A DNA stretch of 64,000 bases, from contig WLWQ01000003.1 in assembly GCA_012103535.1 (NCBI GenBank), positions 434,001 to 498,000 of the forward strand, read 5' to 3'. The notes beneath the pieces are model-generated. The model worked only from the letters and a program-made list of their open reading frames with translations. It did no database searches and had not been told where the DNA came from. Below, piece by piece: positions 1 to 64,000 of this stretch (positions within the stretch are counted from its first letter, which is position 1; every line of letters starts with the position of its first letter). The position numbers and the translations under genes are program-made. Origin of the DNA: Pseudomonadales bacterium (lineage in GTDB: Bacteria > Pseudomonadota > Gammaproteobacteria > Pseudomonadales > Pseudohongiellaceae).

Positions 1-753
1 CTGGATGTCTTAATCCTGGGCAACCTGGGAATTGCTTTGGTGGCCGGCTCCGGCGCAGTCGTCAATCATCTGATCGACCGCAAGATCGATATCATGATGA
101 AACGCACTCACAACCGACCATTACCGCAAGGTCGGGTCGACCCGAAACAAACGATAGTGTTTGCCGTGACCATTGGGGTATTAGGCATGGCCATCTTGTT
201 GTTCTGGGTTAATCCTCTTTGCGCCTGGCTTACTCTGGCTTCTTTTATTGGATATGCCTTTATCTATACCGGTTACTTAAAACATGCCACGCCGCAGAAT
301 ATTGTTATCGGCGGGCTTTCCGGTGCAATGCCGCCTCTGCTTGGCTGGACGGCAGTTACCGGTACCATCGAGCCGGATGCACTAATTCTGGTACTGATAA
401 TTTTCGCCTGGACTCCACCGCATTTCTGGGCTTTGGCTATCCATCGCAAGGATGAATACGCCAAGAGTGGCGTCCCCATGTTGCCCGTCACTCACGGTGA
501 GTATGTCACTAAAGTACATATCATCGTTTATACCGCGATCTTAGTCGTAGTGAGTGTGTTTCCTTATCTCTCTGGCATGAGCGGTATGCTCTACCTGGCA
601 TCTGCGTTAGCCCTTGGAGTCGGATTTTTAGTTTGGTCTGGACTCCTAATGTTCAATCCAAAACCGACCACGGCCATGGATACCTTTAGATATTCCATCG
701 TCTATTTAGGGCTCTTGTTCGTTGCTTTAGTGGTCGACCACTATTTGTTCTGA
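1..753 (+). CDS. cyoE: Protoheme IX farnesyltransferase (haem O synthase), 5' end missing
   Basis: This enzyme transfers a farnesyl group to haem B to make haem O in the inner membrane, for haem-copper oxidases. The reading frame is open from base 1, so the gene starts before the window. The visible part begins with LDVLILGNLG, followed by the conserved GSGAVVNHLIDRKID and the RTHNRPLPQG polyprenyl-binding stretch typical of UbiA-family CyoE/CtaB. Several hydrophobic membrane segments follow, then FAWTPPHFWALAI, the second family signature. The SCO gene follows after 26 bp, the usual order at the end of a cytochrome oxidase cluster, so this copy probably serves an aa3-type oxidase (ctaB would be an equally good symbol). 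Confidence 0.93.
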   Translation: MDVLILGNLGIALVAGSGAVVNHLIDRKIDIMMKRTHNRPLPQGRVDPKQTIVFAVTIGVLGMAILLFWVNPLCAWLTLASFIGYAFIYTGYLKHATPQNIVIGGLSGAMPPLLGWTAVTGTIEPDALILVLIIFAWTPPHFWALAIHRKDEYAKSGVPMLPVTHGEYVTKVHIIVYTAILVVVSVFPYLSGMSGMLYLASALALGVGFLVWSGLLMFNPKPTTAMDTFRYSIVYLGLLFVALVVDHYLF

Positions 754-779
754 CTCCTTGATTCTCAAATAAAAGAATC

Positions 780-1463
780 GTGCAGCTTTCACCTTCAATT
801 AAACTAGGCCTAATTGCTTTCCTTGCGGTCGACGTGGCACTCGCTGTCATTCTCGTCTCTTTGTATTTAGTTCGATCGGAACGAGGATTGGCAGTAGAGT
901 TGCGCGAATTAGGGGCTACTGTCTATGAAGCACCCTTCGAGCTCTCGGAATTTCAATTAACCGATCAAGACAATAATGAATTTTCCAATGTTGATTTGCT
1001 TAATAACTGGAATCTGGTGTTTTTCGGTTTCACTTCCTGTCCGGATATTTGCCCAATTACGATGGCTGAGCTGGACCGATTTTCCCAAAATTGGATAGAA
1101 AGCAGTAACAGTCCTTTGCCGAAAATTATTCTGGCGACGGTTGATCCAAACACAGACTCGCCTGCCAAGATGAAAGAGTATTTAGCAGACTTCAATCCAG
1201 AATTTATTGGCTTAACAGGAAATCGCAGTGACCTTGAGGTATTGGCAGATGAACTTTTCGTGGCATTTGGCGAGCCTACAACGGCAGGTGTTCAAGCCTC
1301 TGGACATAACAATCACAATGACCGCGTAAATCTAGGTGACTTTGTCATTGACCATAGCAGTCACATATCTATTATCGATCCTAACGGAGATTTGTACGGG
1401 GTCATCAGGCCTCCTCATCGGGCAAGAGACATCACTGCAGCATTGCAATTAATTTTTGACTAG
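780..1463 (+). CDS. SCO1/SenC family copper chaperone for cytochrome oxidase
   Basis: A membrane-anchored thioredoxin-fold protein of 227 residues that delivers copper to the CuA site of cytochrome c oxidase. It has an N-terminal membrane anchor (about residues 9-28). The copper-binding CxxxC lies in TSCPDICPITMAEL, and the distal His ligand is in the VIDHSSHISIIDPNG region. GTG at 780 is the likely start; the Shine-Dalgarno is weak. It follows cyoE by 26 bp and is probably cotranscribed with it. Its stop overlaps the 3' end of the convergent znuB gene by 4 bp. A His/Asn-rich loop just before the distal His (GHNNHNDR) is longer than I expect for the family. Confidence 0.9.
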   Translation: MQLSPSIKLGLIAFLAVDVALAVILVSLYLVRSERGLAVELRELGATVYEAPFELSEFQLTDQDNNEFSNVDLLNNWNLVFFGFTSCPDICPITMAELDRFSQNWIESSNSPLPKIILATVDPNTDSPAKMKEYLADFNPEFIGLTGNRSDLEVLADELFVAFGEPTTAGVQASGHNNHNDRVNLGDFVIDHSSHISIIDPNGDLYGVIRPPHRARDITAALQLIFD

Positions 1464-2275
1464 TTTTTTTGAACGCTTGGAAAAATATAAGTCGCCAAGA
1501 AAAAAAGTGCGGCGAAAACTACGATAGTGGGTCCAGCCGGTGTGTCAAAATAGAAGGCAGAAAACAAGCCCAGAATAATTGACAGCGCTCCTACCATACT
1601 AGCCAAAAGAGCCATTTTCTCCGGGCTTTCAGAAAATTTTCTTGCCGCAGCTGGTGGAATAATTAGCAAGGAAGTTATCAAGAGTACGCCGACTATTTTC
1701 ATCGACACCGCAATTGTTAGAGCAATCAATAACACTAAAAACAAATTGCATCGTTCTACGTTTACCCCTTCAATCACAGCCAATTCGGCGTGTACCGTAG
1801 CGGACAGAAAATCGTTCCAATATCGATACAGCACTGCCGCAACTACAGCGACAATTACTACGACCCAAATCAGGTCAGTGGAATTAATCGTTAGCAGGGC
1901 GCCAAATAAATAGGCTTCTAAGTCCACTCTTATTGAGTCAGTAAGGGCCAATAGAACGACACCAACTGCTAATGTGCTGTGCGCTAAAATGCCGAGTAGA
2001 GTGTCGGTAGAGACACTCGGATTTTTATCTAAGTAAACCAGCAACGCCCCCAATAGTAAGCAGCTAATTACTATGCTCAATTGTGGGTTGCCACCGGTTA
2101 TCAGTCCAATTGCAATGCCGAGTAATGCAGAATGTGCCAGAGTATCGCCAAAATAAGACATGCGGCGCCATACGATGAATGAGCCTAATGGACCTGCAAC
2201 AATTGAGAGACTTAATCCTGCCACTAGAGCAAAGATAAAAAAGTCCGCGGTTAGTAATTCAGTAATTGAAATCAT
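1460..2275 (-). CDS. znuB: Zinc ABC transporter permease
   Basis: Integral membrane permease of the ZnuABC zinc importer (ABC-3 family), 271 residues with about eight hydrophobic segments. Family-typical stretches are GPLGSFIVWRRMSYFGDTLAHSALLG near residues 28-53 and the MKIVGVLLITSLLIIPPAAARKF segment near residues 190-213. Its ATG overlaps the end of znuC by 4 bp, so the two are translationally coupled. Its 3' end overlaps the convergent SCO gene by 4 bp. A manganese or iron ABC-3 permease would look similar; zinc is favoured by the neighbouring Zur-like operator. Confidence 0.9.
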   Translation of the reverse strand: MISITELLTADFFIFALVAGLSLSIVAGPLGSFIVWRRMSYFGDTLAHSALLGIAIGLITGGNPQLSIVISCLLLGALLVYLDKNPSVSTDTLLGILAHSTLAVGVVLLALTDSIRVDLEAYLFGALLTINSTDLIWVVVIVAVVAAVLYRYWNDFLSATVHAELAVIEGVNVERCNLFLVLLIALTIAVSMKIVGVLLITSLLIIPPAAARKFSESPEKMALLASMVGALSIILGLFSAFYFDTPAGPTIVVFAALFFLATYIFPSVQKN

Positions 2276-3039
2276 GAGTCAGAACTTTTCACTTCACCGG
2301 CAATGTCGTGCTCATGGTTATGGTGGTGGGTATAGACGGCAAGATTGGTCGAGACATTGGCACCAAACAATTCGAGAAAAGCCGGATCCGTGCTTACCTG
2401 GTCTGGCTTGCCATGACAACAGACATGATGGTTTAGGCAAACCACTTCATCGGTTGAGGACATTACTAAATGCAAATCGTGGGAAATCATGAGAACGCTG
2501 CATTTGTTTTCGTGGCGAATCTCACTAATCAATTCGTAGAGCTCAGCCTGGCCTGCAATGTCGACACCTTGAGCCGGCTCATCAAGAATCAACAAGTGCG
2601 GCTTACGCAACAATGCCCTGGCCAGTAATACCCGCTGCAATTCGCCCCCCGAAATCGAGATCACTTGCTGTTGCGCCAGATGAGTAATATTCAGCTGGCT
2701 CAATGACGCTTCTATTTCTTTGTTTGAAGGGGGATTAGCAAGGCGCAGAAACCGATGAACTGTAATAGGGAGAGTAGATTCCAACTGGACTCGTTGCGGC
2801 ATGTAACCAATACGCAAATTTGGACGTTTGTGCACAGCGCCAGTATCAGCGGCAATCAATCCGAGTAGTATTCGCACCAGAGTGGTTTTACCGGCACCAT
2901 TGGGGCCGATCAAAGTAACGATTTGCCCCTCTTCAATTTCTAAATCGATTCCCTGCAAAATATTGCGAGAATTCAGGGCCTTGTTTATCCCTTGGGCGGC
3001 GATCAACAATTTGGGGTTAGATTCCAGCGAACCATCCAT
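2272..3039 (-). CDS. znuC: Zinc ABC transporter ATP-binding protein
   Basis: ATPase subunit of the zinc importer, 255 residues from the ATG at 3039. It shows Walker A GPNGAGKTT, the Q-loop YMPQRV, the signature ISGGELQRVLLARAL, Walker B LLILDEP and the switch His in MISHDLH. The C-terminus is His-rich (THHHNHEHD), as in many ZnuC proteins, and may bind zinc. The frame is open upstream to a TTG at 3102, but that start would lie inside the Zur-like operator and adds an unrelated leader, so I prefer the ATG. It is the first gene of znuCB and divergent from znuA. Confidence 0.92.
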   Translation of the reverse strand: MDGSLESNPKLLIAAQGINKALNSRNILQGIDLEIEEGQIVTLIGPNGAGKTTLVRILLGLIAADTGAVHKRPNLRIGYMPQRVQLESTLPITVHRFLRLANPPSNKEIEASLSQLNITHLAQQQVISISGGELQRVLLARALLRKPHLLILDEPAQGVDIAGQAELYELISEIRHENKCSVLMISHDLHLVMSSTDEVVCLNHHVCCHGKPDQVSTDPAFLELFGANVSTNLAVYTHHHNHEHDIAGEVKSSDS

Positions 3040-3102
3040 AGATTTGCAACTAGTAGAAAAGAAAAACTGCTCAACAGGCCGCGGTATCTGCCCGCAGATC
3101 AA

Positions 3103-3117
3103 TGTTATATGATAACA
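3103..3117. promoter_or_regulatory. Zur-like operator between znuCB and znuA
   Basis: The sequence TGTTATATGATAACA matches the gammaproteobacterial Zur core TGTTATA-N-TATAACA at all but one position. It lies in the only gap between the divergent znuCB and znuA genes. A -10-like TATGAT (3108-3113, plus strand) lies inside it, so bound Zur would block transcription directly. Zinc-repressed bidirectional control is inferred. Confidence 0.72.
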
Positions 3118-3149
3118 CCGTTGTCATTTTGCTTTCTCTGTTCTGCCAC

Positions 3150-4022
3150 ATGGGCTCATCCAGACCATTCATTTTTTCCCTGTTGTTGATTTTCCTGCCT
3201 GGATTAGAAGAATCCAAAGCGGACGTCAATGTAACAACGAGTGTGCGCCCACTACAGCTTATCGCTCAGGCAATTGTGGAAGACAGAGGCGAGGTAACAG
3301 CCGTCATCGATGGGCAAGATTCACCGCATCATTACTCCCTAACCCCCAGCGATCGGCTTAATCTGCAGCGAGCAGACCTGCTGCTCTGGATTAGCCCGGA
3401 ATTCGAGGTTCAATTGAGTGATGTATTTGCAGCGCTTGCAGACGAAAAACCGGTGCTAGCTGCAACTGAAGTTACCGGAATCTCATTACTAAGCTTGTCA
3501 GGCGATCATATTGACCCGCACCTGTGGTTAAACAGCGCCAACGCAATCGTGATCGCCAAATCTCTTGCAGAAAATTTGCAAGAAATCGATAGCGTAAACA
3601 GTGTCGAGTATCAAAATGCATTTTCTAGATTTGAAGCCAACATCAGCAGAATAAAACTGGAAATCGGGCAACAACTGAGTGCGGTGGATTCAACCGACTA
3701 TGTCGTTTTTCATGACGCTTACCAATATTTTGAAAAGGAGTTCGCATTGGGCAGCGGCCTGGTCTTAGTTAACAATGCAGAGGCTCAACCAAGCATGCGC
3801 GAGTTGCTTCGGTTTAGAAATGACCTGCGGGCGCGATCGCCGTCCTGCATTTTGTTGGAGCCCGATAGCAATTTGGAATTGGTTGCGAGTGCGCTGGAGA
3901 ATCGAAATTTGCCCAGGGAAACAGTTGACTTGCTGGGCTATGAAATTGAGGATGGATCTGGGGCATACGGAGAGTTAATGTTAGGCGTAGCAGCAGCTTT
4001 CGACGCTTGTTTGAGTAACTGA
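3150..4022 (+). CDS. znuA: Zinc ABC transporter periplasmic binding protein
   Basis: Cluster A-I metal-binding protein of the ZnuABC importer, 290 residues from the ATG at 3150. It has an N-terminal signal sequence (about residues 1-25). The metal-ligand His regions are DSPHHYSLTPSDR, DPHLWLN and FHDAYQYF, followed by the C-terminal EPDSN region. The long His-rich loop found in some ZnuA proteins is absent. An in-frame ATG at 3102 overlaps the Zur-like operator and would add 16 residues, so 3150 is more likely. polA follows 12 bp downstream on the same strand. Confidence 0.9.
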   Translation: MGSSRPFIFSLLLIFLPGLEESKADVNVTTSVRPLQLIAQAIVEDRGEVTAVIDGQDSPHHYSLTPSDRLNLQRADLLLWISPEFEVQLSDVFAALADEKPVLAATEVTGISLLSLSGDHIDPHLWLNSANAIVIAKSLAENLQEIDSVNSVEYQNAFSRFEANISRIKLEIGQQLSAVDSTDYVVFHDAYQYFEKEFALGSGLVLVNNAEAQPSMRELLRFRNDLRARSPSCILLEPDSNLELVASALENRNLPRETVDLLGYEIEDGSGAYGELMLGVAAAFDACLSN

Positions 4023-4034
4023 AAGGCATAAGTC

Positions 4035-6779
4035 TTGGCAAAAATTAAAGAACTGGTTTTAGTTGATGGCTCTTCCTATCTGTTTCGAGCCTTTCATGCG
4101 TTACCGCCACTGGTAAATACAAAACGGCAGCCTACTGGCGCAGTTAAAGGCGTGATTAATATGATTCGCGCCCTCATTAAAAGCCATGACCACAGCAATA
4201 TTGCCATCGTGTTTGATGCCAAAGGCAAGACCTTTCGCAACGATGTGTATAAAGAGTACAAGGCGCATCGTCCACCTATGCCAGATGAACTGCGCGGCCA
4301 GATCCAGCCGATTCATGACATCATCCGCGCCATGGGGCTGCCGCTTTTAATTATTGAGGGCGTTGAAGCAGATGATGTCATTGGCACGCTCGCCCACCAG
4401 GCAAGCAAAAAAGGCATTAACACGCTAATTTCCACTGGTGACAAAGATCTCGCTCAACTGGTCAATGAACATGTGACTCTCATGAACACCATGACCAATG
4501 AAGTCCTGGATGTGGAAGGGGTGCAGAAAAAATTCGAAGTCGGGCCTGATCGTATCATCGATTACCTCGCATTAATGGGCGATAAATCTGACAACATTCC
4601 CGGTGTACCGAGTGTTGGACCAAAAACGGCGGTAAAGTGGTTACATGAATATGATTCCATGGCAGGAATTATTGAAAATGCTGACGCGATTGGCGGGAAA
4701 GTTGGTGAACGCCTGCGAGAGAATCTTGATCTTTTACGGCTTTCTTATGAGCTAGCAACGATAAAGCTCGATTGTAAGTTAGACGTATCTCTCCAAGAAT
4801 TGACGAAAAAGGAGGACGATCAGCAAACCCTCTATGATCTTTTTTCCGAACTAGAATTCAAAACCTGGATTAAAGAACTTGAAGAAAGTGGGATAAGTGG
4901 CACTTCTAAGAAAGCGAGCAACAAGAAACAACCAGACGAAAAAGAAGAGGCTGTATCAGTCACTCCAAAGAAAGTTACCTATGAAACAATTAGCAACGCT
5001 AAACAACTAGGTGAACTTGCAAAGAAACTCAATTCCGTCGATAAATTTTGCTTCAACTTGGAATTAGAAGAAGAGCATTTTCTCAATGCAGAAATTATTG
5101 GTATAGGCATAAGCACAGATCTCGGTAAGGCTTATTACATACCTATTGCTCACGACTATGAAGATGCACCGGAGCAATTAAGTCTCGAAGAAGTACTGCC
5201 AGCGCTGAAGCCGGTTTTAGAAAATCCTGACATCGTCAAGCTTGCTTATGATTTGAAGCATATCCGCCATGTGTTGCAGAATCATGAAGTGGCACTAGAT
5301 CCGCTGAAATCCGATGTATTGCTTGCTTCCTATGTATTGAATTCAGTGGCGGTAAAACACAAGCTCAATGACATCGCTCGGTACTACTTAGAGACAACGC
5401 TTACTGAGCTCGAAGAACTACTCGGTAAGGGCCGCAATAAGCTCACTTTAAAACAGGTTTCTATCGAGAAGTTCGCTGACTATGCAGCCGAGAGAGCCGA
5501 CTATATCTATCGTCTGGCGGTTTTCCTGGAGCAGGAATTGGCGACTCACGACCATCTGTTGGGCCTATACCGTCACTACGAATTACCGCTAATCGAGGTG
5601 TTGCAACACATCGAGAGAAATGGGATACGGCTGGATAAAAAGGCGTTGGCCAAACAGAGCGCCGAAATAGGTAAGAAGCTAGACGAGTTACAGGGTGATA
5701 TTTACGACATTGCTGGAGAAGAATTTAATATTGGCTCACCGAAACAATTGCAAAGTATCTTTTTTGAAAAGCTAAAACTTCCTATTATTAAAAAAACCCC
5801 AACCGGCCAACCTTCAACTGCAGAACCGGTGTTGCAAGAGCTAGCGCAAGAGTACGAACTGCCACGTTTGATATTAGAACAACGCTCTCTTGCTAAACTT
5901 AAGTCGACTTACACAGACAAACTGCCCTTAGAAGTAAACAGTAATACTGCGCGTATTCATTCTTCGTTTCAGCAAGCAGTGGCGGCAACTGGACGCTTGT
6001 CTTCAACAGATCCGAATTTACAAAACATTCCGATACGAACAGCAGAAGGAAGAAAAGTACGCAAGGCATTCGTACCGGAGAAGGGTTACAAGTTAATGGC
6101 GGCAGACTATTCTCAAGTCGAGCTGCGAATCATGGCGCACTTATCGGGAGATCCAGGATTACTAACGGCATTCTCCAGCGATCTGGATGTGCACAAGGCG
6201 ACAGCCGCAGATGTATTCAATACCGCGCTAAGCAAAGTATCTGCAGAACAACGGCGTAGTGCCAAAGCGATTAACTTTGGTCTAATTTATGGAATGAGCG
6301 CCTTCGGTTTAGCTAATCAACTCAATGTGAGTCGAACCGATGCGCAACAATACGTGGATCGCTATTTTGAAAAATATCCTGGCGTAAGAAATTACATGGA
6401 TCAAACCCAGGCGTTAGCCGATGAAAAGGGCTACGTAGAAACAATCTTTGGAAGACGACTCTATTTACCCGATATCCATGCTGGTAATGCAATGATTCGC
6501 AAAGCTGCGCAACGCACAGCGATTAATGCGCCGATGCAAGGTTCGGCCGCCGATATAATTAAGCAGGCGATGATCGACATCGATCACTGGTTAGCAATAG
6601 GTGACCTGGATGCACGCATGCTGTTACAGGTTCACGATGAATTGGTATTCGAAGTAAGAGAAGAAGATATGGATTTACTCGCTGCCGGAGTGAAGTTTCG
6701 GATGATGACTGCTGCTTCTCTCGATGTGCCGTTGGTAGTAGATATTGGTTTTGGCAATAACTGGGATCAAGCTCACTAA
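4035..6779 (+). CDS. polA: DNA polymerase I with a degenerate proofreading site
   Basis: Full-length Pol I of 914 residues, used in Okazaki-fragment maturation and repair. The 5' nuclease domain (about 1-300) has intact acidic motifs: VDGSSYLFRAFH, GVEADDVIGTLA, STGDKDLAQLV and LMGDKSDNIPGVP. The polymerase domain (about 520-914) has intact motif A (ADYSQVELRIMAHL), motif B (RRSAKAINFGLIYGMSAFG) and motif C (QVHDELVFEV). The 3'-5' exonuclease domain (about 330-515) is present, but aligned by eye to E. coli it has N341 for D355, I410 for D424 and R487 for D501; only E343 (E357) remains. Proofreading is therefore probably lost. The start is TTG at 4035 behind GAAAGG. Confidence 0.96.
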   Translation: MAKIKELVLVDGSSYLFRAFHALPPLVNTKRQPTGAVKGVINMIRALIKSHDHSNIAIVFDAKGKTFRNDVYKEYKAHRPPMPDELRGQIQPIHDIIRAMGLPLLIIEGVEADDVIGTLAHQASKKGINTLISTGDKDLAQLVNEHVTLMNTMTNEVLDVEGVQKKFEVGPDRIIDYLALMGDKSDNIPGVPSVGPKTAVKWLHEYDSMAGIIENADAIGGKVGERLRENLDLLRLSYELATIKLDCKLDVSLQELTKKEDDQQTLYDLFSELEFKTWIKELEESGISGTSKKASNKKQPDEKEEAVSVTPKKVTYETISNAKQLGELAKKLNSVDKFCFNLELEEEHFLNAEIIGIGISTDLGKAYYIPIAHDYEDAPEQLSLEEVLPALKPVLENPDIVKLAYDLKHIRHVLQNHEVALDPLKSDVLLASYVLNSVAVKHKLNDIARYYLETTLTELEELLGKGRNKLTLKQVSIEKFADYAAERADYIYRLAVFLEQELATHDHLLGLYRHYELPLIEVLQHIERNGIRLDKKALAKQSAEIGKKLDELQGDIYDIAGEEFNIGSPKQLQSIFFEKLKLPIIKKTPTGQPSTAEPVLQELAQEYELPRLILEQRSLAKLKSTYTDKLPLEVNSNTARIHSSFQQAVAATGRLSSTDPNLQNIPIRTAEGRKVRKAFVPEKGYKLMAADYSQVELRIMAHLSGDPGLLTAFSSDLDVHKATAADVFNTALSKVSAEQRRSAKAINFGLIYGMSAFGLANQLNVSRTDAQQYVDRYFEKYPGVRNYMDQTQALADEKGYVETIFGRRLYLPDIHAGNAMIRKAAQRTAINAPMQGSAADIIKQAMIDIDHWLAIGDLDARMLLQVHDELVFEVREEDMDLLAAGVKFRMMTAASLDVPLVVDIGFGNNWDQAH

Positions 6780-6789
6780 TTTAGTGTTA

Positions 6790-7386
6790 TCAATCATTGT
6801 CATTAACTAACCAAGTTGAAATGACTTTTCTTGTCTCATCAAGACCTGTGTTTTTCAATGACGAAAAGAGCTGCACAGAAACTTCATCGTAGCCTTCCAA
6901 CTCACGGCTAACTTTGAGTAAAGCATTTTGCGCAGCACTTCTCTTTAATTTATCGGATTTTGTCAGTAGCAGATGCAGCGGCAATTGCGATTGCACGGAC
7001 CATTCAATCATCATGCGGTCAAACTCTTTCAACGGATGTCTAATGTCGCTGAGGAGTACGAGTCCAACCAAAGCTTCTCGTTTTCGCAGGTACTGCTCCA
7101 GTTCAAATTGCCATTTATTTTTTACCGCCAATGGGACTTTGGCAAATCCGTAGCCCGGTAGATCAACCAGGTAGTTTCCTTCTTCAATTTTGAAGAAATT
7201 TATCAGTTGTGTTCGACCGGGTGTCTTACTGATTCTCGCGAGGCGAGTTTGCTTACACAGACTATTTATAGCGCTGGATTTTCCGGCATTGGAGCGACCG
7301 GCAAAGGCGACTTCCGCCACACTATCTGGCGGACAGTCTTTTAATGTGGCGGCGCTGGTGACAAATGTAGATTGGCTGAAATTCAT
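6790..7386 (-). CDS. engB: Ribosome biogenesis GTPase EngB (YihA/YsxC)
   Basis: Small TrmE-Era-EngA-EngB-type GTPase of 198 residues needed for 50S subunit assembly. G1 is AGRSNAGKSS, G3 is DLPGYG and G4 is TKSDK; the switch I region has TPGRTQLINFF. It converges on polA with a 10-bp gap. The polA-engB-cytochrome c4-dsbA order is the one found in Pseudomonas, which supports the assignment. Confidence 0.95.
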   Translation of the reverse strand: MNFSQSTFVTSAATLKDCPPDSVAEVAFAGRSNAGKSSAINSLCKQTRLARISKTPGRTQLINFFKIEEGNYLVDLPGYGFAKVPLAVKNKWQFELEQYLRKREALVGLVLLSDIRHPLKEFDRMMIEWSVQSQLPLHLLLTKSDKLKRSAAQNALLKVSRELEGYDEVSVQLFSSLKNTGLDETRKVISTWLVNDND

Positions 7387-7570
7387 GGGTAATAAGCTAC
7401 AATGATTAGCAAGCTGACCAATAGAGTCGATGCTCGATTTACGCTATAATTCGGGACCGCGATTTCATGGGAACAGGTTAAACTATATCCCGAGAGAACT
7501 AAGATTTTTTCGAACACCGAAAAATTCACAAAAGTTGGTCACTATTTCAGAAGTAACTCTAGGAATTTTC

Positions 7571-8182
7571 ATGAAGAAACTAGTCATTGTCACTTTATCG
7601 GCTATCCTCGGATGCGTTGCACCTCAACTGCTGTTGGCACAAGGGGACGCGGCTGCAGGGCAAGCAAAATCAGCTCTGTGCGCCACTTGTCATGGAGCAG
7701 ATGGTAATAGCCAGCTTGCTGAAAATCCAAAGTTGGCCGGTCAAAACGCTAGCTATCTCATCAAGCAGATACAGGACTATCAATCTGGAGCCCGGTCCAA
7801 TCTGATTATGGCAGGCATGGTAGCTGCTCTTACGGAACAGGACATAGAAGACATCGCGGCCTGGTATTCCTCCCAGCAAGTTACTCTGCAAGGAGCAGAT
7901 GCGGAATCTCTGGAATTGGGTCAAACACTGTATCGGGCGGGCATCAAAGAACTTTCTATCGCGGCCTGCTCCGCCTGTCATTCTCCAACCGGAATTGGCA
8001 ATGCACCGGCTGGATTCCCCTCACTAAGTGGCCAACACCCGGAATATACCCTGTTACAACTCAAGGCATTCCGCTCCGGTGAGCGGCAAAACGATCAAAG
8101 TGCCATGATGCGCTCGGTGGTCGAGCGGCTTACGGATCAAGAGCTGGAAGCACTCGCCAGTTATGTATCGGGATTGAATTAG
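7571..8182 (+). CDS. Dihaem cytochrome c4
   Basis: Periplasmic dihaem electron carrier of 203 residues from the ATG at 7571. The upstream frame is open to 7430, but the signal peptide (MKKLVIVTLSAILG to LLAQG) begins at this ATG and an AGGA lies just upstream. The two haem sites are CATCHG in the N-terminal half and CSACHS in the C-terminal half, each followed by a Met-containing segment (NLIMAGMV; QSAMMRSVV), as in two-domain c4 cytochromes. It probably feeds electrons to a terminal oxidase. A -10-like TATAAT at 7445-7450 could drive it; I see no good -35. Confidence 0.93.
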   Translation: MKKLVIVTLSAILGCVAPQLLLAQGDAAAGQAKSALCATCHGADGNSQLAENPKLAGQNASYLIKQIQDYQSGARSNLIMAGMVAALTEQDIEDIAAWYSSQQVTLQGADAESLELGQTLYRAGIKELSIAACSACHSPTGIGNAPAGFPSLSGQHPEYTLLQLKAFRSGERQNDQSAMMRSVVERLTDQELEALASYVSGLN

Positions 8183-8367
8183 TAGGCTCGTGCACACAGG
8201 AAATAGTCTGAAAAGGGTCTTAGACCTTAAGCCTTCGAACTTTCCAGTAGGAAAATTCGTTAGCCAGACCTAATTTTAAGCGGTCTTCGATGGCAAGCCG
8301 CAATTCGCTGTGGTAACGTTTTTCGCCATCTCCAAGTTAACTGGGACGAATAGAACGGAGTCCAAAG

Positions 8368-9039
8368 ATGACAAAGAATACGATGATAAAAAGAGTGCTG
8401 CAGACCGCGACACTATTGGTCTTGCTGCCGTTAGCACTGTCCAGTTATGGGCAAATTGAACGCTACGTTGCCGGCACTCACTACACTGAATTAGCCAATC
8501 CGGTTAATACCGGGGATTCTTCCAAAGTCGAAGTAATCGAAGCCTTCTGGTATGGCTGTTCACACTGTTTTCGCTTCGAGCCACTCATTCACAATTGGGA
8601 AAACAACAAGCCTGACGATGTCGATTTCGTGCGTTTCCCGGCCTTGTGGAACAACTTAATGAAGATTCATGCCCAGGTTTACTACGCGGCAGAAGCTCTG
8701 GATGCGGTTGAAGTGCTGCATGAACACATCTTTAATGCCATCAATGTTGAGCGCAATATGTTGCAGAATGAGGGGGAGATCGCTGAATTGTTCGCCGCTC
8801 ATGGGGTTAGCCAGGAAGATTTCGACAAGACCTTCAATTCTTTCTCGGTGCGTACCAAGGTTAATCAGGCGGAAAATAGAATGCAGGATTACGGAATTCG
8901 TTCAACGCCAAACATGATCGTTAATGGCAAATACCTGATCACCACCGGCGAAAACGTGCGTACTCAGCAAGAAATGCTGGATGTTGTTGATTTTCTTGTA
9001 GAAAAAGAGAGGCAAGCCATGGGTAGTTCCGGCGAATAA
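8368..9039 (+). CDS. dsbA: Thiol:disulfide interchange protein DsbA
   Basis: Periplasmic disulfide-forming oxidoreductase of 223 residues. An N-terminal signal sequence (about residues 1-29) is followed by the thioredoxin-fold active site FWYGCSHCFRFEP, with C64 and C67. The cis-Pro loop is RSTPNMIVNG. The dipeptide between the cysteines is Ser-His rather than the Pro-His of E. coli and Pseudomonas DsbA; this dipeptide sets redox potential, so activity may be tuned differently. It lies next to cytochrome c4, as in Pseudomonas, and a strong terminator follows. Confidence 0.94.
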   Translation: MTKNTMIKRVLQTATLLVLLPLALSSYGQIERYVAGTHYTELANPVNTGDSSKVEVIEAFWYGCSHCFRFEPLIHNWENNKPDDVDFVRFPALWNNLMKIHAQVYYAAEALDAVEVLHEHIFNAINVERNMLQNEGEIAELFAAHGVSQEDFDKTFNSFSVRTKVNQAENRMQDYGIRSTPNMIVNGKYLITTGENVRTQQEMLDVVDFLVEKERQAMGSSGE

Positions 9040-9063
9040 GTCTTTTTTCGATGCTTTTTAAAC

Positions 9064-9102
9064 CTTCGCCCCGGGCCTCAAAACCCGGGGCGAAGTCGTT
9101 TT
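9064..9102 (+). terminator. Rho-independent terminator after dsbA
   Basis: A perfect 12-bp GC-rich stem, CTTCGCCCCGGG at 9064-9075 and its complement at 9084-9095, encloses an 8-nt loop and is followed by TCGTTTT. It separates dsbA from the type II secretion operon. Confidence 0.88.
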
Positions 9103-9260
9103 AGGGACTAATAACTGGATTTCCTCGGATTTTCTCCAAGTAGCTAAAACTATTTACTCCCCAATTCAGTCTTAAAGTTCAGAATTAACACAAATTCAGG
9201 GACTTAGCGCACAAAGCAGGGATCAGCGCAGCAGCGGATTCCAATTTGTCAGATCGAGCC

Positions 9261-10529
9261 ATGGGTAGCTTTCAACAACAGCTTCTCGACCGCGTACCTG
9301 CACCAATCAAAAAAATATTGGAGGGCAGCTCGCGCAAAGAACTTATTAACGCCATCAATACCACCTTAATGGTGTTTGATGATGAGTTAGTGCATGTTGA
9401 ATCTGGTCGTATTGCGACTTTGCAATCTAACGAAGCGGAAGCAATCGCTGCAGCAGCCAAGCAACTCGTCGCCGCTACTACAGATGAAATTTCCGTATTG
9501 TTGCTGCTACCTTCTGCCGAGTTTATTGCCTCTACTCATTCGCTTCCGGGGATATCAAAGGAAAATTTAATTTCGGCGCTTCGATTGCAAACCGAAACTA
9601 TTTTACCTGCCTACGAAGAACCTCTTTCATTGGCCATCGATGCAAACAGCAGTGATGGTAGCTCCGAGTCCGTTGCCTTGTGGATTCCACAAACAAAACT
9701 CAATGAAATGTTCGAAGCTTTCAAAGCGGAAAACATTTTCCTTGCGGCAATCAAACCGAGAATTCTCAGTGCAACACTCGAAAACCAAGACGGAAGTTTG
9801 CTTGACGAAGATGCAACTGATGTTTCTTTTGTTGCCTTCAAAGATGGGTTTGTAAGAATTTGGCGACAAGTGAATAAACAGGATTTGCAAGAGCAAGATT
9901 TTGTTGAGCAGTGGGAAAGCTCGATTAAAAAACATTCAACCGATTCCGCTAAAGAGCACAGTAATTTTCAAGACTATTTACCTTCTCTAAATAAAAGCGC
10001 AAACACCGAGTACAACTTTTTTCCAGCTGGTGCTTTGAATGCACGGAAAAAAGTAGAGAAGGGCAGAAAAGTTTTAGCGGGATTAGCCGGACTTGCAGTA
10101 TTGCTTTTTATTTTGGCGATTCCGTTTCTACAACAGTCGCTGGAATTTCGTAGCGCCGCTGCAACTTTAGAATCAAATAGATTGATGTCTGCCGATGCCC
10201 GCCAGGATCAACAATTAGTGGTGAATTTTGAAAACGAGTGGGGACCATTAAGCGATTTTCCAGAACAACGAATTCGTGAAGCGATGTTTACTTTGCAAAA
10301 TGTGCTTAGCCCGGAACGACTAACCTCTTTAGAGATTTCGGAAGGATTGATCAAAATTCAGGGAACCAGTTCCGACCCGCAAGGAATACTGCAACGCTTG
10401 GAACAAGATCCGCTTTTTACCGAAGTGATTTTTTCACGTGCGACAAATAACACCAGGTACTACATAGATTTGCGATTAAGCCCGGTAAATTTCGAAGCCT
10501 ACATGATTAGATATTTTCCAGACGAATAA
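9261..10529 (+). CDS. gspL: Type II secretion protein GspL
   Basis: Inner-membrane platform component of the type II secretion system, about 422 residues. The N-terminal half has the cytoplasmic actin-like fold pattern of GspL/PilM (LLLLPSAEFI, then the SLPGISKENLISALRLQTE segment). One membrane segment lies near residues 272-292 (LAGLAGLAVLLFILAIPFL). The periplasmic C-terminus resembles the GspL ferredoxin-like domain (FTEVIFSRATNNTRYYIDLRL). ATG at 9261 or TTG at 9246 are both possible starts; neither has a strong Shine-Dalgarno. It is the first gene of the operon, before gspM, and recruits the GspE ATPase. Confidence 0.8.
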   Translation: MGSFQQQLLDRVPAPIKKILEGSSRKELINAINTTLMVFDDELVHVESGRIATLQSNEAEAIAAAAKQLVAATTDEISVLLLLPSAEFIASTHSLPGISKENLISALRLQTETILPAYEEPLSLAIDANSSDGSSESVALWIPQTKLNEMFEAFKAENIFLAAIKPRILSATLENQDGSLLDEDATDVSFVAFKDGFVRIWRQVNKQDLQEQDFVEQWESSIKKHSTDSAKEHSNFQDYLPSLNKSANTEYNFFPAGALNARKKVEKGRKVLAGLAGLAVLLFILAIPFLQQSLEFRSAAATLESNRLMSADARQDQQLVVNFENEWGPLSDFPEQRIREAMFTLQNVLSPERLTSLEISEGLIKIQGTSSDPQGILQRLEQDPLFTEVIFSRATNNTRYYIDLRLSPVNFEAYMIRYFPDE

Positions 10530-10547
10530 TCGCCAAGGACAAAACTA

Positions 10548-11117
10548 GTGCAAGTATCGACTCGAGAAAGAAACATATTAGCCCTGGCCGGCATCGTCGC
10601 TGTCATCTTTTTGGGGACTACAATTTTTCCTGTGATTCGCGCTGAGTATCAGCAGCGGCAGGATTCCATTGAAGACGTATTACTCGACATCGATAGAGAG
10701 CAACGCTTAATCGAGAACACACTAACCTGGCGTGAACGTCGTGTAGAAGTTGAGCAAAGAGCCCAGGAATTAGACCAACAAATTTTTAGTGGCGACACCA
10801 TTCCACTAGTTGAAGCAGATATTTCTGGAGACCTTTCGCAATACGCTCGAGACTCAGGCATCACCGTAAGTTCCACGCGGCTGGCAGAGCGCTTGGAAAC
10901 CAACGGTTGGCTAATGATCAGTCAGGAGATGTCATTCAGAACTGCCGAATCAGGTAACACAATTGGATTTCTCGACAGTTTGGAAAATTCTTCACCTCGA
11001 CTTTTCGTCACAGACTTCGCAATTAATAGAACACGCAATCAATACAGCGGAACAATAACCGTTGTCGGTTTCGCACGTAGCGAAGGCTTAGTCACTGCAG
11101 CGCTCAGTCAAAGGTAA
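10548..11117 (+). CDS. gspM: Type II secretion protein GspM
   Basis: Bitopic inner-membrane protein of 189 residues that partners GspL. A short cytoplasmic N-terminus is followed by one membrane segment (about residues 10-28), a heptad-like region (about 30-70) and a small periplasmic domain ending with FAINRTRNQYSGTITVVGFA. The GTG start at 10548 is preceded by AAGGAC. The call rests on size, topology and position between gspL and gspE more than on motifs. Confidence 0.78.
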   Translation: MQVSTRERNILALAGIVAVIFLGTTIFPVIRAEYQQRQDSIEDVLLDIDREQRLIENTLTWRERRVEVEQRAQELDQQIFSGDTIPLVEADISGDLSQYARDSGITVSSTRLAERLETNGWLMISQEMSFRTAESGNTIGFLDSLENSSPRLFVTDFAINRTRNQYSGTITVVGFARSEGLVTAALSQR

Positions 11118-11130
11118 TTAGAAAAGAATT

Positions 11131-12594
11131 ATGTCTTACTCACCGATGACATTACCCATCTTTACCCAACTTCTGGAACCAGAAGGCATTGCTCCTGCGC
11201 AAGACTTCGAAGAGACCGGCAGTCTGATCTGTAATCAACTTCCTTCCATCGAGCTGCGTTCGAAGATTCGCTTCATCGTGGGCGAGATCGTTGGTTTTCA
11301 TGTCGGCGCAGACGATGAAGTAAGACGCTTAATGAAACATTGGCGAGCGGAATTATCACCACAGATAGAAAGCGATGAAGATGATCTGTTTGTTTCCGGT
11401 TTTGAAGATGATGAAGAATTAATAGATCTGGCATCAGAAGCACCCATTATTCGTTTGGTAAATCATCTTTTTGCGCGGGCATTAGACCTCAATGCCAGCG
11501 ATATTCACTTTGAACCCAATGAAGCGCATCTAGATGTTCGTTGTCGTGTCGATGGCATCATGACTCGCATCGAAAGACTTCCCGTGCGCATTCATACTGC
11601 TGTCGCGTCGCGCCTAAAACTCATGGCCAAGTTAGATATTGGTGAGAAGCGCTTACCGCAAGATGGTCGCATCGATTATCAAATCGGCAATAAACAATTG
11701 GATATGCGGGTTTCCACGCTGCCTGGAGTACACGGTGAATCAGTTGTGCTTAGAATTTTAGATCGTTCTGATACCACGGTTGATCTTGCGCAGTTGGGAA
11801 TGCCTGAGAACGTGCTGGAGAATTACCGGGGCATAATTTCACAACCTCACGGCATGATACTAATTACCGGGCCAACCGGTTCGGGAAAGACCACTACCCT
11901 TTATGCAACGCTGGAAAAAATAAACAGTGAAAGACAAAAAATAATCACCGTTGAAGACCCCGTCGAGTATCAGCTGGAAGGAATTACTCAGATTCAGGCA
12001 AATGCATCTATCGGTCTCAGTTTCGCTGCAGGTCTAAGATCAATCGTGCGGCAGGATCCTGATGTATTGATGGTTGGTGAGATTCGTGATCACGAAACCG
12101 CGGAAATCGCTATCGAATCTGCATTAACGGGGCACCTGGTTTTTTCTACTCTGCATACTAATGATGCCGCAGGGGCAGTTACCCGTTTGCAGGATATGGG
12201 TGTGGAAGGCTATCTGATTAGCTCCAGTCTGTTAGCTATTCAAGCACAGAGATTGGTGCGTCGTGTGTGCACAGATTGTGCTGAAGCCCATTCTCTCAGT
12301 GAAGATGAAGCTACCGTGCTGGAAATAGATGCTAGTTCTTGTCCAGAAATTCAACGAGGTAAGGGTTGTGAGCGTTGTGGTCACACCGGCTACCGCGGTC
12401 GAGTTGGACTGTATGAGTTGTTGATGATGAGTGATGCTATTCGCCACCATATTGCCACTGGTGCCGATGCCAACATCATTCGCGATGAAGCGATTAACGA
12501 AGGGATGAAGACGCTACGGGAAGACGCCATGGAGAAGCTGCGCGCCGGTCTAACTACCCCTGAAGAAGTCGTGCGCGTGACGAGGGCGATATGA
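11131..12594 (+). CDS. gspE: Type II secretion ATPase GspE
   Basis: Cytoplasmic hexameric ATPase of 487 residues that powers pseudopilus assembly. Visible motifs are Walker A GPTGSGKTT, the Asp box and IITVEDPVEYQ, the Walker B region DPDVLMVGEIRDHETAEIA, and the His box TGHLVFSTLHTNDA. A tetracysteine zinc site is formed by CTDC and CERCGHTGYRGR. The N-terminal domain that binds GspL is short. It overlaps gspF by 4 bp. Confidence 0.96.
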   Translation: MSYSPMTLPIFTQLLEPEGIAPAQDFEETGSLICNQLPSIELRSKIRFIVGEIVGFHVGADDEVRRLMKHWRAELSPQIESDEDDLFVSGFEDDEELIDLASEAPIIRLVNHLFARALDLNASDIHFEPNEAHLDVRCRVDGIMTRIERLPVRIHTAVASRLKLMAKLDIGEKRLPQDGRIDYQIGNKQLDMRVSTLPGVHGESVVLRILDRSDTTVDLAQLGMPENVLENYRGIISQPHGMILITGPTGSGKTTTLYATLEKINSERQKIITVEDPVEYQLEGITQIQANASIGLSFAAGLRSIVRQDPDVLMVGEIRDHETAEIAIESALTGHLVFSTLHTNDAAGAVTRLQDMGVEGYLISSSLLAIQAQRLVRRVCTDCAEAHSLSEDEATVLEIDASSCPEIQRGKGCERCGHTGYRGRVGLYELLMMSDAIRHHIATGADANIIRDEAINEGMKTLREDAMEKLRAGLTTPEEVVRVTRAI

Positions 12595-13796
12595 GCACAG
12601 TCTATTTTAAATATCAGGCGTTTGATGCTCAGGGCAAATTACAAAATGGGCAACTCAATGCTGAGACTGAAAAAGAAGCGCTGCGACTATTGCGTGGCAA
12701 AAACTTAACGCCAGTAAAGATTCAGGAATCGAAATCGGCAGCAGACGGCATACGACGTAAAAAAATTTCCAATACTGACTTGCTGGAATTTACCAACGGA
12801 CTCTGCACTTTAGTTGAAGCGAGAGTTCCTATTGATAAAGCACTGCGCTTACTTGACGGCATCACCGAATCGCCTGCAATGAAAGAACTGGTGTTGAATT
12901 TGTTGCGAGACGTGAAAGAAGGCAAGAGTCTCGCTGACGCCATGGAAAGCCACCCGACGGTTTTCAGCAAGATGTATAGCAATATCGTGAGAGCTGGCGA
13001 AGAAGGTGGCATTCTGCATGACTTGCTGCCTGACCTGGCTGATTATCTAGATACCAGTGCGAAGACACGGCAAGCGGTTGTTTCTGCGATGATCTATCCA
13101 ATAGTATTGCTTGTCACTGGCATCATATCGGTATTCTTACTTCTGGTTTTTGTAGTGCCGCAATTCGCTGCCATGTTCGAAGATGCAGGTACCGGCATAC
13201 CACCGTCTGCGGCTTTTCTACTCAATCTAAGTGACTTTATTCAATCCTACGGTTACTTGTTCATTGTGTTTGCGGTGTTAATGGTTTTTTTCTGGCGCCG
13301 TTTGGACAAAGATCCTGAAACAAAATTGCAGAAAGATAATTTCTTACTTTCTCTTCCTTTAATTGGAACATTAATACTTTATAAAGAGTGCGCCGTTTTT
13401 TCGCGAATTCTTGGTGCATTATTGGGGGCAGGTATCCCATTAATACGTGGACTTCGAGTGTCGAGAGAAGTCGTAGTTAACACTGTGCTTAGCAAACACT
13501 TAAGCGATGTTGAAGAAGATGTTCGCGGCGGAGCGGGTCTTGGCATATCGATCGAAAAGACTGGCATGTTTCCAACGCTATTACATCAGTTAGTTGCAGT
13601 TGGGGAAGAATCTGGCCGCACATCCGAAATTTTACTGAAGTCAGCAAACACTTTTGACAATTTCGTCAGGAATCAAATGTCGGCCATTGTGTCTGCATTA
13701 CAACCTGCACTCATTATATTCCTCGCCATCGCGGTCGGAGGAATAACAATCACTATGCTCTCCGCTGTGTTCAGTATGAATGCCGTGGAGTTCTAA
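12591..13796 (+). CDS. gspF: Type II secretion inner-membrane protein GspF
   Basis: Polytopic platform protein of 401 residues with two repeated GspF/PilC domains. The first has VEARVPIDKALRLL and the second has LGALLGAGIPLIRGLRVSRE. Hydrophobic segments lie near residues 165-195, 215-240 and 370-395. The N-terminal region (FKYQAFDAQGKLQNGQLNAE) is typical. Its start overlaps the gspE stop, so the two are translationally coupled. Confidence 0.95.
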   Translation: MSTVYFKYQAFDAQGKLQNGQLNAETEKEALRLLRGKNLTPVKIQESKSAADGIRRKKISNTDLLEFTNGLCTLVEARVPIDKALRLLDGITESPAMKELVLNLLRDVKEGKSLADAMESHPTVFSKMYSNIVRAGEEGGILHDLLPDLADYLDTSAKTRQAVVSAMIYPIVLLVTGIISVFLLLVFVVPQFAAMFEDAGTGIPPSAAFLLNLSDFIQSYGYLFIVFAVLMVFFWRRLDKDPETKLQKDNFLLSLPLIGTLILYKECAVFSRILGALLGAGIPLIRGLRVSREVVVNTVLSKHLSDVEEDVRGGAGLGISIEKTGMFPTLLHQLVAVGEESGRTSEILLKSANTFDNFVRNQMSAIVSALQPALIIFLAIAVGGITITMLSAVFSMNAVEF

Positions 13797-13816
13797 CCAA
13801 ACGATTGGAGATTAAA

Positions 13817-16000
13817 GTGACTTTTACAGGAACAGCGAAGGACAAATCGCGAATGTTTTACCAGACCAGCAGGACGCAAAGACGAGTCTGGAAAAATGCC
13901 ATGTTAGGGATTGGAGCGATAGCACTTCAATCTTGTGCAATCTTGGATAAGGGTGAAATTTCTGCAGCCGCTCAATCAACATCTACTGCACAGGCGGTTT
14001 CGATCGCTACTGCCGTTAGTACCGCCAGTGGTGCTGAGATTCCAGTGATTGCCGGCACCACAAACTCTGAGCAGCAGGCGATTATCGATGCGATCAATCG
14101 GGATGGACAGTCTTTTCAATACACGGGCTTTAGTGAGCAGATTCCCCAACCTGAAGTAATCGAAGGTGACGATATCGTTGAGCTCAACTACGAACAGGCA
14201 GATTTACGCTTGGTTTTAGAAGAGTTAGCCAACGCCCTGGATATCACAATTGTCTTGGATCCTTCCATCGACAATCGCATTAGCATTCGCACTTCGGCTC
14301 AGCGACCTTTGCAACGGGACGACATCTGGCCCTTGATCAGACTACTGACGCGCGACGCGGGAATTTTGCTGGAGCAAGTTGGAGATGTGTATAACGCCCG
14401 CCGAGTTGCATCTGCACTACCAGCAGAGATCGTCACAGCAGGCACCATCGCTGGCAGTGGTGCGGCTGAAGTCATGCAGGTGACGCCACTGACCTATGTT
14501 TCTACTGATGCAGTAATTCAAGCTATTGAGCCTTTGTTAACCCCGGAGGGTAGCGTTAGCCAGCTGGGCAACCGTGATCTACTCATCATTACTGGTTCCG
14601 AATATCAGCTGCAACGGGTAAATCAATTATTAATGCTTATCGATGCGGATCCTTTTGCCAACCAGGGGATTCATCTTTATCAACTGAGCAATGCCAATGC
14701 CGTTGAAGTCGCCCAGGAAATATCTGAAATTTTGTTACTGATAGAAGGGCCGAGTCCTTCTTATCAAGTTAGAGGCATTGAAAGAATTAACTCCATTCTA
14801 GTAACTGCACCAGCTTCGCGAGGTTTTGAAGAAATATCACGCTGGGTACAGATTCTAGATGCAGATAGTCAGGAACAGGTGGAACAGCTCTTCATGTATC
14901 GGGTCAAAAATCTCGATGCCTTGGAATTGGGAGATACTCTTTCCAATGTATTCGAAGACGATGATGATCGATTGTTTTCTCAGGGAGACGAAGATGATGG
15001 TGCAATGTTTGATGGCTTAGCGGGAGAAGCGGATCAGGCGACGTCGCTAGATACAGAACTGGCACTAGCACCACAAGCAGCTAACGCTGCCGTATCGGCA
15101 GACCTAACAGTAAAAATTGTCGCCGATGAGGCAACCAATAGTTTATTGATTCGCTCTACAGCCCGCGATTATCGTCAACTACTGACCACCATTAGTCAGT
15201 TGGATGTGGTGCCACTACAGGTAATGGTTAATGCTGTTATTGCGCAGATTACATTGACCGATGACACGCGTTTCGGCGTGGATTGGAGCCGAATTGCTAG
15301 TGATCCCCTTCTCGATCCTATTTCTACCTCGACTATCACTGACTTTGCCCCAAACTTGAATGGTTTAATGTTCACGAAGGGCTTTATTGATGGCTCAGCG
15401 AGAGTGGAAGCAACCCTGGAAGCAATCGCACAAAATAACGAAGTGCGCTTGTTAGCGCGCCCATCATTAACAGTCGGCAATAATCAGGAAGGCGAAATCC
15501 AAATTGGTGCGGAAGTGCCGGTCGAAGCAGGAGAATCTATTAGTGCGGGTGGACTTTCGACAACCAATATTCAATATCGCGATACTGGTATTGGCTTGTT
15601 AATCGAACCGAAGATTAATGAAGATGGTGTTGTTAATTTGATCATTACTCAAACCCTGCGTTCCGTAGACAACAGTGCGTCTGGAATCAACAACAACCCT
15701 GTATTCAATAATCAGGAGATCACTACTACGGTAGTCGTGAGAGATGGTGACAATATTGTATTAGGCGGATTGATACAGACTGATGTCGAAGAGCTTAATA
15801 CAGGCGTGCCGTTTCTGAATCGCTTGCCTGCAGTTGGCAATTTGTTCTCCTATCAACAGGACAATACGGAACGACGTGAACTCTTTATTGTATTGCGCCC
15901 AGAAATTATTAATCTAAACGACCAGGAAGGACCGCAATACGCGGAGATACTAGATCGATTTGAATTGGCATCGGATTTATTTGAAGATGCAAACATTTAG
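13817..16000 (+). CDS. gspD: Type II secretion secretin GspD, apparent lipoprotein
   Basis: Outer-membrane secretin of about 727 residues. GTG at 13817 follows GGAG by 7 nt and is preferred to a TTG at 13805. The hydrophobic segment LGIGAIALQSC ends in a lipobox-like LQSC (C40), so the protein is probably lipidated; M13 is another possible start. An N0 domain (about 115-190), N1-N3 domains and an acidic insert (about 375-410) follow. The C-terminal secretin domain contains LLARPSLTVGNNQEGEI, VPVEAGESIS and IGLLIEPKINEDG. Lipidated secretins of the HxcQ type insert without a separate pilotin, which would fit here. Confidence 0.94.
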   Translation: MTFTGTAKDKSRMFYQTSRTQRRVWKNAMLGIGAIALQSCAILDKGEISAAAQSTSTAQAVSIATAVSTASGAEIPVIAGTTNSEQQAIIDAINRDGQSFQYTGFSEQIPQPEVIEGDDIVELNYEQADLRLVLEELANALDITIVLDPSIDNRISIRTSAQRPLQRDDIWPLIRLLTRDAGILLEQVGDVYNARRVASALPAEIVTAGTIAGSGAAEVMQVTPLTYVSTDAVIQAIEPLLTPEGSVSQLGNRDLLIITGSEYQLQRVNQLLMLIDADPFANQGIHLYQLSNANAVEVAQEISEILLLIEGPSPSYQVRGIERINSILVTAPASRGFEEISRWVQILDADSQEQVEQLFMYRVKNLDALELGDTLSNVFEDDDDRLFSQGDEDDGAMFDGLAGEADQATSLDTELALAPQAANAAVSADLTVKIVADEATNSLLIRSTARDYRQLLTTISQLDVVPLQVMVNAVIAQITLTDDTRFGVDWSRIASDPLLDPISTSTITDFAPNLNGLMFTKGFIDGSARVEATLEAIAQNNEVRLLARPSLTVGNNQEGEIQIGAEVPVEAGESISAGGLSTTNIQYRDTGIGLLIEPKINEDGVVNLIITQTLRSVDNSASGINNNPVFNNQEITTTVVVRDGDNIVLGGLIQTDVEELNTGVPFLNRLPAVGNLFSYQQDNTERRELFIVLRPEIINLNDQEGPQYAEILDRFELASDLFEDANI

Positions 16001-16053
16001 TCTTATTGATGTTTCACTAACGATAGGGCTTATGAATTTTGAGGCAGAATGAA

Positions 16054-16476
16054 ATGATTAAACTGCAAATTCAAAACCATGCCTCGACAAGAGCGCAAGG
16101 TTTTACCTTAATTGAAATACTCGTGGTAATGGCCATTATCGGCATGCTCGCGGTCATGGTTGCGCCAAATATATTTAATCAGCAAGCTGGCGCGCAAAGA
16201 GATGCGGCATTGTCTCAGATCGCTTCACTCGAAGCGGCGTTGGACACTTATCGACTCGACGTTGGCGAGTACCCTGATTCCCTGGAAGGATTGCGGGAAG
16301 ACGATTCCGGTCGAGCTTCGTGGAACGGCCCTTATCTGCGTAGGGACATACCCCTCGATCCCTGGAACAACGAGTATGTGTATGACTCAAATGGACGCGA
16401 GTTTACCCTGCTCTCCTACGGACCCGATGGCGAAAGAGGCGGCGAAGATGATGACGCCGATATCAGCCTCCAGTAA
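16054..16476 (+). CDS. gspG: Major pseudopilin GspG
   Basis: Main subunit of the type II pseudopilus, 140 residues from the ATG at 16054 (GAGG upstream). The prepilin peptidase site is QG16|FTLIE with Glu at +5, followed by a long hydrophobic helix. The C-terminal PLDPWNNEYVY and the acidic GPDGERGGEDDDADIS match the GspG core and its calcium site. No prepilin peptidase is encoded in the window, so a PilD-type enzyme elsewhere must process it. Confidence 0.95.
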   Translation: MIKLQIQNHASTRAQGFTLIEILVVMAIIGMLAVMVAPNIFNQQAGAQRDAALSQIASLEAALDTYRLDVGEYPDSLEGLREDDSGRASWNGPYLRRDIPLDPWNNEYVYDSNGREFTLLSYGPDGERGGEDDDADISLQ

Positions 16477-16969
16477 CAACGGCGGCACGATAACGCCTTT
16501 ATTCTCTGCAGGATTTACCCTGCTGGAGATTCTTCTGGTGCTTACCATTATCGGTATGGCCAGCATCCTGGTTGTGCCAAACGTTGGCAATTTAGAAGCC
16601 CGCACCTTTAGCACGCAAATTCGCCAGGCCAGCACCTTGCTTAACTACGCCCGTCGTACTGCTGTGGTACAGGGCCAGCCCGCCTCAATTGAATTTTATG
16701 CCGAGCGCGAAGAAGGTCGAGAGGATGACGACATGGTTTCCTCCAGGACTGCGGTTGGATCATGGGAAAGCACCGGGGCGGAAATCATTTTCATTGATAG
16801 CACTGAGCGCGAGACTCCGGTGGAAGACAAAATAGAAATTACTTTCTTTCCCGAAGGAGGCAGTACGGGAGGAACGCTAATTCTGGCCTTGGACCAGCGC
16901 CGCGCCACGATCGAAATCGATCCCTTCTCAGGCCGAGTGTCCAATGGGGGAGAAGATGAAGAAGAGTAA
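16448..16969 (+). CDS. gspH: Minor pseudopilin GspH
   Basis: Minor pseudopilin of 173 residues. The best start is ATG at 16448, 8 nt after AGAGG, which overlaps the end of gspG by 29 bp in another frame. The cleavage site is AG22|FTLLE followed by the hydrophobic helix ILLVLTIIGMASILVVPNVG, then RQASTLLNYARRTAVVQGQPASIEF, which is typical of GspH. It is acidic towards the C-terminus (NGGEDEEE). Confidence 0.9.
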   Translation: MMTPISASSNNGGTITPLFSAGFTLLEILLVLTIIGMASILVVPNVGNLEARTFSTQIRQASTLLNYARRTAVVQGQPASIEFYAEREEGREDDDMVSSRTAVGSWESTGAEIIFIDSTERETPVEDKIEITFFPEGGSTGGTLILALDQRRATIEIDPFSGRVSNGGEDEEE

Positions 16970-17357
16970 TCGGCCGAGTAAGAAAAAAGATTTTCAACAA
17001 GGCTTCACGCTACTCGAAGTCATTGTCGCCATGGCTATTACTGGTTTCGTACTTGGTGGCTTGTTCTCTCTTGTCGGTGGTAGCAAGCAACTTTCCTGGC
17101 GCTCTGAAGACAGTTTGCAGCGTGCTACTAAAATTCGGGCAGTGACTAATTTCGCTCTATTACAGAATGAATTCAGAGACGTCGAACTCATTCTGGAAGA
17201 TGAAAGCTATGACATTCGCAGTTTGGACGTACTAGAAATACCGGAAAGGAAAACAGAAGCAAGCGTGTATACATTGCAAGAGTACGAGATTGCCAATGTA
17301 GATAGAGATGAATTCATAACAGGCAGTCGATGGATTCAATTGAATTTGCCGCAATAG
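16956..17357 (+). CDS. gspI: Minor pseudopilin GspI
   Basis: Minor pseudopilin of 133 residues. ATG at 16956 has an excellent GGGGGAG Shine-Dalgarno and overlaps the end of gspH. A basic leader is followed by the cleavage site QG16|FTLLEVIVAMAIT with Glu at +5. It belongs to the tip complex with GspJ, GspK and GspH. Confidence 0.9.
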   Translation: MKKSNRPSKKKDFQQGFTLLEVIVAMAITGFVLGGLFSLVGGSKQLSWRSEDSLQRATKIRAVTNFALLQNEFRDVELILEDESYDIRSLDVLEIPERKTEASVYTLQEYEIANVDRDEFITGSRWIQLNLPQ

Positions 17358-17375
17358 AAAGATGATGAGAAAAAA

Positions 17376-18035
17376 TTGAGAATTATTACTCTTAAAAAGA
17401 TCGTTGGCTTTACGCTAATCGAAGTTATTTTGGCGTTGAGTTTAACGACTTTATTGTTGGGCTTACTCAGTACCGGAGTATTTATTGTCGCGGGAGATTG
17501 GAATCGTAATTCCGATGTCCTGGATCAGAGCCTCGACGATGCGCTGGCGATATTGCAAATAGACAGAGCTTTGCATGGTGCCTTTCCCCATAGTTTTACC
17601 AATGAAGAAACGCTGTCCAGACAAGTGTTTTTTACCGGTGAAGATGACTATCTCAGCTGGGTATCAACAGTATCGCCGCAACGATCTGCAGGTCTTACTA
17701 CGTGGGAATTGTACTCCGTGGCAGGAGAGGGCACTTATTTAAATATGGTGCCGGCGTTCAGTGATAACCCTCGCATGCGCTTAGACGACGCAGAACCGGC
17801 CCTGCTTTTTCCAGACTACGAAGTAGAGTTTAGTTATCTCTACGAAGAATTGGATGAAAACAAAGTTTGGACTGAAGAATGGGAAGCTCAAGATTTATTG
17901 AGTTTACCCCTTGCCGTCTATGCGCGATTCGTTCCGTTAGATGATGAAAAGGAATTGTTAGAAATTGTTGCAAGAGTTCGCAATAACCGCCACCGCAGCA
18001 TTCAACCCAATGAATTAGAAATTAGAGACTTATGA
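17376..18035 (+). CDS. gspJ: Minor pseudopilin GspJ
   Basis: Minor pseudopilin of 219 residues starting at TTG 17376. The short leader ends at the cleavage site VG11|FTLIEVILALSLTTLLLG. The rest is acidic and ends with ARVRNNRHRSIQPNELEIRDL. It overlaps gspK by 4 bp. It is assigned by the prepilin motif, its size and its place between gspI and gspK. Confidence 0.9.
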   Translation: MRIITLKKIVGFTLIEVILALSLTTLLLGLLSTGVFIVAGDWNRNSDVLDQSLDDALAILQIDRALHGAFPHSFTNEETLSRQVFFTGEDDYLSWVSTVSPQRSAGLTTWELYSVAGEGTYLNMVPAFSDNPRMRLDDAEPALLFPDYEVEFSYLYEELDENKVWTEEWEAQDLLSLPLAVYARFVPLDDEKELLEIVARVRNNRHRSIQPNELEIRDL

Positions 18036-19099
18036 GAAAGCAATCGGGCTCAGTAATCATAATCGTTCTCTGGACAGCCGTGTTGCTAACAGTCCTGGTT
18101 ACAGCCATGGCTAGTAAAGTTCGCCTGTCGGCAAAGACCGTAGTCCATAATCAGGATGCCAGCATAGCCAGAGCTACCTTAATGGGAGCTATCAATCAGG
18201 CGGAAATGGAATTGATGCTGGAGAAGATGGCTCGACCAATCGGCGAACAACTGGAAGAAACGGAAGAAGGAGAAATTAGAACGCCCGAATATCGCTTTAA
18301 TGGCCAGTCTTTGGAGCTTTACTATCCACTGGATGAGAACATTACCGTTAGAATTTTCGATCATGCCGGGAAGATAAATCTTAATCGCATCCCCCGCCGC
18401 AACATGCAATTGCTGATAGAAAAGCGCCTGGGGGGACAAGATGCCGATCCTGAAGAAGTGCAGGATTTACTCACCGCCTGGACCGATTGGACTGACCTCA
18501 ATGACCTGGAAGGACTTAATGGTGCCGAGAAGGAGTATTACGAATCTTTAAATCAACCCTATACGCCGCGCAATAATCCTGAGCTAGATACCGTGGAAGA
18601 AATTCTGCATATAAGAGGATTCCCAGAACTTTTCGAAGGCGTGAACTTGCAGGCGGCATTTACCATTTACGGTAATACTCGAACAGTTAATCTAAATCTA
18701 GCAACCCGTGAGGCAATGGAGCTGCTACCGGGGCTCGATGAAGAACTGATTGAAAACATAATCGCTTATAGGGAAATTGAAGAGATAAATAACCGCGCGG
18801 AAATCGCTGACATAGTTCCTTTTGAAGAACTCCAGGAACTCTCTGCCTGGGTGGGCAACAACACTACCAATTTCTTTAGCGTGTATGCTTATCGGAATAT
18901 AGAGCTCGACGAAGAAACTGAAGCGGAAATCGAAGCAGAGGAATTTCCAAATTTTGATCTTGTTGAACAGGCTTATATGGAGATCATCGAAGTAAGAGGA
19001 TTTAACGATCTTCCAAACATCTATCGTATAGATCCCTACGGCATGCTTCCCGACACGGGCCCGCCAAGAGTTTACGAAGAAGATTATCTGTTTAACTAG
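18032..19099 (+). CDS. gspK: Minor pseudopilin GspK
   Basis: Large minor pseudopilin of 355 residues that caps the pseudopilus. The short leader MRKQSG is followed by SVIIIVLWTAVLLTVLV without Glu at +5, as is usual in GspK. It has the characteristic DHAGKINLNRIPRRNMQLL region, TAWTDWTDLNDLEGLNGAE, and the helix-hairpin-helix-like NLNLATREAMELLPGLDEEL. It is the last gene of the operon, converging on wzt with a 20-bp gap. No gspC or gspN follows. Confidence 0.93.
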   Translation: MRKQSGSVIIIVLWTAVLLTVLVTAMASKVRLSAKTVVHNQDASIARATLMGAINQAEMELMLEKMARPIGEQLEETEEGEIRTPEYRFNGQSLELYYPLDENITVRIFDHAGKINLNRIPRRNMQLLIEKRLGGQDADPEEVQDLLTAWTDWTDLNDLEGLNGAEKEYYESLNQPYTPRNNPELDTVEEILHIRGFPELFEGVNLQAAFTIYGNTRTVNLNLATREAMELLPGLDEELIENIIAYREIEEINNRAEIADIVPFEELQELSAWVGNNTTNFFSVYAYRNIELDEETEAEIEAEEFPNFDLVEQAYMEIIEVRGFNDLPNIYRIDPYGMLPDTGPPRVYEEDYLFN

Positions 19100-19119
19100 C
19101 GAGAGATTCTAGAGAAGAA

Positions 19120-20337
19120 CTAAAGCTGATTAACCTTCCACTCTGATTGCATTAACAGCGGACCAACGCCCTTGTTTGCATTGATGTGCAGCAGCTTACT
19201 GAATTTCGTTTCGTACCAGAGCAGCCCGCTCTTATCGGCAAGCCCACCCAGCACGTAAAAATCTCCAACCCGCATGGCAAGACTTTTAACAGTGAGTGAT
19301 ACGGTGAACTTATCGCCTTTATGAAAAGGTCCCTTCTCGATGTGGTCGATGTCGGTGGTGAGAAAAGAAGCAACCGGTTCTTCGGCAGACTTCATAAATG
19401 CAAAACCGAAATTACCTTCAATGCCATCGGCTAACACTTCCACTTCCATTTCTAATACCACGTCATCGAGTGGTGTTAGTGAAGTGAGCTCAACACCCTC
19501 TGGCGATTTCACTGCTAGTGAATTAATTTTGCAATCCTGAACTTTCGGCTCTTCACCCTTGCTCTCAGGATCATCCTCATGGGGCATATCTTCCCGAATG
19601 CTGTGATAAACCTTTTTACTGTTGCAGTAGTCTTCGTAGTGGCCCACTACTTTGTCGCTATCACCCATCTCTTGGATCTTGCCTTTATCGATCCAGATGG
19701 CCGTGTCGCAGAGTTCCTGCACATGAAACATCGAGTGACTGCAGAACACCATGGTCTTTTGCTGTTCTCGAAATTCATTCATGCGCTGCACACATTTTTT
19801 CTGAAACGCCATATCTCCCACCGACAATGCTTCGTCGATTACCAGGATATCTGGACGCACCATGGTAGCGATTGAAAAAGCTAATCGAACGAACATACCG
19901 GATGAATAAGTCTTTACCGGGCGATCGATAAAATAATCCAGCTCTGAAAATTCGATAATGTCGTTTTCGATTTCAGGAATATTTTCATCGGGAACACCTA
20001 ACAGCGCGGCATTCAAATAGATGTTTCTACGACCAGTGAACTCGGGGTGAAAACCCGCCCCCAGTTCCAATAGCGCTGCGACCTGGCCTTCAAGCTGAAT
20101 GTCTCCACTCGTGGGCTGTAAGATTCCCACCAACAGTTTTAGTAGCGTGGATTTGCCTGCACCATTATCACCAATAATGCCCAGACTCTTGCCATCGGGT
20201 AGCGCAAAGGAGATGTCGCTTAATACGTGATAAACCTGGTGTCTGGGTTTGCGCAGAATAATCTCTGCCAAACGATCTTGTGGCCTATCGTAGATTTTGA
20301 AGTCTTTATAGAGGTTGTTTACGGTGATGCGAGTCAT
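19120..20337 (-). CDS. wzt: O-antigen/polysaccharide ABC transporter ATPase (Wzt)
   Basis: ATPase of about 405 residues that drives polysaccharide export across the inner membrane. The N-terminal part has Walker A GDNGAGKST, the signature TYSSGMFVRLAFSIAT, Walker B ILVIDEALSVGD and the switch His CSHSMFH. The extra C-terminal domain (about 260-405) is the kind used by Wzt to recognise the end of the O-antigen chain. ATG at 20337 gives a 22-bp gap to wzm; an upstream ATG at 20382 would overlap wzm. Confidence 0.9.
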   Translation of the reverse strand: MTRITVNNLYKDFKIYDRPQDRLAEIILRKPRHQVYHVLSDISFALPDGKSLGIIGDNGAGKSTLLKLLVGILQPTSGDIQLEGQVAALLELGAGFHPEFTGRRNIYLNAALLGVPDENIPEIENDIIEFSELDYFIDRPVKTYSSGMFVRLAFSIATMVRPDILVIDEALSVGDMAFQKKCVQRMNEFREQQKTMVFCSHSMFHVQELCDTAIWIDKGKIQEMGDSDKVVGHYEDYCNSKKVYHSIREDMPHEDDPESKGEEPKVQDCKINSLAVKSPEGVELTSLTPLDDVVLEMEVEVLADGIEGNFGFAFMKSAEEPVASFLTTDIDHIEKGPFHKGDKFTVSLTVKSLAMRVGDFYVLGGLADKSGLLWYETKFSKLLHINANKGVGPLLMQSEWKVNQL

Positions 20338-20359
20338 TGCTTTCAGAATTTCCTTCGAT

Positions 20360-21166
20360 TTACAGAACATCACCAAACGCATGTTTGATACGCATAAACA
20401 ACCAACCGCCCAAAAAATAACTAAAGAGCGCAGTCGGGATAATTATTTGAAAGTTAATCATAGAAAAAGTTTCCAGCAGAATTATGTCTCGATACAGACT
20501 GACGAAACTGTGCATTGGATTAAGCAAGAAAAAATCTCTAACGGTTTCACTTTCTATGATTGAAATTGGGTAAATAATTGGTGTAAGAAAAAACCAGATA
20601 GTCACCAGTAATGCCACAAGCTGTTGCAAGTCGCGAAGAAAAACACAAAACGCTGAGAGAATTGCTACCAATCCCATGGTAAACAAAAACTGAAGAAAGA
20701 AAATAATTGGGAGCAGTAACCAGAGTATTGAAAAGTAACCTTGGATAGCCAAATACACCAGTAGCAACCCGAAACCAATAATATGTGTTAGATAAGGCAC
20801 TACCGTTCCAACGATTGGCAGTAATTGTACGGGGAACATTACCTTAGTTATCAACGGTGCTTTTTCTAGCAGTAGTCCTGGTGATTTACTCATCGCTTCC
20901 GCAAATGCAAACCAGGGCAAGTAGCCAATCATCATAAAAATGACAAACTGTGTTTCTCCAAACTCTGGTAAAGCACGTATTTGAAACACGTAGCCGAAGA
21001 CAAATGCATAAATGATGATATTGACAATGGGAGTAAGAAACAGCCAGAAAATACCACCGATGGAAGCTGTAAACTGTGAGAAAAAATCCTGTCGCGCAAA
21101 ATTGTTAAACAGACGGGCGCTGTCAAAAGGCGATCTGATCCATTCGGTGATTAGCTTGAAAAACAT
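20360..21166 (-). CDS. wzm: O-antigen/polysaccharide ABC transporter permease (Wzm)
   Basis: ABC-2 type permease of 268 residues with about six membrane segments. An amphipathic N-terminus is followed by the family-typical GGIFWLFLTPIVNIIIYAFVFG, and the later segments include WFFLTPIIYPISI and NPMHSFVSLYRDIIL. It partners the ATPase encoded immediately downstream. The gene starts near 21166 and is divergent from the PIG-L gene. Confidence 0.9.
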   Translation of the reverse strand: MFFKLITEWIRSPFDSARLFNNFARQDFFSQFTASIGGIFWLFLTPIVNIIIYAFVFGYVFQIRALPEFGETQFVIFMMIGYLPWFAFAEAMSKSPGLLLEKAPLITKVMFPVQLLPIVGTVVPYLTHIIGFGLLLVYLAIQGYFSILWLLLPIIFFLQFLFTMGLVAILSAFCVFLRDLQQLVALLVTIWFFLTPIIYPISIIESETVRDFFLLNPMHSFVSLYRDIILLETFSMINFQIIIPTALFSYFLGGWLFMRIKHAFGDVL

Positions 21167-21321
21167 TAAATACTTAAACCAGAAATAAGCCGTGATGATT
21201 TGAGCCTGCTCAAGGCAGCGAATTTAACCATGAATCAGGTAAAAAAACTAAAAAAAGCAATGACTAGCTTATATACTCACGCCTTCGTCTTTTTCCATTT
21301 CTGTTGATCTTCCAGGAAATC

Positions 21322-22050
21322 ATGCTGAACCCTGAACATGTCCTGATTCCTTTTCAGGTTTCCCCACTGCCCCCAGGCCCCTGGCTAATTTTTGCTCCGC
21401 ATGCGGATGATGAATCTTTCGGCATGGGCGGCAGTTTATTAAAGGCAAAAAAGGAAGGTGTTGAAACCCATGTGGTGGTGCTTACCGATGGTGCTCTCGG
21501 TGGAAATGCTGATGATCTGGTGGAGATTAGGAACCAGGAAGCAAGCCAAGCAGCAAAGTTACTCGGATTGGAATCCCTCCGCTGTTGGTCGGAGCCGGAT
21601 CGAGGTCTTAGCGATGAAGAGCGCTTGATCGAAAAAGCCCTGGAGGAGATAAATTCAATTAAGCCATCCAGCGTTTTCTTTCCCGGGCCAATGGAGATTC
21701 ATCCAGATCATAGGGCGACCGGTTTTCTGGTATGGCAGGCAGTACAAAGAGCCGCGGCAGCCGCTATCAAGCCACAAGCAATTGCTTATGAAATTGGCGT
21801 ACAGAACCCGGTAAATTTTTTCATTGATGTAACTGCTCAGAAAGAAGAGAAAGAAAAAGTAATGGATATATATGCAAGTCAGAATAGCGAGAATAACTAT
21901 CCTGAGCTCGTTATTTCTCTGGATAAAGGAAGAACGTTTTCCTTACCACCTGAAGTTAAGTATGCGGAAGGTTTTTTTAGATTTAGCGAAGAAGATTTGA
22001 ATCAGACTTTTGCGGAAGCTGCACACAAAATTTTGGATTTGTATCAATAA
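21322..22050 (+). CDS. PIG-L/LmbE family deacetylase
   Basis: Predicted zinc-dependent N-acetyl-sugar deacetylase of 242 residues. The zinc and catalytic motifs are PHADDESFGMGG (HxDDE) and IHPDHRATG (HPDH). ATG at 21322 follows AGGAAAT and is preferred to a TTG at 21304. Its position next to wzm-wzt suggests it modifies a surface polysaccharide precursor or a related glycan; the substrate cannot be read from the sequence. Confidence 0.85.
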   Translation: MLNPEHVLIPFQVSPLPPGPWLIFAPHADDESFGMGGSLLKAKKEGVETHVVVLTDGALGGNADDLVEIRNQEASQAAKLLGLESLRCWSEPDRGLSDEERLIEKALEEINSIKPSSVFFPGPMEIHPDHRATGFLVWQAVQRAAAAAIKPQAIAYEIGVQNPVNFFIDVTAQKEEKEKVMDIYASQNSENNYPELVISLDKGRTFSLPPEVKYAEGFFRFSEEDLNQTFAEAAHKILDLYQ

Positions 22051-22093
22051 ACTTTTTGGCTTGGGTGCTGTTTAGCTAAGTGATCAGACTTAA

Positions 22094-23455
22094 TTACAGC
22101 CCTCTGGGCTCCAGCCACTCACCCACTTCCAGCATGTCTTCCGCCGACAAAATACCCGCTTCTAGTTTAAGCAATAACAAATAGCGAACATGATCGTAGC
22201 GTGTAGTTTGCAAATCTCTTTGGGCTTGAAATTGGTCGCGGATAGCGTTGAGTACATCAACAGTTGTTACTGTGCCCAATTCAAATCCTTGCTGACTTGC
22301 TTCTGCGGAAAGTTCTGTCGACTCCACTAATCTCCTAGCGGCTTCAGTGCGAAGCTCACTGGATTGCACTTGTAAATAAGCGGATCGGACTCTTTCATTA
22401 GCTTCGAGCTGAGTGGCACGTAACTCGTTTTCAGCAATTCTAAACTGGCTTCTAGCTTCACTTACACGAGCGCGACTAGTTCCACCGGTATACAAAGGAA
22501 TTGAAACATTTACTCCAATATAGGTGTTCTCTGTGCGCGCTATAGGCGCATTATCGAATCCTACGTCAGAATCTTGTCGTTGCACTACGAAGTTCACCTG
22601 AGGCATATAGGCGCCTCTTCTTTCAGAAACCCTTTCGTCGGCTGCTTTAACAGCAAACTCTTGCGCCCTGACTTGATGGTTGCCAGTTCGAGCCTGGCGC
22701 ACCCAGTAGTTAATGTCGTTTTCTAGTTGCGGGATTACGGCTTCATTCGATAATTGAAAAATCGGACCAACATTGAGCCCGGATACTGATCGAAGAGCTT
22801 CCTGTGCAAGCGCGAGCTCACTTTGTAATAAAAGTTCCTCTGCCTCTACTGCAGCCAAAGCCGCTTCTGCTTCATAAAGATCGGTAATTTGAGAAAGCTG
22901 CAAATCGTACAAACTTTGAATTTGATCTCTTTGATTAGTCACCGCTTCTATTTCTGCTGCTATCGATCCAAGCGCATCTTCAGCCTGCAATACACCAAAA
23001 TAAGTATTCGCTACTTCGGTTAGAATGAAAGCGAGTTCGCCGAAGTATTCCACTTCGGCCCGGTCTTCTTCGTAAGTCGCAGCTTTCTTCGCTGCAAAGG
23101 CTTGCCAGTTAAAAAGTACCTGAGTCAATTGTAGTGAGTAACGGGTTCCATCAAACTCTGTAGAAATATCGGGCTCATTACGCGTGTTATCCGATAGGGC
23201 ACCGTTCACATTTACCTGTGGTAAGAGTTGACCGCGTGCCTGTCGGTAACGGGCACTGCCAATGTTTAAAGTTTCTTCTGCTATACGCAGGCTGGGACTG
23301 TAATCCAGTGCCGCAGTAAAAAAATCTTCTAGTGTTACTCCGATTGGTCCCTGGCCTGTTGAAGAAAGCTCAGCGGCTTGGATAGTCAAAGGAAAAAGAA
23401 AAAAAACGAGTAGCAATTTTGGTGCACAACCAAGAAGCACTAAGTACCTTTTCAT
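22094..23455 (-). CDS. TolC-family outer-membrane channel of type I secretion
   Basis: Outer-membrane efflux protein of about 453 residues from the ATG at 23455, 4 bp after the HlyD-family stop. It has a signal sequence (LVFFLFPLTIQAAE), then two repeated outer-membrane efflux domains with long heptad-rich helices. Motifs include NVNGALSDNTRNEP in the first repeat and VSIPLYTGGTSRARVSEARSQF in the second. As the last gene of the ABC-HlyD-TolC set it should form the outer channel of the exporter. Confidence 0.9.
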   Translation of the reverse strand: MKRYLVLLGCAPKLLLVFFLFPLTIQAAELSSTGQGPIGVTLEDFFTAALDYSPSLRIAEETLNIGSARYRQARGQLLPQVNVNGALSDNTRNEPDISTEFDGTRYSLQLTQVLFNWQAFAAKKAATYEEDRAEVEYFGELAFILTEVANTYFGVLQAEDALGSIAAEIEAVTNQRDQIQSLYDLQLSQITDLYEAEAALAAVEAEELLLQSELALAQEALRSVSGLNVGPIFQLSNEAVIPQLENDINYWVRQARTGNHQVRAQEFAVKAADERVSERRGAYMPQVNFVVQRQDSDVGFDNAPIARTENTYIGVNVSIPLYTGGTSRARVSEARSQFRIAENELRATQLEANERVRSAYLQVQSSELRTEAARRLVESTELSAEASQQGFELGTVTTVDVLNAIRDQFQAQRDLQTTRYDHVRYLLLLKLEAGILSAEDMLEVGEWLEPRGL

Positions 23456-23459
23456 AAGC

Positions 23460-24785
23460 TTAATCTTCGTTGAGACTGCGTGCGATTGCATTAGAGAACG
23501 GCTTAAACAAATACTGCAATAAAGTTCGTGATCCTGTTGTTATAAAGACTTCTGCAGGCATCCCAGGCATTAATTCTAAATTGCCCAACTCCTCCATTCC
23601 GTCTGGAGTTACCTCTACTCTAGCAAGATAATATGTAGTGCCAAGCTGTTCATCGGTGAAACTATCTGCGGACAAATTTACAACGTATCCATAAATTGTT
23701 GGAACCGTAGAGCCAAAAGTTGAAAATCGAATTTGTGCATCTTGATTAAGAGCAACACGATCGATATCAACAGGAGAAACTCTTGCTTCTATTATTAGTT
23801 CTTCACCTTGAGGGACAATTGTAGCAATGGTTGTGCCAGATGAAATTACGCCGCCAATGGTATGAAATTGCATGCCTGTAACAACACCTTCCTCCGGCGC
23901 ACGAACTACTGTTCTTGCAACGACGTCACTTAGCGCACTTATTCTTTCTACAACATCATTCAAGTTAGTTTGGGTTTCCCCCAATAACTCCGCAACTTCA
24001 TTTTGAAATTCACGTTCTTGCTGATTTATCTGTAGTCGGGTTTCACCTATTTGAACTTGTGTAGATGAAATAGTCGCAGTGAGCTCAGCAACTTCTCCCT
24101 GGTAGTTTGCCAAGTTTCTTTCCAGCTCACGCAAACGCGTAATGTCAGAAAAACCCTGCGCTAACAATTCACGAGTATCAGTTAACTCATCAGCGTATGA
24201 AGCAGCGAGTTGCTCTTTACTACTTCTGAGCGCTTCGTATCCGTCTACTTGAGAGCTTAATTGTTCGATTCTTTGTTCTAAGATTTCTACACTGTTGTCA
24301 TTCGACGCTTTGCGCGTTCCAAAAATTCCATTTTGAGCCGCAATTTCTTCCTGCGCCCTAAGATCATTTTGATCTAGTTCGTCTGGATAAGTTACAAAGT
24401 CACTGCCATCTCTTTCAGTAATTAGTCTTGATTCTCGAACTAAGTAGGCTACGAACTGACTATTTGCAATCTCTAACTCCGCTAATGCTTGAGTGTCATC
24501 TATTTTTAGTAAAGGTTCATTAGCCTCGACGTTGTCTCCATCTTCAACGTAAATTTCGTCAACGATTCCCCCTTCCAAATGCTGAACAATAGAGCTATAT
24601 GATCGAACCGTTACAGTACCTGCAGCCTGTGCTGCGCCATCAAGTGGAGCAATTGCTGCCCAGGCACCGAAAACTCCAAAAACCAGGAATAGCAACAAAA
24701 TTCCAACACGCAAAGGCATGTCCATACTTGTTTCTACATTAAACTTAGTTTCAGTTGGTACGTTCTCAAGTTCAGATATATTCAA
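23460..24785 (-). CDS. HlyD-family type I secretion membrane fusion protein
   Basis: Periplasmic adaptor of 441 residues. It has a short cytoplasmic N-terminus, one membrane segment (about residues 25-48), a split biotinyl-lipoyl-like domain (VQHLEGGIVDEIYVEDGDNVEANEPL, closing near RAPEEGVVTGMQFHTIGG) and a long coiled-coil hairpin between (about 105-275). The C-terminal beta-barrel ends at LMPGMPAEVFITTGSRTLLQYLFKPF, the type I HlyD signature. The start is TTG at 24785. The ABC gene lies 15 bp upstream. Confidence 0.93.
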   Translation of the reverse strand: MNISELENVPTETKFNVETSMDMPLRVGILLLFLVFGVFGAWAAIAPLDGAAQAAGTVTVRSYSSIVQHLEGGIVDEIYVEDGDNVEANEPLLKIDDTQALAELEIANSQFVAYLVRESRLITERDGSDFVTYPDELDQNDLRAQEEIAAQNGIFGTRKASNDNSVEILEQRIEQLSSQVDGYEALRSSKEQLAASYADELTDTRELLAQGFSDITRLRELERNLANYQGEVAELTATISSTQVQIGETRLQINQQEREFQNEVAELLGETQTNLNDVVERISALSDVVARTVVRAPEEGVVTGMQFHTIGGVISSGTTIATIVPQGEELIIEARVSPVDIDRVALNQDAQIRFSTFGSTVPTIYGYVVNLSADSFTDEQLGTTYYLARVEVTPDGMEELGNLELMPGMPAEVFITTGSRTLLQYLFKPFSNAIARSLNED

Positions 24786-24800
24786 AGTAATTTATCCACA

Positions 24801-26546
24801 TTAATTTGATTGCGCGGCATTGCTATTTGAGATTGGAGTTGCATCTTTAGATTGTGCTGCTTGTTGCGCTTCGAGCAATTTCGCCAGCACTTGATCCTTA
24901 GGTCCATATAGGTTCGTTGTGCCAGCCAATAGCATTAACATTTTATCTGCAATATTTAAGACAGAGGTTCGATGAGTAATTATTACAATGGTGCAACCCT
25001 GTTCCTTGATTCTTTGCAGGCTCACTACCAATTCACGCTCTCCATTTTCATCCAAATTTGAATTAGGTTCGTCTAATACAATGAAACAAGGATTCCCATA
25101 TATTGCTCTTGCAAGACCTATGCGTTGTCGCTGACCACCGGATAAGACACCTCCCACACCACCAATAACAGTGTCATAACCTTGAGGTAAATGCAGAATC
25201 ATTTCGTGAACACCTGCAAGTGTCGCTGCTTCTACGATTTTTTCTGAATCTATTTCGCCGAAGCGACAAATGTTTTGTGAAATTGTTCCATCAAATAGTT
25301 CAATGTCTTGTGGCAAATAACCAATATGAGGCCCAAGCTTTTTTCTATCCCAGCTAGCTATATTTGCGTTATCTAAGCGAACATGGCCGCCTGCAGCTGG
25401 CCATATTCCCAATAGGGCTCTTGCCAAAGTCGATTTGCCGGAAGCACTCGGGCCAATAATCGCCAATGCTTCGCCAGCTTTTAAATCGAGTGAGACGTTT
25501 TTTATTGCTGGCGTTTTTGCACCTGGCGGTACAACAGTAATTTTTTGAACATTTACGCTTCCTGATGGTGCAGGAAGATCCATGGTCTCCAAATCTTCAG
25601 GAACTTTAGCTAACAATTCCCCAAGTCTCCCATACTGTGCTCTGGCAACACTGAATCCTTTCCAATTTCCCACCAGCAAATCAATTGGTGCTAGTGCGCG
25701 ACCAAGCAAAAGTGAGCCAGCAATCATCATTCCAGGTGTGATTTCTTGTTGCAGAGCAAGTAATGCACCTATGCCTAAAAGTGATGATTGCATAATCATG
25801 CGGAAAGATTTTGAAAGACTGGAAAGTACGCTTGCTGCTTGACTCGCATTGGTTTGTAAGACGAGCACTTCATTAGAGAATTGTTCTTGTTGCGTTCTTA
25901 AGTTTTCTGTCATCCCCATTGCAGCAATGACTTCAGCGTTCCGTAAATTTCCAATCGTCTGGTTTGCAACCCAATTCGCCTTAGAGTTTGCGTCTTGTAA
26001 TCGTTTGCTCGTGGCACGCTCATTGATAGCAGCCAAAATGATCATGACAATTCCAGCGAATATAGCTGCAATACCAAACCAGGGATGAAACAGAAACATT
26101 ACTCCAACATAGATTGGAAACCATGGCGCATCGAAGAATGCATACAAACCATTCCCAGTTAGAAACTGTCGCAAACTTGATAAGTCCTGTATGAACTGAC
26201 CACCAGAGTCTTGGCTTCCTCCAAGCAAGGAGTTTTTGAAGGTTGCATCAAAAACTCTTTCTCTTAGATCCAGGTCCATGCGGTTACTCGCCCGAATGAG
26301 AATCATTGATCTCACCCATTCAAAAGCGCCAGCTGCACTCAATAGGCAAACCATTATGAGCGTGAGGCTTCCCAACGTTGACATGGATCCGCTAGTAATT
26401 ACGCGATCGTAGACTTGCAACATATAAATAATTGGAACGAGCATGAGACAATTTATGGCAGCACTAAAAACGCCAGCGAAAATAAAATAGCGTTTTATGG
26501 CCTGCATGCGCTCAGCAAGCTCTAAATATTGTGGGGATTTACTCAT
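24801..26546 (-). CDS. Type I secretion ABC transporter (PrtD-like)
   Basis: Fused membrane and ATPase exporter of 581 residues. The N-terminal half (about 1-310) is an ABC exporter membrane domain with no C39 peptidase or C39-like domain, so substrates are not expected to lose a double-Gly leader. The ATPase has Walker A GPSASGKST, Q-loop YLPQDIELFDG, signature LSGGQRQRIGLARAI, Walker B FIVLDEPNSNLD and switch His ITHR. This is the PrtD/RsaD class, which typically exports proteins with C-terminal signals. The likely substrate is encoded at 32877-35141. Confidence 0.93.
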   Translation of the reverse strand: MSKSPQYLELAERMQAIKRYFIFAGVFSAAINCLMLVPIIYMLQVYDRVITSGSMSTLGSLTLIMVCLLSAAGAFEWVRSMILIRASNRMDLDLRERVFDATFKNSLLGGSQDSGGQFIQDLSSLRQFLTGNGLYAFFDAPWFPIYVGVMFLFHPWFGIAAIFAGIVMIILAAINERATSKRLQDANSKANWVANQTIGNLRNAEVIAAMGMTENLRTQQEQFSNEVLVLQTNASQAASVLSSLSKSFRMIMQSSLLGIGALLALQQEITPGMMIAGSLLLGRALAPIDLLVGNWKGFSVARAQYGRLGELLAKVPEDLETMDLPAPSGSVNVQKITVVPPGAKTPAIKNVSLDLKAGEALAIIGPSASGKSTLARALLGIWPAAGGHVRLDNANIASWDRKKLGPHIGYLPQDIELFDGTISQNICRFGEIDSEKIVEAATLAGVHEMILHLPQGYDTVIGGVGGVLSGGQRQRIGLARAIYGNPCFIVLDEPNSNLDENGERELVVSLQRIKEQGCTIVIITHRTSVLNIADKMLMLLAGTTNLYGPKDQVLAKLLEAQQAAQSKDATPISNSNAAQSN

Positions 26547-26704
26547 TGTTGAATTCTTATATTTAGCTAGATTGAAAATGAATATCCAGCTAATCCGTGT
26601 TGTCCTTTATGGGTCTACAAGTGGCAATTTCAAGCCTTGGTCTGAATTAGTCAAATAATGCACATCGAATTTCAGACTTATAAAACAAGCCCGACGCCTT
26701 GGAA

Positions 26705-27418
26705 TTAAAGCTCTAATAAGCCTTCTGCCAATTGCTTAAGAGCTTTAGGATTTTTGACCATTAATCTAGTTGGGCCGGCACGTTGCACCAGTTTTTGATT
26801 TTGTAATTTTTGAAACACACGGGTAACGGTTTCTCTACTGACATTTAGCATAATCGCAATTTCTAAATGCGTCGGAGGATTTGTAATGGCGCAGGTGTCG
26901 CTTTCGTCATTTTCACCTTCATTCTCATTATGTGGAACTAGCAACCAAAGCTGGCAACACACTCTTTGTGACACATTTGGAAGGCCCAACAGAGTCCGTT
27001 GGTGTGCCATTTCACGAAGTTTTTCCGCGAGTTTGCTGCTCAAGTTTGAGAGAACTTCAGGCGTTTTTGTCATAATTTCGCGAAAATTCACCAGTGGAAT
27101 TTTTACTACCACTGCGGTGGTTAACGCGACGATGTACTCAGGCTGAGGGCCGCTATCGAAGAGCGGCAATTCTCCACAAAAGTCTCCAGGCTCGACAAAA
27201 AACAGGCCTACTTCTCGGCCATCAATCGTGAAATCAACCCCTTGTAGCCGTCCCTCAAAAAGAAAGCACAGATGTTCCTGTTCTTCACCTGCTTTTAGGA
27301 CGATTTCCCGCCTTGCGAATTTTTGCAGCATAGCGACTTGCGCGAGGTCTTCTAGCGCTGCTTGAGGAACTGGTGCTAGGAGCGGAAATGTACTTAAAAG
27401 TTCTTTAGTTACAGCCAC
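26705..27418 (-). CDS. CRP/FNR-family transcription regulator with atypical ligand pocket
   Basis: Cyclic-nucleotide-binding-fold regulator of 237 residues, GTG start. The N-terminal beta-roll (about 18-125) contains GDFCGELPLF, equivalent to the CRP GELGLF element. An ungapped alignment by eye puts P93 and E94 where E. coli CRP has R82 and S83, which hold the cAMP phosphate, so a different ligand or mode is likely. No FNR-type N-terminal Cys cluster is present. The C-terminal helix-turn-helix THLEIAIMLNVSRETVTRVF keeps the R-E-xxx-R pattern that in CRP reads TGTGA/TCACA. It is divergent from the FecR-cyclase operon. Confidence 0.88.
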   Translation of the reverse strand: MAVTKELLSTFPLLAPVPQAALEDLAQVAMLQKFARREIVLKAGEEQEHLCFLFEGRLQGVDFTIDGREVGLFFVEPGDFCGELPLFDSGPQPEYIVALTTAVVVKIPLVNFREIMTKTPEVLSNLSSKLAEKLREMAHQRTLLGLPNVSQRVCCQLWLLVPHNENEGENDESDTCAITNPPTHLEIAIMLNVSRETVTRVFQKLQNQKLVQRAGPTRLMVKNPKALKQLAEGLLEL

Positions 27419-27520
27419 TTACACTACTCCATGTGAAAACACCGGTTTTCCAATTTCCAGTGGGCTAAAATATTGCTAAGTACTTGATATTTCATGGCAA
27501 TCACGAGTATTTTGACTTCA

Positions 27521-27536
27521 TGTGATTGAAGTCACG
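27521..27536. promoter_or_regulatory. CRP-type palindrome before the FecR-cyclase operon
   Basis: TGTGATTGAAGTCACG matches TGTGA-N6-TCACA at 9 of 10 defined positions. A candidate -10, TATTGT at 27558-27563, predicts a start near 27570, placing the palindrome at -41.5 as in class II CRP promoters. It also lies about 100 bp upstream of the divergent regulator gene. Confidence 0.68.
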
Positions 27537-27632
27537 CGCCACTCCTCTAGGTTAAGATATTGTTATTATTCGCCTAATTTTGGGTGGGTGGTCTATGAAC
27601 GTGACAGCCTTCGCTTTTCAGAGATACCGACT

Positions 27633-29054
27633 ATGACATACAAACCAATGATAGCACCGCATTTTTTCGACAATTCCCACGCCTTCTTGAAGAAGCGCGT
27701 GAGATTTCTGGGCATCCTTCTTTGCCTCTGGGTACCGCTTTTGAATGGCCAAGAGCTGCAAGCCCAAGAAGTAGACGCTGCAAGCGTTGTTGGTGAAGTT
27801 AGCCTGGTACTTGGTCGAGCATTTATTGTAAAAGCGAATGATTCGCGGCAACAAGCCAGTGTCGGAATAAAGATTACAGTAAGCGACAAAATTGAAACAG
27901 ATACAAATGGGCATGTGCATATTCGATTTATTGACGATGCTCTAGTTAGTGTTAGACCTAACAGCCAGTTTGAAATTGTGCGCTATGATTTCAATGCATC
28001 CAATCCAGAAGATTCCACGATCAAATTTAATTTGATCGAAGGTGTTTCACGCTCAATTTCTGGCGAAGGCGCTCGCTCATCCCGTGGAAGATTTCGCCTT
28101 AATACTCCTATCGCCGCTATCGGAGTGCGCGGAACAGATTTCGTTGTTCGAGCTACAGCTGAAACCACTCGTGCTTTGGTCAATGAAGGAACAATTGTAG
28201 TAGCACCCTATTCAGAGGGCTGCAGTGAAGCAGCATTCGGCCCATGTTCTTCGAACGCAGTGGCATTGACAGAATCAAGAATGCAAGAAGTGGCGTTAGA
28301 AGGCGAAGGTTCGGTGCCAAGAGTTGTACCTGCTACGCATGAAAGAGAACCCGATTCGATTCAGGCGGAAGTCCAACTGGCACTGAATGATTCCGATGAA
28401 AAAGTAGAAGAAGCAACAGCAGGTACTGAAGTCTATTTGGAAAGCGTTACTTCCGTTCGTGCAACTGAAGCCGTTGAGGAAGAAGCAGCTATTGAAATTG
28501 AAGCTAACGCTATTCCTGATTTTACCCCTGAAGCGCCAATCGATGCCCTCGCTTTAACCGATAGACAGCTTGTGTGGGGACGGTGGGCCGATGGCATTGG
28601 TGGAACCGAGTTGATCACCTTGCCTTATCTGGAAGCCCGAGAAGGTCGAAAAGTTGCTGTCGGAAATACTGACTATGCATTGTTTAGAACCCAGGGACCA
28701 TTTGCTCAAGTCGATGAAGGACTAACCGTTGTCAGTTTTAACCTTGATTCTGCGCAGGCGTTTTACGATTCAGAAAGCGGCATCGTTGCGATGCAAGTCA
28801 GCGGGGGTTCACTGGATATCGATTTTGTTCAAAGCTTGTTTAGCACTGAATTAAATTTGCTGCATGACTTTACGGGCAACGTAAATTTTGTAGCCAACGG
28901 AACAATTAGTGATCGTGGCTATTTTAATGCTATTGAAGAAAATCAAAGATTGTCAGGTGCAGTAAGCCAGGATGCCACAGAAGCCGGATATTTTTTCGAG
29001 AAACAATTAGAAATAGGAAGCATACAGGGGCTGACGCTATGGAATAGCAACTAA
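27633..29054 (+). CDS. FecR-domain envelope protein
   Basis: Exported protein of about 473 residues from the ATG at 27633; the frame is open further upstream. The signal sequence (FLGILLCLWVPLLNG, ending near LQAQE) is followed by a FecR domain (about residues 55-185) with VRPNSQFEIVRYDF, RFRLNTPIAAIGVRGTDFVVRA and two Cys residues in YSEGCSEAAFGPC. The acidic middle (about 230-310) is followed by a beta-rich C-terminal domain with repeated FNLDSA-, LDIDF- and VNFVANGTI-like strands. It is the first gene of an operon with the CHASE2 cyclase 2 bp downstream, an association I recognise from other bacteria. Envelope sensing is inferred; it is not next to a FecI sigma factor. Confidence 0.82.
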   Translation: MTYKPMIAPHFFDNSHAFLKKRVRFLGILLCLWVPLLNGQELQAQEVDAASVVGEVSLVLGRAFIVKANDSRQQASVGIKITVSDKIETDTNGHVHIRFIDDALVSVRPNSQFEIVRYDFNASNPEDSTIKFNLIEGVSRSISGEGARSSRGRFRLNTPIAAIGVRGTDFVVRATAETTRALVNEGTIVVAPYSEGCSEAAFGPCSSNAVALTESRMQEVALEGEGSVPRVVPATHEREPDSIQAEVQLALNDSDEKVEEATAGTEVYLESVTSVRATEAVEEEAAIEIEANAIPDFTPEAPIDALALTDRQLVWGRWADGIGGTELITLPYLEAREGRKVAVGNTDYALFRTQGPFAQVDEGLTVVSFNLDSAQAFYDSESGIVAMQVSGGSLDIDFVQSLFSTELNLLHDFTGNVNFVANGTISDRGYFNAIEENQRLSGAVSQDATEAGYFFEKQLEIGSIQGLTLWNSN

Positions 29055-29056
29055 TT

Positions 29057-31054
29057 ATGCGGTCATCGAAAAAAATAGAAATTACAATAAACCCATTAAA
29101 GTTTGCTCTGAATCTAGTGCCTTATCTTGGCCGATTCGCAATGCTTGTGTTCGCTGCTGCATTGAGTTTTGTTTTCTTATTCTCTTTTAACTCAGGCCTT
29201 TCAACATTAGAAGAGAGGCTTGGCACCTTGGGTTGGATTCAAAACCCAGATACATCTCTCGAAGAACGATTAATTATTGTAGCCATTGACGAGAAAAGCC
29301 TGGCTGAAGTTGGACCTTGGCCGTGGACTCGTCAACAAATGACTCAGCTAGTAACTTCGATTAACGATGCAGGTGCGCAACTGCAATTACATGATGTGGT
29401 ATATGCGGAAGCGAAGGCAGGCGACGTTGAATTACTAGCAGCATTGGAATCAAGCAATGGCGCAGTTCTGGCTCAAGTGCCTATTCTAGAAGCTGAAAAT
29501 TCGGTGCGTGCCAGAGTTGGGGAAATGACCTATCCTATTTCAGGAATAGCCTGCAACAGTCAAAGCACTTCTTTCCCAAGTACCAATAATTATCTTACTT
29601 CCACTACTGGTTTTGCTGGTATTCCCAAAGGGCATATTACCCCGGTAGTTGCGTCCGATGGCTCGATTAGAAACTTTCCAGCGATAGTTTGTGTCGACGG
29701 TAATGCCTATCCAGCTCTTTCAATCAGTGCCTTGTTACAGGCAACTAATAGTTTTGAATGGTCTGGGCAAGTTGATTCATCAGCTTCTATCTTTGGGCCG
29801 GCTCAATCTATTAGTTTCGCAGCCTACCCTGGATTAGAAATTCCATTGGACAGCAAAGGAAACATCAGAATCTCCTATGCGAAAGCACCGGAAAGTTTTA
29901 TTGCGCTTTCTGCTGCTGACGTAATTGCAGGAAATTTTGATCCCAGCTTGCTGGAAAATGCCTGGGTACTGGTTGGTGCTACTGCCTTTGGTATTGGCGA
30001 TATCGTACCCACTCCCTACAGTGGGGCAACGCCAGGAGTAGAAATACAAGCTCGAATCTTAAGTAGCTTGTTGGATGCAAATATTCCTTACACTCCGCAA
30101 GCATCTTTAGTCATCCAACTCTTTACCTGTTTGCTATTCGCCGGACTTCTGTTTGCGCTATCAAGTAGTTCAGGTCGATTGCCAGCGTATGGATTACCTA
30201 TTGCTGGATTGAGTTTGCCCCTTTTAGCACTATTGATACACATGCAATTATTAAGCTCTTATCAAATTTGGTTGGGATGGGTTCTTCCTTCTTTATATGG
30301 GTTTCTGGGAGCCGGGTTATTGTTTTTTCTTGAATACCGCCGAGTTCGAACAGAGCGGGGAATAATTTTCGATAATCTGAGCAGCTATCTCCCGAGTGAT
30401 TTAGCACAAGAAATTGCACTTGAACTACCGAGTTCCGGTGTAAAAGCAAAACGCTGTGATGTAACACTATTAAGCGCCGACCTGAGAAATTTCGCTGCCT
30501 ATGGAGAAGCGCGCCCGCCTGAAGAATCTGCCGACATACTGGACAAATTTTTCTCAACCGCTACTGAAATAATTGAGACTAGCGGAGGACGAGTTTACGA
30601 ATTTAAGGGAGACAGTCTTCTTGCAGTTTGGGATGGAATGACTCAGGCAGCTGCAGAAAGCGCCTTAGATGCAGGGCGCGCAATGCAAGAGGCCATTACT
30701 GCAACGCTGTTCGCAAATGAAAAGGTTACCGAATTGGAACCACTTGCACTAGGTATTGGAATTGAACAAGGTCCTGTCTTGATCGGTTCTGTCGGTGCGG
30801 CCCATCGCCGCAGTGCCGCCATGCTTGGTGATACTGTGACGATAGCGCTGCGGATCCAAGAACAAACAGCTGAACTCGCTCAACCAGTTCTTATTGGAGA
30901 GTGTGCGGCACGTCAGCTCGCAGATTATAATTTAGTCTCTCAAGGCAGCTATTTGCTAAGCGGCTTGCGCATTCCTCATGGTTTATTCGCACCTGAGCAC
31001 ATCTATGAATTTCAGCAGTCATCTGAAAGGCCTCATTTAAAAATCGTTTCTTAA
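29057..31054 (+). CDS. CHASE2-domain class III nucleotide cyclase with atypical specificity residues
   Basis: Membrane sensor cyclase of 665 residues. One N-terminal membrane segment (about 25-48) precedes an extracytoplasmic CHASE2 domain (about 50-345; IVAIDEKSLAEVGPWPWTR is typical). Three membrane segments follow (about 350-430), then a class III cyclase domain (about 465-640). The metal ligands D475 (SADLRNF) and D519 (FKGDSLLAVW) are present. The adenine-specifying Lys of KxxGD is Glu (E515), as in guanylate cyclases; the second specificity position is A588; the conserved Asn of GDTVN is T595, with R599 kept. The product could be a cyclic nucleotide other than cAMP, or activity may be low. 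Confidence 0.88.
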   Translation: MRSSKKIEITINPLKFALNLVPYLGRFAMLVFAAALSFVFLFSFNSGLSTLEERLGTLGWIQNPDTSLEERLIIVAIDEKSLAEVGPWPWTRQQMTQLVTSINDAGAQLQLHDVVYAEAKAGDVELLAALESSNGAVLAQVPILEAENSVRARVGEMTYPISGIACNSQSTSFPSTNNYLTSTTGFAGIPKGHITPVVASDGSIRNFPAIVCVDGNAYPALSISALLQATNSFEWSGQVDSSASIFGPAQSISFAAYPGLEIPLDSKGNIRISYAKAPESFIALSAADVIAGNFDPSLLENAWVLVGATAFGIGDIVPTPYSGATPGVEIQARILSSLLDANIPYTPQASLVIQLFTCLLFAGLLFALSSSSGRLPAYGLPIAGLSLPLLALLIHMQLLSSYQIWLGWVLPSLYGFLGAGLLFFLEYRRVRTERGIIFDNLSSYLPSDLAQEIALELPSSGVKAKRCDVTLLSADLRNFAAYGEARPPEESADILDKFFSTATEIIETSGGRVYEFKGDSLLAVWDGMTQAAAESALDAGRAMQEAITATLFANEKVTELEPLALGIGIEQGPVLIGSVGAAHRRSAAMLGDTVTIALRIQEQTAELAQPVLIGECAARQLADYNLVSQGSYLLSGLRIPHGLFAPEHIYEFQQSSERPHLKIVS

Positions 31055-31216
31055 ATGTGATACAGCTATAGTTTGTCAGCTAAACTAATTGGCAACTTTT
31101 TCCGATCTTGTTACCAAGTAGTCGCGATATTGCAACCATAGGAGCGATCCAAGATAATCGCCAGCATGACTCCAAGACGGCATGCATGCAGTACAAGCAA
31201 TGCCCCATCACGGTTA

Positions 31217-32542
31217 ATGCAAGCCGTGCTTCGACTTCTCTTCATATTTTCAATTGCTCCTTTCTCGACTTTCGGATTTGCCCAATCAAGTTGCCCGGAT
31301 CTATCACCTTTTTATGGTCAAGGTGAAAACACAGATTGGCTACAAGTTAGCAATCGACTTGAGCCACTGCAGCAGTTGTGTCTGAATAATGCTGAATACT
31401 ATGCACTTTACGGCGCCGCCGAACTCAATCAAGGAAATGCACCTGAGGCGGCAGAACTGCTTGAGCGGGCACTCCTGTTAGACCCAGACAACGGATCGGC
31501 GCAAATTGATTATTCACAGGCACTATTCGTGCAGGGCCAATTGTTTACCGCGCTGGAGATTAATGAGCAGCTGATTGGGCGCCAGGATTTGCCATCAGAT
31601 CTACGGCCTGGATTAGAAGAGAGACAGCAATTCTGGGAGTCGTTTACCAGAGATAGAGATTCCTCATTCGATCTTCTGGCCGGTTACGACAATAATCTTA
31701 ATAGTGCGCCAGATTCTAGTTTGATTAACTTGACCCTGTCCGGAGAGACTATTCCCCTTGAACTTAGCTCGGAATTTCAGGCCACCAGCGGCCCCTATCT
31801 GAATTTCCGCTTAGGCAGTCGCTTTCGTCAATTAGCACCACTGCATCAACACAACTGGCTTTTAGACATGCGAGGCAGATTTAGCGAGGATACAGACTCC
31901 GATCTGCTGCAGCTAGACGGGCGCTATACCTTTATTCGCCCGAGTCGCAATCACAGTTGGCAGTTAAATGGCGGAGTAAGCCACTTATTGTTCGGCGGAA
32001 GCTCGCTTTTCACCTTAGGCAATCTGAGTGCGATCTATCAGCCGCCGGTGACAGCGACTTGTCGGCCGTTTTTAGGATTTGCCCTTCAAAATCAAATATT
32101 TAGCACCCAAAAAGAGCTAAACGCCATCGAAGGTAAAATCAGCGGAGGATTAAATTGTCCCCTCCAATTGGGAGAAAACTCCCATCAAATTAGCGCAGAA
32201 ATCGGGGCCCTGCAGAATAATGCCGCCGATAGCGAACGCCCCGGTGAGGATCGTGATGGCTGGCAACTCAATTTTGCCTGGCAATTTCGGGCCTTGGGTG
32301 GAGATGTGATTACCCAACTAAGTTATACGGAACTCAACGATGACGAGGGCTACAGCCCATTGTTGGCCAATGGAGCAAAGCGTTGGCTGCGTCGGAGTTA
32401 CGGTTTGGTACAGTATCGCCGGCCCCTGCGCTCAAATTTAGTGCTGATTGCTAATTTGTTTCACCAGGATCAAGACAGCAATTTAGAGCTATTTACCAGC
32501 CTCGATACCACCTTCGAAATCGGCATTTCTTACGCTTGGTAG
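31217..32542 (+). CDS. TPR and outer-membrane beta-barrel protein
   Basis: I do not recognise a named family member with certainty. From the ATG at 31217 the protein has 441 residues and starts with a signal sequence (VLRLLFIFSIAPFSTFGFAQ); an in-frame ATG at 31166 would add 17 residues. TPR-like repeats (about 40-130: ALYGAAELNQGNAPEAAELLERALLLDPDN) are followed by about 300 residues of alternating beta strands ending in EIGISYAW, a terminal aromatic as in outer-membrane barrels. This layout resembles surface-protein assembly modifiers of the Slam/DUF560 type. It lies between the cyclase and the acidic exported protein, so a role in retaining or displaying that protein is a reasonable inference. 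Confidence 0.62.
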   Translation: MQAVLRLLFIFSIAPFSTFGFAQSSCPDLSPFYGQGENTDWLQVSNRLEPLQQLCLNNAEYYALYGAAELNQGNAPEAAELLERALLLDPDNGSAQIDYSQALFVQGQLFTALEINEQLIGRQDLPSDLRPGLEERQQFWESFTRDRDSSFDLLAGYDNNLNSAPDSSLINLTLSGETIPLELSSEFQATSGPYLNFRLGSRFRQLAPLHQHNWLLDMRGRFSEDTDSDLLQLDGRYTFIRPSRNHSWQLNGGVSHLLFGGSSLFTLGNLSAIYQPPVTATCRPFLGFALQNQIFSTQKELNAIEGKISGGLNCPLQLGENSHQISAEIGALQNNAADSERPGEDRDGWQLNFAWQFRALGGDVITQLSYTELNDDEGYSPLLANGAKRWLRRSYGLVQYRRPLRSNLVLIANLFHQDQDSNLELFTSLDTTFEIGISYAW

Positions 32543-32589
32543 GAAAAAAAATCTGTATTTTGACGACGTGGGAAAAATCGTTGAAAAAG

Positions 32590-32605
32590 AATGATTTAAG
32601 TCACA
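32590..32605. promoter_or_regulatory. Weak CRP-type half-conserved site
   Basis: AATGATTTAAGTCACA keeps the TCACA half and a 6-bp spacer but has only a TGA remnant in the other half. It is about 155 bp upstream of the perfect site at 32745. It may be an auxiliary site or chance. Confidence 0.3.
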
Positions 32606-32744
32606 AAAAATGGGTAGAAAATGGCCCCGTTTTGTTGTCTTAGAGCCCTATCGAGAGTAAAATCCCCCAACTTTCTGAGCAGCTGCCGATATACATGGGG
32701 CGGAAATGCAATGAGAGACGGAAAAAACAGGTATTTACTTTCGG

Positions 32745-32793
32745 TGTGATTCTAATCACAAGTGGTGGAGACAGCCTTAAGTATGCTTGCACT
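32745..32793 (+). promoter_or_regulatory. Perfect CRP-type site and candidate class II promoter of the acidic protein gene
   Basis: TGTGATTCTAATCACA (32745-32760) is a perfect TGTGA-N6-TCACA palindrome. TATGCT at 32782-32787 is a candidate -10 that predicts a start near 32794, again placing the site at -41.5. The transcript would have a leader of about 83 nt ending in an AAGGAG Shine-Dalgarno (32865-32870), 6 nt before the ATG. The rest of the 334-bp gap (32543-32876) holds the weak site at 32590 and nothing else I can name. Confidence 0.7.
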
Positions 32794-32876
32794 ACCGATT
32801 ATTCGATCAATTTGGTGATAATAAATTCGTCTCGATCGGAACCGACATTTTTAGATCAAAATTCAAGGAGTCATAA

Positions 32877-35141
32877 ATGGCTGATGCTGAAACATTAAAC
32901 GAAATAGTCGAGCTCGTAGTGGGCATGGTAGACGCTGCCCCTGGCGCGGATATTCTCGCTGAACTCGAAGTCGCAGTAGATGCAGGTGCGTCTGTCGCAG
33001 ATCTCGCAATAGCGATCGCGGCGAATCCTGTGTGGAGCGGAGATACGGGACTTTTCCCAGATTTCCTGCCTAATGCAATCTTTGCAGATCAATGGATTAC
33101 CCAATTGATGGGTGGTGTTTTTCCTGATGATGAAGACGGAAATACTGATCCACTTTTGCAAGCAGCAATTGATGAAATGACAGCGTTACTAAATGCTGAT
33201 GTGGGACGTGGCGAAGCTATGTACTCCACCATCGTTGCTCTAGCTGCTACAACTGATGCTGATTATGCAGACGCTTCGGCTGCCTTAGTAAACAAGACAG
33301 CAGTTGCTTCTTACTATTCAATTGACGTAGCCCAGTCATCTGAAGATCTCGACGACCTTATTGGTGTTGTTGAAGGTGTTGATGAAACTGAAGAATCTGT
33401 TGACGATGCTACTGATGCGGTCGATGGTAATGTAGCTGCAAACCAAGAGCTGAGCACACTGGTTTCAAATCTGTCTGCTGCTGATGCAGCGGTTGACGAT
33501 TTACTAGACGATATCGATATGACTGCTGGCGAAGTTGGTACTGCAGTAACTGATGCTGAAGACGTCATCGATGGTCTTATTGTAACTGCCACTGCCGCTG
33601 ACGCCGATACGGTTGATGCTGCTGCGGACGATTACAATGACGGATCAGATGCCATCAAGGCAGCGCTAATTTCTGACGCTGAAGGCGCGAACGATAACGT
33701 TCTAGAAACTTTAAGCGAAGCTGTCGACGACGCACAAGAGCTTGTTGACGATGAAGACGGTCTAGAAAGTGCTAGTAACGTCTACGTAGCCGCATTTACT
33801 TCGATGCAAGACGCATACGAAAACGAAGATTTAGCAGCTGTTGCATTGGCTGATGCAGTTGCGGTTTTTGATGCCACTGCTGCCAATATCACCAATGGAT
33901 TCACGGCCACCGATACTGCTGGTGGTACTTATTCCGATGGTACCGATCCCATTATCGAGTGGAATACCGGAATGACTGCTCTGATATTGAGCGACGACGT
34001 TGATGAGACTACTCATCCCGGCGTAACCGACCTTCTTAATGCAAGCACCGCTAATGTTCTTGCAGGTCTTGCAGTAACTGCTGCTGAAGGTGATCTTGAG
34101 GATGCATTGGATGAAGTAGAAAACATCGAAGCTGCAGCTGCAGCAGATGCTGACTTAGCTGCTGTAGGCACTTACTTAGATGCCAACCCTTTGCCGGATG
34201 CTGCTACTGATTATCCTACAGTGGGTGAAATCGCTGCGACTGCCGCAACATTGGATGCTGGCATATTGCAATTGGACGCCGATCTTGAGGCTGTCACTTT
34301 TGATACTGATGACGCCACAACATTAGCTAATGTCACTGCAATCCTTACTGCTGCTGCAGCGGCTGGTTTCTTGGATACCGGTACTCCAGACAACATTACC
34401 GACCTGCTTACAGCATTCGGTGATGACGGCACAGACGATGATGACTTTGCTACACCTGCTACATTGGAAGGCGCAATTGATGCTGTTCAAGCTGCACTCG
34501 CTGCTGAATCAGCGGATTTTGAGTTTGATACTCTGGTAGCTGCTCACACTGCAAACGGTGACACTGGTGTTCTTGCAGATGCAGATGACTTTGCTACACC
34601 TGGCCTTGCTACAGACGCCTTGGCGACTGCAGCTCCTATAGCGCTTGGTCTAATCGGCGCTCAGGTAGCACTTGCTGCTCAAGCAGCCGCAATCACAGCT
34701 CTAGCGGACGCCATCGATGAGCTGGGCGAAGCTGAGGAAAATTCTGATGCACTAGCTGCTCTTAACCTTGCAGCCATAGCCGCAGCCGCAGCCTTTGATG
34801 ATGCAGGATTCAATACTCCTGTGGATCTGGATTCAGCGGTCAAAGCAGCTACCAGTGACGATGATGTCTTCTTGGCTGATGGTATCGATTCACAGATTAT
34901 CTCCTTCGCTGACGGTGACACTCTGTATGTCGGTGATGGCTACGTGCTAAATGAAGGTGATCTTGATGATGACGGTGATGATACACAACTAGAAGTATTC
35001 TTTGATGGCGCTGACGTCATTATCGAAACTAGCGTGTTCGGATCTAATGCCGCTCAGCAGGAAATCATTACTATTTCCTTAACGGGTGTAGACACTGATG
35101 ATCTTGCTCTAGACACTGATGGCTTTGTAGCCTTCGCCTAA
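32877..35141 (+). CDS. Highly acidic Ala/Asp-rich protein, predicted type I secretion substrate
   Basis: A 754-residue protein with no Cys, only three Lys and one Arg by my count, and very many Asp, Glu and Ala residues. No Sec signal is visible. Residues about 1-150 resemble the DUF4214-type module of bacterial surface proteins (VVGMVDAAPGADILAELEVA and ALVNKTAVASYYSID). The middle (about 155-640) is helical, repetitive low-complexity sequence with a recurring DDFATP. The last 85 residues (ISFADGDTLYVGDG, FFDGADVIIETSVFG, ISLTGVDTDDLALDTDGFVAFA) look like the beta-rich, glycine/aspartate C-terminus of type I substrates; there are no canonical nonapeptide RTX repeats. The type I exporter on the other side of the regulator is the obvious candidate for its secretion. 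A surface-layer or adhesive role is inferred. Confidence 0.72.
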   Translation: MADAETLNEIVELVVGMVDAAPGADILAELEVAVDAGASVADLAIAIAANPVWSGDTGLFPDFLPNAIFADQWITQLMGGVFPDDEDGNTDPLLQAAIDEMTALLNADVGRGEAMYSTIVALAATTDADYADASAALVNKTAVASYYSIDVAQSSEDLDDLIGVVEGVDETEESVDDATDAVDGNVAANQELSTLVSNLSAADAAVDDLLDDIDMTAGEVGTAVTDAEDVIDGLIVTATAADADTVDAAADDYNDGSDAIKAALISDAEGANDNVLETLSEAVDDAQELVDDEDGLESASNVYVAAFTSMQDAYENEDLAAVALADAVAVFDATAANITNGFTATDTAGGTYSDGTDPIIEWNTGMTALILSDDVDETTHPGVTDLLNASTANVLAGLAVTAAEGDLEDALDEVENIEAAAAADADLAAVGTYLDANPLPDAATDYPTVGEIAATAATLDAGILQLDADLEAVTFDTDDATTLANVTAILTAAAAAGFLDTGTPDNITDLLTAFGDDGTDDDDFATPATLEGAIDAVQAALAAESADFEFDTLVAAHTANGDTGVLADADDFATPGLATDALATAAPIALGLIGAQVALAAQAAAITALADAIDELGEAEENSDALAALNLAAIAAAAAFDDAGFNTPVDLDSAVKAATSDDDVFLADGIDSQIISFADGDTLYVGDGYVLNEGDLDDDGDDTQLEVFFDGADVIIETSVFGSNAAQQEIITISLTGVDTDDLALDTDGFVAFA

Positions 35142-35161
35142 GTTTAGAGCTTGTACAGCTA

Positions 35162-35183
35162 CAGTATCGGTTTATTGATACTG
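35162..35183 (+). other. Hairpin between the acidic protein gene and its terminator
   Basis: CAGTATC (35162-35168) and GATACTG (35177-35183) form a perfect 7-bp stem with an 8-nt loop, 11 bp before the terminator stem. It may stabilise the 3' end of an abundant mRNA. Confidence 0.4.
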
Positions 35184-35194
35184 CAAAAACAAAG

Positions 35195-35225
35195 CCCTCG
35201 GTTCTTCGGAATCGGGGGTTTTTTT
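35195..35225 (+). terminator. Rho-independent terminator after the acidic protein gene
   Basis: A 10-bp stem (35195-35204 with 35209-35218, two G-U pairs) is closed by a UUCG tetraloop and followed by seven T. I see nothing recognisable in the remaining 230 bp before the next gene at 35457. Confidence 0.9.
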
Positions 35226-35456
35226 ATTGCCACTCGATATGCTGCAAAGCTAGCAACTCAGCGGAATTTAGTAATTTCGAAGCTTAACCATTTCGACTCA
35301 CGGGGCTAAAAATAAGCAAAAAGAGTCAAACTTTTTGGCTTGTTTGATCGACTTAAAGTAAGGCAATAATCAGAAGTACGAATTCTTCCTGAATTCTTCA
35401 ATAAGCTAGAATTAGTGGTAGGATAAATTTATTAAGGATTAAACAGAAATTCTGCT

Positions 35457-36215
35457 ATGGCAAAAACAACCATTAACAAGCCACCTAAATGTCTTGCAAG
35501 GCATGCTTTTGTCATTGGACTGATTTTCTTGTTGCCAACATTGTTGATTGCTCAAGACAATGATCAGGCTGCTTCGAATACGGATCCAAATTTCCGCTTG
35601 TTTGAAGATATCGAAAATAGTAATTCTTCAACTAATCAGTCTCGGTCATCTAGGATCACTCGGGAAAACCGTAATACTCCGTCGACTCCTGAATTCACTC
35701 TAGTCGGAACCTCTCGTATTGGGAACAAGTATCAAGCAATACTGCTAAACAGAAACGGTGAATCTATTGTAGTTAATACTTCTCCAAGCTCTAATACAAG
35801 AGTTCCAGGATTTGCGGATTACAGCGTTGTAAACATTAGTGCTGGAAACGTCGCTCTTAGGTACCCTGGAAATAACCCCTGTGTAGAGCATCAGGAAAAA
35901 GGAGTCACATGTAATTCTGCAGCCAATATAGCGTCGCTATCTTTGACCAATGGCGAGCCCATTGCTATTGCATCAAATATTGCAAATCGCACGGAAAATA
36001 TAGAAGCGGGCTCTAATGATGAAGACTCGCCAGAGGAAAACACTGTGGTGAATCCATTCGAAGCACTGCGCGCTTCTCAGGCCGCCAATGCCGCCAACTC
36101 TGATGCAGAATCAAATTCCGGCAGATTTAGACCACGGCGAATTGATCCTGAAGACGTGCCACCAGGCAGCCGTGTGATATCGACACCATTCGGCGATCGC
36201 ATAGTCGAACAATAA
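35457..36215 (+). CDS. Exported protein of unknown function, weakly GspC-like
   Basis: A 252-residue protein with a signal or anchor segment (about residues 16-32, HAFVIGLIFLLPTLLIAQ), a Ser/Asn-rich linker, and a small beta domain (about 80-145) beginning FTLVGTSRIGNKYQAILLNR and containing VPGFADYSVVNISAGNVALRY. Two Cys flank a loop (NPCVEHQEKGVTC). A second disordered, acidic linker leads to a conserved-looking tail, IDPEDVPPGSRVISTPFGDR. The beta domain resembles in pattern the homology region of GspC/PilP proteins (a 'LVG.....AIL...NGE....' start). I regard this only as a hypothesis; no GspC lies in the type II operon. The glycosyltransferase follows by 15 bp. Confidence 0.5.
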   Translation: MAKTTINKPPKCLARHAFVIGLIFLLPTLLIAQDNDQAASNTDPNFRLFEDIENSNSSTNQSRSSRITRENRNTPSTPEFTLVGTSRIGNKYQAILLNRNGESIVVNTSPSSNTRVPGFADYSVVNISAGNVALRYPGNNPCVEHQEKGVTCNSAANIASLSLTNGEPIAIASNIANRTENIEAGSNDEDSPEENTVVNPFEALRASQAANAANSDAESNSGRFRPRRIDPEDVPPGSRVISTPFGDRIVEQ

Positions 36216-36230
36216 CGAGTTTCCAAACTT

Positions 36231-37079
36231 GTGGAAACGCAGATAGTTAATACTCTTTCAATTGCTATCGTTTGCTACCACACTTCGATAGAAGACCTAT
36301 CAGCCTTACTCGAATCTATTCTGATTTCTCTTCAGCCACTTTCTGAACTAGATACGAAATCAGCCACAACAATTTATTTGATTGATAACTCAGAAGAAAC
36401 GAATGTCGGGCTTGAAGATTTTAAGCAACTAAAAAATCAATTTGATATCCATAGAATAGAATTGAGACTAATCCACGGCCAGGGAAACATTGGCTATGGA
36501 AGTGCACACAACCTTGCATTAGAGAAATCAAGCGCTCAATTTCATTTGTTACTGAATCCTGATGTTGTACTTGATAAAGATTGTCTAAAAATTGGCGTAA
36601 GTTACTTATTAGAAAATAGTAAAGTAGTTATAGTGAGCCCAAGCGCAGTAGACGAAAATTCGGCTAAGCAGTATCTGTGCAAACGTTACCCTTCGGTTCT
36701 TACTTTTATTATTAGAGGTTTCTTCCCCGGGGTTCTTAAAAAACTATTTCGCAAAAGATTGGAAAAATTTGAAATGCATGAGTTGTCGGAAGACAAGCCT
36801 GGAATAGATATTCCAATAGTCAGTGGCTGTTTTATGTTATGCAGAACGAGTGCACTAAAAGATCTCAACGGTTTTGACGAAAAATATTTTCTGTACTTCG
36901 AAGACTTTGATCTCTCTTTGCGCGCGGCTCGAGTTGGTAGAATAGATTACCTGCCGGCGATGAGAATTGTGCATGGCGGTGGAAACGCCGCGAAAAAAGG
37001 GATTTCCCATCTTACAATGTTTGCACAATCCGGTATTCGTTTCTTTAATTCCCATGGTTGGCGATTTTTCACACAGTAG
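36231..37079 (+). CDS. Family 2 glycosyltransferase
   Basis: A 282-residue GT-A fold glycosyltransferase with a GTG start. The N-terminal IAIVCYHTS strand, GQGNIGYGSAHNLAL, the DXD-like region LLLNPDVVLD, and PIVSGCFMLCRTSALKDLNGFDEKYFLYFEDFDLSLRA are characteristic of rhamnosyltransferase-like GT2 proteins (WbbL/RfbF type). The downstream rml genes make dTDP-rhamnose, which fits a rhamnosyl donor, though the sugar is inferred. It probably acts at the cytoplasmic face of the inner membrane in O-antigen assembly. Confidence 0.85.
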   Translation: METQIVNTLSIAIVCYHTSIEDLSALLESILISLQPLSELDTKSATTIYLIDNSEETNVGLEDFKQLKNQFDIHRIELRLIHGQGNIGYGSAHNLALEKSSAQFHLLLNPDVVLDKDCLKIGVSYLLENSKVVIVSPSAVDENSAKQYLCKRYPSVLTFIIRGFFPGVLKKLFRKRLEKFEMHELSEDKPGIDIPIVSGCFMLCRTSALKDLNGFDEKYFLYFEDFDLSLRAARVGRIDYLPAMRIVHGGGNAAKKGISHLTMFAQSGIRFFNSHGWRFFTQ

Positions 37080-37099
37080 AATAAGGAAAAATCACTTCG

Positions 37100-38080
37100 A
37101 TGGAAAACCTAAAAATCAAACTTCTAGTAACAGGCGCTACCGGCTTTATTGGCCAATCCTTATGCAAAAAACTCCAAGGATCCGAATACTGTATTAGAGC
37201 TCTAGCCCGAGAGTCCTCTGACAGCTCAAAACTAGAAAGGAATTCTAGCAATATCGAAGTTGTTTTCGGTGAGCTCTCGGACAAGGAATCGCTAGGCCAC
37301 GCTTGCAAGAACATAGATATAGTTATCCACCTGGCAGGTATTGCTCATGTTAACAACGTGGCTTCGAATGCCTTTCAGCAAACAATCTACGATGGCTCTA
37401 AAAACTTATTCGATTCAGCTATCGCGAATAAAGTAAAAAAGATAGTTTTCTTGAGCAGTGTACTTGCTGAAGCGGCAGAGAATTTTGACGACGAAGTGAC
37501 TGCTTATGGACAAGCAAAATACAATGCTGAAGTTTATTTGAAAAATGCCTGTGCGAATTCTGCTACTGACTACCTTATTTTACGACCAGTAAATGTGTAT
37601 GGGCCGGACATGAAGGGCAATATAATGAGCATGGTACGATGGATAAGAAAGGGAATTTTGCCATCTCTTCCAAATGTAACAACGAAAATTTCTCTTATAA
37701 GCGTAAATGACTTAGTTGAACTCGTGGAACTATCACTAATTCACCCTAAAGCAGAGAACAAATGCTTTACGGTGTCAGAGTCAACTCCTTACGAATTACT
37801 TGAGATAGAAAAAGCCATTTATCAGGCACTGGAGAAGAAAATTCCCACTAGCCATACGCCGCGTATGCTATTATACGCCGCGGCTGGAGCTAGTGGATTG
37901 ATCGCCAAAATGCTCGAAATTTTTGGGCTGAGACCTCCCTGGGGCGGAATTAATCTTCGAACTTACAGAAACCTTATCAGTGACAGTGTTTATACAAGTG
38001 AGTCGCTTTGTTCTGAATTAGGATTCATTCCAAGCAGAAATTTTTATGATGAACTTCCGTCAATTGTAGAAAAAACATAA
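37100..38080 (+). CDS. NAD-dependent sugar epimerase/dehydratase family protein
   Basis: Extended short-chain dehydrogenase of 326 residues. The nucleotide-binding motif is VTGATGFIGQSL, the catalytic pair is in YGQAKYNAE (YxxxK), and LRPVNVYGPDMKGNI is the usual substrate-side segment. It lies between the glycosyltransferase and rmlA, so it probably makes or reduces a nucleotide sugar for the same polysaccharide. Similar proteins include 4-keto-sugar reductases that precede undecaprenyl-phosphate sugar transferases, but no such transferase is present here. The exact reaction is not determinable. Confidence 0.82.
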   Translation: MENLKIKLLVTGATGFIGQSLCKKLQGSEYCIRALARESSDSSKLERNSSNIEVVFGELSDKESLGHACKNIDIVIHLAGIAHVNNVASNAFQQTIYDGSKNLFDSAIANKVKKIVFLSSVLAEAAENFDDEVTAYGQAKYNAEVYLKNACANSATDYLILRPVNVYGPDMKGNIMSMVRWIRKGILPSLPNVTTKISLISVNDLVELVELSLIHPKAENKCFTVSESTPYELLEIEKAIYQALEKKIPTSHTPRMLLYAAAGASGLIAKMLEIFGLRPPWGGINLRTYRNLISDSVYTSESLCSELGFIPSRNFYDELPSIVEKT

Positions 38081-38128
38081 GCAGTAGAATCAATATTATC
38101 CAAGAGCCAGTAGATCCCAGAGAATTGA

Positions 38129-39001
38129 ATGACTAAAGGAATAATCTTAGCGGGAGGTAGTGGTAGTCGCTTACACCCCATGACCCTGGCGGTTAGTAAA
38201 CAGCTCATGCCTGTTTACGACAAACCTATGATTTATTACCCTCTCTCGACTTTAATGCAGGCTGGGATTCGAGAAGTATTGATTATCACAACACCTGAAG
38301 ATGCGGCAGTATACGAGTCGCTATTGGGAGACGGCACAAATTGGGGATTGCAGCTAAGTTACGCACAGCAACCAAAACCGGAGGGCTTGGCTCAAGCATT
38401 CTTAATTGGGGAAGAATTTATTGGTGATAGCAGAGTGTGTTTAATACTCGGTGACAATATTTTTTATGGAAACCGAATCGAAGACACTTTAAAAAGCGCA
38501 GTCGAACAACAGGAAGGCGCAAGTATTTTTGCTTATTACGTAAACGATCCAGAACGCTATGGAGTGGTCGTATTAGATGAAAATAGTCGCGCTGTGGATT
38601 TGGAAGAAAAGCCTCTGCAACCCAAATCCCATTATGCTGTTACTGGGTTGTATATGTATGATAATGATGTAGTTGAAGTCGCTAAATCTATAAAGCCTTC
38701 TGCCAGAGGTGAACTAGAAATTACAGACGTCAATAAAGTTTACTTAAAGAGAAAAGTTTTACGCGTTGAACTATTTGATCGCGGTACTGCTTGGCTTGAC
38801 ACCGGAACAACTCAATCTCTACTCGATGCCGCAAATTTTATTCGAGTTTTAGAAGAACGACAGGGTCTAAAAATTGGATGCCCGGAAGAGATTGCATGGC
38901 GGCAAGGATTCATTGACGATTCACAACTGCGTGTTCTAGCAGGAAAATTGGATAAGAGTGGATACGGTCAATATCTAGTTGATATTTTAGAAGATCGCTA
39001 A
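38129..39001 (+). CDS. rmlA: Glucose-1-phosphate thymidylyltransferase
   Basis: First enzyme of dTDP-L-rhamnose synthesis, joining glucose-1-phosphate and dTTP; 290 residues. The signature [16 protein letters not shown] is followed by [30 protein letters not shown] and [13 protein letters not shown], all characteristic of RmlA/RfbA. It is the first of the compact rmlACDB run (gaps of 9, -4 and 4 bp). Confidence 0.97.
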
Positions 39002-39010
39002 TCGATTGCC

Positions 39011-39556
39011 ATGAAAATAGTTGAAACCTCCATTCCTGATGTTTTGATATTTGATCCTACTGTACATGGAGATGATCGTGGTTACTTCATGGAAACTTTT
39101 CGTCTTGCCCATCTTACAAATTTAGACCCATCAATTAATTTTGTACAAGACAATCAAAGCAAGTCTAAGCAAGGAACGCTTCGAGGCTTACATTATCAGT
39201 TAAAATTTCCACAAGGAAAACTTGTTAGGGTAATTTCAGGCGAAGTGTTTGACGTTGTAGTAGACATCAGACAGAGTTCACCCACATTTGGCAAATGGGA
39301 AGGATCGATACTCTCAGCCGAGAATAAGAAACAGTTATGGGCACCAGCCGGATTTGCCCACGGGTTTTACGTTCTTTCAGAATTTGCAGAAATGACCTAT
39401 AAGTGTACTGAGTACTATCATCCAGAAGACGATTACAGCTTGCTTTGGAATGATGAAACTATTGGCATCGATTGGCCGTTGTTAGATCCAAGTCCGTTAC
39501 TTTCTGATAAAGATCAGAAAGCCTTTTCTTTTACCGACGCTCCTCTATTTCCGTGA
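39011..39556 (+). CDS. rmlC: dTDP-4-dehydrorhamnose 3,5-epimerase
   Basis: Cupin-fold epimerase of 181 residues, third step of dTDP-L-rhamnose synthesis. Motifs are DDRGYFMETFR, QDNQSKSKQGTLRGLHYQ with the catalytic His region, GEVFDVVVDIRQSSPTFGKW and WAPAGFAHGFYVLSE. It overlaps rmlD by 4 bp (GTGA). Confidence 0.97.
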   Translation: MKIVETSIPDVLIFDPTVHGDDRGYFMETFRLAHLTNLDPSINFVQDNQSKSKQGTLRGLHYQLKFPQGKLVRVISGEVFDVVVDIRQSSPTFGKWEGSILSAENKKQLWAPAGFAHGFYVLSEFAEMTYKCTEYYHPEDDYSLLWNDETIGIDWPLLDPSPLLSDKDQKAFSFTDAPLFP

Positions 39557-40443
39557 GCCAAAAACAGATAGTTATCACTGGAGCCAAGGGCCAGCTTGGT
39601 TTAACGCTTCAATCTCTTTGGGAAGATTCCGAATTGCAGCATGATTTCGAATTGTGCTGCACAGATATAGAAGAGATGGACATCACTTCTTGTCAATCTA
39701 TTAGAGACTACTTGGGCAAGCGTCAGGTCGAAGCAATAATTAATACCGCAGCTTACACTGCTGTAGACAAAGCAGAAGCTGAGCCTGAACTAGCTTATTC
39801 TATTAATTCCAATGGCGCGGAAAACATCGCGAACTTCGCCCATGAACATGGTTGCAAGCTAATTCATATATCCACTGATTTTGTCTTCTCCGGCAGCAAA
39901 GATTCGCCTTATTTCCCCGATGACGAAACTGGTCCGCTTAGTGTCTACGGGAAGAGTAAATTAGCAGGCGAACAAGCAATATTAAGCAAATGTCCTGACC
40001 GCTCTACAATACTTCGAACTTCCTGGTTGTATTCACAGTTTCAGTCGAATTTTGTTAAAACTATGCTGCGCCTATTGCAGGAGCGAGAAGAACTAAACGT
40101 AGTCGATGATCAGATTGGTGCGCCAACTTCCACTAACTCTCTTATTGAGCTTATTTTTAAAGTGTTGGCTGCAAATGATTCATCAGGAATATACCATTGG
40201 AGTGATTCAGGAAATATTAGCTGGTATGATTTTGCCCTCGAAATTCAGAAGCAAGGCTTAGTTGCTGGAATAATTAATTCGGAAATTCCAATAAACCCTA
40301 TATTAACTGAAAAGTATCCCACTCCAGCACAGCGGCCAAGCTACAGTGTATTAGATACGGAAGGAACTCAGGAAAGGTTTTCTATAGCACCTAAACCGTG
40401 GAAAGAGAGTCTTCAGCAGGTTATTCAGAAATTAGCAGCATAG
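39553..40443 (+). CDS. rmlD: dTDP-4-dehydrorhamnose reductase
   Basis: Last step of dTDP-L-rhamnose synthesis, 296 residues, GTG start overlapping the rmlC stop. The nucleotide-binding motif is ITGAKGQLGLTL. The family-typical INTAAYTAVDKAEAEPELAY, STDFVFSG, VYGKSKLAGEQAI (YxxxK) and LRTSWLYSQFQSNFVKTML are all present. Confidence 0.96.
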   Translation: MSQKQIVITGAKGQLGLTLQSLWEDSELQHDFELCCTDIEEMDITSCQSIRDYLGKRQVEAIINTAAYTAVDKAEAEPELAYSINSNGAENIANFAHEHGCKLIHISTDFVFSGSKDSPYFPDDETGPLSVYGKSKLAGEQAILSKCPDRSTILRTSWLYSQFQSNFVKTMLRLLQEREELNVVDDQIGAPTSTNSLIELIFKVLAANDSSGIYHWSDSGNISWYDFALEIQKQGLVAGIINSEIPINPILTEKYPTPAQRPSYSVLDTEGTQERFSIAPKPWKESLQQVIQKLAA

Positions 40444-40447
40444 CGAT

Positions 40448-41524
40448 ATGAAAAAACTCTTAGTTACTGGCGCGGCAGGTTTTATCGGTTCCAATTTTGT
40501 GCATTATTGGTCCAATAAGCATGAATCCGATGAAATCATCGTATTAGATGCGCTTACTTATGCAGGAAATAAAAATAGTATTGAGAAACTCATTAGTGAC
40601 AGAGCAATTCAATTTGTACAGGGGTCTATTTGTGATACTGACTTAGTTAGAAAACTGTTAGTAGAGTACCAGATTGATACTATCGTCAACTTTGCCGCAG
40701 AAAGTCATGTAGACCGATCAATCACAGGGCCAGACGCTTTTATTGAAACAAATATCATCGGTACCCATTCCCTTCTAAAAGCCGCAAAAGAAATTTGGTT
40801 AGATGATAACCAACTTACTGATCATCTTTTTCATCACGTTTCTACCGATGAAGTCTATGGCACACTGACTTCTGATGATCCGGCATTTTGTGAAACCACT
40901 CCCTATGCACCTAATTCACCCTATGCGTCGAGCAAAGCTGCATCTGATCACTTGGTGCGTGCCTATCATCACACTTACGGGCTTAATGTTACGACTAGCA
41001 ATTGTTCCAATAATTATGGTCCCTACCATTTTCCTGAGAAGCTTATCCCACTTTGCCTATTGAACATCCTTAGTGGTAAACCACTACCCATCTATGGCGA
41101 TGGTAAACAGATTCGGGATTGGCTCTACGTCGATGATCATTGCCGTGGCATAGAACTCGTCATTATGAATGGGAAGCATGGGGAAACTTATAATATCGGT
41201 GGAAACAATGAATGGACAAACATCGATGTCGTGAATCTACTCTGTGATCTGGTTGATAACAGCTTTAAACAAGAGCAAAGTTTAGCAGACAGATATCCCA
41301 ACTCTCCCTGTGCCAGTGGAGTGAACGCAAATTCACTTATTACTTATGTGCAAGATCGGCCTGGCCATGATACGCGTTATGCCATTGATGCAAGCAAAAT
41401 AGAAAAAGATCTCGGTTATAAACCGATTGAAGATTTCGATTCTGGATTACGCAAGACTGTAGATTGGTATTTCGAAAATGAACCTTGGTGGCAGGCTATT
41501 CTTGATGGCAGTTACCGCGAATAA
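40448..41524 (+). CDS. rmlB: dTDP-glucose 4,6-dehydratase
   Basis: Second step of dTDP-L-rhamnose synthesis, 358 residues. Motifs are VTGAAGFIGSNFVHYW, NFAAESHVDRSI, HVSTDEVYGTL with the catalytic Asp-Glu-Tyr region, and SPYASSKAASDHLVRAY (YxxxK). RDWLYVDDHCRGI and the RPGHDTRYAIDASKI tail are typical of RmlB. It ends the rhamnose cluster and converges on the Calx-beta gene with a 19-bp gap. Confidence 0.97.
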   Translation: MKKLLVTGAAGFIGSNFVHYWSNKHESDEIIVLDALTYAGNKNSIEKLISDRAIQFVQGSICDTDLVRKLLVEYQIDTIVNFAAESHVDRSITGPDAFIETNIIGTHSLLKAAKEIWLDDNQLTDHLFHHVSTDEVYGTLTSDDPAFCETTPYAPNSPYASSKAASDHLVRAYHHTYGLNVTTSNCSNNYGPYHFPEKLIPLCLLNILSGKPLPIYGDGKQIRDWLYVDDHCRGIELVIMNGKHGETYNIGGNNEWTNIDVVNLLCDLVDNSFKQEQSLADRYPNSPCASGVNANSLITYVQDRPGHDTRYAIDASKIEKDLGYKPIEDFDSGLRKTVDWYFENEPWWQAILDGSYRE

Positions 41525-41543
41525 ACTTGTTTTGTACTAGTTA

Positions 41544-43196
41544 CTACATGACGAAGAAGTACTGTTCGTCAGCGCTGGAATAAATCATTTTCAAATCATC
41601 TATCCCATCGCCGTTGGCATCCGTGACTGCTGTAACTCCAATCATCGAAGTGTCAAATTCAGGAACGCGTCGGACAATATAGTCAGCTAATAAGGTAATA
41701 GTTTCCTCACCAAAGTTAAATGTTGTAACGCCGTAATCCCCTAAGCTGACGTTAGTAACTCCAGTGAAATCACTGAGGTATTCTTCAAATTCTGGTGCAT
41801 TGTATGGAGCTGCTGTTAGTAGTTGCTGCCTGAATACAGTTTCATCTTGAAAGGTCACAGCTAGCAATACTTCATTCGTAAACATGGGATGTGTAACTAG
41901 CATAAGTCCTTCGTCTACAACTGTAGCTAAAGTCGCAACGCTTATGGGCCGGAGGTTGTATCGATCATAATAAGAGTTGTTAATAACTAACTCACCATCT
42001 TCATTTTGTTCTAAAGGTGGCGGGCCTTGATCAACCTGGATAGTTAGATTTCCTGTGTCCGTTATTATAATTTCTGGCAGGGAAACTAATGCTAGTTCCT
42101 GCTGTAAGAGAGACAAAGGCTGTAAGGCTGGTTGGAAATCAATATTTACGCCATCAGCGGTCACCAAATATCCACTATGATCATTCGCAATTATGATTGA
42201 TGGTGATGACGAATCATCGGACCTGATTACAGAAACGGGACGTAGAAAAAATTTGTCGGCACCAACTTGAATTGAAATGAGCCCAGAGCTGTCTTGTTCT
42301 GCAACCAATTCAGTAGTTGCTAGAACGGGTATTAGATTGATTGTATCGATGAACGTTTGTGATACATCTGTCAAAGATGTTTGATTGAGATCTACCAGAT
42401 CAGGCTGGCTGATATTGTCATCGTCGAATGCTAAAAGCTCCAGACCTGGAGTAAAGTCTAAATCGTCATCTGCAATTGATATCTCTGCAGAGGCATTCGC
42501 ACCTAATACCGCTCCGCCAGTTATTCCTGATAGCGTAACTAAAAAGTCTTTGTCTATTTCACCTATTTCATCATTAACAATTGAAATATCGATAGTTTTT
42601 GAAATTTCACCTTCAAGGAATACCAAATCTCCTACTGCAGATTCATTATCCAAGATATTTTTGGCAGTATTATCTTGTGTTGCGAAACTGATTCCAACTT
42701 CGCCTCTACTTCCCTCAGTCCTCGAAACAGCAATCGATATGCTGTTGTCATCTTCAAAAGCGGAGTAACTTGATGCAGAAAGTGCTAGATGACCTTCTTC
42801 ATAGTCCTCTATGGTAACGACTGCCGTATCTATAGTTCCGGCAACATCCCCTGTTAAGTTTATGAGTTCTAGTTGAAAAGTTTTGTTTGCGTTTACAACG
42901 GTATTGTCAAGAATCGTAATACTGACAGACTTTGCTGTGGTCTCACCGACTGCCCAGTTCAGGACAGTGGAAATGTTTTGATAGTCTTCACCCGCAATGG
43001 CCGTCAGATCTGTTGTCTTAACGGTTACGGAGGCTGCATTATTGAAAGTTCCAGACCGATTTACGGTCACATCAAATGTTGAGGCATTCTCAGAAACAGT
43101 ATACGTAGCAGAGGTGAAATCCAGGGTAGCAGCGACTAATAGGGAGGGATTGACCACCCCAAACAACATTAGTAGAAGTTTTGCGCTGCGTATCAC
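41544..43196 (-). CDS. Exported Calx-beta domain protein
   Basis: A 550-residue secreted protein, GTG start, with a signal sequence (KLLLMLFGVVNPSLLVAA). Two Calx-beta repeats (about residues 27-122 and 133-235) show the typical YTVSENASTFDVTVNRSG, YQNISTVLNWAVGE and SISIAVSRTEGSRGEVGISFAT patterns and probably bind calcium. The rest (about 240-550) is unrecognised beta-rich sequence, ending with a calcium-loop-like TDANGDGIDDLKMIYSS. It is divergent from the matrixin-like protease. The Sec signal makes type II secretion a possible exit route. Confidence 0.8.
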   Translation of the reverse strand: MIRSAKLLLMLFGVVNPSLLVAATLDFTSATYTVSENASTFDVTVNRSGTFNNAASVTVKTTDLTAIAGEDYQNISTVLNWAVGETTAKSVSITILDNTVVNANKTFQLELINLTGDVAGTIDTAVVTIEDYEEGHLALSASSYSAFEDDNSISIAVSRTEGSRGEVGISFATQDNTAKNILDNESAVGDLVFLEGEISKTIDISIVNDEIGEIDKDFLVTLSGITGGAVLGANASAEISIADDDLDFTPGLELLAFDDDNISQPDLVDLNQTSLTDVSQTFIDTINLIPVLATTELVAEQDSSGLISIQVGADKFFLRPVSVIRSDDSSSPSIIIANDHSGYLVTADGVNIDFQPALQPLSLLQQELALVSLPEIIITDTGNLTIQVDQGPPPLEQNEDGELVINNSYYDRYNLRPISVATLATVVDEGLMLVTHPMFTNEVLLAVTFQDETVFRQQLLTAAPYNAPEFEEYLSDFTGVTNVSLGDYGVTTFNFGEETITLLADYIVRRVPEFDTSMIGVTAVTDANGDGIDDLKMIYSSADEQYFFVM

Positions 43197-43347
43197 TATT
43201 CTGGATGCAATTTTTTCGTAACTTATACATTAACGATAGAATAGTATTGAGATTCTTCTAGGTTTTTTGTAAACCCAATAGCCTGGCTGACGTTATGATA
43301 ACTTATTGAAAGATATATTAATCTTCGAATTATAGGACCAAAAATTC

Positions 43348-44784
43348 GTGTTGAAATACCTTAGATTCTGTATTTGCCTTTCCCTGTTCTGGGCCGTTCA
43401 GCTAAATGCATTCGAATTCACCGGTTCAAAATGGCTGGGAGCCCAGACAGATTACTACGTTGATCTGGAAGGAATATCCCCAACTGGTATTGCCTGGAAC
43501 ACAGCTTTTATTGATGCCATGGAAGAATGGACAAATGAAACAATTTTCGATTTTAATCTAATTACAGAGTTTAAAGATCCATGTGAAAGCAATGGGTTCA
43601 ATGGGGTAAATTTCACTACTGATATATGTGGCCAGGAATTTGGAGAAAATACTTTAGCAGTAGCAATTCGAACGTTTCGTTTTGAGCAGCTTGGTCCTCC
43701 TTCTATTCGAGAAGCTGATATTTATTTCAAAGATTCAGTTGTGTATGACATTTACGATGGCAACATTGTGCAGTTTGGAATTCCGACAGGAAGTATAGAT
43801 TTCCAACGGACTGCTCTGCATGAACTCGGGCATGTAATTGGCTTGGATCATGAACAATTTGACAGTGCGATTATGCGACCAGAAATTGGTAACATCGATC
43901 GCCTGCAAGAAGACGATATTGAGGGAGTGGATACGCTGTACAGCGGATTATCTAATTGCGCTATAAAAGAGTTGAGATTTGGTGCTGTTAACGAATCTCT
44001 AAGCTCAGGAGATTGTACCGTCGATGAGCTAACGCTGGGTGATAGTGATGCCAGCTTTCTAGACATCTATCAATTCTCACTAACTGAAACGACTGAATTA
44101 GAATTCTCGATTGCATCAAACGAATTAGAGTCAGTGCTGCTTTTGGCTGACCAAGAGCTTGACTATATAGATGCCGATACGAATACAGCTAATGATTGTA
44201 ATTCGAATATAGAAATCGAACTTGATGAAGGTGAATATTTCTTATTGGTTAATACGTTTACCGATCAAGTAAAGCCTGCCTGCAATACTACGGGTAGTTA
44301 TCAGTTAATTGCTAATTACATTAGCACTAATGAAGTATCTTTAAGTGGAGTTACCAGCTTAACAGGCAACGACACTACAGCATTGTTCAGTGGGGGAATA
44401 ACTGCTAACGGTGGAATTAGCTATGGAAATATTTTCACAGCAAATGATTCTTTAGACATCACAGCTACGATTTCAATAGATCCTGTTCATCAATCTAAAA
44501 TCGGTTATATCGTGATCGCGGCGGTTGTTGGCCAAGAAATCTATTTAATGAATAGTCTTGGACAATTTGTACTTTCATCAGAGAGTCCAGGAGAAATTAT
44601 TAATACCGGAAGTAGAATTCTGGGCACTACAGAGAACATAGTAATTGCAGAAGATTTAATCCCATCGAGTCTTGGAATCGAAGAAATTGTAGTAGATTTC
44701 GTTGTGGGATATGGGACCTTTAGCAATCCCTCAGAAGTGTATTTTCACCAGAGCCCGATCAATTTAACTGTAGTCCCAGAGTAG
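43348..44784 (+). CDS. Secreted matrixin-like zinc metalloprotease
   Basis: A 478-residue protein with a signal sequence (about 1-21) and a metzincin catalytic domain (about 22-200). The zinc site HELGHVIGLDH uses H158, H162 and H168 with catalytic E159, followed by AIMRPEIG as the Met-turn and LQEDDIEGVDTLYSG, typical of the end of matrixin domains. Residues about 205-325 look like a PPC-type domain (FLDIYQFSLTETTELEFSI and EGEYFLLVNTF). The C-terminal 150 residues are unrecognised beta-rich sequence. I see no obvious cysteine-switch propeptide. It is a plausible substrate of the type II system encoded upstream. Confidence 0.84.
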   Translation: MLKYLRFCICLSLFWAVQLNAFEFTGSKWLGAQTDYYVDLEGISPTGIAWNTAFIDAMEEWTNETIFDFNLITEFKDPCESNGFNGVNFTTDICGQEFGENTLAVAIRTFRFEQLGPPSIREADIYFKDSVVYDIYDGNIVQFGIPTGSIDFQRTALHELGHVIGLDHEQFDSAIMRPEIGNIDRLQEDDIEGVDTLYSGLSNCAIKELRFGAVNESLSSGDCTVDELTLGDSDASFLDIYQFSLTETTELEFSIASNELESVLLLADQELDYIDADTNTANDCNSNIEIELDEGEYFLLVNTFTDQVKPACNTTGSYQLIANYISTNEVSLSGVTSLTGNDTTALFSGGITANGGISYGNIFTANDSLDITATISIDPVHQSKIGYIVIAAVVGQEIYLMNSLGQFVLSSESPGEIINTGSRILGTTENIVIAEDLIPSSLGIEEIVVDFVVGYGTFSNPSEVYFHQSPINLTVVPE

Positions 44785-45019
44785 CGCTAAACCGATGTAA
44801 ATCTTTCAATTTGTTGGCCCTCTGGCCAACTCCTATCGGCGCAATCTTCGACAAAATCTTGCCAATATCCAGCTTCCCGCCTGCTATAATTAGGGTATAA
44901 TCCGCCTGCGATTTTCGGCGGCCACTGAATTTATGCACTGTAGCCGTCCTGGTTAATGAATTAGCCAAATCACGATTTCTAGAGAATAGTCGAGTAGTTT
45001 CAGAAAAGGAGCAGAGAGA

Positions 45020-45538
45020 GTGCAAGTAGTGAGCACAGTATTCCAATTTGTCAGTCGGTTTCTAATTGCCGTTGTAGCTTTGCTGGCGGTTCACAGTGCC
45101 ATGGCACAATCTGCAGCAGATAATATTAGACCGGTTGGGCAAGTATGCCTTGCCGGGCAAGCATGTGTTGGAGCGCCAGCGGGTGGCGTTATTGCAGTCC
45201 CAGCTGAACCAGCTCCAATAGAACAGGAAACTGTTCAGGCCGAAGAGCAAGAGACTGATTCCGATCCTGTAACTGCAGTCGAAACCGCATCGGCTGATTC
45301 AAGTTTTGATGTAGCCGCTAAATATCAAATGAGCTGTTTTGCCTGCCATGCCAGCGGAGCCGCTGGAGCACCATTGCTAGGTGATGCTGAAGCCTGGAAT
45401 ACCAGAATGGAAAAAGGCATGGAAGCGGTAATGGCAAACGTTATGAATGGCCTAAATGCAATGCCAGCAAGAGGCCTATGTATGGACTGTACCGATGACA
45501 ATCTTCAGGAACTAGTCGACTACATGATTACTCAATAG
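45020..45538 (+). CDS. Cytochrome c5-like monohaem protein with long linker
   Basis: Periplasmic c-type cytochrome of 172 residues, GTG start 8 nt after AAGGAG. A signal sequence (about 1-30) is followed by a Cys-containing segment (QVCLAGQACVG), an acidic Pro/Glu-rich linker, and a c5 domain (about 95-172). The haem site is SCFACH and the distal region is GLNAMPARGLCMDCTDDNLQELV, with the extra CxxC pair of cytochrome c5. The N-terminal linker may tether or extend the haem domain. Two overlapping TATAAT-like boxes lie about 115-130 bp upstream. Confidence 0.86.
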   Translation: MQVVSTVFQFVSRFLIAVVALLAVHSAMAQSAADNIRPVGQVCLAGQACVGAPAGGVIAVPAEPAPIEQETVQAEEQETDSDPVTAVETASADSSFDVAAKYQMSCFACHASGAAGAPLLGDAEAWNTRMEKGMEAVMANVMNGLNAMPARGLCMDCTDDNLQELVDYMITQ

Positions 45539-45597
45539 AACTTTGTAGAAATACTGTTATCTAAATTTTTAGTTATAAAATTGAAAGGAGCCTAAAA

Positions 45598-45975
45598 GTG
45601 TTAAGTGTTAAGAAGATGATTAGCTCATCATTTGTTAAATCAATCGTTGTAGCAGCAGCGCTACTAATTGCCAGCATGAGTATTGCTGATGGAAATCAGA
45701 ATATAGAGTTGGCTCAATTAAGTGATGGCTTTAATGCTGAACAGAAGTATATGGCTTCCTGTTTTGCCTGTCATAGCACAGGCGCTGCTGGTGCGCCTAA
45801 GGTTGGAGATGGAATGGCAGCTGAGTGGGAACCACGCTTAGAGAAAGGTATGGATGCAATTGTCGCAAATTCAATTAATGGCATCAATACAATGCCTGCG
45901 AAAGGCCTTTGCTTTGATTGCACCGATGATGACTTGCGAGCAATAGTTGAGTACATGATTGAAAGCAGTCAGTAA
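45598..45975 (+). CDS. Cytochrome c5-like monohaem protein
   Basis: Periplasmic c-type cytochrome of 125 residues, GTG start behind GAAAGGAG. A signal sequence (about 1-30) is followed by a single c5 domain with SCFACH and the distal GINTMPAKGLCFDCTDDDLRAIVEYM. It is closely similar to the C-terminal domain of the preceding gene, so the pair probably arose by tandem duplication. A strong terminator follows. Confidence 0.9.
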   Translation: MLSVKKMISSSFVKSIVVAAALLIASMSIADGNQNIELAQLSDGFNAEQKYMASCFACHSTGAAGAPKVGDGMAAEWEPRLEKGMDAIVANSINGINTMPAKGLCFDCTDDDLRAIVEYMIESSQ

Positions 45976-45990
45976 AAATTTGTTTAAAGA

Positions 45991-46021
45991 AAAAATGAGC
46001 TACGCGTAGCTCATTTTTTTT
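45991..46021 (+). terminator. Rho-independent terminator after the c5 pair
   Basis: A 28-bp perfect palindrome (45991-46018) containing ATGAGCTACGCGTAGCTCAT is flanked by A-runs and a run of T. The symmetric A/T flanks mean it could act in both directions. Confidence 0.88.
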
Positions 46022-46091
46022 GCCCGGAATTTGATCTTTTCACCTATTCCTATCTATAACTAATCCTTTCGTAATATGAAAGGACTCATCT

Positions 46092-47627
46092 GTGTCATTC
46101 GCCACAGTCTACTCCAGAGCTCCGCTTGGAATAGACGCAATCGAAGTCACCGTAGAAACTCATCTATCCAATGGGCTTCCTGCCTTTGCCATCGTCGGAC
46201 TACCGGAGACGGCCGTCAAAGAAGCGAAAGAGCGGGTAAGAAGCGCGATTCTTAATTCGGGACTGGAATTTCCGGTCAAACGCATAACCGTCAATCTCGC
46301 GCCAGCAGATTTACCAAAGTCTGGTGGTCGCTTCGATCTCGCCATCGCGCTAAGTATTCTTGCCGCTTCGAATCAAATTCCTCAAGAGTCGATTAGGAAC
46401 GCTGAAGTGGTTGGAGAATTAGCGCTTGATGGTAGTACTAGAGGCATAAGCGCGGTTATTCCATCCATCGTGGCAGCTAAGAAGAAAGCCAGACGAGCCA
46501 TCATCCCTTTTTCTAATCACAGGGAGCATGCTCTGGTGGAGTATGAAAATGTTTCTTGTGTTAGAAGCCTTTCGGAGTTTGTTGCGCAAGCTGTTTCCAG
46601 TAAACCACTCCTTTGTACGCATTCCTATGAAGAGCATTCCTTCGATCCATCTGCCTATCGCCTGGTGTTGGAACAACCCTTTGTCGCTATTAAGGGCCAG
46701 TCTCTAGCGAAGCGGGCGATTCAAATAGCAGCGAGTGGAGGTCATCATATTCTCCTGCTAGGACCACCCGGCAGCGGAAAAACGTTGCTCGCCCATAGCA
46801 TTCTCAGTTTGTTACCTCTTTTGGAAAACGAAGAGGCGATCGAAGTAGCCGCGATTCGATCGGTTGTTAATCAAACTGTTAATCAAGAGCACTGGCGCGT
46901 ACCACCGATGCGCGCTCCACACCATACGACTACCGGTGTTGCTTTAGTGGGGGGAGGCAATAAAGCCAGCCCTGGGGAAATTAGCCTGGCCCATAGGGGC
47001 ATACTCTTTCTCGACGAGTTAGCGGAGTTTAAGGCAGGGGTGCTGGATTCCTTGCGAGAGCCGTTAGAGTCAGGTGAAATTACGGTTAGCAGAGCTAACT
47101 ATCAGGTCAATTTTCCAGCAAAGTTTCAATTGATAGCCGCGATGAATCCTTGTCCTTGTGGACATGCCACTAACGAACATCAGAACTGCAGCTGTTCTAG
47201 TCAACAAATTAAAAAGTACCTGGGCAAACTCTCCGGGCCGTTCCTGGATCGAATCGATATGCTCTTGGAAGTTCCTGCATTGACCCAGGCCGAACTGCTT
47301 AACACGACTTCTGAGCCGGTGGACTGGCAATCAATTAAATATGCAATCGATACCTGTCGTGAGCTTCAGCTGCAAAGAAACGGCGGGAAATTGAATTCAG
47401 AGTTAACAATTACACAGATTGAGCAGTTCTGCGCCATCGATAAAGCGCTTAAACGCCAATTGGCTCATGCTATGGACAAGCTTCGACTCTCTGCCAGGGC
47501 GACTCATAAGGTCTTAAAGGTCGCTCGAACTTTAGCTGATTACGAAGGGAGTGAAAAAATTGGGAAGAACCACGTTTTCGAGGCTCTGAACTTTAGAAAA
47601 CAAAAGATATTGAATAGAGTGTTTTAG
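46092..47627 (+). CDS. comM: YifB/ComM-family AAA ATPase
   Basis: Mg-chelatase-like AAA+ protein of 511 residues, GTG start behind AAAGGA. In naturally competent gammaproteobacteria ComM is a branch-migration helicase for transformation. The N-terminal ChlI-like domain starts FATVYSRAPLGIDAIEVTVE. Walker A is GPPGSGKT, Walker B is GILFLDELAEF, and a Cys motif lies in NPCPCGHATNEHQNCSC. The C-terminal domain has LRLSARATHKVLKVARTLAD. Its stop overlaps the convergent ubiK by 4 bp. Confidence 0.94.
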   Translation: MSFATVYSRAPLGIDAIEVTVETHLSNGLPAFAIVGLPETAVKEAKERVRSAILNSGLEFPVKRITVNLAPADLPKSGGRFDLAIALSILAASNQIPQESIRNAEVVGELALDGSTRGISAVIPSIVAAKKKARRAIIPFSNHREHALVEYENVSCVRSLSEFVAQAVSSKPLLCTHSYEEHSFDPSAYRLVLEQPFVAIKGQSLAKRAIQIAASGGHHILLLGPPGSGKTLLAHSILSLLPLLENEEAIEVAAIRSVVNQTVNQEHWRVPPMRAPHHTTTGVALVGGGNKASPGEISLAHRGILFLDELAEFKAGVLDSLREPLESGEITVSRANYQVNFPAKFQLIAAMNPCPCGHATNEHQNCSCSSQQIKKYLGKLSGPFLDRIDMLLEVPALTQAELLNTTSEPVDWQSIKYAIDTCRELQLQRNGGKLNSELTITQIEQFCAIDKALKRQLAHAMDKLRLSARATHKVLKVARTLADYEGSEKIGKNHVFEALNFRKQKILNRVF

Positions 47628-47878
47628 ACTTCGTTTTTATCCAGTCGTTTTTCTAGCTCATTAATCAGTGATTCCAACTCGGCAATGCGAGTTTCCGCGC
47701 GTTGCAGCGCCTGGGCCTGTGACTCAAATTCTTCTCGGGTAAGTAAATCGAATTCTTGAAAGGTAGCTTTAACAGTTTGCTCTATTTTAGTGCGAAGCTC
47801 ATCTCGTAGTCCGCTGGCTGCAGGAATAAGAGCAGAAAGGCGTTTGCTTAAATCATTAAGGAGAGAGTTGTCGATCAT
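47624..47878 (-). CDS. ubiK: Ubiquinone biosynthesis accessory factor UbiK
   Basis: An 84-residue YqiC/BMFP-family protein. It has an amphipathic N-terminal helix (NDLSKRLSALIPAASGLRDELRTKIEQ) and a C-terminal trimeric coiled coil (about 48-82: FESQAQALQRAETRIAELESL). UbiK helps the soluble ubiquinone-synthesis complex. The pairing with comM near glnK-amtB matches the Pseudomonas gene order. Confidence 0.9.
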   Translation of the reverse strand: MIDNSLLNDLSKRLSALIPAASGLRDELRTKIEQTVKATFQEFDLLTREEFESQAQALQRAETRIAELESLINELEKRLDKNEV

Positions 47879-48006
47879 TTTTAATACTTAACCCAAAACA
47901 ATGAGAATTCATTTTAACACTTAATTTTCCAAAGCCCCGGAATAGAGCCCTCGTTTAACAAAATCTACGAAATTGCAACGGGCAATCCCATTATTGAACT
48001 TTCCTA

Positions 48007-48023
48007 TGCACATTCTTGGTGCG
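48007..48023. promoter_or_regulatory. NtrC-type enhancer site upstream of glnK
   Basis: TGCACATTCTTGGTGCG closely matches the NtrC palindrome TGCACC-N4-TGGTGCA. It lies about 120 bp upstream of the sigma-54 promoter, the usual enhancer distance. Confidence 0.65.
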
Positions 48024-48137
48024 ACCCCTAAGTAAACGCACAACCAACGCCCAGGGATATTGGCTAATTCAATAAATTCAGGGGCGGAAAAGTAGCCGCG
48101 TTAACTATCTTGTTGTTTTTTCTTACAAAAAGACAAC

Positions 48138-48153
48138 TGGCACGACCCCTGCA
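48138..48153 (+). promoter_or_regulatory. Sigma-54 promoter of glnK-amtB
   Basis: TGGCACGACCCCTGCA has the invariant GG and GC spaced as in -24/-12 promoters (consensus TGGCACG-N4-TTGCA). It lies 64 bp before the glnK start. With the NtrC-type site upstream it indicates nitrogen-limited expression. The rest of the 338-bp gap (47879-48216) holds nothing else I recognise. Confidence 0.85.
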
Positions 48154-48156
48154 TAG

Positions 48157-48555
<399 letters not shown>

Positions 48556-48605
48556 AACAATTCATAGAAAGGTGGTCTGGGGAATAGATCACAACGGAGG
48601 TAAAG

Positions 48606-49871
48606 GTGGAAAATCAAATTTTTGAACTTCAGTACGCAATGGATACGTTCTATTTTCTTATCTGTGGCGCACTAGTAATGTGGATGGCAGCAGGCTTCTC
48701 CATGTTAGAGGCTGGGCTCGTCCGCTCTAAAAATACAACTGAAATCCTGACAAAGAACGTCTCTTTGTTTGCTGTGTCTTGCATTATGTACCTGGTCTGC
48801 GGTTACGCGATCATGTACGACGGTGGAATTTTCCTTTCCGGTATACAAGGCGGAGAGGACTTAGTGTCAGCGGCGTTGGCAGCATCGGCAGAAGAAGGCT
48901 TCGATGGCGGAGCAGTCTACGCAGATGCATCAGATTTCTTCTTCCAGGTAGTGTTTGTAGCCACGGCAATGTCGATCGTTTCAGGAGCCGTAGCGGAAAG
49001 AATGAAGCTTTGGGCTTTTCTTGCCTTTGCCGTAGTAATGACCGGTTTTATTTACCCTATGGAAGGATCATGGACCTGGAATGGCGATGCAGTGTTCGGC
49101 ATGTACACGCTGGGTGATCTTGGCTTTTCCGATTTCGCTGGATCCGGAATAGTACATATGGCGGGTGCTTCTGCTGCTATTGCAGGGGTCATATTACTCG
49201 GGCCGAGAAAAGGAAAGTATTCTTCTACCGGTACGGTTCAGCCAATTCCTGGTGCGAATCTCCCTTTGGCAACATTAGGCACATTTATTCTGTGGATGGG
49301 CTGGTTTGGATTTAACGGTGGATCAGTCTTGAAGCTTGGCGATATTACCAGCGCAAACTCTGTTGCCATGGTATTTCTAAATACGAATGCCGCTGCAGCA
49401 GGAGGTTTAATAGGAGCCCTGATACTGGCAAGAATCATGTTTGGTAAGGCCGACCTTACCATGGCCCTTAATGGTGCGCTTGCGGGTTTAGTCGCAATTA
49501 CCGCTGAGCCCACCACTCCCACGGCTCTAGAGGCGACCATTTTTGGATTTATCGGTGGAGTGATTGTTGTTCTAAGCATTGTTGGAATGGACAAGTTAAA
49601 GATCGATGATCCTGTAGGCGCAATTTCAGTGCACGGTACCGTCGGTCTATTCGGCCTGCTCTTAGTGCCTCTGACTAACGATGGTTCTACCTTTACTGGA
49701 CAAATCATTGGTGCATTAACAATCTTCGTCTGGGTGTTTGCCACTAGCTTTGCCGTGTGGTTCGCGCTGAAGACGGTAATGGGAATCAGAGTATCTGAAG
49801 AGGAAGAACACGAAGGTGTGGATTTCGCAGAATGCGGAATGGAAGCTTATCCGGAATTTGTAACTCAGTAA
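48606..49871 (+). CDS. amtB: Ammonium transporter AmtB
   Basis: Ammonium channel of 421 residues with eleven predicted membrane segments. The twin pore His residues lie in GIVHMAGASAAIAGV and SVHGTVGLFGLL, and GAVAERMKLWAF belongs to the recruitment region. GTG at 48606 is placed 5 nt after GGAGG. There is no cleavable signal before the first membrane segment. It is cotranscribed with glnK and followed by a terminator. Confidence 0.96.
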   Translation: MENQIFELQYAMDTFYFLICGALVMWMAAGFSMLEAGLVRSKNTTEILTKNVSLFAVSCIMYLVCGYAIMYDGGIFLSGIQGGEDLVSAALAASAEEGFDGGAVYADASDFFFQVVFVATAMSIVSGAVAERMKLWAFLAFAVVMTGFIYPMEGSWTWNGDAVFGMYTLGDLGFSDFAGSGIVHMAGASAAIAGVILLGPRKGKYSSTGTVQPIPGANLPLATLGTFILWMGWFGFNGGSVLKLGDITSANSVAMVFLNTNAAAAGGLIGALILARIMFGKADLTMALNGALAGLVAITAEPTTPTALEATIFGFIGGVIVVLSIVGMDKLKIDDPVGAISVHGTVGLFGLLLVPLTNDGSTFTGQIIGALTIFVWVFATSFAVWFALKTVMGIRVSEEEEHEGVDFAECGMEAYPEFVTQ

Positions 49872-49897
49872 TTTCTCTCTATCGAAAGATGAATTTA

Positions 49898-49928
49898 AGC
49901 GCCATTGGATTCAATGGCGCTTTTTTTT
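49898..49928 (+). terminator. Rho-independent terminator after amtB
   Basis: A perfect 10-bp stem AGCGCCATTG / CAATGGCGCT with a GATT loop is followed by a run of T. It ends the glnK-amtB transcript. Confidence 0.93.
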
Positions 49929-50078
49929 GCTTAACACTTTAGTAAAGAATCGTTTTATAACCAATTCGAATATAAAACGACTCATTCCTCCTGGCAGCAC
50001 TTTCCAATTGAACTACTCTATTAGAGAAAATTCTGAACTCTGTTTTGGTGAATAGCCAAGCATTAATGAGGTTGCATC

Positions 50079-50321
50079 ATGGCGGTAAACGCAGAGACTA
50101 AAAACAAACAAACAGACACTATCGATTTAAATGTGATCGGTAGCAAAGACGAGGCCGCGGAAAATAGAACGGTCGCTTCTCGTACCCTATTACGCAGTAA
50201 AGTCGAAGAAGATATCGCCGCTTTTATTGCGCGCGGCGGCACCATAGACGAGGTTTCTCCAGACGCTACTGCAGATCCCCCGAAGAAGCCGGAAAACAAC
50301 TACGGCAGCCGCGCTATCTAA
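50079..50321 (+). CDS. sutA: SutA-like RNA-polymerase-binding regulator
   Basis: An 80-residue, mostly disordered protein. Its C-terminus RGGTIDEVSPDATADPPKKPENNYGSRAI (residues about 52-80) matches the C-terminal tail of Pseudomonas SutA, which has ADPPKKPDSKYGSRPI. SutA binds RNA polymerase and helps maintain expression in slow-growing cells. The acidic N-terminal tail of the Pseudomonas protein is much shorter here. The position directly after glnK-amtB is the same as in Pseudomonas, which strengthens the call. Confidence 0.8.
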   Translation: MAVNAETKNKQTDTIDLNVIGSKDEAAENRTVASRTLLRSKVEEDIAAFIARGGTIDEVSPDATADPPKKPENNYGSRAI

Positions 50322-50371
50322 GTGTTACCCAGTTAACACTGCACCCTCCTGCTTTAATTTAGTTCGCTAAA

Positions 50372-50414
50372 TGTGAGCTCTCTCACAAGATTATGAGGTC
50401 AAGCTGGGTAAGCT
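50372..50414 (+). promoter_or_regulatory. Perfect CRP-type palindrome before the HD-GYP gene
   Basis: TGTGAGCTCTCTCACA (50372-50387) is a perfect TGTGA-N6-TCACA site. The hexamer at the class II distance (TAAGCT, 50409-50414) is poor and would put the transcript start 1 nt before the ATG at 50422, giving a leaderless message. The site could equally act as a repressor or use another start. Confidence 0.6.
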
Positions 50415-50421
50415 TGATCTC

Positions 50422-51729
50422 ATGCCCGTACAAGAACCATCAATTGCTGGTGACAATTTACTCCGTATTGAAAGCAGAGATTTGCTGATTGGGATGTTCG
50501 TAGCTGAGCTAGACTGTGCCTGGTCAGCGACCCCGTTTCCCATGGGTGGATTTCATGTCAAAACCGTGGGCGATATTCAAATCCTGCAGAAATACTGCAA
50601 GCAAGTCGTGCTTGACACGAATCGCGGCACAAGTCCTCCAGCAAAGCGCAAAGCTGACCTAACGATTCTGAGTAGTGCCCGCCAGGCAGCACCTTCTGCA
50701 GCAGCACTAAAAGTAGATCGAGACACTTACCCGGTTACCCAAACGGTTAAGCAACAAATAGACAAAGCACATCAGGAATACCAGGCACTTGTAAGCGCAT
50801 TCCAGCAGGTAGCTGATGGAGTAAGGCATGGCAAGAAGCTTAATCTGGCGCAATTAGACAATTCCACAGCGAATATAATCACTGCAATTCTCGCAAATCC
50901 TCAGACTTTGATTTGGATTCTTAATACGGAATCCAGCCCACCAACTCCTAGTGCTTATTGTATTCGTGCAGCGATCTGGGCAGCAATACTCGCCCGCCAA
51001 TTCGGCATGCCAGAGAAAGAGATTACCTTGCTTTTTCAGGGCACCTTACTTTGCGATATCGGCTTGCACCTGCTGCCTGAAAGGCTGGTAAATAAGCGTG
51101 GCCCATTTCGCAAGAAGGAATTTCTGGCTTATCGAAAGCATGTTGAGTTCAGCTTGGAACTACTAAGCCAACATCCAGAATTGGATGAAGTTATCTCTCG
51201 AATTGTTCAATGTCACCATGAACGGCATGACGGACTAGGATTTCCACGGGGCATTAAAGGCGAGCAACTACCTTCTTTAGCACGTTTTGCCAATATGGCC
51301 TATTGCTTCGAACGCTTGTTATTCACAAACACTGAAGAACGAAAAACCTCACCGGCAAAAGCAATTACCCGATTGTACAAACAACGGATGCTTAAGTTCC
51401 CAGAGCAGCTCATTGTGGAATTCATTCATGTAATGGGAATGTATCCTATTGGCAGTGTGGTAGAACTATCGACCGGAGAACTGGCTATCATTCTTGAGCA
51501 GAATGAATCGGAGCGTTTGTTCCCTAAAATTGCAGTTATCTCGGATAGAGAGCAACAGATACTCAAGAAGCCTAAAAGTATAGATTTAAGTGCTAACAAG
51601 AAATCTGGTACGAGCCGTACTATTAGCAATAGCGCAAACATGGAATCGTTGAAACTCAATCTGGAAGATTATCGGTTTCAGTTTTTTGGCAAAAAAATCG
51701 GAATAGGCTCGATGGCTCTCCGACTCTAA
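50422..51729 (+). CDS. HD-GYP domain protein with degenerate active site
   Basis: A 435-residue protein with an N-terminal DUF3391 domain (about 12-70: LLRIESRDLLIGMFVAELDCAW, PFPMGGF) and a C-terminal HD-GYP domain (about 165-340). HD-GYP proteins degrade cyclic di-GMP. Here the HD dyad is C211-D212 (LLCDIGL) and the following Lys of DIGK is L215, while the signature reads HHERHDGLGFP (H265, H266, G273-F274-P275) instead of ending GYP. Loss of a metal-binding His suggests reduced or absent catalysis, perhaps a binding role. No Shine-Dalgarno lies close to the ATG. Confidence 0.87.
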   Translation: MPVQEPSIAGDNLLRIESRDLLIGMFVAELDCAWSATPFPMGGFHVKTVGDIQILQKYCKQVVLDTNRGTSPPAKRKADLTILSSARQAAPSAAALKVDRDTYPVTQTVKQQIDKAHQEYQALVSAFQQVADGVRHGKKLNLAQLDNSTANIITAILANPQTLIWILNTESSPPTPSAYCIRAAIWAAILARQFGMPEKEITLLFQGTLLCDIGLHLLPERLVNKRGPFRKKEFLAYRKHVEFSLELLSQHPELDEVISRIVQCHHERHDGLGFPRGIKGEQLPSLARFANMAYCFERLLFTNTEERKTSPAKAITRLYKQRMLKFPEQLIVEFIHVMGMYPIGSVVELSTGELAIILEQNESERLFPKIAVISDREQQILKKPKSIDLSANKKSGTSRTISNSANMESLKLNLEDYRFQFFGKKIGIGSMALRL

Positions 51730-51745
51730 TGCATCGCATCAATCG

Positions 51746-52477
51746 CTAATTCCCGTATAAATTCTGAAGTATCGCAAGTGCTGCGACAGGTGCAGTTTCT
51801 GTTCGAAGAATTCGTTGACCTAAATTTACCGTTTCATATTCATGATTTTTAGCAGCGTCGAGTTCGTTGTTCGAAAAGCCACCTTCTGGCCCTACTAGCA
51901 TCACAACAGAGCTGGCCACTTCTACCTTTGTAAGATTCTTTTCTCCACTAGCATCGAGGATCAGTTTGGTAGCAACCGACTGACTTTCCACGAAAGCATT
52001 AAAGGAAGATGGAACATGAATTTCCGGCGGTGAATGAGAGCCACATTGTTCACATGCGGAAACTGCAATGCGCTGCCAATGGCGCAGTTTATTCTCGAGA
52101 CGTTTCGACTCTTTAAGTTTTACTTCGCCGAATTCAGTGTAAAGTGGTGAAATTTCACTTACCCCAAGTTCGACAGATTTTTGAATGGCGAAATCCATGC
52201 GATCGCCTTTGGACAATCCAATCCCAAGATGAATAAACAATGGCAGCTGCAGCGGCTCCACAACTTGTTTATTTAGATCAACAATTATTTCTTTCTTGGA
52301 AATTGCTGCAATTGTTCCTTGGATATCACCTGCATTCCCATTGAACAAAACAATTGCATTGCCTTCTTTAAGGCGTAACACGTTTACGAGGTAGTGAGCC
52401 GTATCAGCATTAAGTGATACAGATTCACCAACTTGAAGATTATCTTTGTAATAGATTCGCGATACGCGCATTGGCAC
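51746..52477 (-). CDS. rsmE: 16S rRNA m3U1498 methyltransferase RsmE
   Basis: SPOUT-class rRNA methyltransferase of 243 residues acting on the 30S subunit. The N-terminal PUA-like domain (about 1-75) has HYLVNVLRLKEGNAIVLFNG; the C-terminal domain has GLSKGDRMDFAIQKSVELGVSEI, the knot segment VVMLVGPEGGFSNNE, and VNLGQRILRTETAPVAAL. It is the last gene of the SAM-cycle run, 9 bp after metF, and converges on the HD-GYP gene with a 16-bp gap. Confidence 0.95.
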   Translation of the reverse strand: MPMRVSRIYYKDNLQVGESVSLNADTAHYLVNVLRLKEGNAIVLFNGNAGDIQGTIAAISKKEIIVDLNKQVVEPLQLPLFIHLGIGLSKGDRMDFAIQKSVELGVSEISPLYTEFGEVKLKESKRLENKLRHWQRIAVSACEQCGSHSPPEIHVPSSFNAFVESQSVATKLILDASGEKNLTKVEVASSVVMLVGPEGGFSNNELDAAKNHEYETVNLGQRILRTETAPVAALAILQNLYGN

Positions 52478-52486
52478 TTAGGGCTC

Positions 52487-53329
52487 TTATCGATCCGATA
52501 AGGAAAGGTTATTCCAAATTTTAGTCACGCTGCCGGAGAGATTCATGGAGTAGAAATGCAGCCCTGGTGCTCCACCGTCTAATAAGGCGTCACAAAGTTC
52601 GGTAACAATTTCGATGCCGAAATCTCTCAGGCTATCCTTATCGCTGCCAAAACATTCCAGCCGATTACACAACCAACGTGGAATCTCGGCACCACAGTTG
52701 TTACTAAAACGCGACAAGTTTTCGTAATTAGTAATGGGCATAACACCGGGTACGATTGGGATATCAATGCCTTTGCCTTGGCAATAATCGACGAAACGAA
52801 AATAAGCGTCAGCATTATAAAAATACTGAGTAATGGCCGAATTCGCACCGGCATCCACCTTTTGTTTGAAGTAATCAACATCAGATTCGTAGCTGTTGGA
52901 ATCTGGGTGGGTTTCCGGATAACAAGCCACATCGATGTGGAAATGATCACCTGTTTCACTGCGAATAAATTCAACCAGTTCACTGGCAAAGCGATGATGG
53001 ATGGCAGCGCCAGAAGGCAGATCTCCCCGTAAGGCAACCAGGCGATTGATTCCCGCTTCCCTATAGGTCGCAAGTAACGCCTTCACTTCCTCATCATCGG
53101 TTCCACCAAAAGAAAGATGGGGAGCAACGTTTGAACCCAGGGCCGCGTAGCGCAGCACGATTTGCTGCGTGCCTTTCTTCGTCGAACCTCCCGCCCCATA
53201 AGTAACGGAAAAGAAATCGGGACTAAGCAGTGCTAATTGCTCATGCACGACGTCCAGTTTAGCTTCACCCTCGGCGGTGCGCGGAGGGTAAAACTCAATG
53301 CTAAACTTATTTGTCTCTTCTACAGCCAT
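52487..53329 (-). CDS. metF: 5,10-methylenetetrahydrofolate reductase
   Basis: FAD-dependent TIM-barrel enzyme of 280 residues that makes 5-methyl-THF for methionine synthesis. Motifs are FSIEFYPPRTAEGE with the catalytic Glu, FFSVTYGAGGSTKKGT, RLVALRGDLPSG and ITQYFYNADAYFRFVD. ATG at 53329 is preferred to a TTG 6 bp upstream. The 65 bp before it hold the 21-bp repeats derived from the ahcY 3' end and no clear Shine-Dalgarno. Confidence 0.95.
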   Translation of the reverse strand: MAVEETNKFSIEFYPPRTAEGEAKLDVVHEQLALLSPDFFSVTYGAGGSTKKGTQQIVLRYAALGSNVAPHLSFGGTDDEEVKALLATYREAGINRLVALRGDLPSGAAIHHRFASELVEFIRSETGDHFHIDVACYPETHPDSNSYESDVDYFKQKVDAGANSAITQYFYNADAYFRFVDYCQGKGIDIPIVPGVMPITNYENLSRFSNNCGAEIPRWLCNRLECFGSDKDSLRDFGIEIVTELCDALLDGGAPGLHFYSMNLSGSVTKIWNNLSLSDR

Positions 53330-53352
53330 GAGCAATTATTAAGAAAGAATAC

Positions 53353-53408
53353 TTAGTACTTATAAAAGTACTGTTAGTACTTGTAAAAGTACTATTAGTA
53401 CTTGTAAG
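53353..53408. repeat. 21-bp tandem repeat built from the ahcY 3' end
   Basis: Two full 21-bp units (53353-53373 and 53374-53394, three differences by eye) are followed by a partial third copy at 53395-53408, which is the real end of ahcY (last codons plus stop). Each junction gives an inverted repeat of AGTACTT-type arms, so the minus-strand transcript can fold serial small hairpins between ahcY and metF. Confidence 0.85.
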
Positions 53409-54801
53409 TATCGTTCTTATACGGTCCTTCCACCGAAACATTAATGTACTCTGCCTGACCCTGGGTTAACTGAGTTAACACACCACCGAATCCTTCCACC
53501 ATCAGTGCGGCTACTTCCTCATCCAGATGTTTTGGCAAAACTTCAACGGTAATGCCGGACTTTTTAAAGTCGTCAGACAAATCCGCAAATTTTCGCTCAT
53601 ACAAAAACATTTGTGCGAGCACCTGATTGGCGAATGAGCCATCCATGATGCGAGATGGGTGTCCAGTTGCATTACCAAGATTAATTAGGCGACCTTCGGA
53701 TAAAAGAATTAAATAGTTATCCTGATCTGCTTGGCCAGCGCGATAGATCTTATGAACCTGGGGCTTAACTTCATCCCATTCCCAGTTTTCGCGCATATAG
53801 GCGGTATCGATTTCGTTATCGAAGTGTCCTATGTTGCAGATGATGGCGCCGTGCTTCACCGTGTCCAACATGTACTGGTCACAGACGTTTACATTTCCTG
53901 TGGCTGTCACGATTAAATCCAATTTGCCTAATAAGCTGGTATCGATAGCGTCGGCACTTCCCGTGTTTTTGCCATCGACGTAAGGCGACACAACTTCGAA
54001 TCCATCCATACATGCTTGCATGGCACAAATCGGATCGATTTCTGCAATTTTTACAATCATGCCTTCTTGACGCAGACTTTGCGCAGATCCTTTCCCTACA
54101 TCACCATAGCCAACCACCAATGCATGTTTGCCAGCTAACAACATGTCGGTGCCGCGCTTAATGCCGTCGTTAAGACTATGTCGACAACCATACTTGTTGT
54201 CGTTTTTAGATTTGGTCACAGCATCATTAACATTAATCGCTGGAACTTTAAGCGATCCTTCTTCCATCATTTCTAACAGTCGATGTACGCCGGTTGTGGT
54301 TTCTTCGGTGATACCGTGAATGTGATTTAGCAACTCTGGGTATTTTTCATGAACCATGTCCGTTAGATCACCGCCATCATCAAGAATCATATTGGCATCC
54401 CAGGGCTTGCCATCTTTTAAGATGGTTTGTTCGATACACCACATGCCTTCATCTTCAGTCTGACCCTTCCAGGCATAGACAGCGACACCGGATGCAGCGA
54501 TGCATGCGGCTGCGTGGTCCTGTGTAGAAAAAATATTACAGGATGACCAGCGTACTTCTGCACCCAGGGCAACCAGGGTTTCAATTAACACTGCGGTTTG
54601 CACGGTCATGTGGATACAGCCTAGAATTTTGGCGCCCGCCAACGGTTGCTCTTGCTGGTACTTGGCACGCAATGACATTAGAGCTGGCATTTCCGCCTCA
54701 GCAAGGGTGACTTCCTTACGACCAAAATCAGCAAGACTAATATCAGCAACTTTATAATCTTCAGTTTCCGTTGCCGCTTCTTGTACAGATAAATTATTCA
54801 T
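53395..54801 (-). CDS. ahcY: S-adenosylhomocysteine hydrolase
   Basis: NAD-dependent enzyme of 468 residues that splits SAH into adenosine and homocysteine. The SAM-cycle signatures [53 protein letters not shown] and the Rossmann motif [15 protein letters not shown] are present, as is [10 protein letters not shown]. The C-terminus DTYKY is the conserved Lys-Tyr end. It lies 17 bp after metK. Its 3' end has seeded the tandem repeat that follows. Confidence 0.97.
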
Positions 54802-54818
54802 TATTCGCTCCTTTGCCT

Positions 54819-55979
54819 TTACAGCCCCGCATCACTCTTGAGTGCATCAGCCTTATCAGTTCTTTCCCAAGTAAAATCTGCTTCTTCGCGGCCGAAGTGA
54901 CCATAAGCTGCAGTTTGACGATAAATTGGTCGCAATAAATCCAACATTTCGATTAGTCCTTTCGGGCGCAGCTCGAAATGATTGCGCACCAGTTCAACAA
55001 TTTTTTCGTCACTAATTTTTCCAGTACCGAAAGTTTCAATACTGATGGAAGTTGGCTCCGCTACACCGATGGCATAGGAAAGTTGCAATTCACAACGATC
55101 AGCGATTCCAGCAGCAACTAAATTTTTGGCAACATAGCGCGCCAGATAGGCCGCCGATCTATCCACCTTGGAAGGATCTTTTCCGGAAAAAGCACCACCA
55201 CCATGACGCGCCATACCACCGTAGGTATCTACAATTATTTTCCGGCCGGTGAGACCGCAGTCGCCGTGTGGTCCGCCGATTACAAAGCGGCCGGTGGGAT
55301 TAATAAAGTATTTAGTGTTCTCATCAATCCATTCTGCGGGCAGTACTGGTTTAATAATTTCTTCCATGACCGCTTCGCGCAATTCTTCCAATGAAACTTC
55401 ATCACGATGTTGAGTCGAAAGCACTACTGCATCGATGCCAACAGGATTGCCATCTTCATAACGCATGGTTAACTGGCTTTTCGCATCTGGTTCGAGCCAG
55501 GTGAGTGTGCCGTTATTCCGCACTTCCGATTGGCGTTTTACCAACAGGTGCGAATAGGTGATTGGTGCCGGCATTAAGACATCGGTTTCATTCGATGCAT
55601 AGCCAAACATCAGGCCCTGGTCACCAGCTCCCTGTTCATGATCGGCAGATTCGTCAACTCCCATTGCAATGTCAGGAGACTGACTGCCAATGGCATTGAG
55701 AACTGCGCAAGTATTGCTATCGAAGCCGCTTTCGGAATGGTTGTAGCCAATATCATTTACCACGTCCCGAACAATGTTCTCTACATCAACATAGCCCTCA
55801 GTCGTAATTTCGCCCGCAACGATTACCATGCCGGTCTTTACCATCGTCTCACAGGCAACCCGAGACTTCTGATCCTGTTCCAGCAGGGCATCCAGAATGG
55901 CATCGGAAATCTGATCTGCCATTTTGTCAGGGTGTCCTTCTGATACCGATTCAGAAGTAAACAAACTTGTTTCTGCCAT
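54819..55979 (-). CDS. metK: S-adenosylmethionine synthetase
   Basis: A 386-residue enzyme making SAM from methionine and ATP. It shows [33 protein letters not shown], the phosphate loop [21 protein letters not shown], and [19 protein letters not shown], all at the expected places. It is preceded by AAAGGAAAT and lies 38 bp after the regulator gene sahR, with ahcY next. The gap is too short for a SAM or SAH riboswitch. Confidence 0.97.
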
Positions 55980-56017
55980 TTCTATTTCCTTTCACAATCT
56001 ACTAATGGGAATAACAC

Positions 56018-57010
56018 TCAAAGTTTTTTAAAAACACGGATTTGAATTTGAAATCCGTTCCTTAATCCTAAATATGAACTCTGTCCGGGAATCAAGCCGG
56101 CCTTCTGCGCCCAATGATTCAAATCACTTTCATCAAAGCCAAGCCAGAGATCTCCGCAAGATTCTCTTACCCAGTCCTGATCGTGAGTCGATAGATCAAC
56201 AATCATTAGTGATCCGTTTTTCTGCATTAACGCCGCTGAATCTCTAAAGGTTTTTGCCGGTGAGGAAATATGATGCAGCACCATGTCGAAAATGATTAAG
56301 TCACTGCTCACTTCCTGTTTTCTCGCCACCGCTGTGTCGCCTAATATAAATTGCACGCCACTCAGTTTTGCTTTGCCGATCGACTCCCTGGATTTTTCCA
56401 ACATCTCTTTGGAATTATCCAGGGCGATAAGTTTTCTGAATTTAGCCGCAAGCTCGGTTAGTAATAGTCCTTCGCCGGGACCGACTTCCAGAACTGTCGC
56501 TTTATCCGAAAGACCAAGGCTATCGATTACATCATGCAGGACTGAAGCATAGTCATCGTGGGCCACGATTAAACCCTGCTTCTCACGAAACTTGTCTGCG
56601 TTTTTATTGAAAAAACTCAATGACTGCTGGGCACGTTCCAATTGAATCTGGCTGATTTTTTTCTCAGCACTTTTTGCAATGAGTAACAAATCTACCTGAT
56701 CAAATACGCTCTCTTTGATATCCCGGTAGAGATCATCGTCTGAGAGAAATGCTCGGCGATAAAAAATTGAGTTGCCCTCGCGACGCGTAGAGACCAGGTT
56801 AGCGGTGGCAAGAATTTTCAGATGATGGCTTAAGGCTGACTGGCGAATGTCGAGAATTCGACATAGCTCTAACACCCCGAAAGACTCGCTCTTAAGCAAG
56901 CGCAGGATTTGCAGTCGAAGACTATCCCCAAGGGCCTTATTAAGCTCAGTAAGGCTTTCTAGCGCGCCCACGGTGAGAGTGGCGCCATTGTTAGCGAGGG
57001 CTGTCTGCAT
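56018..57010 (-). CDS. sahR: SahR-type ArsR-family repressor with methyltransferase-like sensor domain
   Basis: A 330-residue fusion of an ArsR-type winged helix (about 20-95: LGDSLRLQILRLLKSESFGVLELCRILDIRQSALSHHLKIL) and a SAM-methyltransferase-like fold (about 150-320: TVLEVGPGEGLLLTELAAKF, the motif I Gly loop, and LIIFDMVLHH). Published SahR repressors have this architecture, control metK, ahcY and metF, and release DNA when SAH binds the methylase-like domain. Here the gene heads exactly that set, and a perfect palindrome lies 55-86 bp upstream. A genuine methyltransferase activity cannot be excluded. Confidence 0.85.
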   Translation of the reverse strand: MQTALANNGATLTVGALESLTELNKALGDSLRLQILRLLKSESFGVLELCRILDIRQSALSHHLKILATANLVSTRREGNSIFYRRAFLSDDDLYRDIKESVFDQVDLLLIAKSAEKKISQIQLERAQQSLSFFNKNADKFREKQGLIVAHDDYASVLHDVIDSLGLSDKATVLEVGPGEGLLLTELAAKFRKLIALDNSKEMLEKSRESIGKAKLSGVQFILGDTAVARKQEVSSDLIIFDMVLHHISSPAKTFRDSAALMQKNGSLMIVDLSTHDQDWVRESCGDLWLGFDESDLNHWAQKAGLIPGQSSYLGLRNGFQIQIRVFKKL

Positions 57011-57064
57011 GGATTTAAACCTGTTCGAACGGGCGCAACAGTAGCAGTATCAGGGCCAAATAGC

Positions 57065-57096
57065 AATTCTATATCAAAATATTTTGATATAGAATT
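57065..57096. promoter_or_regulatory. 32-bp perfect palindrome, probable SahR operator
   Basis: The half-site AATTCTATATCAAAAT (57065-57080) is followed directly by its exact reverse complement (57081-57096). It lies between divergent sahR-metK-ahcY-metF-rsmE and tkt. A TATAAA at 57101-57106, 4 bp beyond it on the tkt side, could be a -10. I see nothing else definite in the 286-bp gap (57011-57296). Confidence 0.8.
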
Positions 57097-57296
57097 CAGG
57101 TATAAAAGCCAACAAAATTGAAGAGCAAGAATTGCTGTAAATAGCCTAAATAGTCAGTGGCATATTCGATTAAGGTGCGGGAAAATAGCCGCCGTCTAAA
57201 GCAGCCACAATTTGAATAATTCCTGTCAGAGCCAATCTTGATTGAATGAATTCCAATCATAATGTGAATATCTCGAAAGTATGAGGAGAGTAGTTA

Positions 57297-59297
57297 ATGG
57301 CGGATAACGCTATTTCGCGGAAAGAATGTGCCAATGCCATTCGTGCCCTAAGTATGGATGCGGTACAAAAAGCCAAATCGGGTCATCCCGGCGCGCCGAT
57401 GGGCATGGCAGATATTGCTGAAGTCCTGTGGCGGGATTTTTTAGTACACAACCCAGGCAATCCCAAATGGTTTAATCGCGATCGCTTTGTTCTCTCCAAC
57501 GGTCACGGCTCGATGCTGATCTATTCGCTGTTGCATCTAACGGGATATGACCTGGCAATCGAAGAAATAGAAAATTTCCGCCAACTCGATTCGAAAACAC
57601 CAGGGCATCCTGAATATGGCTGTACTCCCGGTGTCGAAACCACTACCGGTCCCCTGGGCCAAGGGCTCGCCAATGGTGTAGGAATGGCGATTGCCGAAAA
57701 AACTCTGGCTGCCCAGTTCAACCGGGAAGGGCACGACATCGTCGATCACCATACTTATGTGTTCGTCGGTGACGGCTGCTTGATGGAAGGCATTTCTCAT
57801 GAAGTCTGCTCTCTGGCGGGTACGTTAAAGCTTGGCAAGCTCATTGTTATCTATGATGACAACGGTATCTCTATCGACGGCGAAGTGGATGAATGGTTTT
57901 CCGACGACACCAATAAACGTTTCGAAGCTTATGGCTGGCAAGTTATGTCTGCCGATGGCCACGATCCAGCTGCGATAAGTTCAGCTATCGAGCAAGCAAA
58001 GAGTAATTCTGATCAACCCACATTGATTAGCTGCAAAACAGTAATCGGCTTTGGCTCTCCAAATAAACAGGGAACCTCAGCGACTCACGGTGCCCCTCTA
58101 GGGGAAGATGAAGTGGCGGCAGTCCGAGAAACCCTAGCTTGGCCCCATGCGCCGTTCGTTGTTCCAGAAGAAATTAAACAATCCTGGGATGCAACGGAAA
58201 AAGGCTTCGCCGCCGAATCAGCCTGGAAAGAAAAGCTGGTAATCTACGAAGAAGAATTTCCTGAGCTGGCCCTGGAATTAGTGCGACGAATTAAAGGCGA
58301 GCTACCAGGCTACTTCGCTGAAAAAGCGGCTGAGTATATTCAGCAATGCCAATCGACTGAAGATAATGTCGCCAGTCGCAAAGCTTCACAGAATAGTATT
58401 GAAGCTTTTGCCGCCCTATTGCCTGAACTTATCGGCGGCAGCGCAGATCTAACCGGTTCAAACTTAACCCAGTGGTCCGGTAGCTCAGCGATATCTGAAA
58501 AGCCTGACGGTAATTATATTTATTACGGGGTTCGCGAATTTGGTATGACAGCCATCGCTTCTGGTATTGCACTTCACGGTGGCTTTATTCCCTACACGGC
58601 GACATTCCTGATCTTTATGGAATATGCCCGCAATGCAGCACGCATGTCAGCACTGATGAAACAACGCAGCATTCTAGTTTATACCCACGACTCCATTGGT
58701 CAGGGCGAGGACGGTCCAACCCATCAGCCTATAGAACAGCTCACGGCCTTAAGAGTTACACCCAACATGTCGCTGTGGCGTCCCTGCGATAATGTCGAAA
58801 CCGCAGTAGCCTGGAAAGCCGCCATCGAGCGCAGCGCAGGACCTACCGCGCTGGTTTTTTCCAGACAAGGCATTCCTCATCAGGGCCGTAATGCAGAGCA
58901 AGTGGAAGCAATCGCTCGCGGTGCCTATGTGCTCGAAGACTGTGAAGGCGATCCTGAGCTGATTGTGATTGCAACCGGATCCGAAGTTAGTATTTGTCGG
59001 GAGGCAACCAGGCAATTGCAGGCTGATGGTATAGCGGCTCGCTTAGTCTCCATGCCCAGCGCTGATGCATTTGATAGCCAGGAAGACGCCTACCGCGAAC
59101 AGGTACTACCGTCATCAGTCCGCAAACGATTGGCAGTGGAAGCGGCGGCTACCGACTATTGGTCCAAGTATGTTGGGCTGGAAGGCAAAGTAATAGGCAT
59201 GGATCGCTTCGGTGAATCGGCACCCGGCGGTGTCTTAATGGAACACTTTGGTTTTACCGCAGACAATGTTGTTGCCGTAGCCAAATCCTTTGAATAG
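57297..59297 (+). CDS. tkt: Transketolase
   Basis: Thiamine-diphosphate enzyme of the pentose phosphate pathway, 666 residues. The N-terminal [24 protein letters not shown], the ThDP-binding [19 protein letters not shown] with [16 protein letters not shown], the pyrimidine-domain [19 protein letters not shown], and [20 protein letters not shown] are all present. The C-terminal domain has [21 protein letters not shown] at 57297 follows AGGAGAG. It heads the tkt-epd-pgk-fba run. Confidence 0.97.
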
Positions 59298-59331
59298 CTC
59301 AATACAGAGTTAGTCCTGTTCGGAATTTTTC

Positions 59332-60351
59332 ATGGCATATCTAATTGCTATTAACGGCTACGGCCGCATAGGCCGCTGCGTTCTTCGTGCATTCTACGAA
59401 TCCACGAGCTACGGTGATCTGCGCCTGGCAGCAATAAACGATATTGCAGATGTAAATACCCTGGCCCATTTGACGCGTTATGACAGCACCCACGGACGAT
59501 TCCTGGGCACAGTGGAAGAAGGTGAAGCAAGCCTGACGATTAACAATGACGATGTGTCTGTTTTCAATGACTCAGAACTGAAGTCACTTCCATGGAGCGA
59601 ATTAGGCATTGACCTGGTCATGGAATGCAGCGGGACATTTACTGAAAGAGCGATTGCCGAGAAGCACCTGGCACTTGGTGCGGGCAAAGTATTATTTTCA
59701 CAGCCTGCCGAAAGCGACGTGGATGCAACATTGGTTTATGGAATTAATCACGAAGCATTGGATGCCAAGGCAACAATTATTTCTAATGCAAGCTGCACGA
59801 CGAATTGTATTGTGCCTGTACTTAAAACATTGGATGACGCATTCGGCATTGATTCCGGCGTAATTACCACCATTCATTCGGCAATGAATGATCAACCAGT
59901 AATCGACAGTTACCACAATACCGACTTGCGCCGTACCAGGAGCGCCATGCAGTCTATGATTCCTGTAGACACTGAGCTAGCAAAAGGCATTGAAAGAATA
60001 CTTCCGCAATTGACCGGTGTGCTAAAAGCGCAAGCCATCAGGGTGCCGACAGTAAACGTTTCTGCAATGGATTTAACTGTGTCTTTAGAGTCGGCTACCG
60101 ATTTGGAAACAGTTAATAAAAAAATGCGGGCGGCCAGTGAGGAGTTATTACCCAACGTGCTCGGTGTAACCGATGAGCCTCTTGCTTCCTGCGATTTTAA
60201 TCATGATCCTCGTTCTGCCATTGTAGACTTAAGCCAAACCAGAGTAGCTGGATCACGCCTGGTTAAACTATTAATCTGGTTCGATAATGAATGGGCATAT
60301 GCAAATCGAATGCTTGATGTTGCACAATTCATAGCGCAGCGATCTAAATAG
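59332..60351 (+). CDS. epd: Erythrose-4-phosphate/glyceraldehyde-3-phosphate dehydrogenase (Epd-like)
   Basis: NAD-dependent aldehyde dehydrogenase of 339 residues. The Rossmann motif is INGYGRIGR and the catalytic Cys is in SNASCTTNCIVPVLK. The segment TTIHSAMNDQPVIDSYHNTDLRRTRSA resembles E. coli Epd more than classical GapA, and FNHDPRSAIVDLSQTRV is also Epd-like. Epd supplies 4-phosphoerythronate for pyridoxal phosphate synthesis; the tkt-epd-pgk-fba order supports this. A role as a glycolytic or gluconeogenic GAPDH remains possible. Its 3' end is part of a threefold 16-bp repeat. Confidence 0.88.
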   Translation: MAYLIAINGYGRIGRCVLRAFYESTSYGDLRLAAINDIADVNTLAHLTRYDSTHGRFLGTVEEGEASLTINNDDVSVFNDSELKSLPWSELGIDLVMECSGTFTERAIAEKHLALGAGKVLFSQPAESDVDATLVYGINHEALDAKATIISNASCTTNCIVPVLKTLDDAFGIDSGVITTIHSAMNDQPVIDSYHNTDLRRTRSAMQSMIPVDTELAKGIERILPQLTGVLKAQAIRVPTVNVSAMDLTVSLESATDLETVNKKMRAASEELLPNVLGVTDEPLASCDFNHDPRSAIVDLSQTRVAGSRLVKLLIWFDNEWAYANRMLDVAQFIAQRSK

Positions 60352-60383
60352 GCAGCGATCTAAATAGGCAGCAATCTAAATAG
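60336..60383. repeat. 16-bp tandem repeat spanning the epd stop codon
   Basis: Three adjacent copies: GCAGCGATCTAAATAG at 60336-60351 (the last codons and TAG stop of epd), an identical copy at 60352-60367, and a copy with one change at 60368-60383. They fill most of the epd-pgk gap. Confidence 0.92.
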
Positions 60384-60399
60384 AGAGTAGGAAATCTCA

Positions 60400-61575
60400 A
60401 TGACGTTTCTTCGTATGGAAGAACAAGATCTAGCCAACAAGCGAGTGCTGATTCGAGAGGATCTCAATGTCCCAATAAAAGATGGAGCAGTTGCCAATGA
60501 CACTCGCATTCGTGCGGCACTACCTACGATCAAGCTCGCACTCGCATCTGCTAAACAGGTGATAGTGATGTGCCACCTGGGTAGACCGGTAGAGGGAGTG
60601 CAAATAACAGAGCAGCCAGAATTCAGCTTGGCTCCCGTGGCAAAGCATCTCAGCAAACTACTTGAAACCGAGGTTAGCTTGATTGCGGACTATCTGGAAA
60701 ATCCAGTGGCGCTGGAAAATTTGACTGGATTAATATTGCTGGAGAATGTGCGTGTTAATACCGGTGAGAAGGCTAATGCCGATGAACTGGCAGAGCGTTA
60801 TGGCAAGCTTTGTGACGTCTTCGTCATGGATGCCTTTGGTACGGCACATCGAGCCCAGGCCAGCACCCATGGTGTGGCAAAATTTGCTGACGTCGCCTGT
60901 GCCGGACCGCTCTTGGCTAAAGAATTAGACGCCCTGGAAAAGTCATTGACCAATCCAGAGCGGCCAATGCTGGCAATTGTGGGTGGCGCCAAGGTTTCAT
61001 CAAAGTTAGAAGTGCTTAATACACTGTCTAAAAAAGTAGATCAGTTAATCGTCGGCGGCGGCATTGCCAATACGTTTCTGTTGGCTGCGGGTTACCCAGT
61101 GGGGAACTCCTTATGTGAGCCAGATTTGGTAGATACAGCCAGACAGTTACTGGACAGTACCAACATTCCACTACCAACCGACGTAGTCGTCGCCAAAGAA
61201 TTTTCTGAGAACGCCACGCCTATAACTAAACCAGTAACAGATGTTGCCGACGATGAAATGATTCTGGACATTGGACCCGATAGTTCAGCCAATTTAGCCA
61301 GTCTTATTAACGACATGAAAACTATAATCTGGAATGGCCCGGTTGGGGTTTTCGAGTTTGAACAGTTTGCCGGTGGTACTAAGCGAATAGCTCAAGCAGT
61401 GGCAGCAAACCAGGGGTTCTCTATTGCCGGCGGCGGCGAAACCATTGCTGCGATCGACGAATTTCAGGTGACCAGTGAGATCTCTTATATCTCCACCGGT
61501 GGTGGTGCCTTCTTGGAATATGTGCAAGGAATCGAACTGCCAGCAGTACAAGTTTTGAAAGAACGAGGTCGCTAG
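60400..61575 (+). CDS. pgk: Phosphoglycerate kinase
   Basis: Glycolytic and gluconeogenic kinase of 391 residues. Motifs are [81 protein letters not shown], and [13 protein letters not shown] in the nucleotide-binding domain. It lies 48 bp after epd, most of that being the 16-bp repeats, with TAGGA before the ATG. Confidence 0.97.
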
Positions 61576-61678
61576 GCCGCAGCGTTATCGTTGCCACTAT
61601 CATTAATGCAAGACTTGAAAATAGTTAAGCTTTGCGACAGATTTAACAAATACTCTATTTTAGAAATGAGGCGGGACC

Positions 61679-62728
61679 ATGGCCCTAATTAGCTTAAGAC
61701 AATTACTCGATCATGCCGCAGAGCAAAATTACGGTGTGCCGGCGTTTAATGTAAATAACCTGGAACAGGTTCGTGCAATCATGGAAGGTGCTGATGAAGT
61801 AAACAGTCCGGTTATTTTACAAGCATCGGCAGGAGCAAGAAAATATGCCGGATCGAATTTTCTAAAGCATCTCATTCAAGGGGCAATTGAAGAATTTCCG
61901 CACATACCAATCGTCATGCATCAGGATCATGGAGTTTCACCGGCGGTCTGTCAGCGCTCGATTCAGCTGGGGTTTTCCTCGGTAATGATGGATGGTTCTC
62001 TCGGGGAAGATGGGAAAACACCGACAGATTTTGACTACAACGTGAGTGTTACTAAAGCCACTGTAGACATGGCACACGCCTGTGGTGTTTCAGTGGAAGG
62101 GGAGATTGGTTGTTTGGGCTCCCTGGAAACGGGTATGGCAGGTGAAGAAGATGGCATCGGCGCAGAGGGAAAACTGTCTATGTCTCAGTTATTAACCGAT
62201 CCCGAGGAAGCTTCGGAATTTGTCGATGCGACTGGTGTCGATGCCCTGGCAATCGCAGTTGGAACCAGCCATGGTGCCTACAAATTCAGCCGTCCACCCA
62301 CCGGAGATATATTGGCTATCGAACGCATTAAGGAAATTCACGCCAGAATTCCCAATACCCATTTGGTAATGCACGGCTCGTCTTCAGTGCCGCAGGAATG
62401 GTTGGCGGTTATTAACGAATTCGGTGGCGAAATTCCAGAGACTTATGGTGTTCCTGTTGAAGAAATTCAGGAAGGAATTCGGCACGGAGTGCGCAAAGTA
62501 AACATAGATACCGATTTGAGACTCGCATCCACCGGAGCTGCGAGAAAATTTCTCGCGGAAAACAAATCGGAGTTTGATCCCAGGAAATTTCTCATTCCGA
62601 CAATGAATGCGATGAAAGACATCGTAAAAGCGCGGCTTGAAGCGTTTGGTACAGCCGGACAAGCTTCAAATATTGGCAAGGTATACAGTTTAGAGGAAAT
62701 GTATCAGCGCTATGCAAGTGCTGCCTAA
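61679..62728 (+). CDS. fba: Class II fructose-bisphosphate aldolase
   Basis: Zinc-dependent aldolase of 349 residues. It starts [26 protein letters not shown] and has the metal-site [32 protein letters not shown], the [14 protein letters not shown] loop, and [13 protein letters not shown]. The length and these insertions fit the 'Calvin cycle' subtype of class II aldolases found in Pseudomonas and many Proteobacteria. It lies 103 bp after pgk; I see no hairpin terminator there. Confidence 0.96.
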
Positions 62729-62758
62729 AGCGTAACCAGCTGCCTTAGGATTCCGGCG

Positions 62759-63718
62759 ATGTTTTCTATTGAGGATTCGATCAAGCTTAGGGAAAGCTTA
62801 TCCCCATTTGAATTTAATGGTCCTTCAAATCTAAATGATTTAGCTCATGCCTATTGCGAGCACTATGGCTTAAGCTTCGATCAAAACCTGCCACTGCAGA
62901 GCCACCGCATTGGATTACTTCGGTCGGGAGATTTTGATCTCGTTTGTCAGCATTTCTCTGTTTCCTTAGAGCAACAACGAGGTACTGTGTTCCTGGTACA
63001 TGGTTACTTCGACCATACTGGATTATATGGCCATCTAATCAAACACTGCCTGCAACAGGGATTATCTGTTATTGCTTTCGATCTCCCTGGCCATGGACTT
63101 TCCAGTGGGCCACAAGCGAGTATCGATTCCTTTAATCAATATTCCGACGCACTTTCACGCATCATCTCAGAAGCAGAATATCAACAGGTCAACAAACCTT
63201 GGTTCGCTATAGGGCAAAGCACCGGTGCCGCAACAATTGTTAACGGGATTATCGAAAAAAAATTTCCTCTTCGAGAATTCGAACAATCAATTTTTCTGGC
63301 TCCACTGGTTTATCCAAAACACTGGACCCGCACTCGTTTTCTGTTTGCTGCCGTACGATGGTTTATTAGTTCGACCAGAAGAAATTTCGCCAGCAACAGT
63401 CACGATCAGGAATTTCTGAATTTCTTGCGTAACAGCGATGAACTTCAGAGCAAGAAATTACCAAGAGAGTGGGTTATCTCGATGCTTGACTACCATAGAA
63501 GATTAAGACGATTTGAAACGATTGATTGTCCTGTAAGCATAATTCAAGGAACAGATGACCAAACAGTTGAATGGGGGCGCAATATAAAACAGCTTGAAAC
63601 GAAATTTTCTGGCGTCAAAACCTATTTAATAAATGGCGGACGTCATCACCTGGTAAACGAATCCCAAGAATTTAGAGACGCCGTCTTTTCCTTAATCGAT
63701 CAAATCATTGAGCAATAA
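62759..63718 (+). CDS. Alpha/beta hydrolase, lysophospholipase-like
   Basis: A 319-residue serine hydrolase of the S33/monoacylglycerol-lipase-like group. The oxyanion-hole segment is FLVHGYFDHTGLYGHL, followed by FDLPGHGLSSG and the nucleophile elbow GQSTGAATIV. The later Asp lies in IIQGTDDQTVEWG and the catalytic His in NGGRHHLVNES. No signal peptide is visible, so it is probably cytoplasmic. The substrate is unknown. It is 30 bp after fba and converges on serA. Confidence 0.85.
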   Translation: MFSIEDSIKLRESLSPFEFNGPSNLNDLAHAYCEHYGLSFDQNLPLQSHRIGLLRSGDFDLVCQHFSVSLEQQRGTVFLVHGYFDHTGLYGHLIKHCLQQGLSVIAFDLPGHGLSSGPQASIDSFNQYSDALSRIISEAEYQQVNKPWFAIGQSTGAATIVNGIIEKKFPLREFEQSIFLAPLVYPKHWTRTRFLFAAVRWFISSTRRNFASNSHDQEFLNFLRNSDELQSKKLPREWVISMLDYHRRLRRFETIDCPVSIIQGTDDQTVEWGRNIKQLETKFSGVKTYLINGGRHHLVNESQEFRDAVFSLIDQIIEQ

Positions 63719-63721
63719 GGA

Positions 63722-64000
63722 CTAAAAAAGAACTCTACTGCGAATAGTCCCGGTGACCTTGTTCAAATTTTGTAAAGCAAGTTCGCTGTACTGTTCATCA
63801 ATATCAATCACAACGTAACCAACTTCTTCATTGGTTTGTAGATACTGTGAACTAATGTTGATGCCTGTTTCTGAAAAAATGCTGTTTATTTCAGTAAGCA
63901 CGCCTGGAATATTCTTGTGGATATGTAGCAAGCGATGATTTCCAGGATGAGCGGGCAGTGTCACTTCAGGAAAATTAACCGAGGTAAAGCTTGATCCATT
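63722..64000 (-). CDS. serA: D-3-phosphoglycerate dehydrogenase, C-terminal fragment at the window edge
   Basis: Only the last 92 codons are inside the window; the frame is open to base 64000 and the gene continues beyond. The visible part reads NGSSFTSVNFPEVTLPAHPG and then an ACT domain, HRLLHIHKNIPGVLTEINSI, QYLQTNEEVGYVVIDI and GTIRSRVLF. It matches the C-terminus of E. coli SerA closely, including the serine-binding ACT domain used for feedback inhibition. Confidence 0.92.
   Translation of the reverse strand, partial: NGSSFTSVNFPEVTLPAHPGNHRLLHIHKNIPGVLTEINSIFSETGINISSQYLQTNEEVGYVVIDIDEQYSELALQNLNKVTGTIRSRVLF

Follow-up and report, generated by a model that had tools for sequence, protein, structure and literature searches.

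The two CRP-type palindromes described here, together with the genes around them, probably constitute a self-contained regulatory module, independent of cAMP-CRP, that serves a single type I secretion system and a surface protein. Judging from sequence comparison, the protein that binds both operators is most likely the local CRP-like regulator encoded between them and the exporter genes. The window, meaning the whole stretch of DNA analysed, comprises 64,000 nt (positions 434,001-498,000, forward strand, of contig WLWQ01000003.1, assembly GCA_012103535.1) from a Pseudomonadales bacterium of the Pseudohongiellaceae (Gammaproteobacteria; GTDB lineage). The source bacterium is described as marine-type, and both sites are also present in dozens of its relatives.

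The reverse strand of the window encodes an outer-membrane channel of the TolC family (22094-23491), a type I secretion adaptor of the HlyD family (23460-24785), a type I secretion ABC transporter of the PrtD family (24801-26546) and the 237 aa regulator (26705-27418). On the forward strand follow a FecR-domain protein with an N-terminal signal-like segment (27633-29054), a CHASE2 sensor with a class III cyclase (29057-31054), a TPR protein whose C-terminal half, by inspection, resembles an outer-membrane barrel (31166-32542), and an Ala/Asp-rich protein of 754 aa (32877-35141) that is predicted to be exported and whose N-terminal segment is conserved in relatives. All three secretion components were recognized by curated models, with PrtD (730.8 bits, cut-off 510) and HlyD (367.8 bits, cut-off 209) above their cut-offs and the channel just below that of TIGR01844 (220.3 bits against 225) and above that of Pfam OEP. 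The exported protein is a probable substrate of this system.

Operator 1 (TGTGATTGAAGTCACG, 27521-27536, forward strand), with one core mismatch, is located between the regulator gene and fecR, and operator 2 (TGTGATTCTAATCACA, 32745-32760, forward strand), a perfect palindrome, upstream of the exported-protein gene. On the same strand, the fecR-cyclase-TPR operon has a -10 element TATTGT at 27558-27563 (predicted start about 27570) and the exported-protein gene has TATGCT at 32782-32787 (predicted start about 32794). At both operators the -10 begins 37 bases past the start of the site, which places the site centre at -41.5, so that each shows the TGTGA-N6-TCACA-type site near -41.5 that characterizes class II CRP-dependent promoters. 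The initial annotation had reported these site coordinates, mismatch states and -10 positions, all of which were exact when the sequence was re-checked, and the class II geometry that it proposed is borne out by the 37-base distance at both sites and its conservation in relatives. The predicted regulator promoter lies at 27473-27500 on the reverse strand (-35 TTGCCA, 27495-27500; -10 TAGCAA, 27473-27478; predicted start about 27466), and the operator 1 palindrome, centred at about -62.5 of it, probably serves this divergent promoter as well. In most relatives the regulator promoter reads TTTGCTA...TATAAT; automated -35/-10 assignment on this side gave a good result for 37 of 61 promoters and an ambiguous one for the others.

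Conservation across relatives is decisive in regarding the sites, on comparative grounds, as genuine. A site with at most one mismatch was found between the regulator gene and fecR in 78 of the 79 relatives carrying the same gene cluster, and downstream of the TPR gene, before the exported-protein gene, in 46 of 54; the remaining eight have no exported-protein gene at that place. By comparison, such a site occurred in 12 of 1689 control 500-bp blocks from the same loci. The combination of site and -10 is likewise conserved as in class II promoters, the -10 lying at exactly +37 in 56 of 60 non-redundant operator 1 promoters and 28 of 32 non-redundant operator 2 promoters, and within one base in the other four of each set, while other offsets gave on average 1.1 and 0.44 -10 matches, respectively. 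That both sites arose by chance in AT-rich promoter sequence is very improbable; this reading is favoured by the bare palindrome counts, which are at expectation in the window (with at most one mismatch, 3 in 64 kb against 2.15 expected; with at most two, 26 against 28.9), and it is refuted by the fixed spacing and the cross-genome conservation. Significance claimed from the palindrome counts alone was rejected, as these match expectation. The combined pattern TGTGAYN4RTCAC-N22-TAnnnT, whose Y/R and -10 constraints were derived from the alignment of the relatives, matched the window twice, at exactly operators 1 and 2, against 0.00 in 100 shuffles.

Other candidate elements were also considered. 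An overlapping inverted repeat around operator 1 (TGACTTCA-TGTGAT-TGAAGTCA) is absent from the aligned sites of the relatives and was taken as a coincidence, and a weak site upstream of operator 2 (32590-32605) was rejected, having no positional counterpart in relatives. The sole relative with anything near the weak site, L034, has one distant two-mismatch site. A third, perfect palindrome of the window, at 50372, lies outside the gene cluster.

The regulator was noted in the initial annotation to keep the CRP recognition residues, and this holds well beyond the source genome: the equivalents of R180, E181 and R185 were found in 93, 93 and 94 of 94 aligned homologues, the rest being gaps. By contrast with the recognition helix, the pocket residues that mark membership of the CRP equivalog are not retained. 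The position of R82, the arginine that contacts the cAMP phosphate, is deleted in all 94 homologues, that of S83 is mostly Pro, and the regulator scored 85.5 bits against a cut-off of 266 with the equivalog model NF008732. Loss of R82 may leave the regulator without any ligand. The outer DNA-contact residues also differ from those of CRP (K166 to P, H199 to D and R169 to H), and a pocket stretch, EGRLQGVDFT-DG-E, is near-invariant.

In the cyclase, both metal-binding Asp residues of class III enzymes were present in all 76 homologues, as was a Glu in place of the Lys that specifies adenine. Glu at the purine-specifying position marks guanylate cyclases (PMC4215837), and a guanylate-type enzyme is therefore predicted; two other cyclases of the same genome have Lys there, the purine-site regular expression having read two of the genome's five other cyclases. 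The transition-state Arg is kept in nearly all homologues and the transition-state Asn is mostly Thr, so that cyclase activity is not assured. Regulator and cyclase co-occur in the same 14 genomes. Of the remaining 281 genomes searched, none gave a match to the cyclase, and a regulator match without the cyclase was limited to one distant relative (34%).

The genome scan for the site proposed in the initial annotation was run as a pattern search. The source genome gave three matches to site plus -10, namely operators 1 and 2 and one before an unlinked FecR gene, and across 17 genomes 27 of 29 matches belong to the gene cluster. The rarity of the pattern, the missing R82 and the guanylate-type residue of the cyclase together point to a regulon of few promoters that is governed by a separate module of cyclase and CRP-like factor. 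The local two-promoter regulon that had been suggested is thus supported, both sites being conserved and only one further match having been found in the genome.

Whether a housekeeping CRP is involved has to be weighed against this. Such a protein, with an intact cAMP pocket, is encoded in the source genome and in 10 more of the 14 genomes that carry the cluster; that of the source genome has the recognition residues typical of CRP. It would read the same core and could bind both operators, and a PEP_mutase-family (prpB-like) gene and an HSP20 gene are likewise preceded by perfect CRP-like palindromes. It is nevertheless unlikely that the sites belong to housekeeping cAMP-CRP, with the local regulator serving as a modulator or acting elsewhere: the site is strictly linked to the local regulator gene, the PEP_mutase-family and HSP20 sites have A/T-rich flanks (AAATGTGA...TCACATTT) that the cluster sites lack, and six genomes in which a housekeeping CRP was not found still have the site beside the local regulator. 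The latter also argues against binding only by an outside housekeeping CRP, a case that the initial annotation had set against its own proposal. That some of the six are draft assemblies tells against this argument, although two are single-chromosome assemblies and one is an isolate on a 4.04 Mb scaffold; Terasakiispira papahanaumokuakeensis, an isolate, is among the CRP-less genomes. In all six the module cyclase is the sole class III cyclase, and no class I cyclase was found in any of nine genomes tested, among them these six. Somewhat more plausible, though still doubtful, is that both proteins bind the same operators, competing or cooperating, and so integrate global cAMP-CRP with the local module, as the identity of R180/E181/R185 in the two and the presence of both genes in one genome would allow. 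The differing outer DNA-contact residues and the persistence of the module where the global CRP is gone speak against it.

A comparable, limited probability is given to an effector-independent regulator acting by concentration, with the cyclase signalling to something else. The absence of R82 from all 94 homologues and the effector-independent CRP-family factors SdrP, TTHB099, DdrI and PgCRP (reviewed in PMC12937710) favour this explanation, which fits less well with the strict pairing with a cyclase that retains its metal residues, with the near-invariant pocket stretch, and with the fact that no cNMP-domain protein with the canonical phosphate-binding motif was seen in three of the six CRP-less genomes.

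Under the preferred reading of a self-contained module, the comparison, which established sites, spacing, synteny, residue changes, co-occurrence and co-loss, allows us to infer binding, activation, messenger and sensing. The local CRP-like dimer would bind TGTGAY-N4-RTCAC through CRP's own recognition residues and activate two class II promoters, that of fecR-cyclase-TPR from operator 1 and that of the cargo from operator 2. Operator 1, whose position at about -62.5 of the divergent regulator promoter is class I-like, would probably activate that promoter too and, through it, perhaps the exporter genes that follow the regulator gene. The envelope is likely sensed by FecR and the CHASE2 domain. 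The product of the cyclase would be a cyclic nucleotide, with cGMP a likelier candidate than cAMP, and may tune the regulator via a rebuilt pocket or indirectly, or else the regulator may work by concentration alone. As the regulator lacks the cAMP-binding residue and adjoins an unusual cyclase of its own, a single exported surface protein seems to be under the control of a private signalling circuit. Only tentatively can this be extended to a complete second-messenger circuit, in which a CHASE2/FecR-coupled guanylate-type cyclase would supply a non-cAMP cyclic nucleotide to a CRP-family factor whose pocket was rebuilt without the phosphate-binding arginine, and which would act through CRP-type sites on one secretion system, surviving where cAMP-CRP has been lost along with all the other cyclases that were searched for.

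The promoters resemble the class II promoters of E. coli CRP and Pseudomonas Vfr in their TGTGA-N6-TCACA core, the centre at -41.5 and the base-reading R180/E181/R185, but the local regulator is only about 25% identical to these proteins and lacks R82, the site flanks are not A/T-rich, and its regulon seems to comprise two or three promoters rather than being global. CRP proteins responding to cGMP or to both nucleotides are known in CgrA, with a guanylate cyclase, of Rhodospirillum centenum and in Clr of Sinorhizobium meliloti (PMC10127613). The adjoining cyclase with a guanylate-type residue recalls these systems, whereas the R95/S96 through which Clr binds its nucleotide (PMC10127613) have no equivalents in the local regulator, the cyclase here is a CHASE2 membrane protein and the predicted target is a secretion system. 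SdrP, TTHB099, DdrI and PgCRP similarly have the CRP fold and no usable cAMP site, but no cyclase pairing is described for them in PMC12937710, unlike the strict pairing observed here. Type I secretion of S-layer proteins, as for Caulobacter RsaA and in Methylomicrobium album BG8 (PMC7821379, PMC13274458), likewise involves secretion genes beside a large exported surface protein, with a PrtD-type ABC transporter, HlyD and TolC in BG8; no CRP, FecR or CHASE2 cyclase module was found in those two reports, and the cargo here is at most a putative surface-layer protein. Nothing relevant to a CRP-FecR-CHASE2-secretion module was found in the open-access literature searched.

The retention of a class II operator by a CRP relative without the cAMP-phosphate arginine suggests that the CRP DNA code has been separated from cAMP, and cautions that not every TGTGA-N6-TCACA site can be assigned to a housekeeping CRP. 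The global cAMP-CRP and its cyclases have apparently disappeared from several lineages that retain the module; these may serve as natural knock-outs for how CRP paralogues sharing one DNA site stay separate, and the module itself would offer a well-defined setting in which to test a role of cGMP or other messengers in the export of envelope proteins.

The two CRP-type palindromes lie in a gene cluster in which tolC (22094..23491), hlyD (23460..24785), prtD (24801..26546) and a CRP-like regulator gene (26705..27418) occupy the reverse strand, followed on the forward strand by fecR (27633..29054) and genes for a CHASE2 and class III cyclase protein (29057..31054), a TPR/outer-membrane-like protein (31166..32542) and an Ala/Asp-rich cargo protein of 754 aa (32877..35141). 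Operator 1 (27521-27536) separates the regulator gene from fecR, with TATTGT as -10 element (27558-27563); operator 2 (32745-32760), a perfect palindrome, precedes the cargo gene, with TATGCT (32782-32787). The positions of the two palindromes and of their -10 elements, taken from the initial annotation, were correct. Bare palindromes are not rare in the 64 kb, with three at one mismatch or fewer (2.15 expected) and 26 at two or fewer (28.9 expected). The fuller pattern TGTGAYN4RTCAC-N22-TAnnnT was found in the window solely at the two operators and in none of 100 shuffles; since it was sharpened on the relatives, the independent evidence is the conservation across those relatives.

The TGTGA-N6-TCAC site between regulator and fecR was present in 14 of 14 genomes, and the perfect palindrome before the cargo gene in all 10 that could be tested. 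Among 80 GTDB loci, 79 had enough sequence for the regulator-fecR site, which was found in 78 (76 with exactly one mismatch, two perfect). The 54 regions after the TPR gene held a perfect site in 45 cases, one of them doubtful (L103, just 6 bases past the TPR end), and a one-mismatch site in one. The remaining eight are loci with no cargo detected there; in two of them, both the site and a cargo-like gene lie at another place in the neighbourhood. As background in the same loci, 12 of 1689 blocks of 500 bp had a site. The claimed class II distance was likewise borne out: TAnnnT begins 37 bases downstream of the site start, which places the site centre at -41.5, in 56 of 60 non-redundant fecR promoters and 28 of 32 cargo promoters, the other four in each set lying within one base, against means of 1.1 and 0.44, respectively, at other offsets.

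The last base of operator 1 is T, C or G in relatives and A in just 2/60, leaving the palindrome imperfect, whereas that of operator 2 is A in 31/32. The contrast is a conserved difference between the operators, a weakening of operator 1. Most relatives also have a TTTGCTA...TATAAT promoter on the regulator side of operator 1, with the palindrome centred at -62.5 in 26 of 61 and at nearby values in more, so that one operator probably serves both fecR and the regulator. The window's own regulator promoter is weaker (TTGCCA, TAGCAA). A possible 13-codon leader reading frame (27595-27636) was seen in the operator 1 transcript, its TGA overlapping the fecR ATG (ATGA).

Related loci are labelled mostly Pseudohongiella, Pseudomonadales or unclassified Gammaproteobacteria. 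The gene order was matched in all same-family relatives with a contig reaching far enough, and two genomes from a different family of the order retain regulator-fecR-cyclase-TPR without an exporter next to it. Regulator and cyclase co-occur, each being found in one and the same set of 14 genomes; among the 281 others searched there was no cyclase match and a single, distant regulator match (34% identity). The regulator of a Marinospirillum locus (L144), without the neighbouring genes or the site and with an Arg adjoining the gap at the R82 position (E. coli CRP numbering), may fall outside the group. Genes of glycosyltransferase-like and dTDP-sugar type (NTP_transferase, RmlD and dehydratase families; 36231-41524) lie just downstream of the cargo gene; a polysaccharide made by their products might anchor a surface layer.

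The window's genome has a housekeeping CRP as well; its cAMP pocket is intact, and it might read the same sites. A natural test of which protein binds comes from six cluster-bearing genomes in which homologue search found no housekeeping CRP: G138, G214, G234 and three that were reached through their loci, namely Terasakiispira papahanaumokuakeensis PH27A and a pair of single-chromosome Pseudohongiella assemblies. The only hit in them was the local regulator at 22-26% identity, which in G138 lay under the threshold of the first search and was recovered in further ones. Each of the six retains the site next to the local regulator and has no class III cyclase except that of the module. Class I cyclase was absent from 9/9 genomes tested, these six included, and a motif search of G138, G214 and G234, not a structure test, found no cNMP-domain protein with the canonical GE...RSA phosphate-binding motif. 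In two loci from genomes lacking housekeeping CRP (L166, L167), perfect palindromes close to the local regulator are followed after ~200-255 bp by genes for large exported proteins, of which two out of three have RTX repeats.

The proposed local regulon held up across 17 genomes, where 27 of 29 matches to site plus -10 lie at fecR or cargo-like promoters of the module. One exception is in G162; the other, the third match in the window's own genome (L251:8714; contig C1:13713), lies 177 bp upstream of an unlinked gene for a FecR-domain protein of 1234 aa and is a possible third regulon member. Two other perfect palindromes of that genome (L170:5148 and L170:9448, contig C2), before PEP_mutase-family (prpB-like) and HSP20 genes, have A/T-rich flanks, which the cluster sites lack. 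Such flanks are typical of E. coli CRP sites, and the two are candidate housekeeping-CRP targets. A further perfect palindrome in the window (TGTGAGCTCTCTCACA, 50372-50387) lies ~35 bp upstream of a DUF3391/HD-GYP gene (50422-51729) and had no -10 at class II spacing in the window pattern search; it possibly ties c-di-GMP turnover to the housekeeping CRP, or may be a chance match.

The AlphaFold model of the local regulator is a confident CRP fold (pLDDT 91). Equivalents of R180, E181 and R185 are kept across all 94 aligned homologues, gaps aside, and R82 is deleted in 94/94; S83 is mostly Pro, T127/S128 align to M or L and T, and R169, K166 and H199 are replaced by H, P and D, respectively. 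The CRP equivalog score falls well short of the cut-off (85.5 against 266 bits). The regulator is thus predicted to read DNA like CRP but to be non-canonical as a cAMP receptor. Ligand-free working CRP-family factors are known (PMC12937710). Both metal Asp residues of the module cyclase are invariant in a 76-sequence alignment, and the adenine-specifying Lys, kept in two other cyclases of the window's genome, is Glu in 76/76. Glu is the residue found at this position in guanylate cyclases, whose second residue varies (PMC4215837); in the module cyclase the latter is mostly T (A in the window), and the transition-state Asn is mostly Thr.

Comparison of sequences establishes the sites and their spacing, the synteny, the co-occurrence and co-loss, and the residue changes. 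The initial claim stands for geometry, local regulon and CRP-like DNA residues; that the local regulator binds both operators and activates from them we infer. FecR and CHASE2 would sense the envelope, activity would be set either by a putative product of the cyclase or by regulator abundance, and the cargo would be a surface protein. What is new is that the module appears to be separate from cAMP-CRP at both ends, cyclase and receptor.
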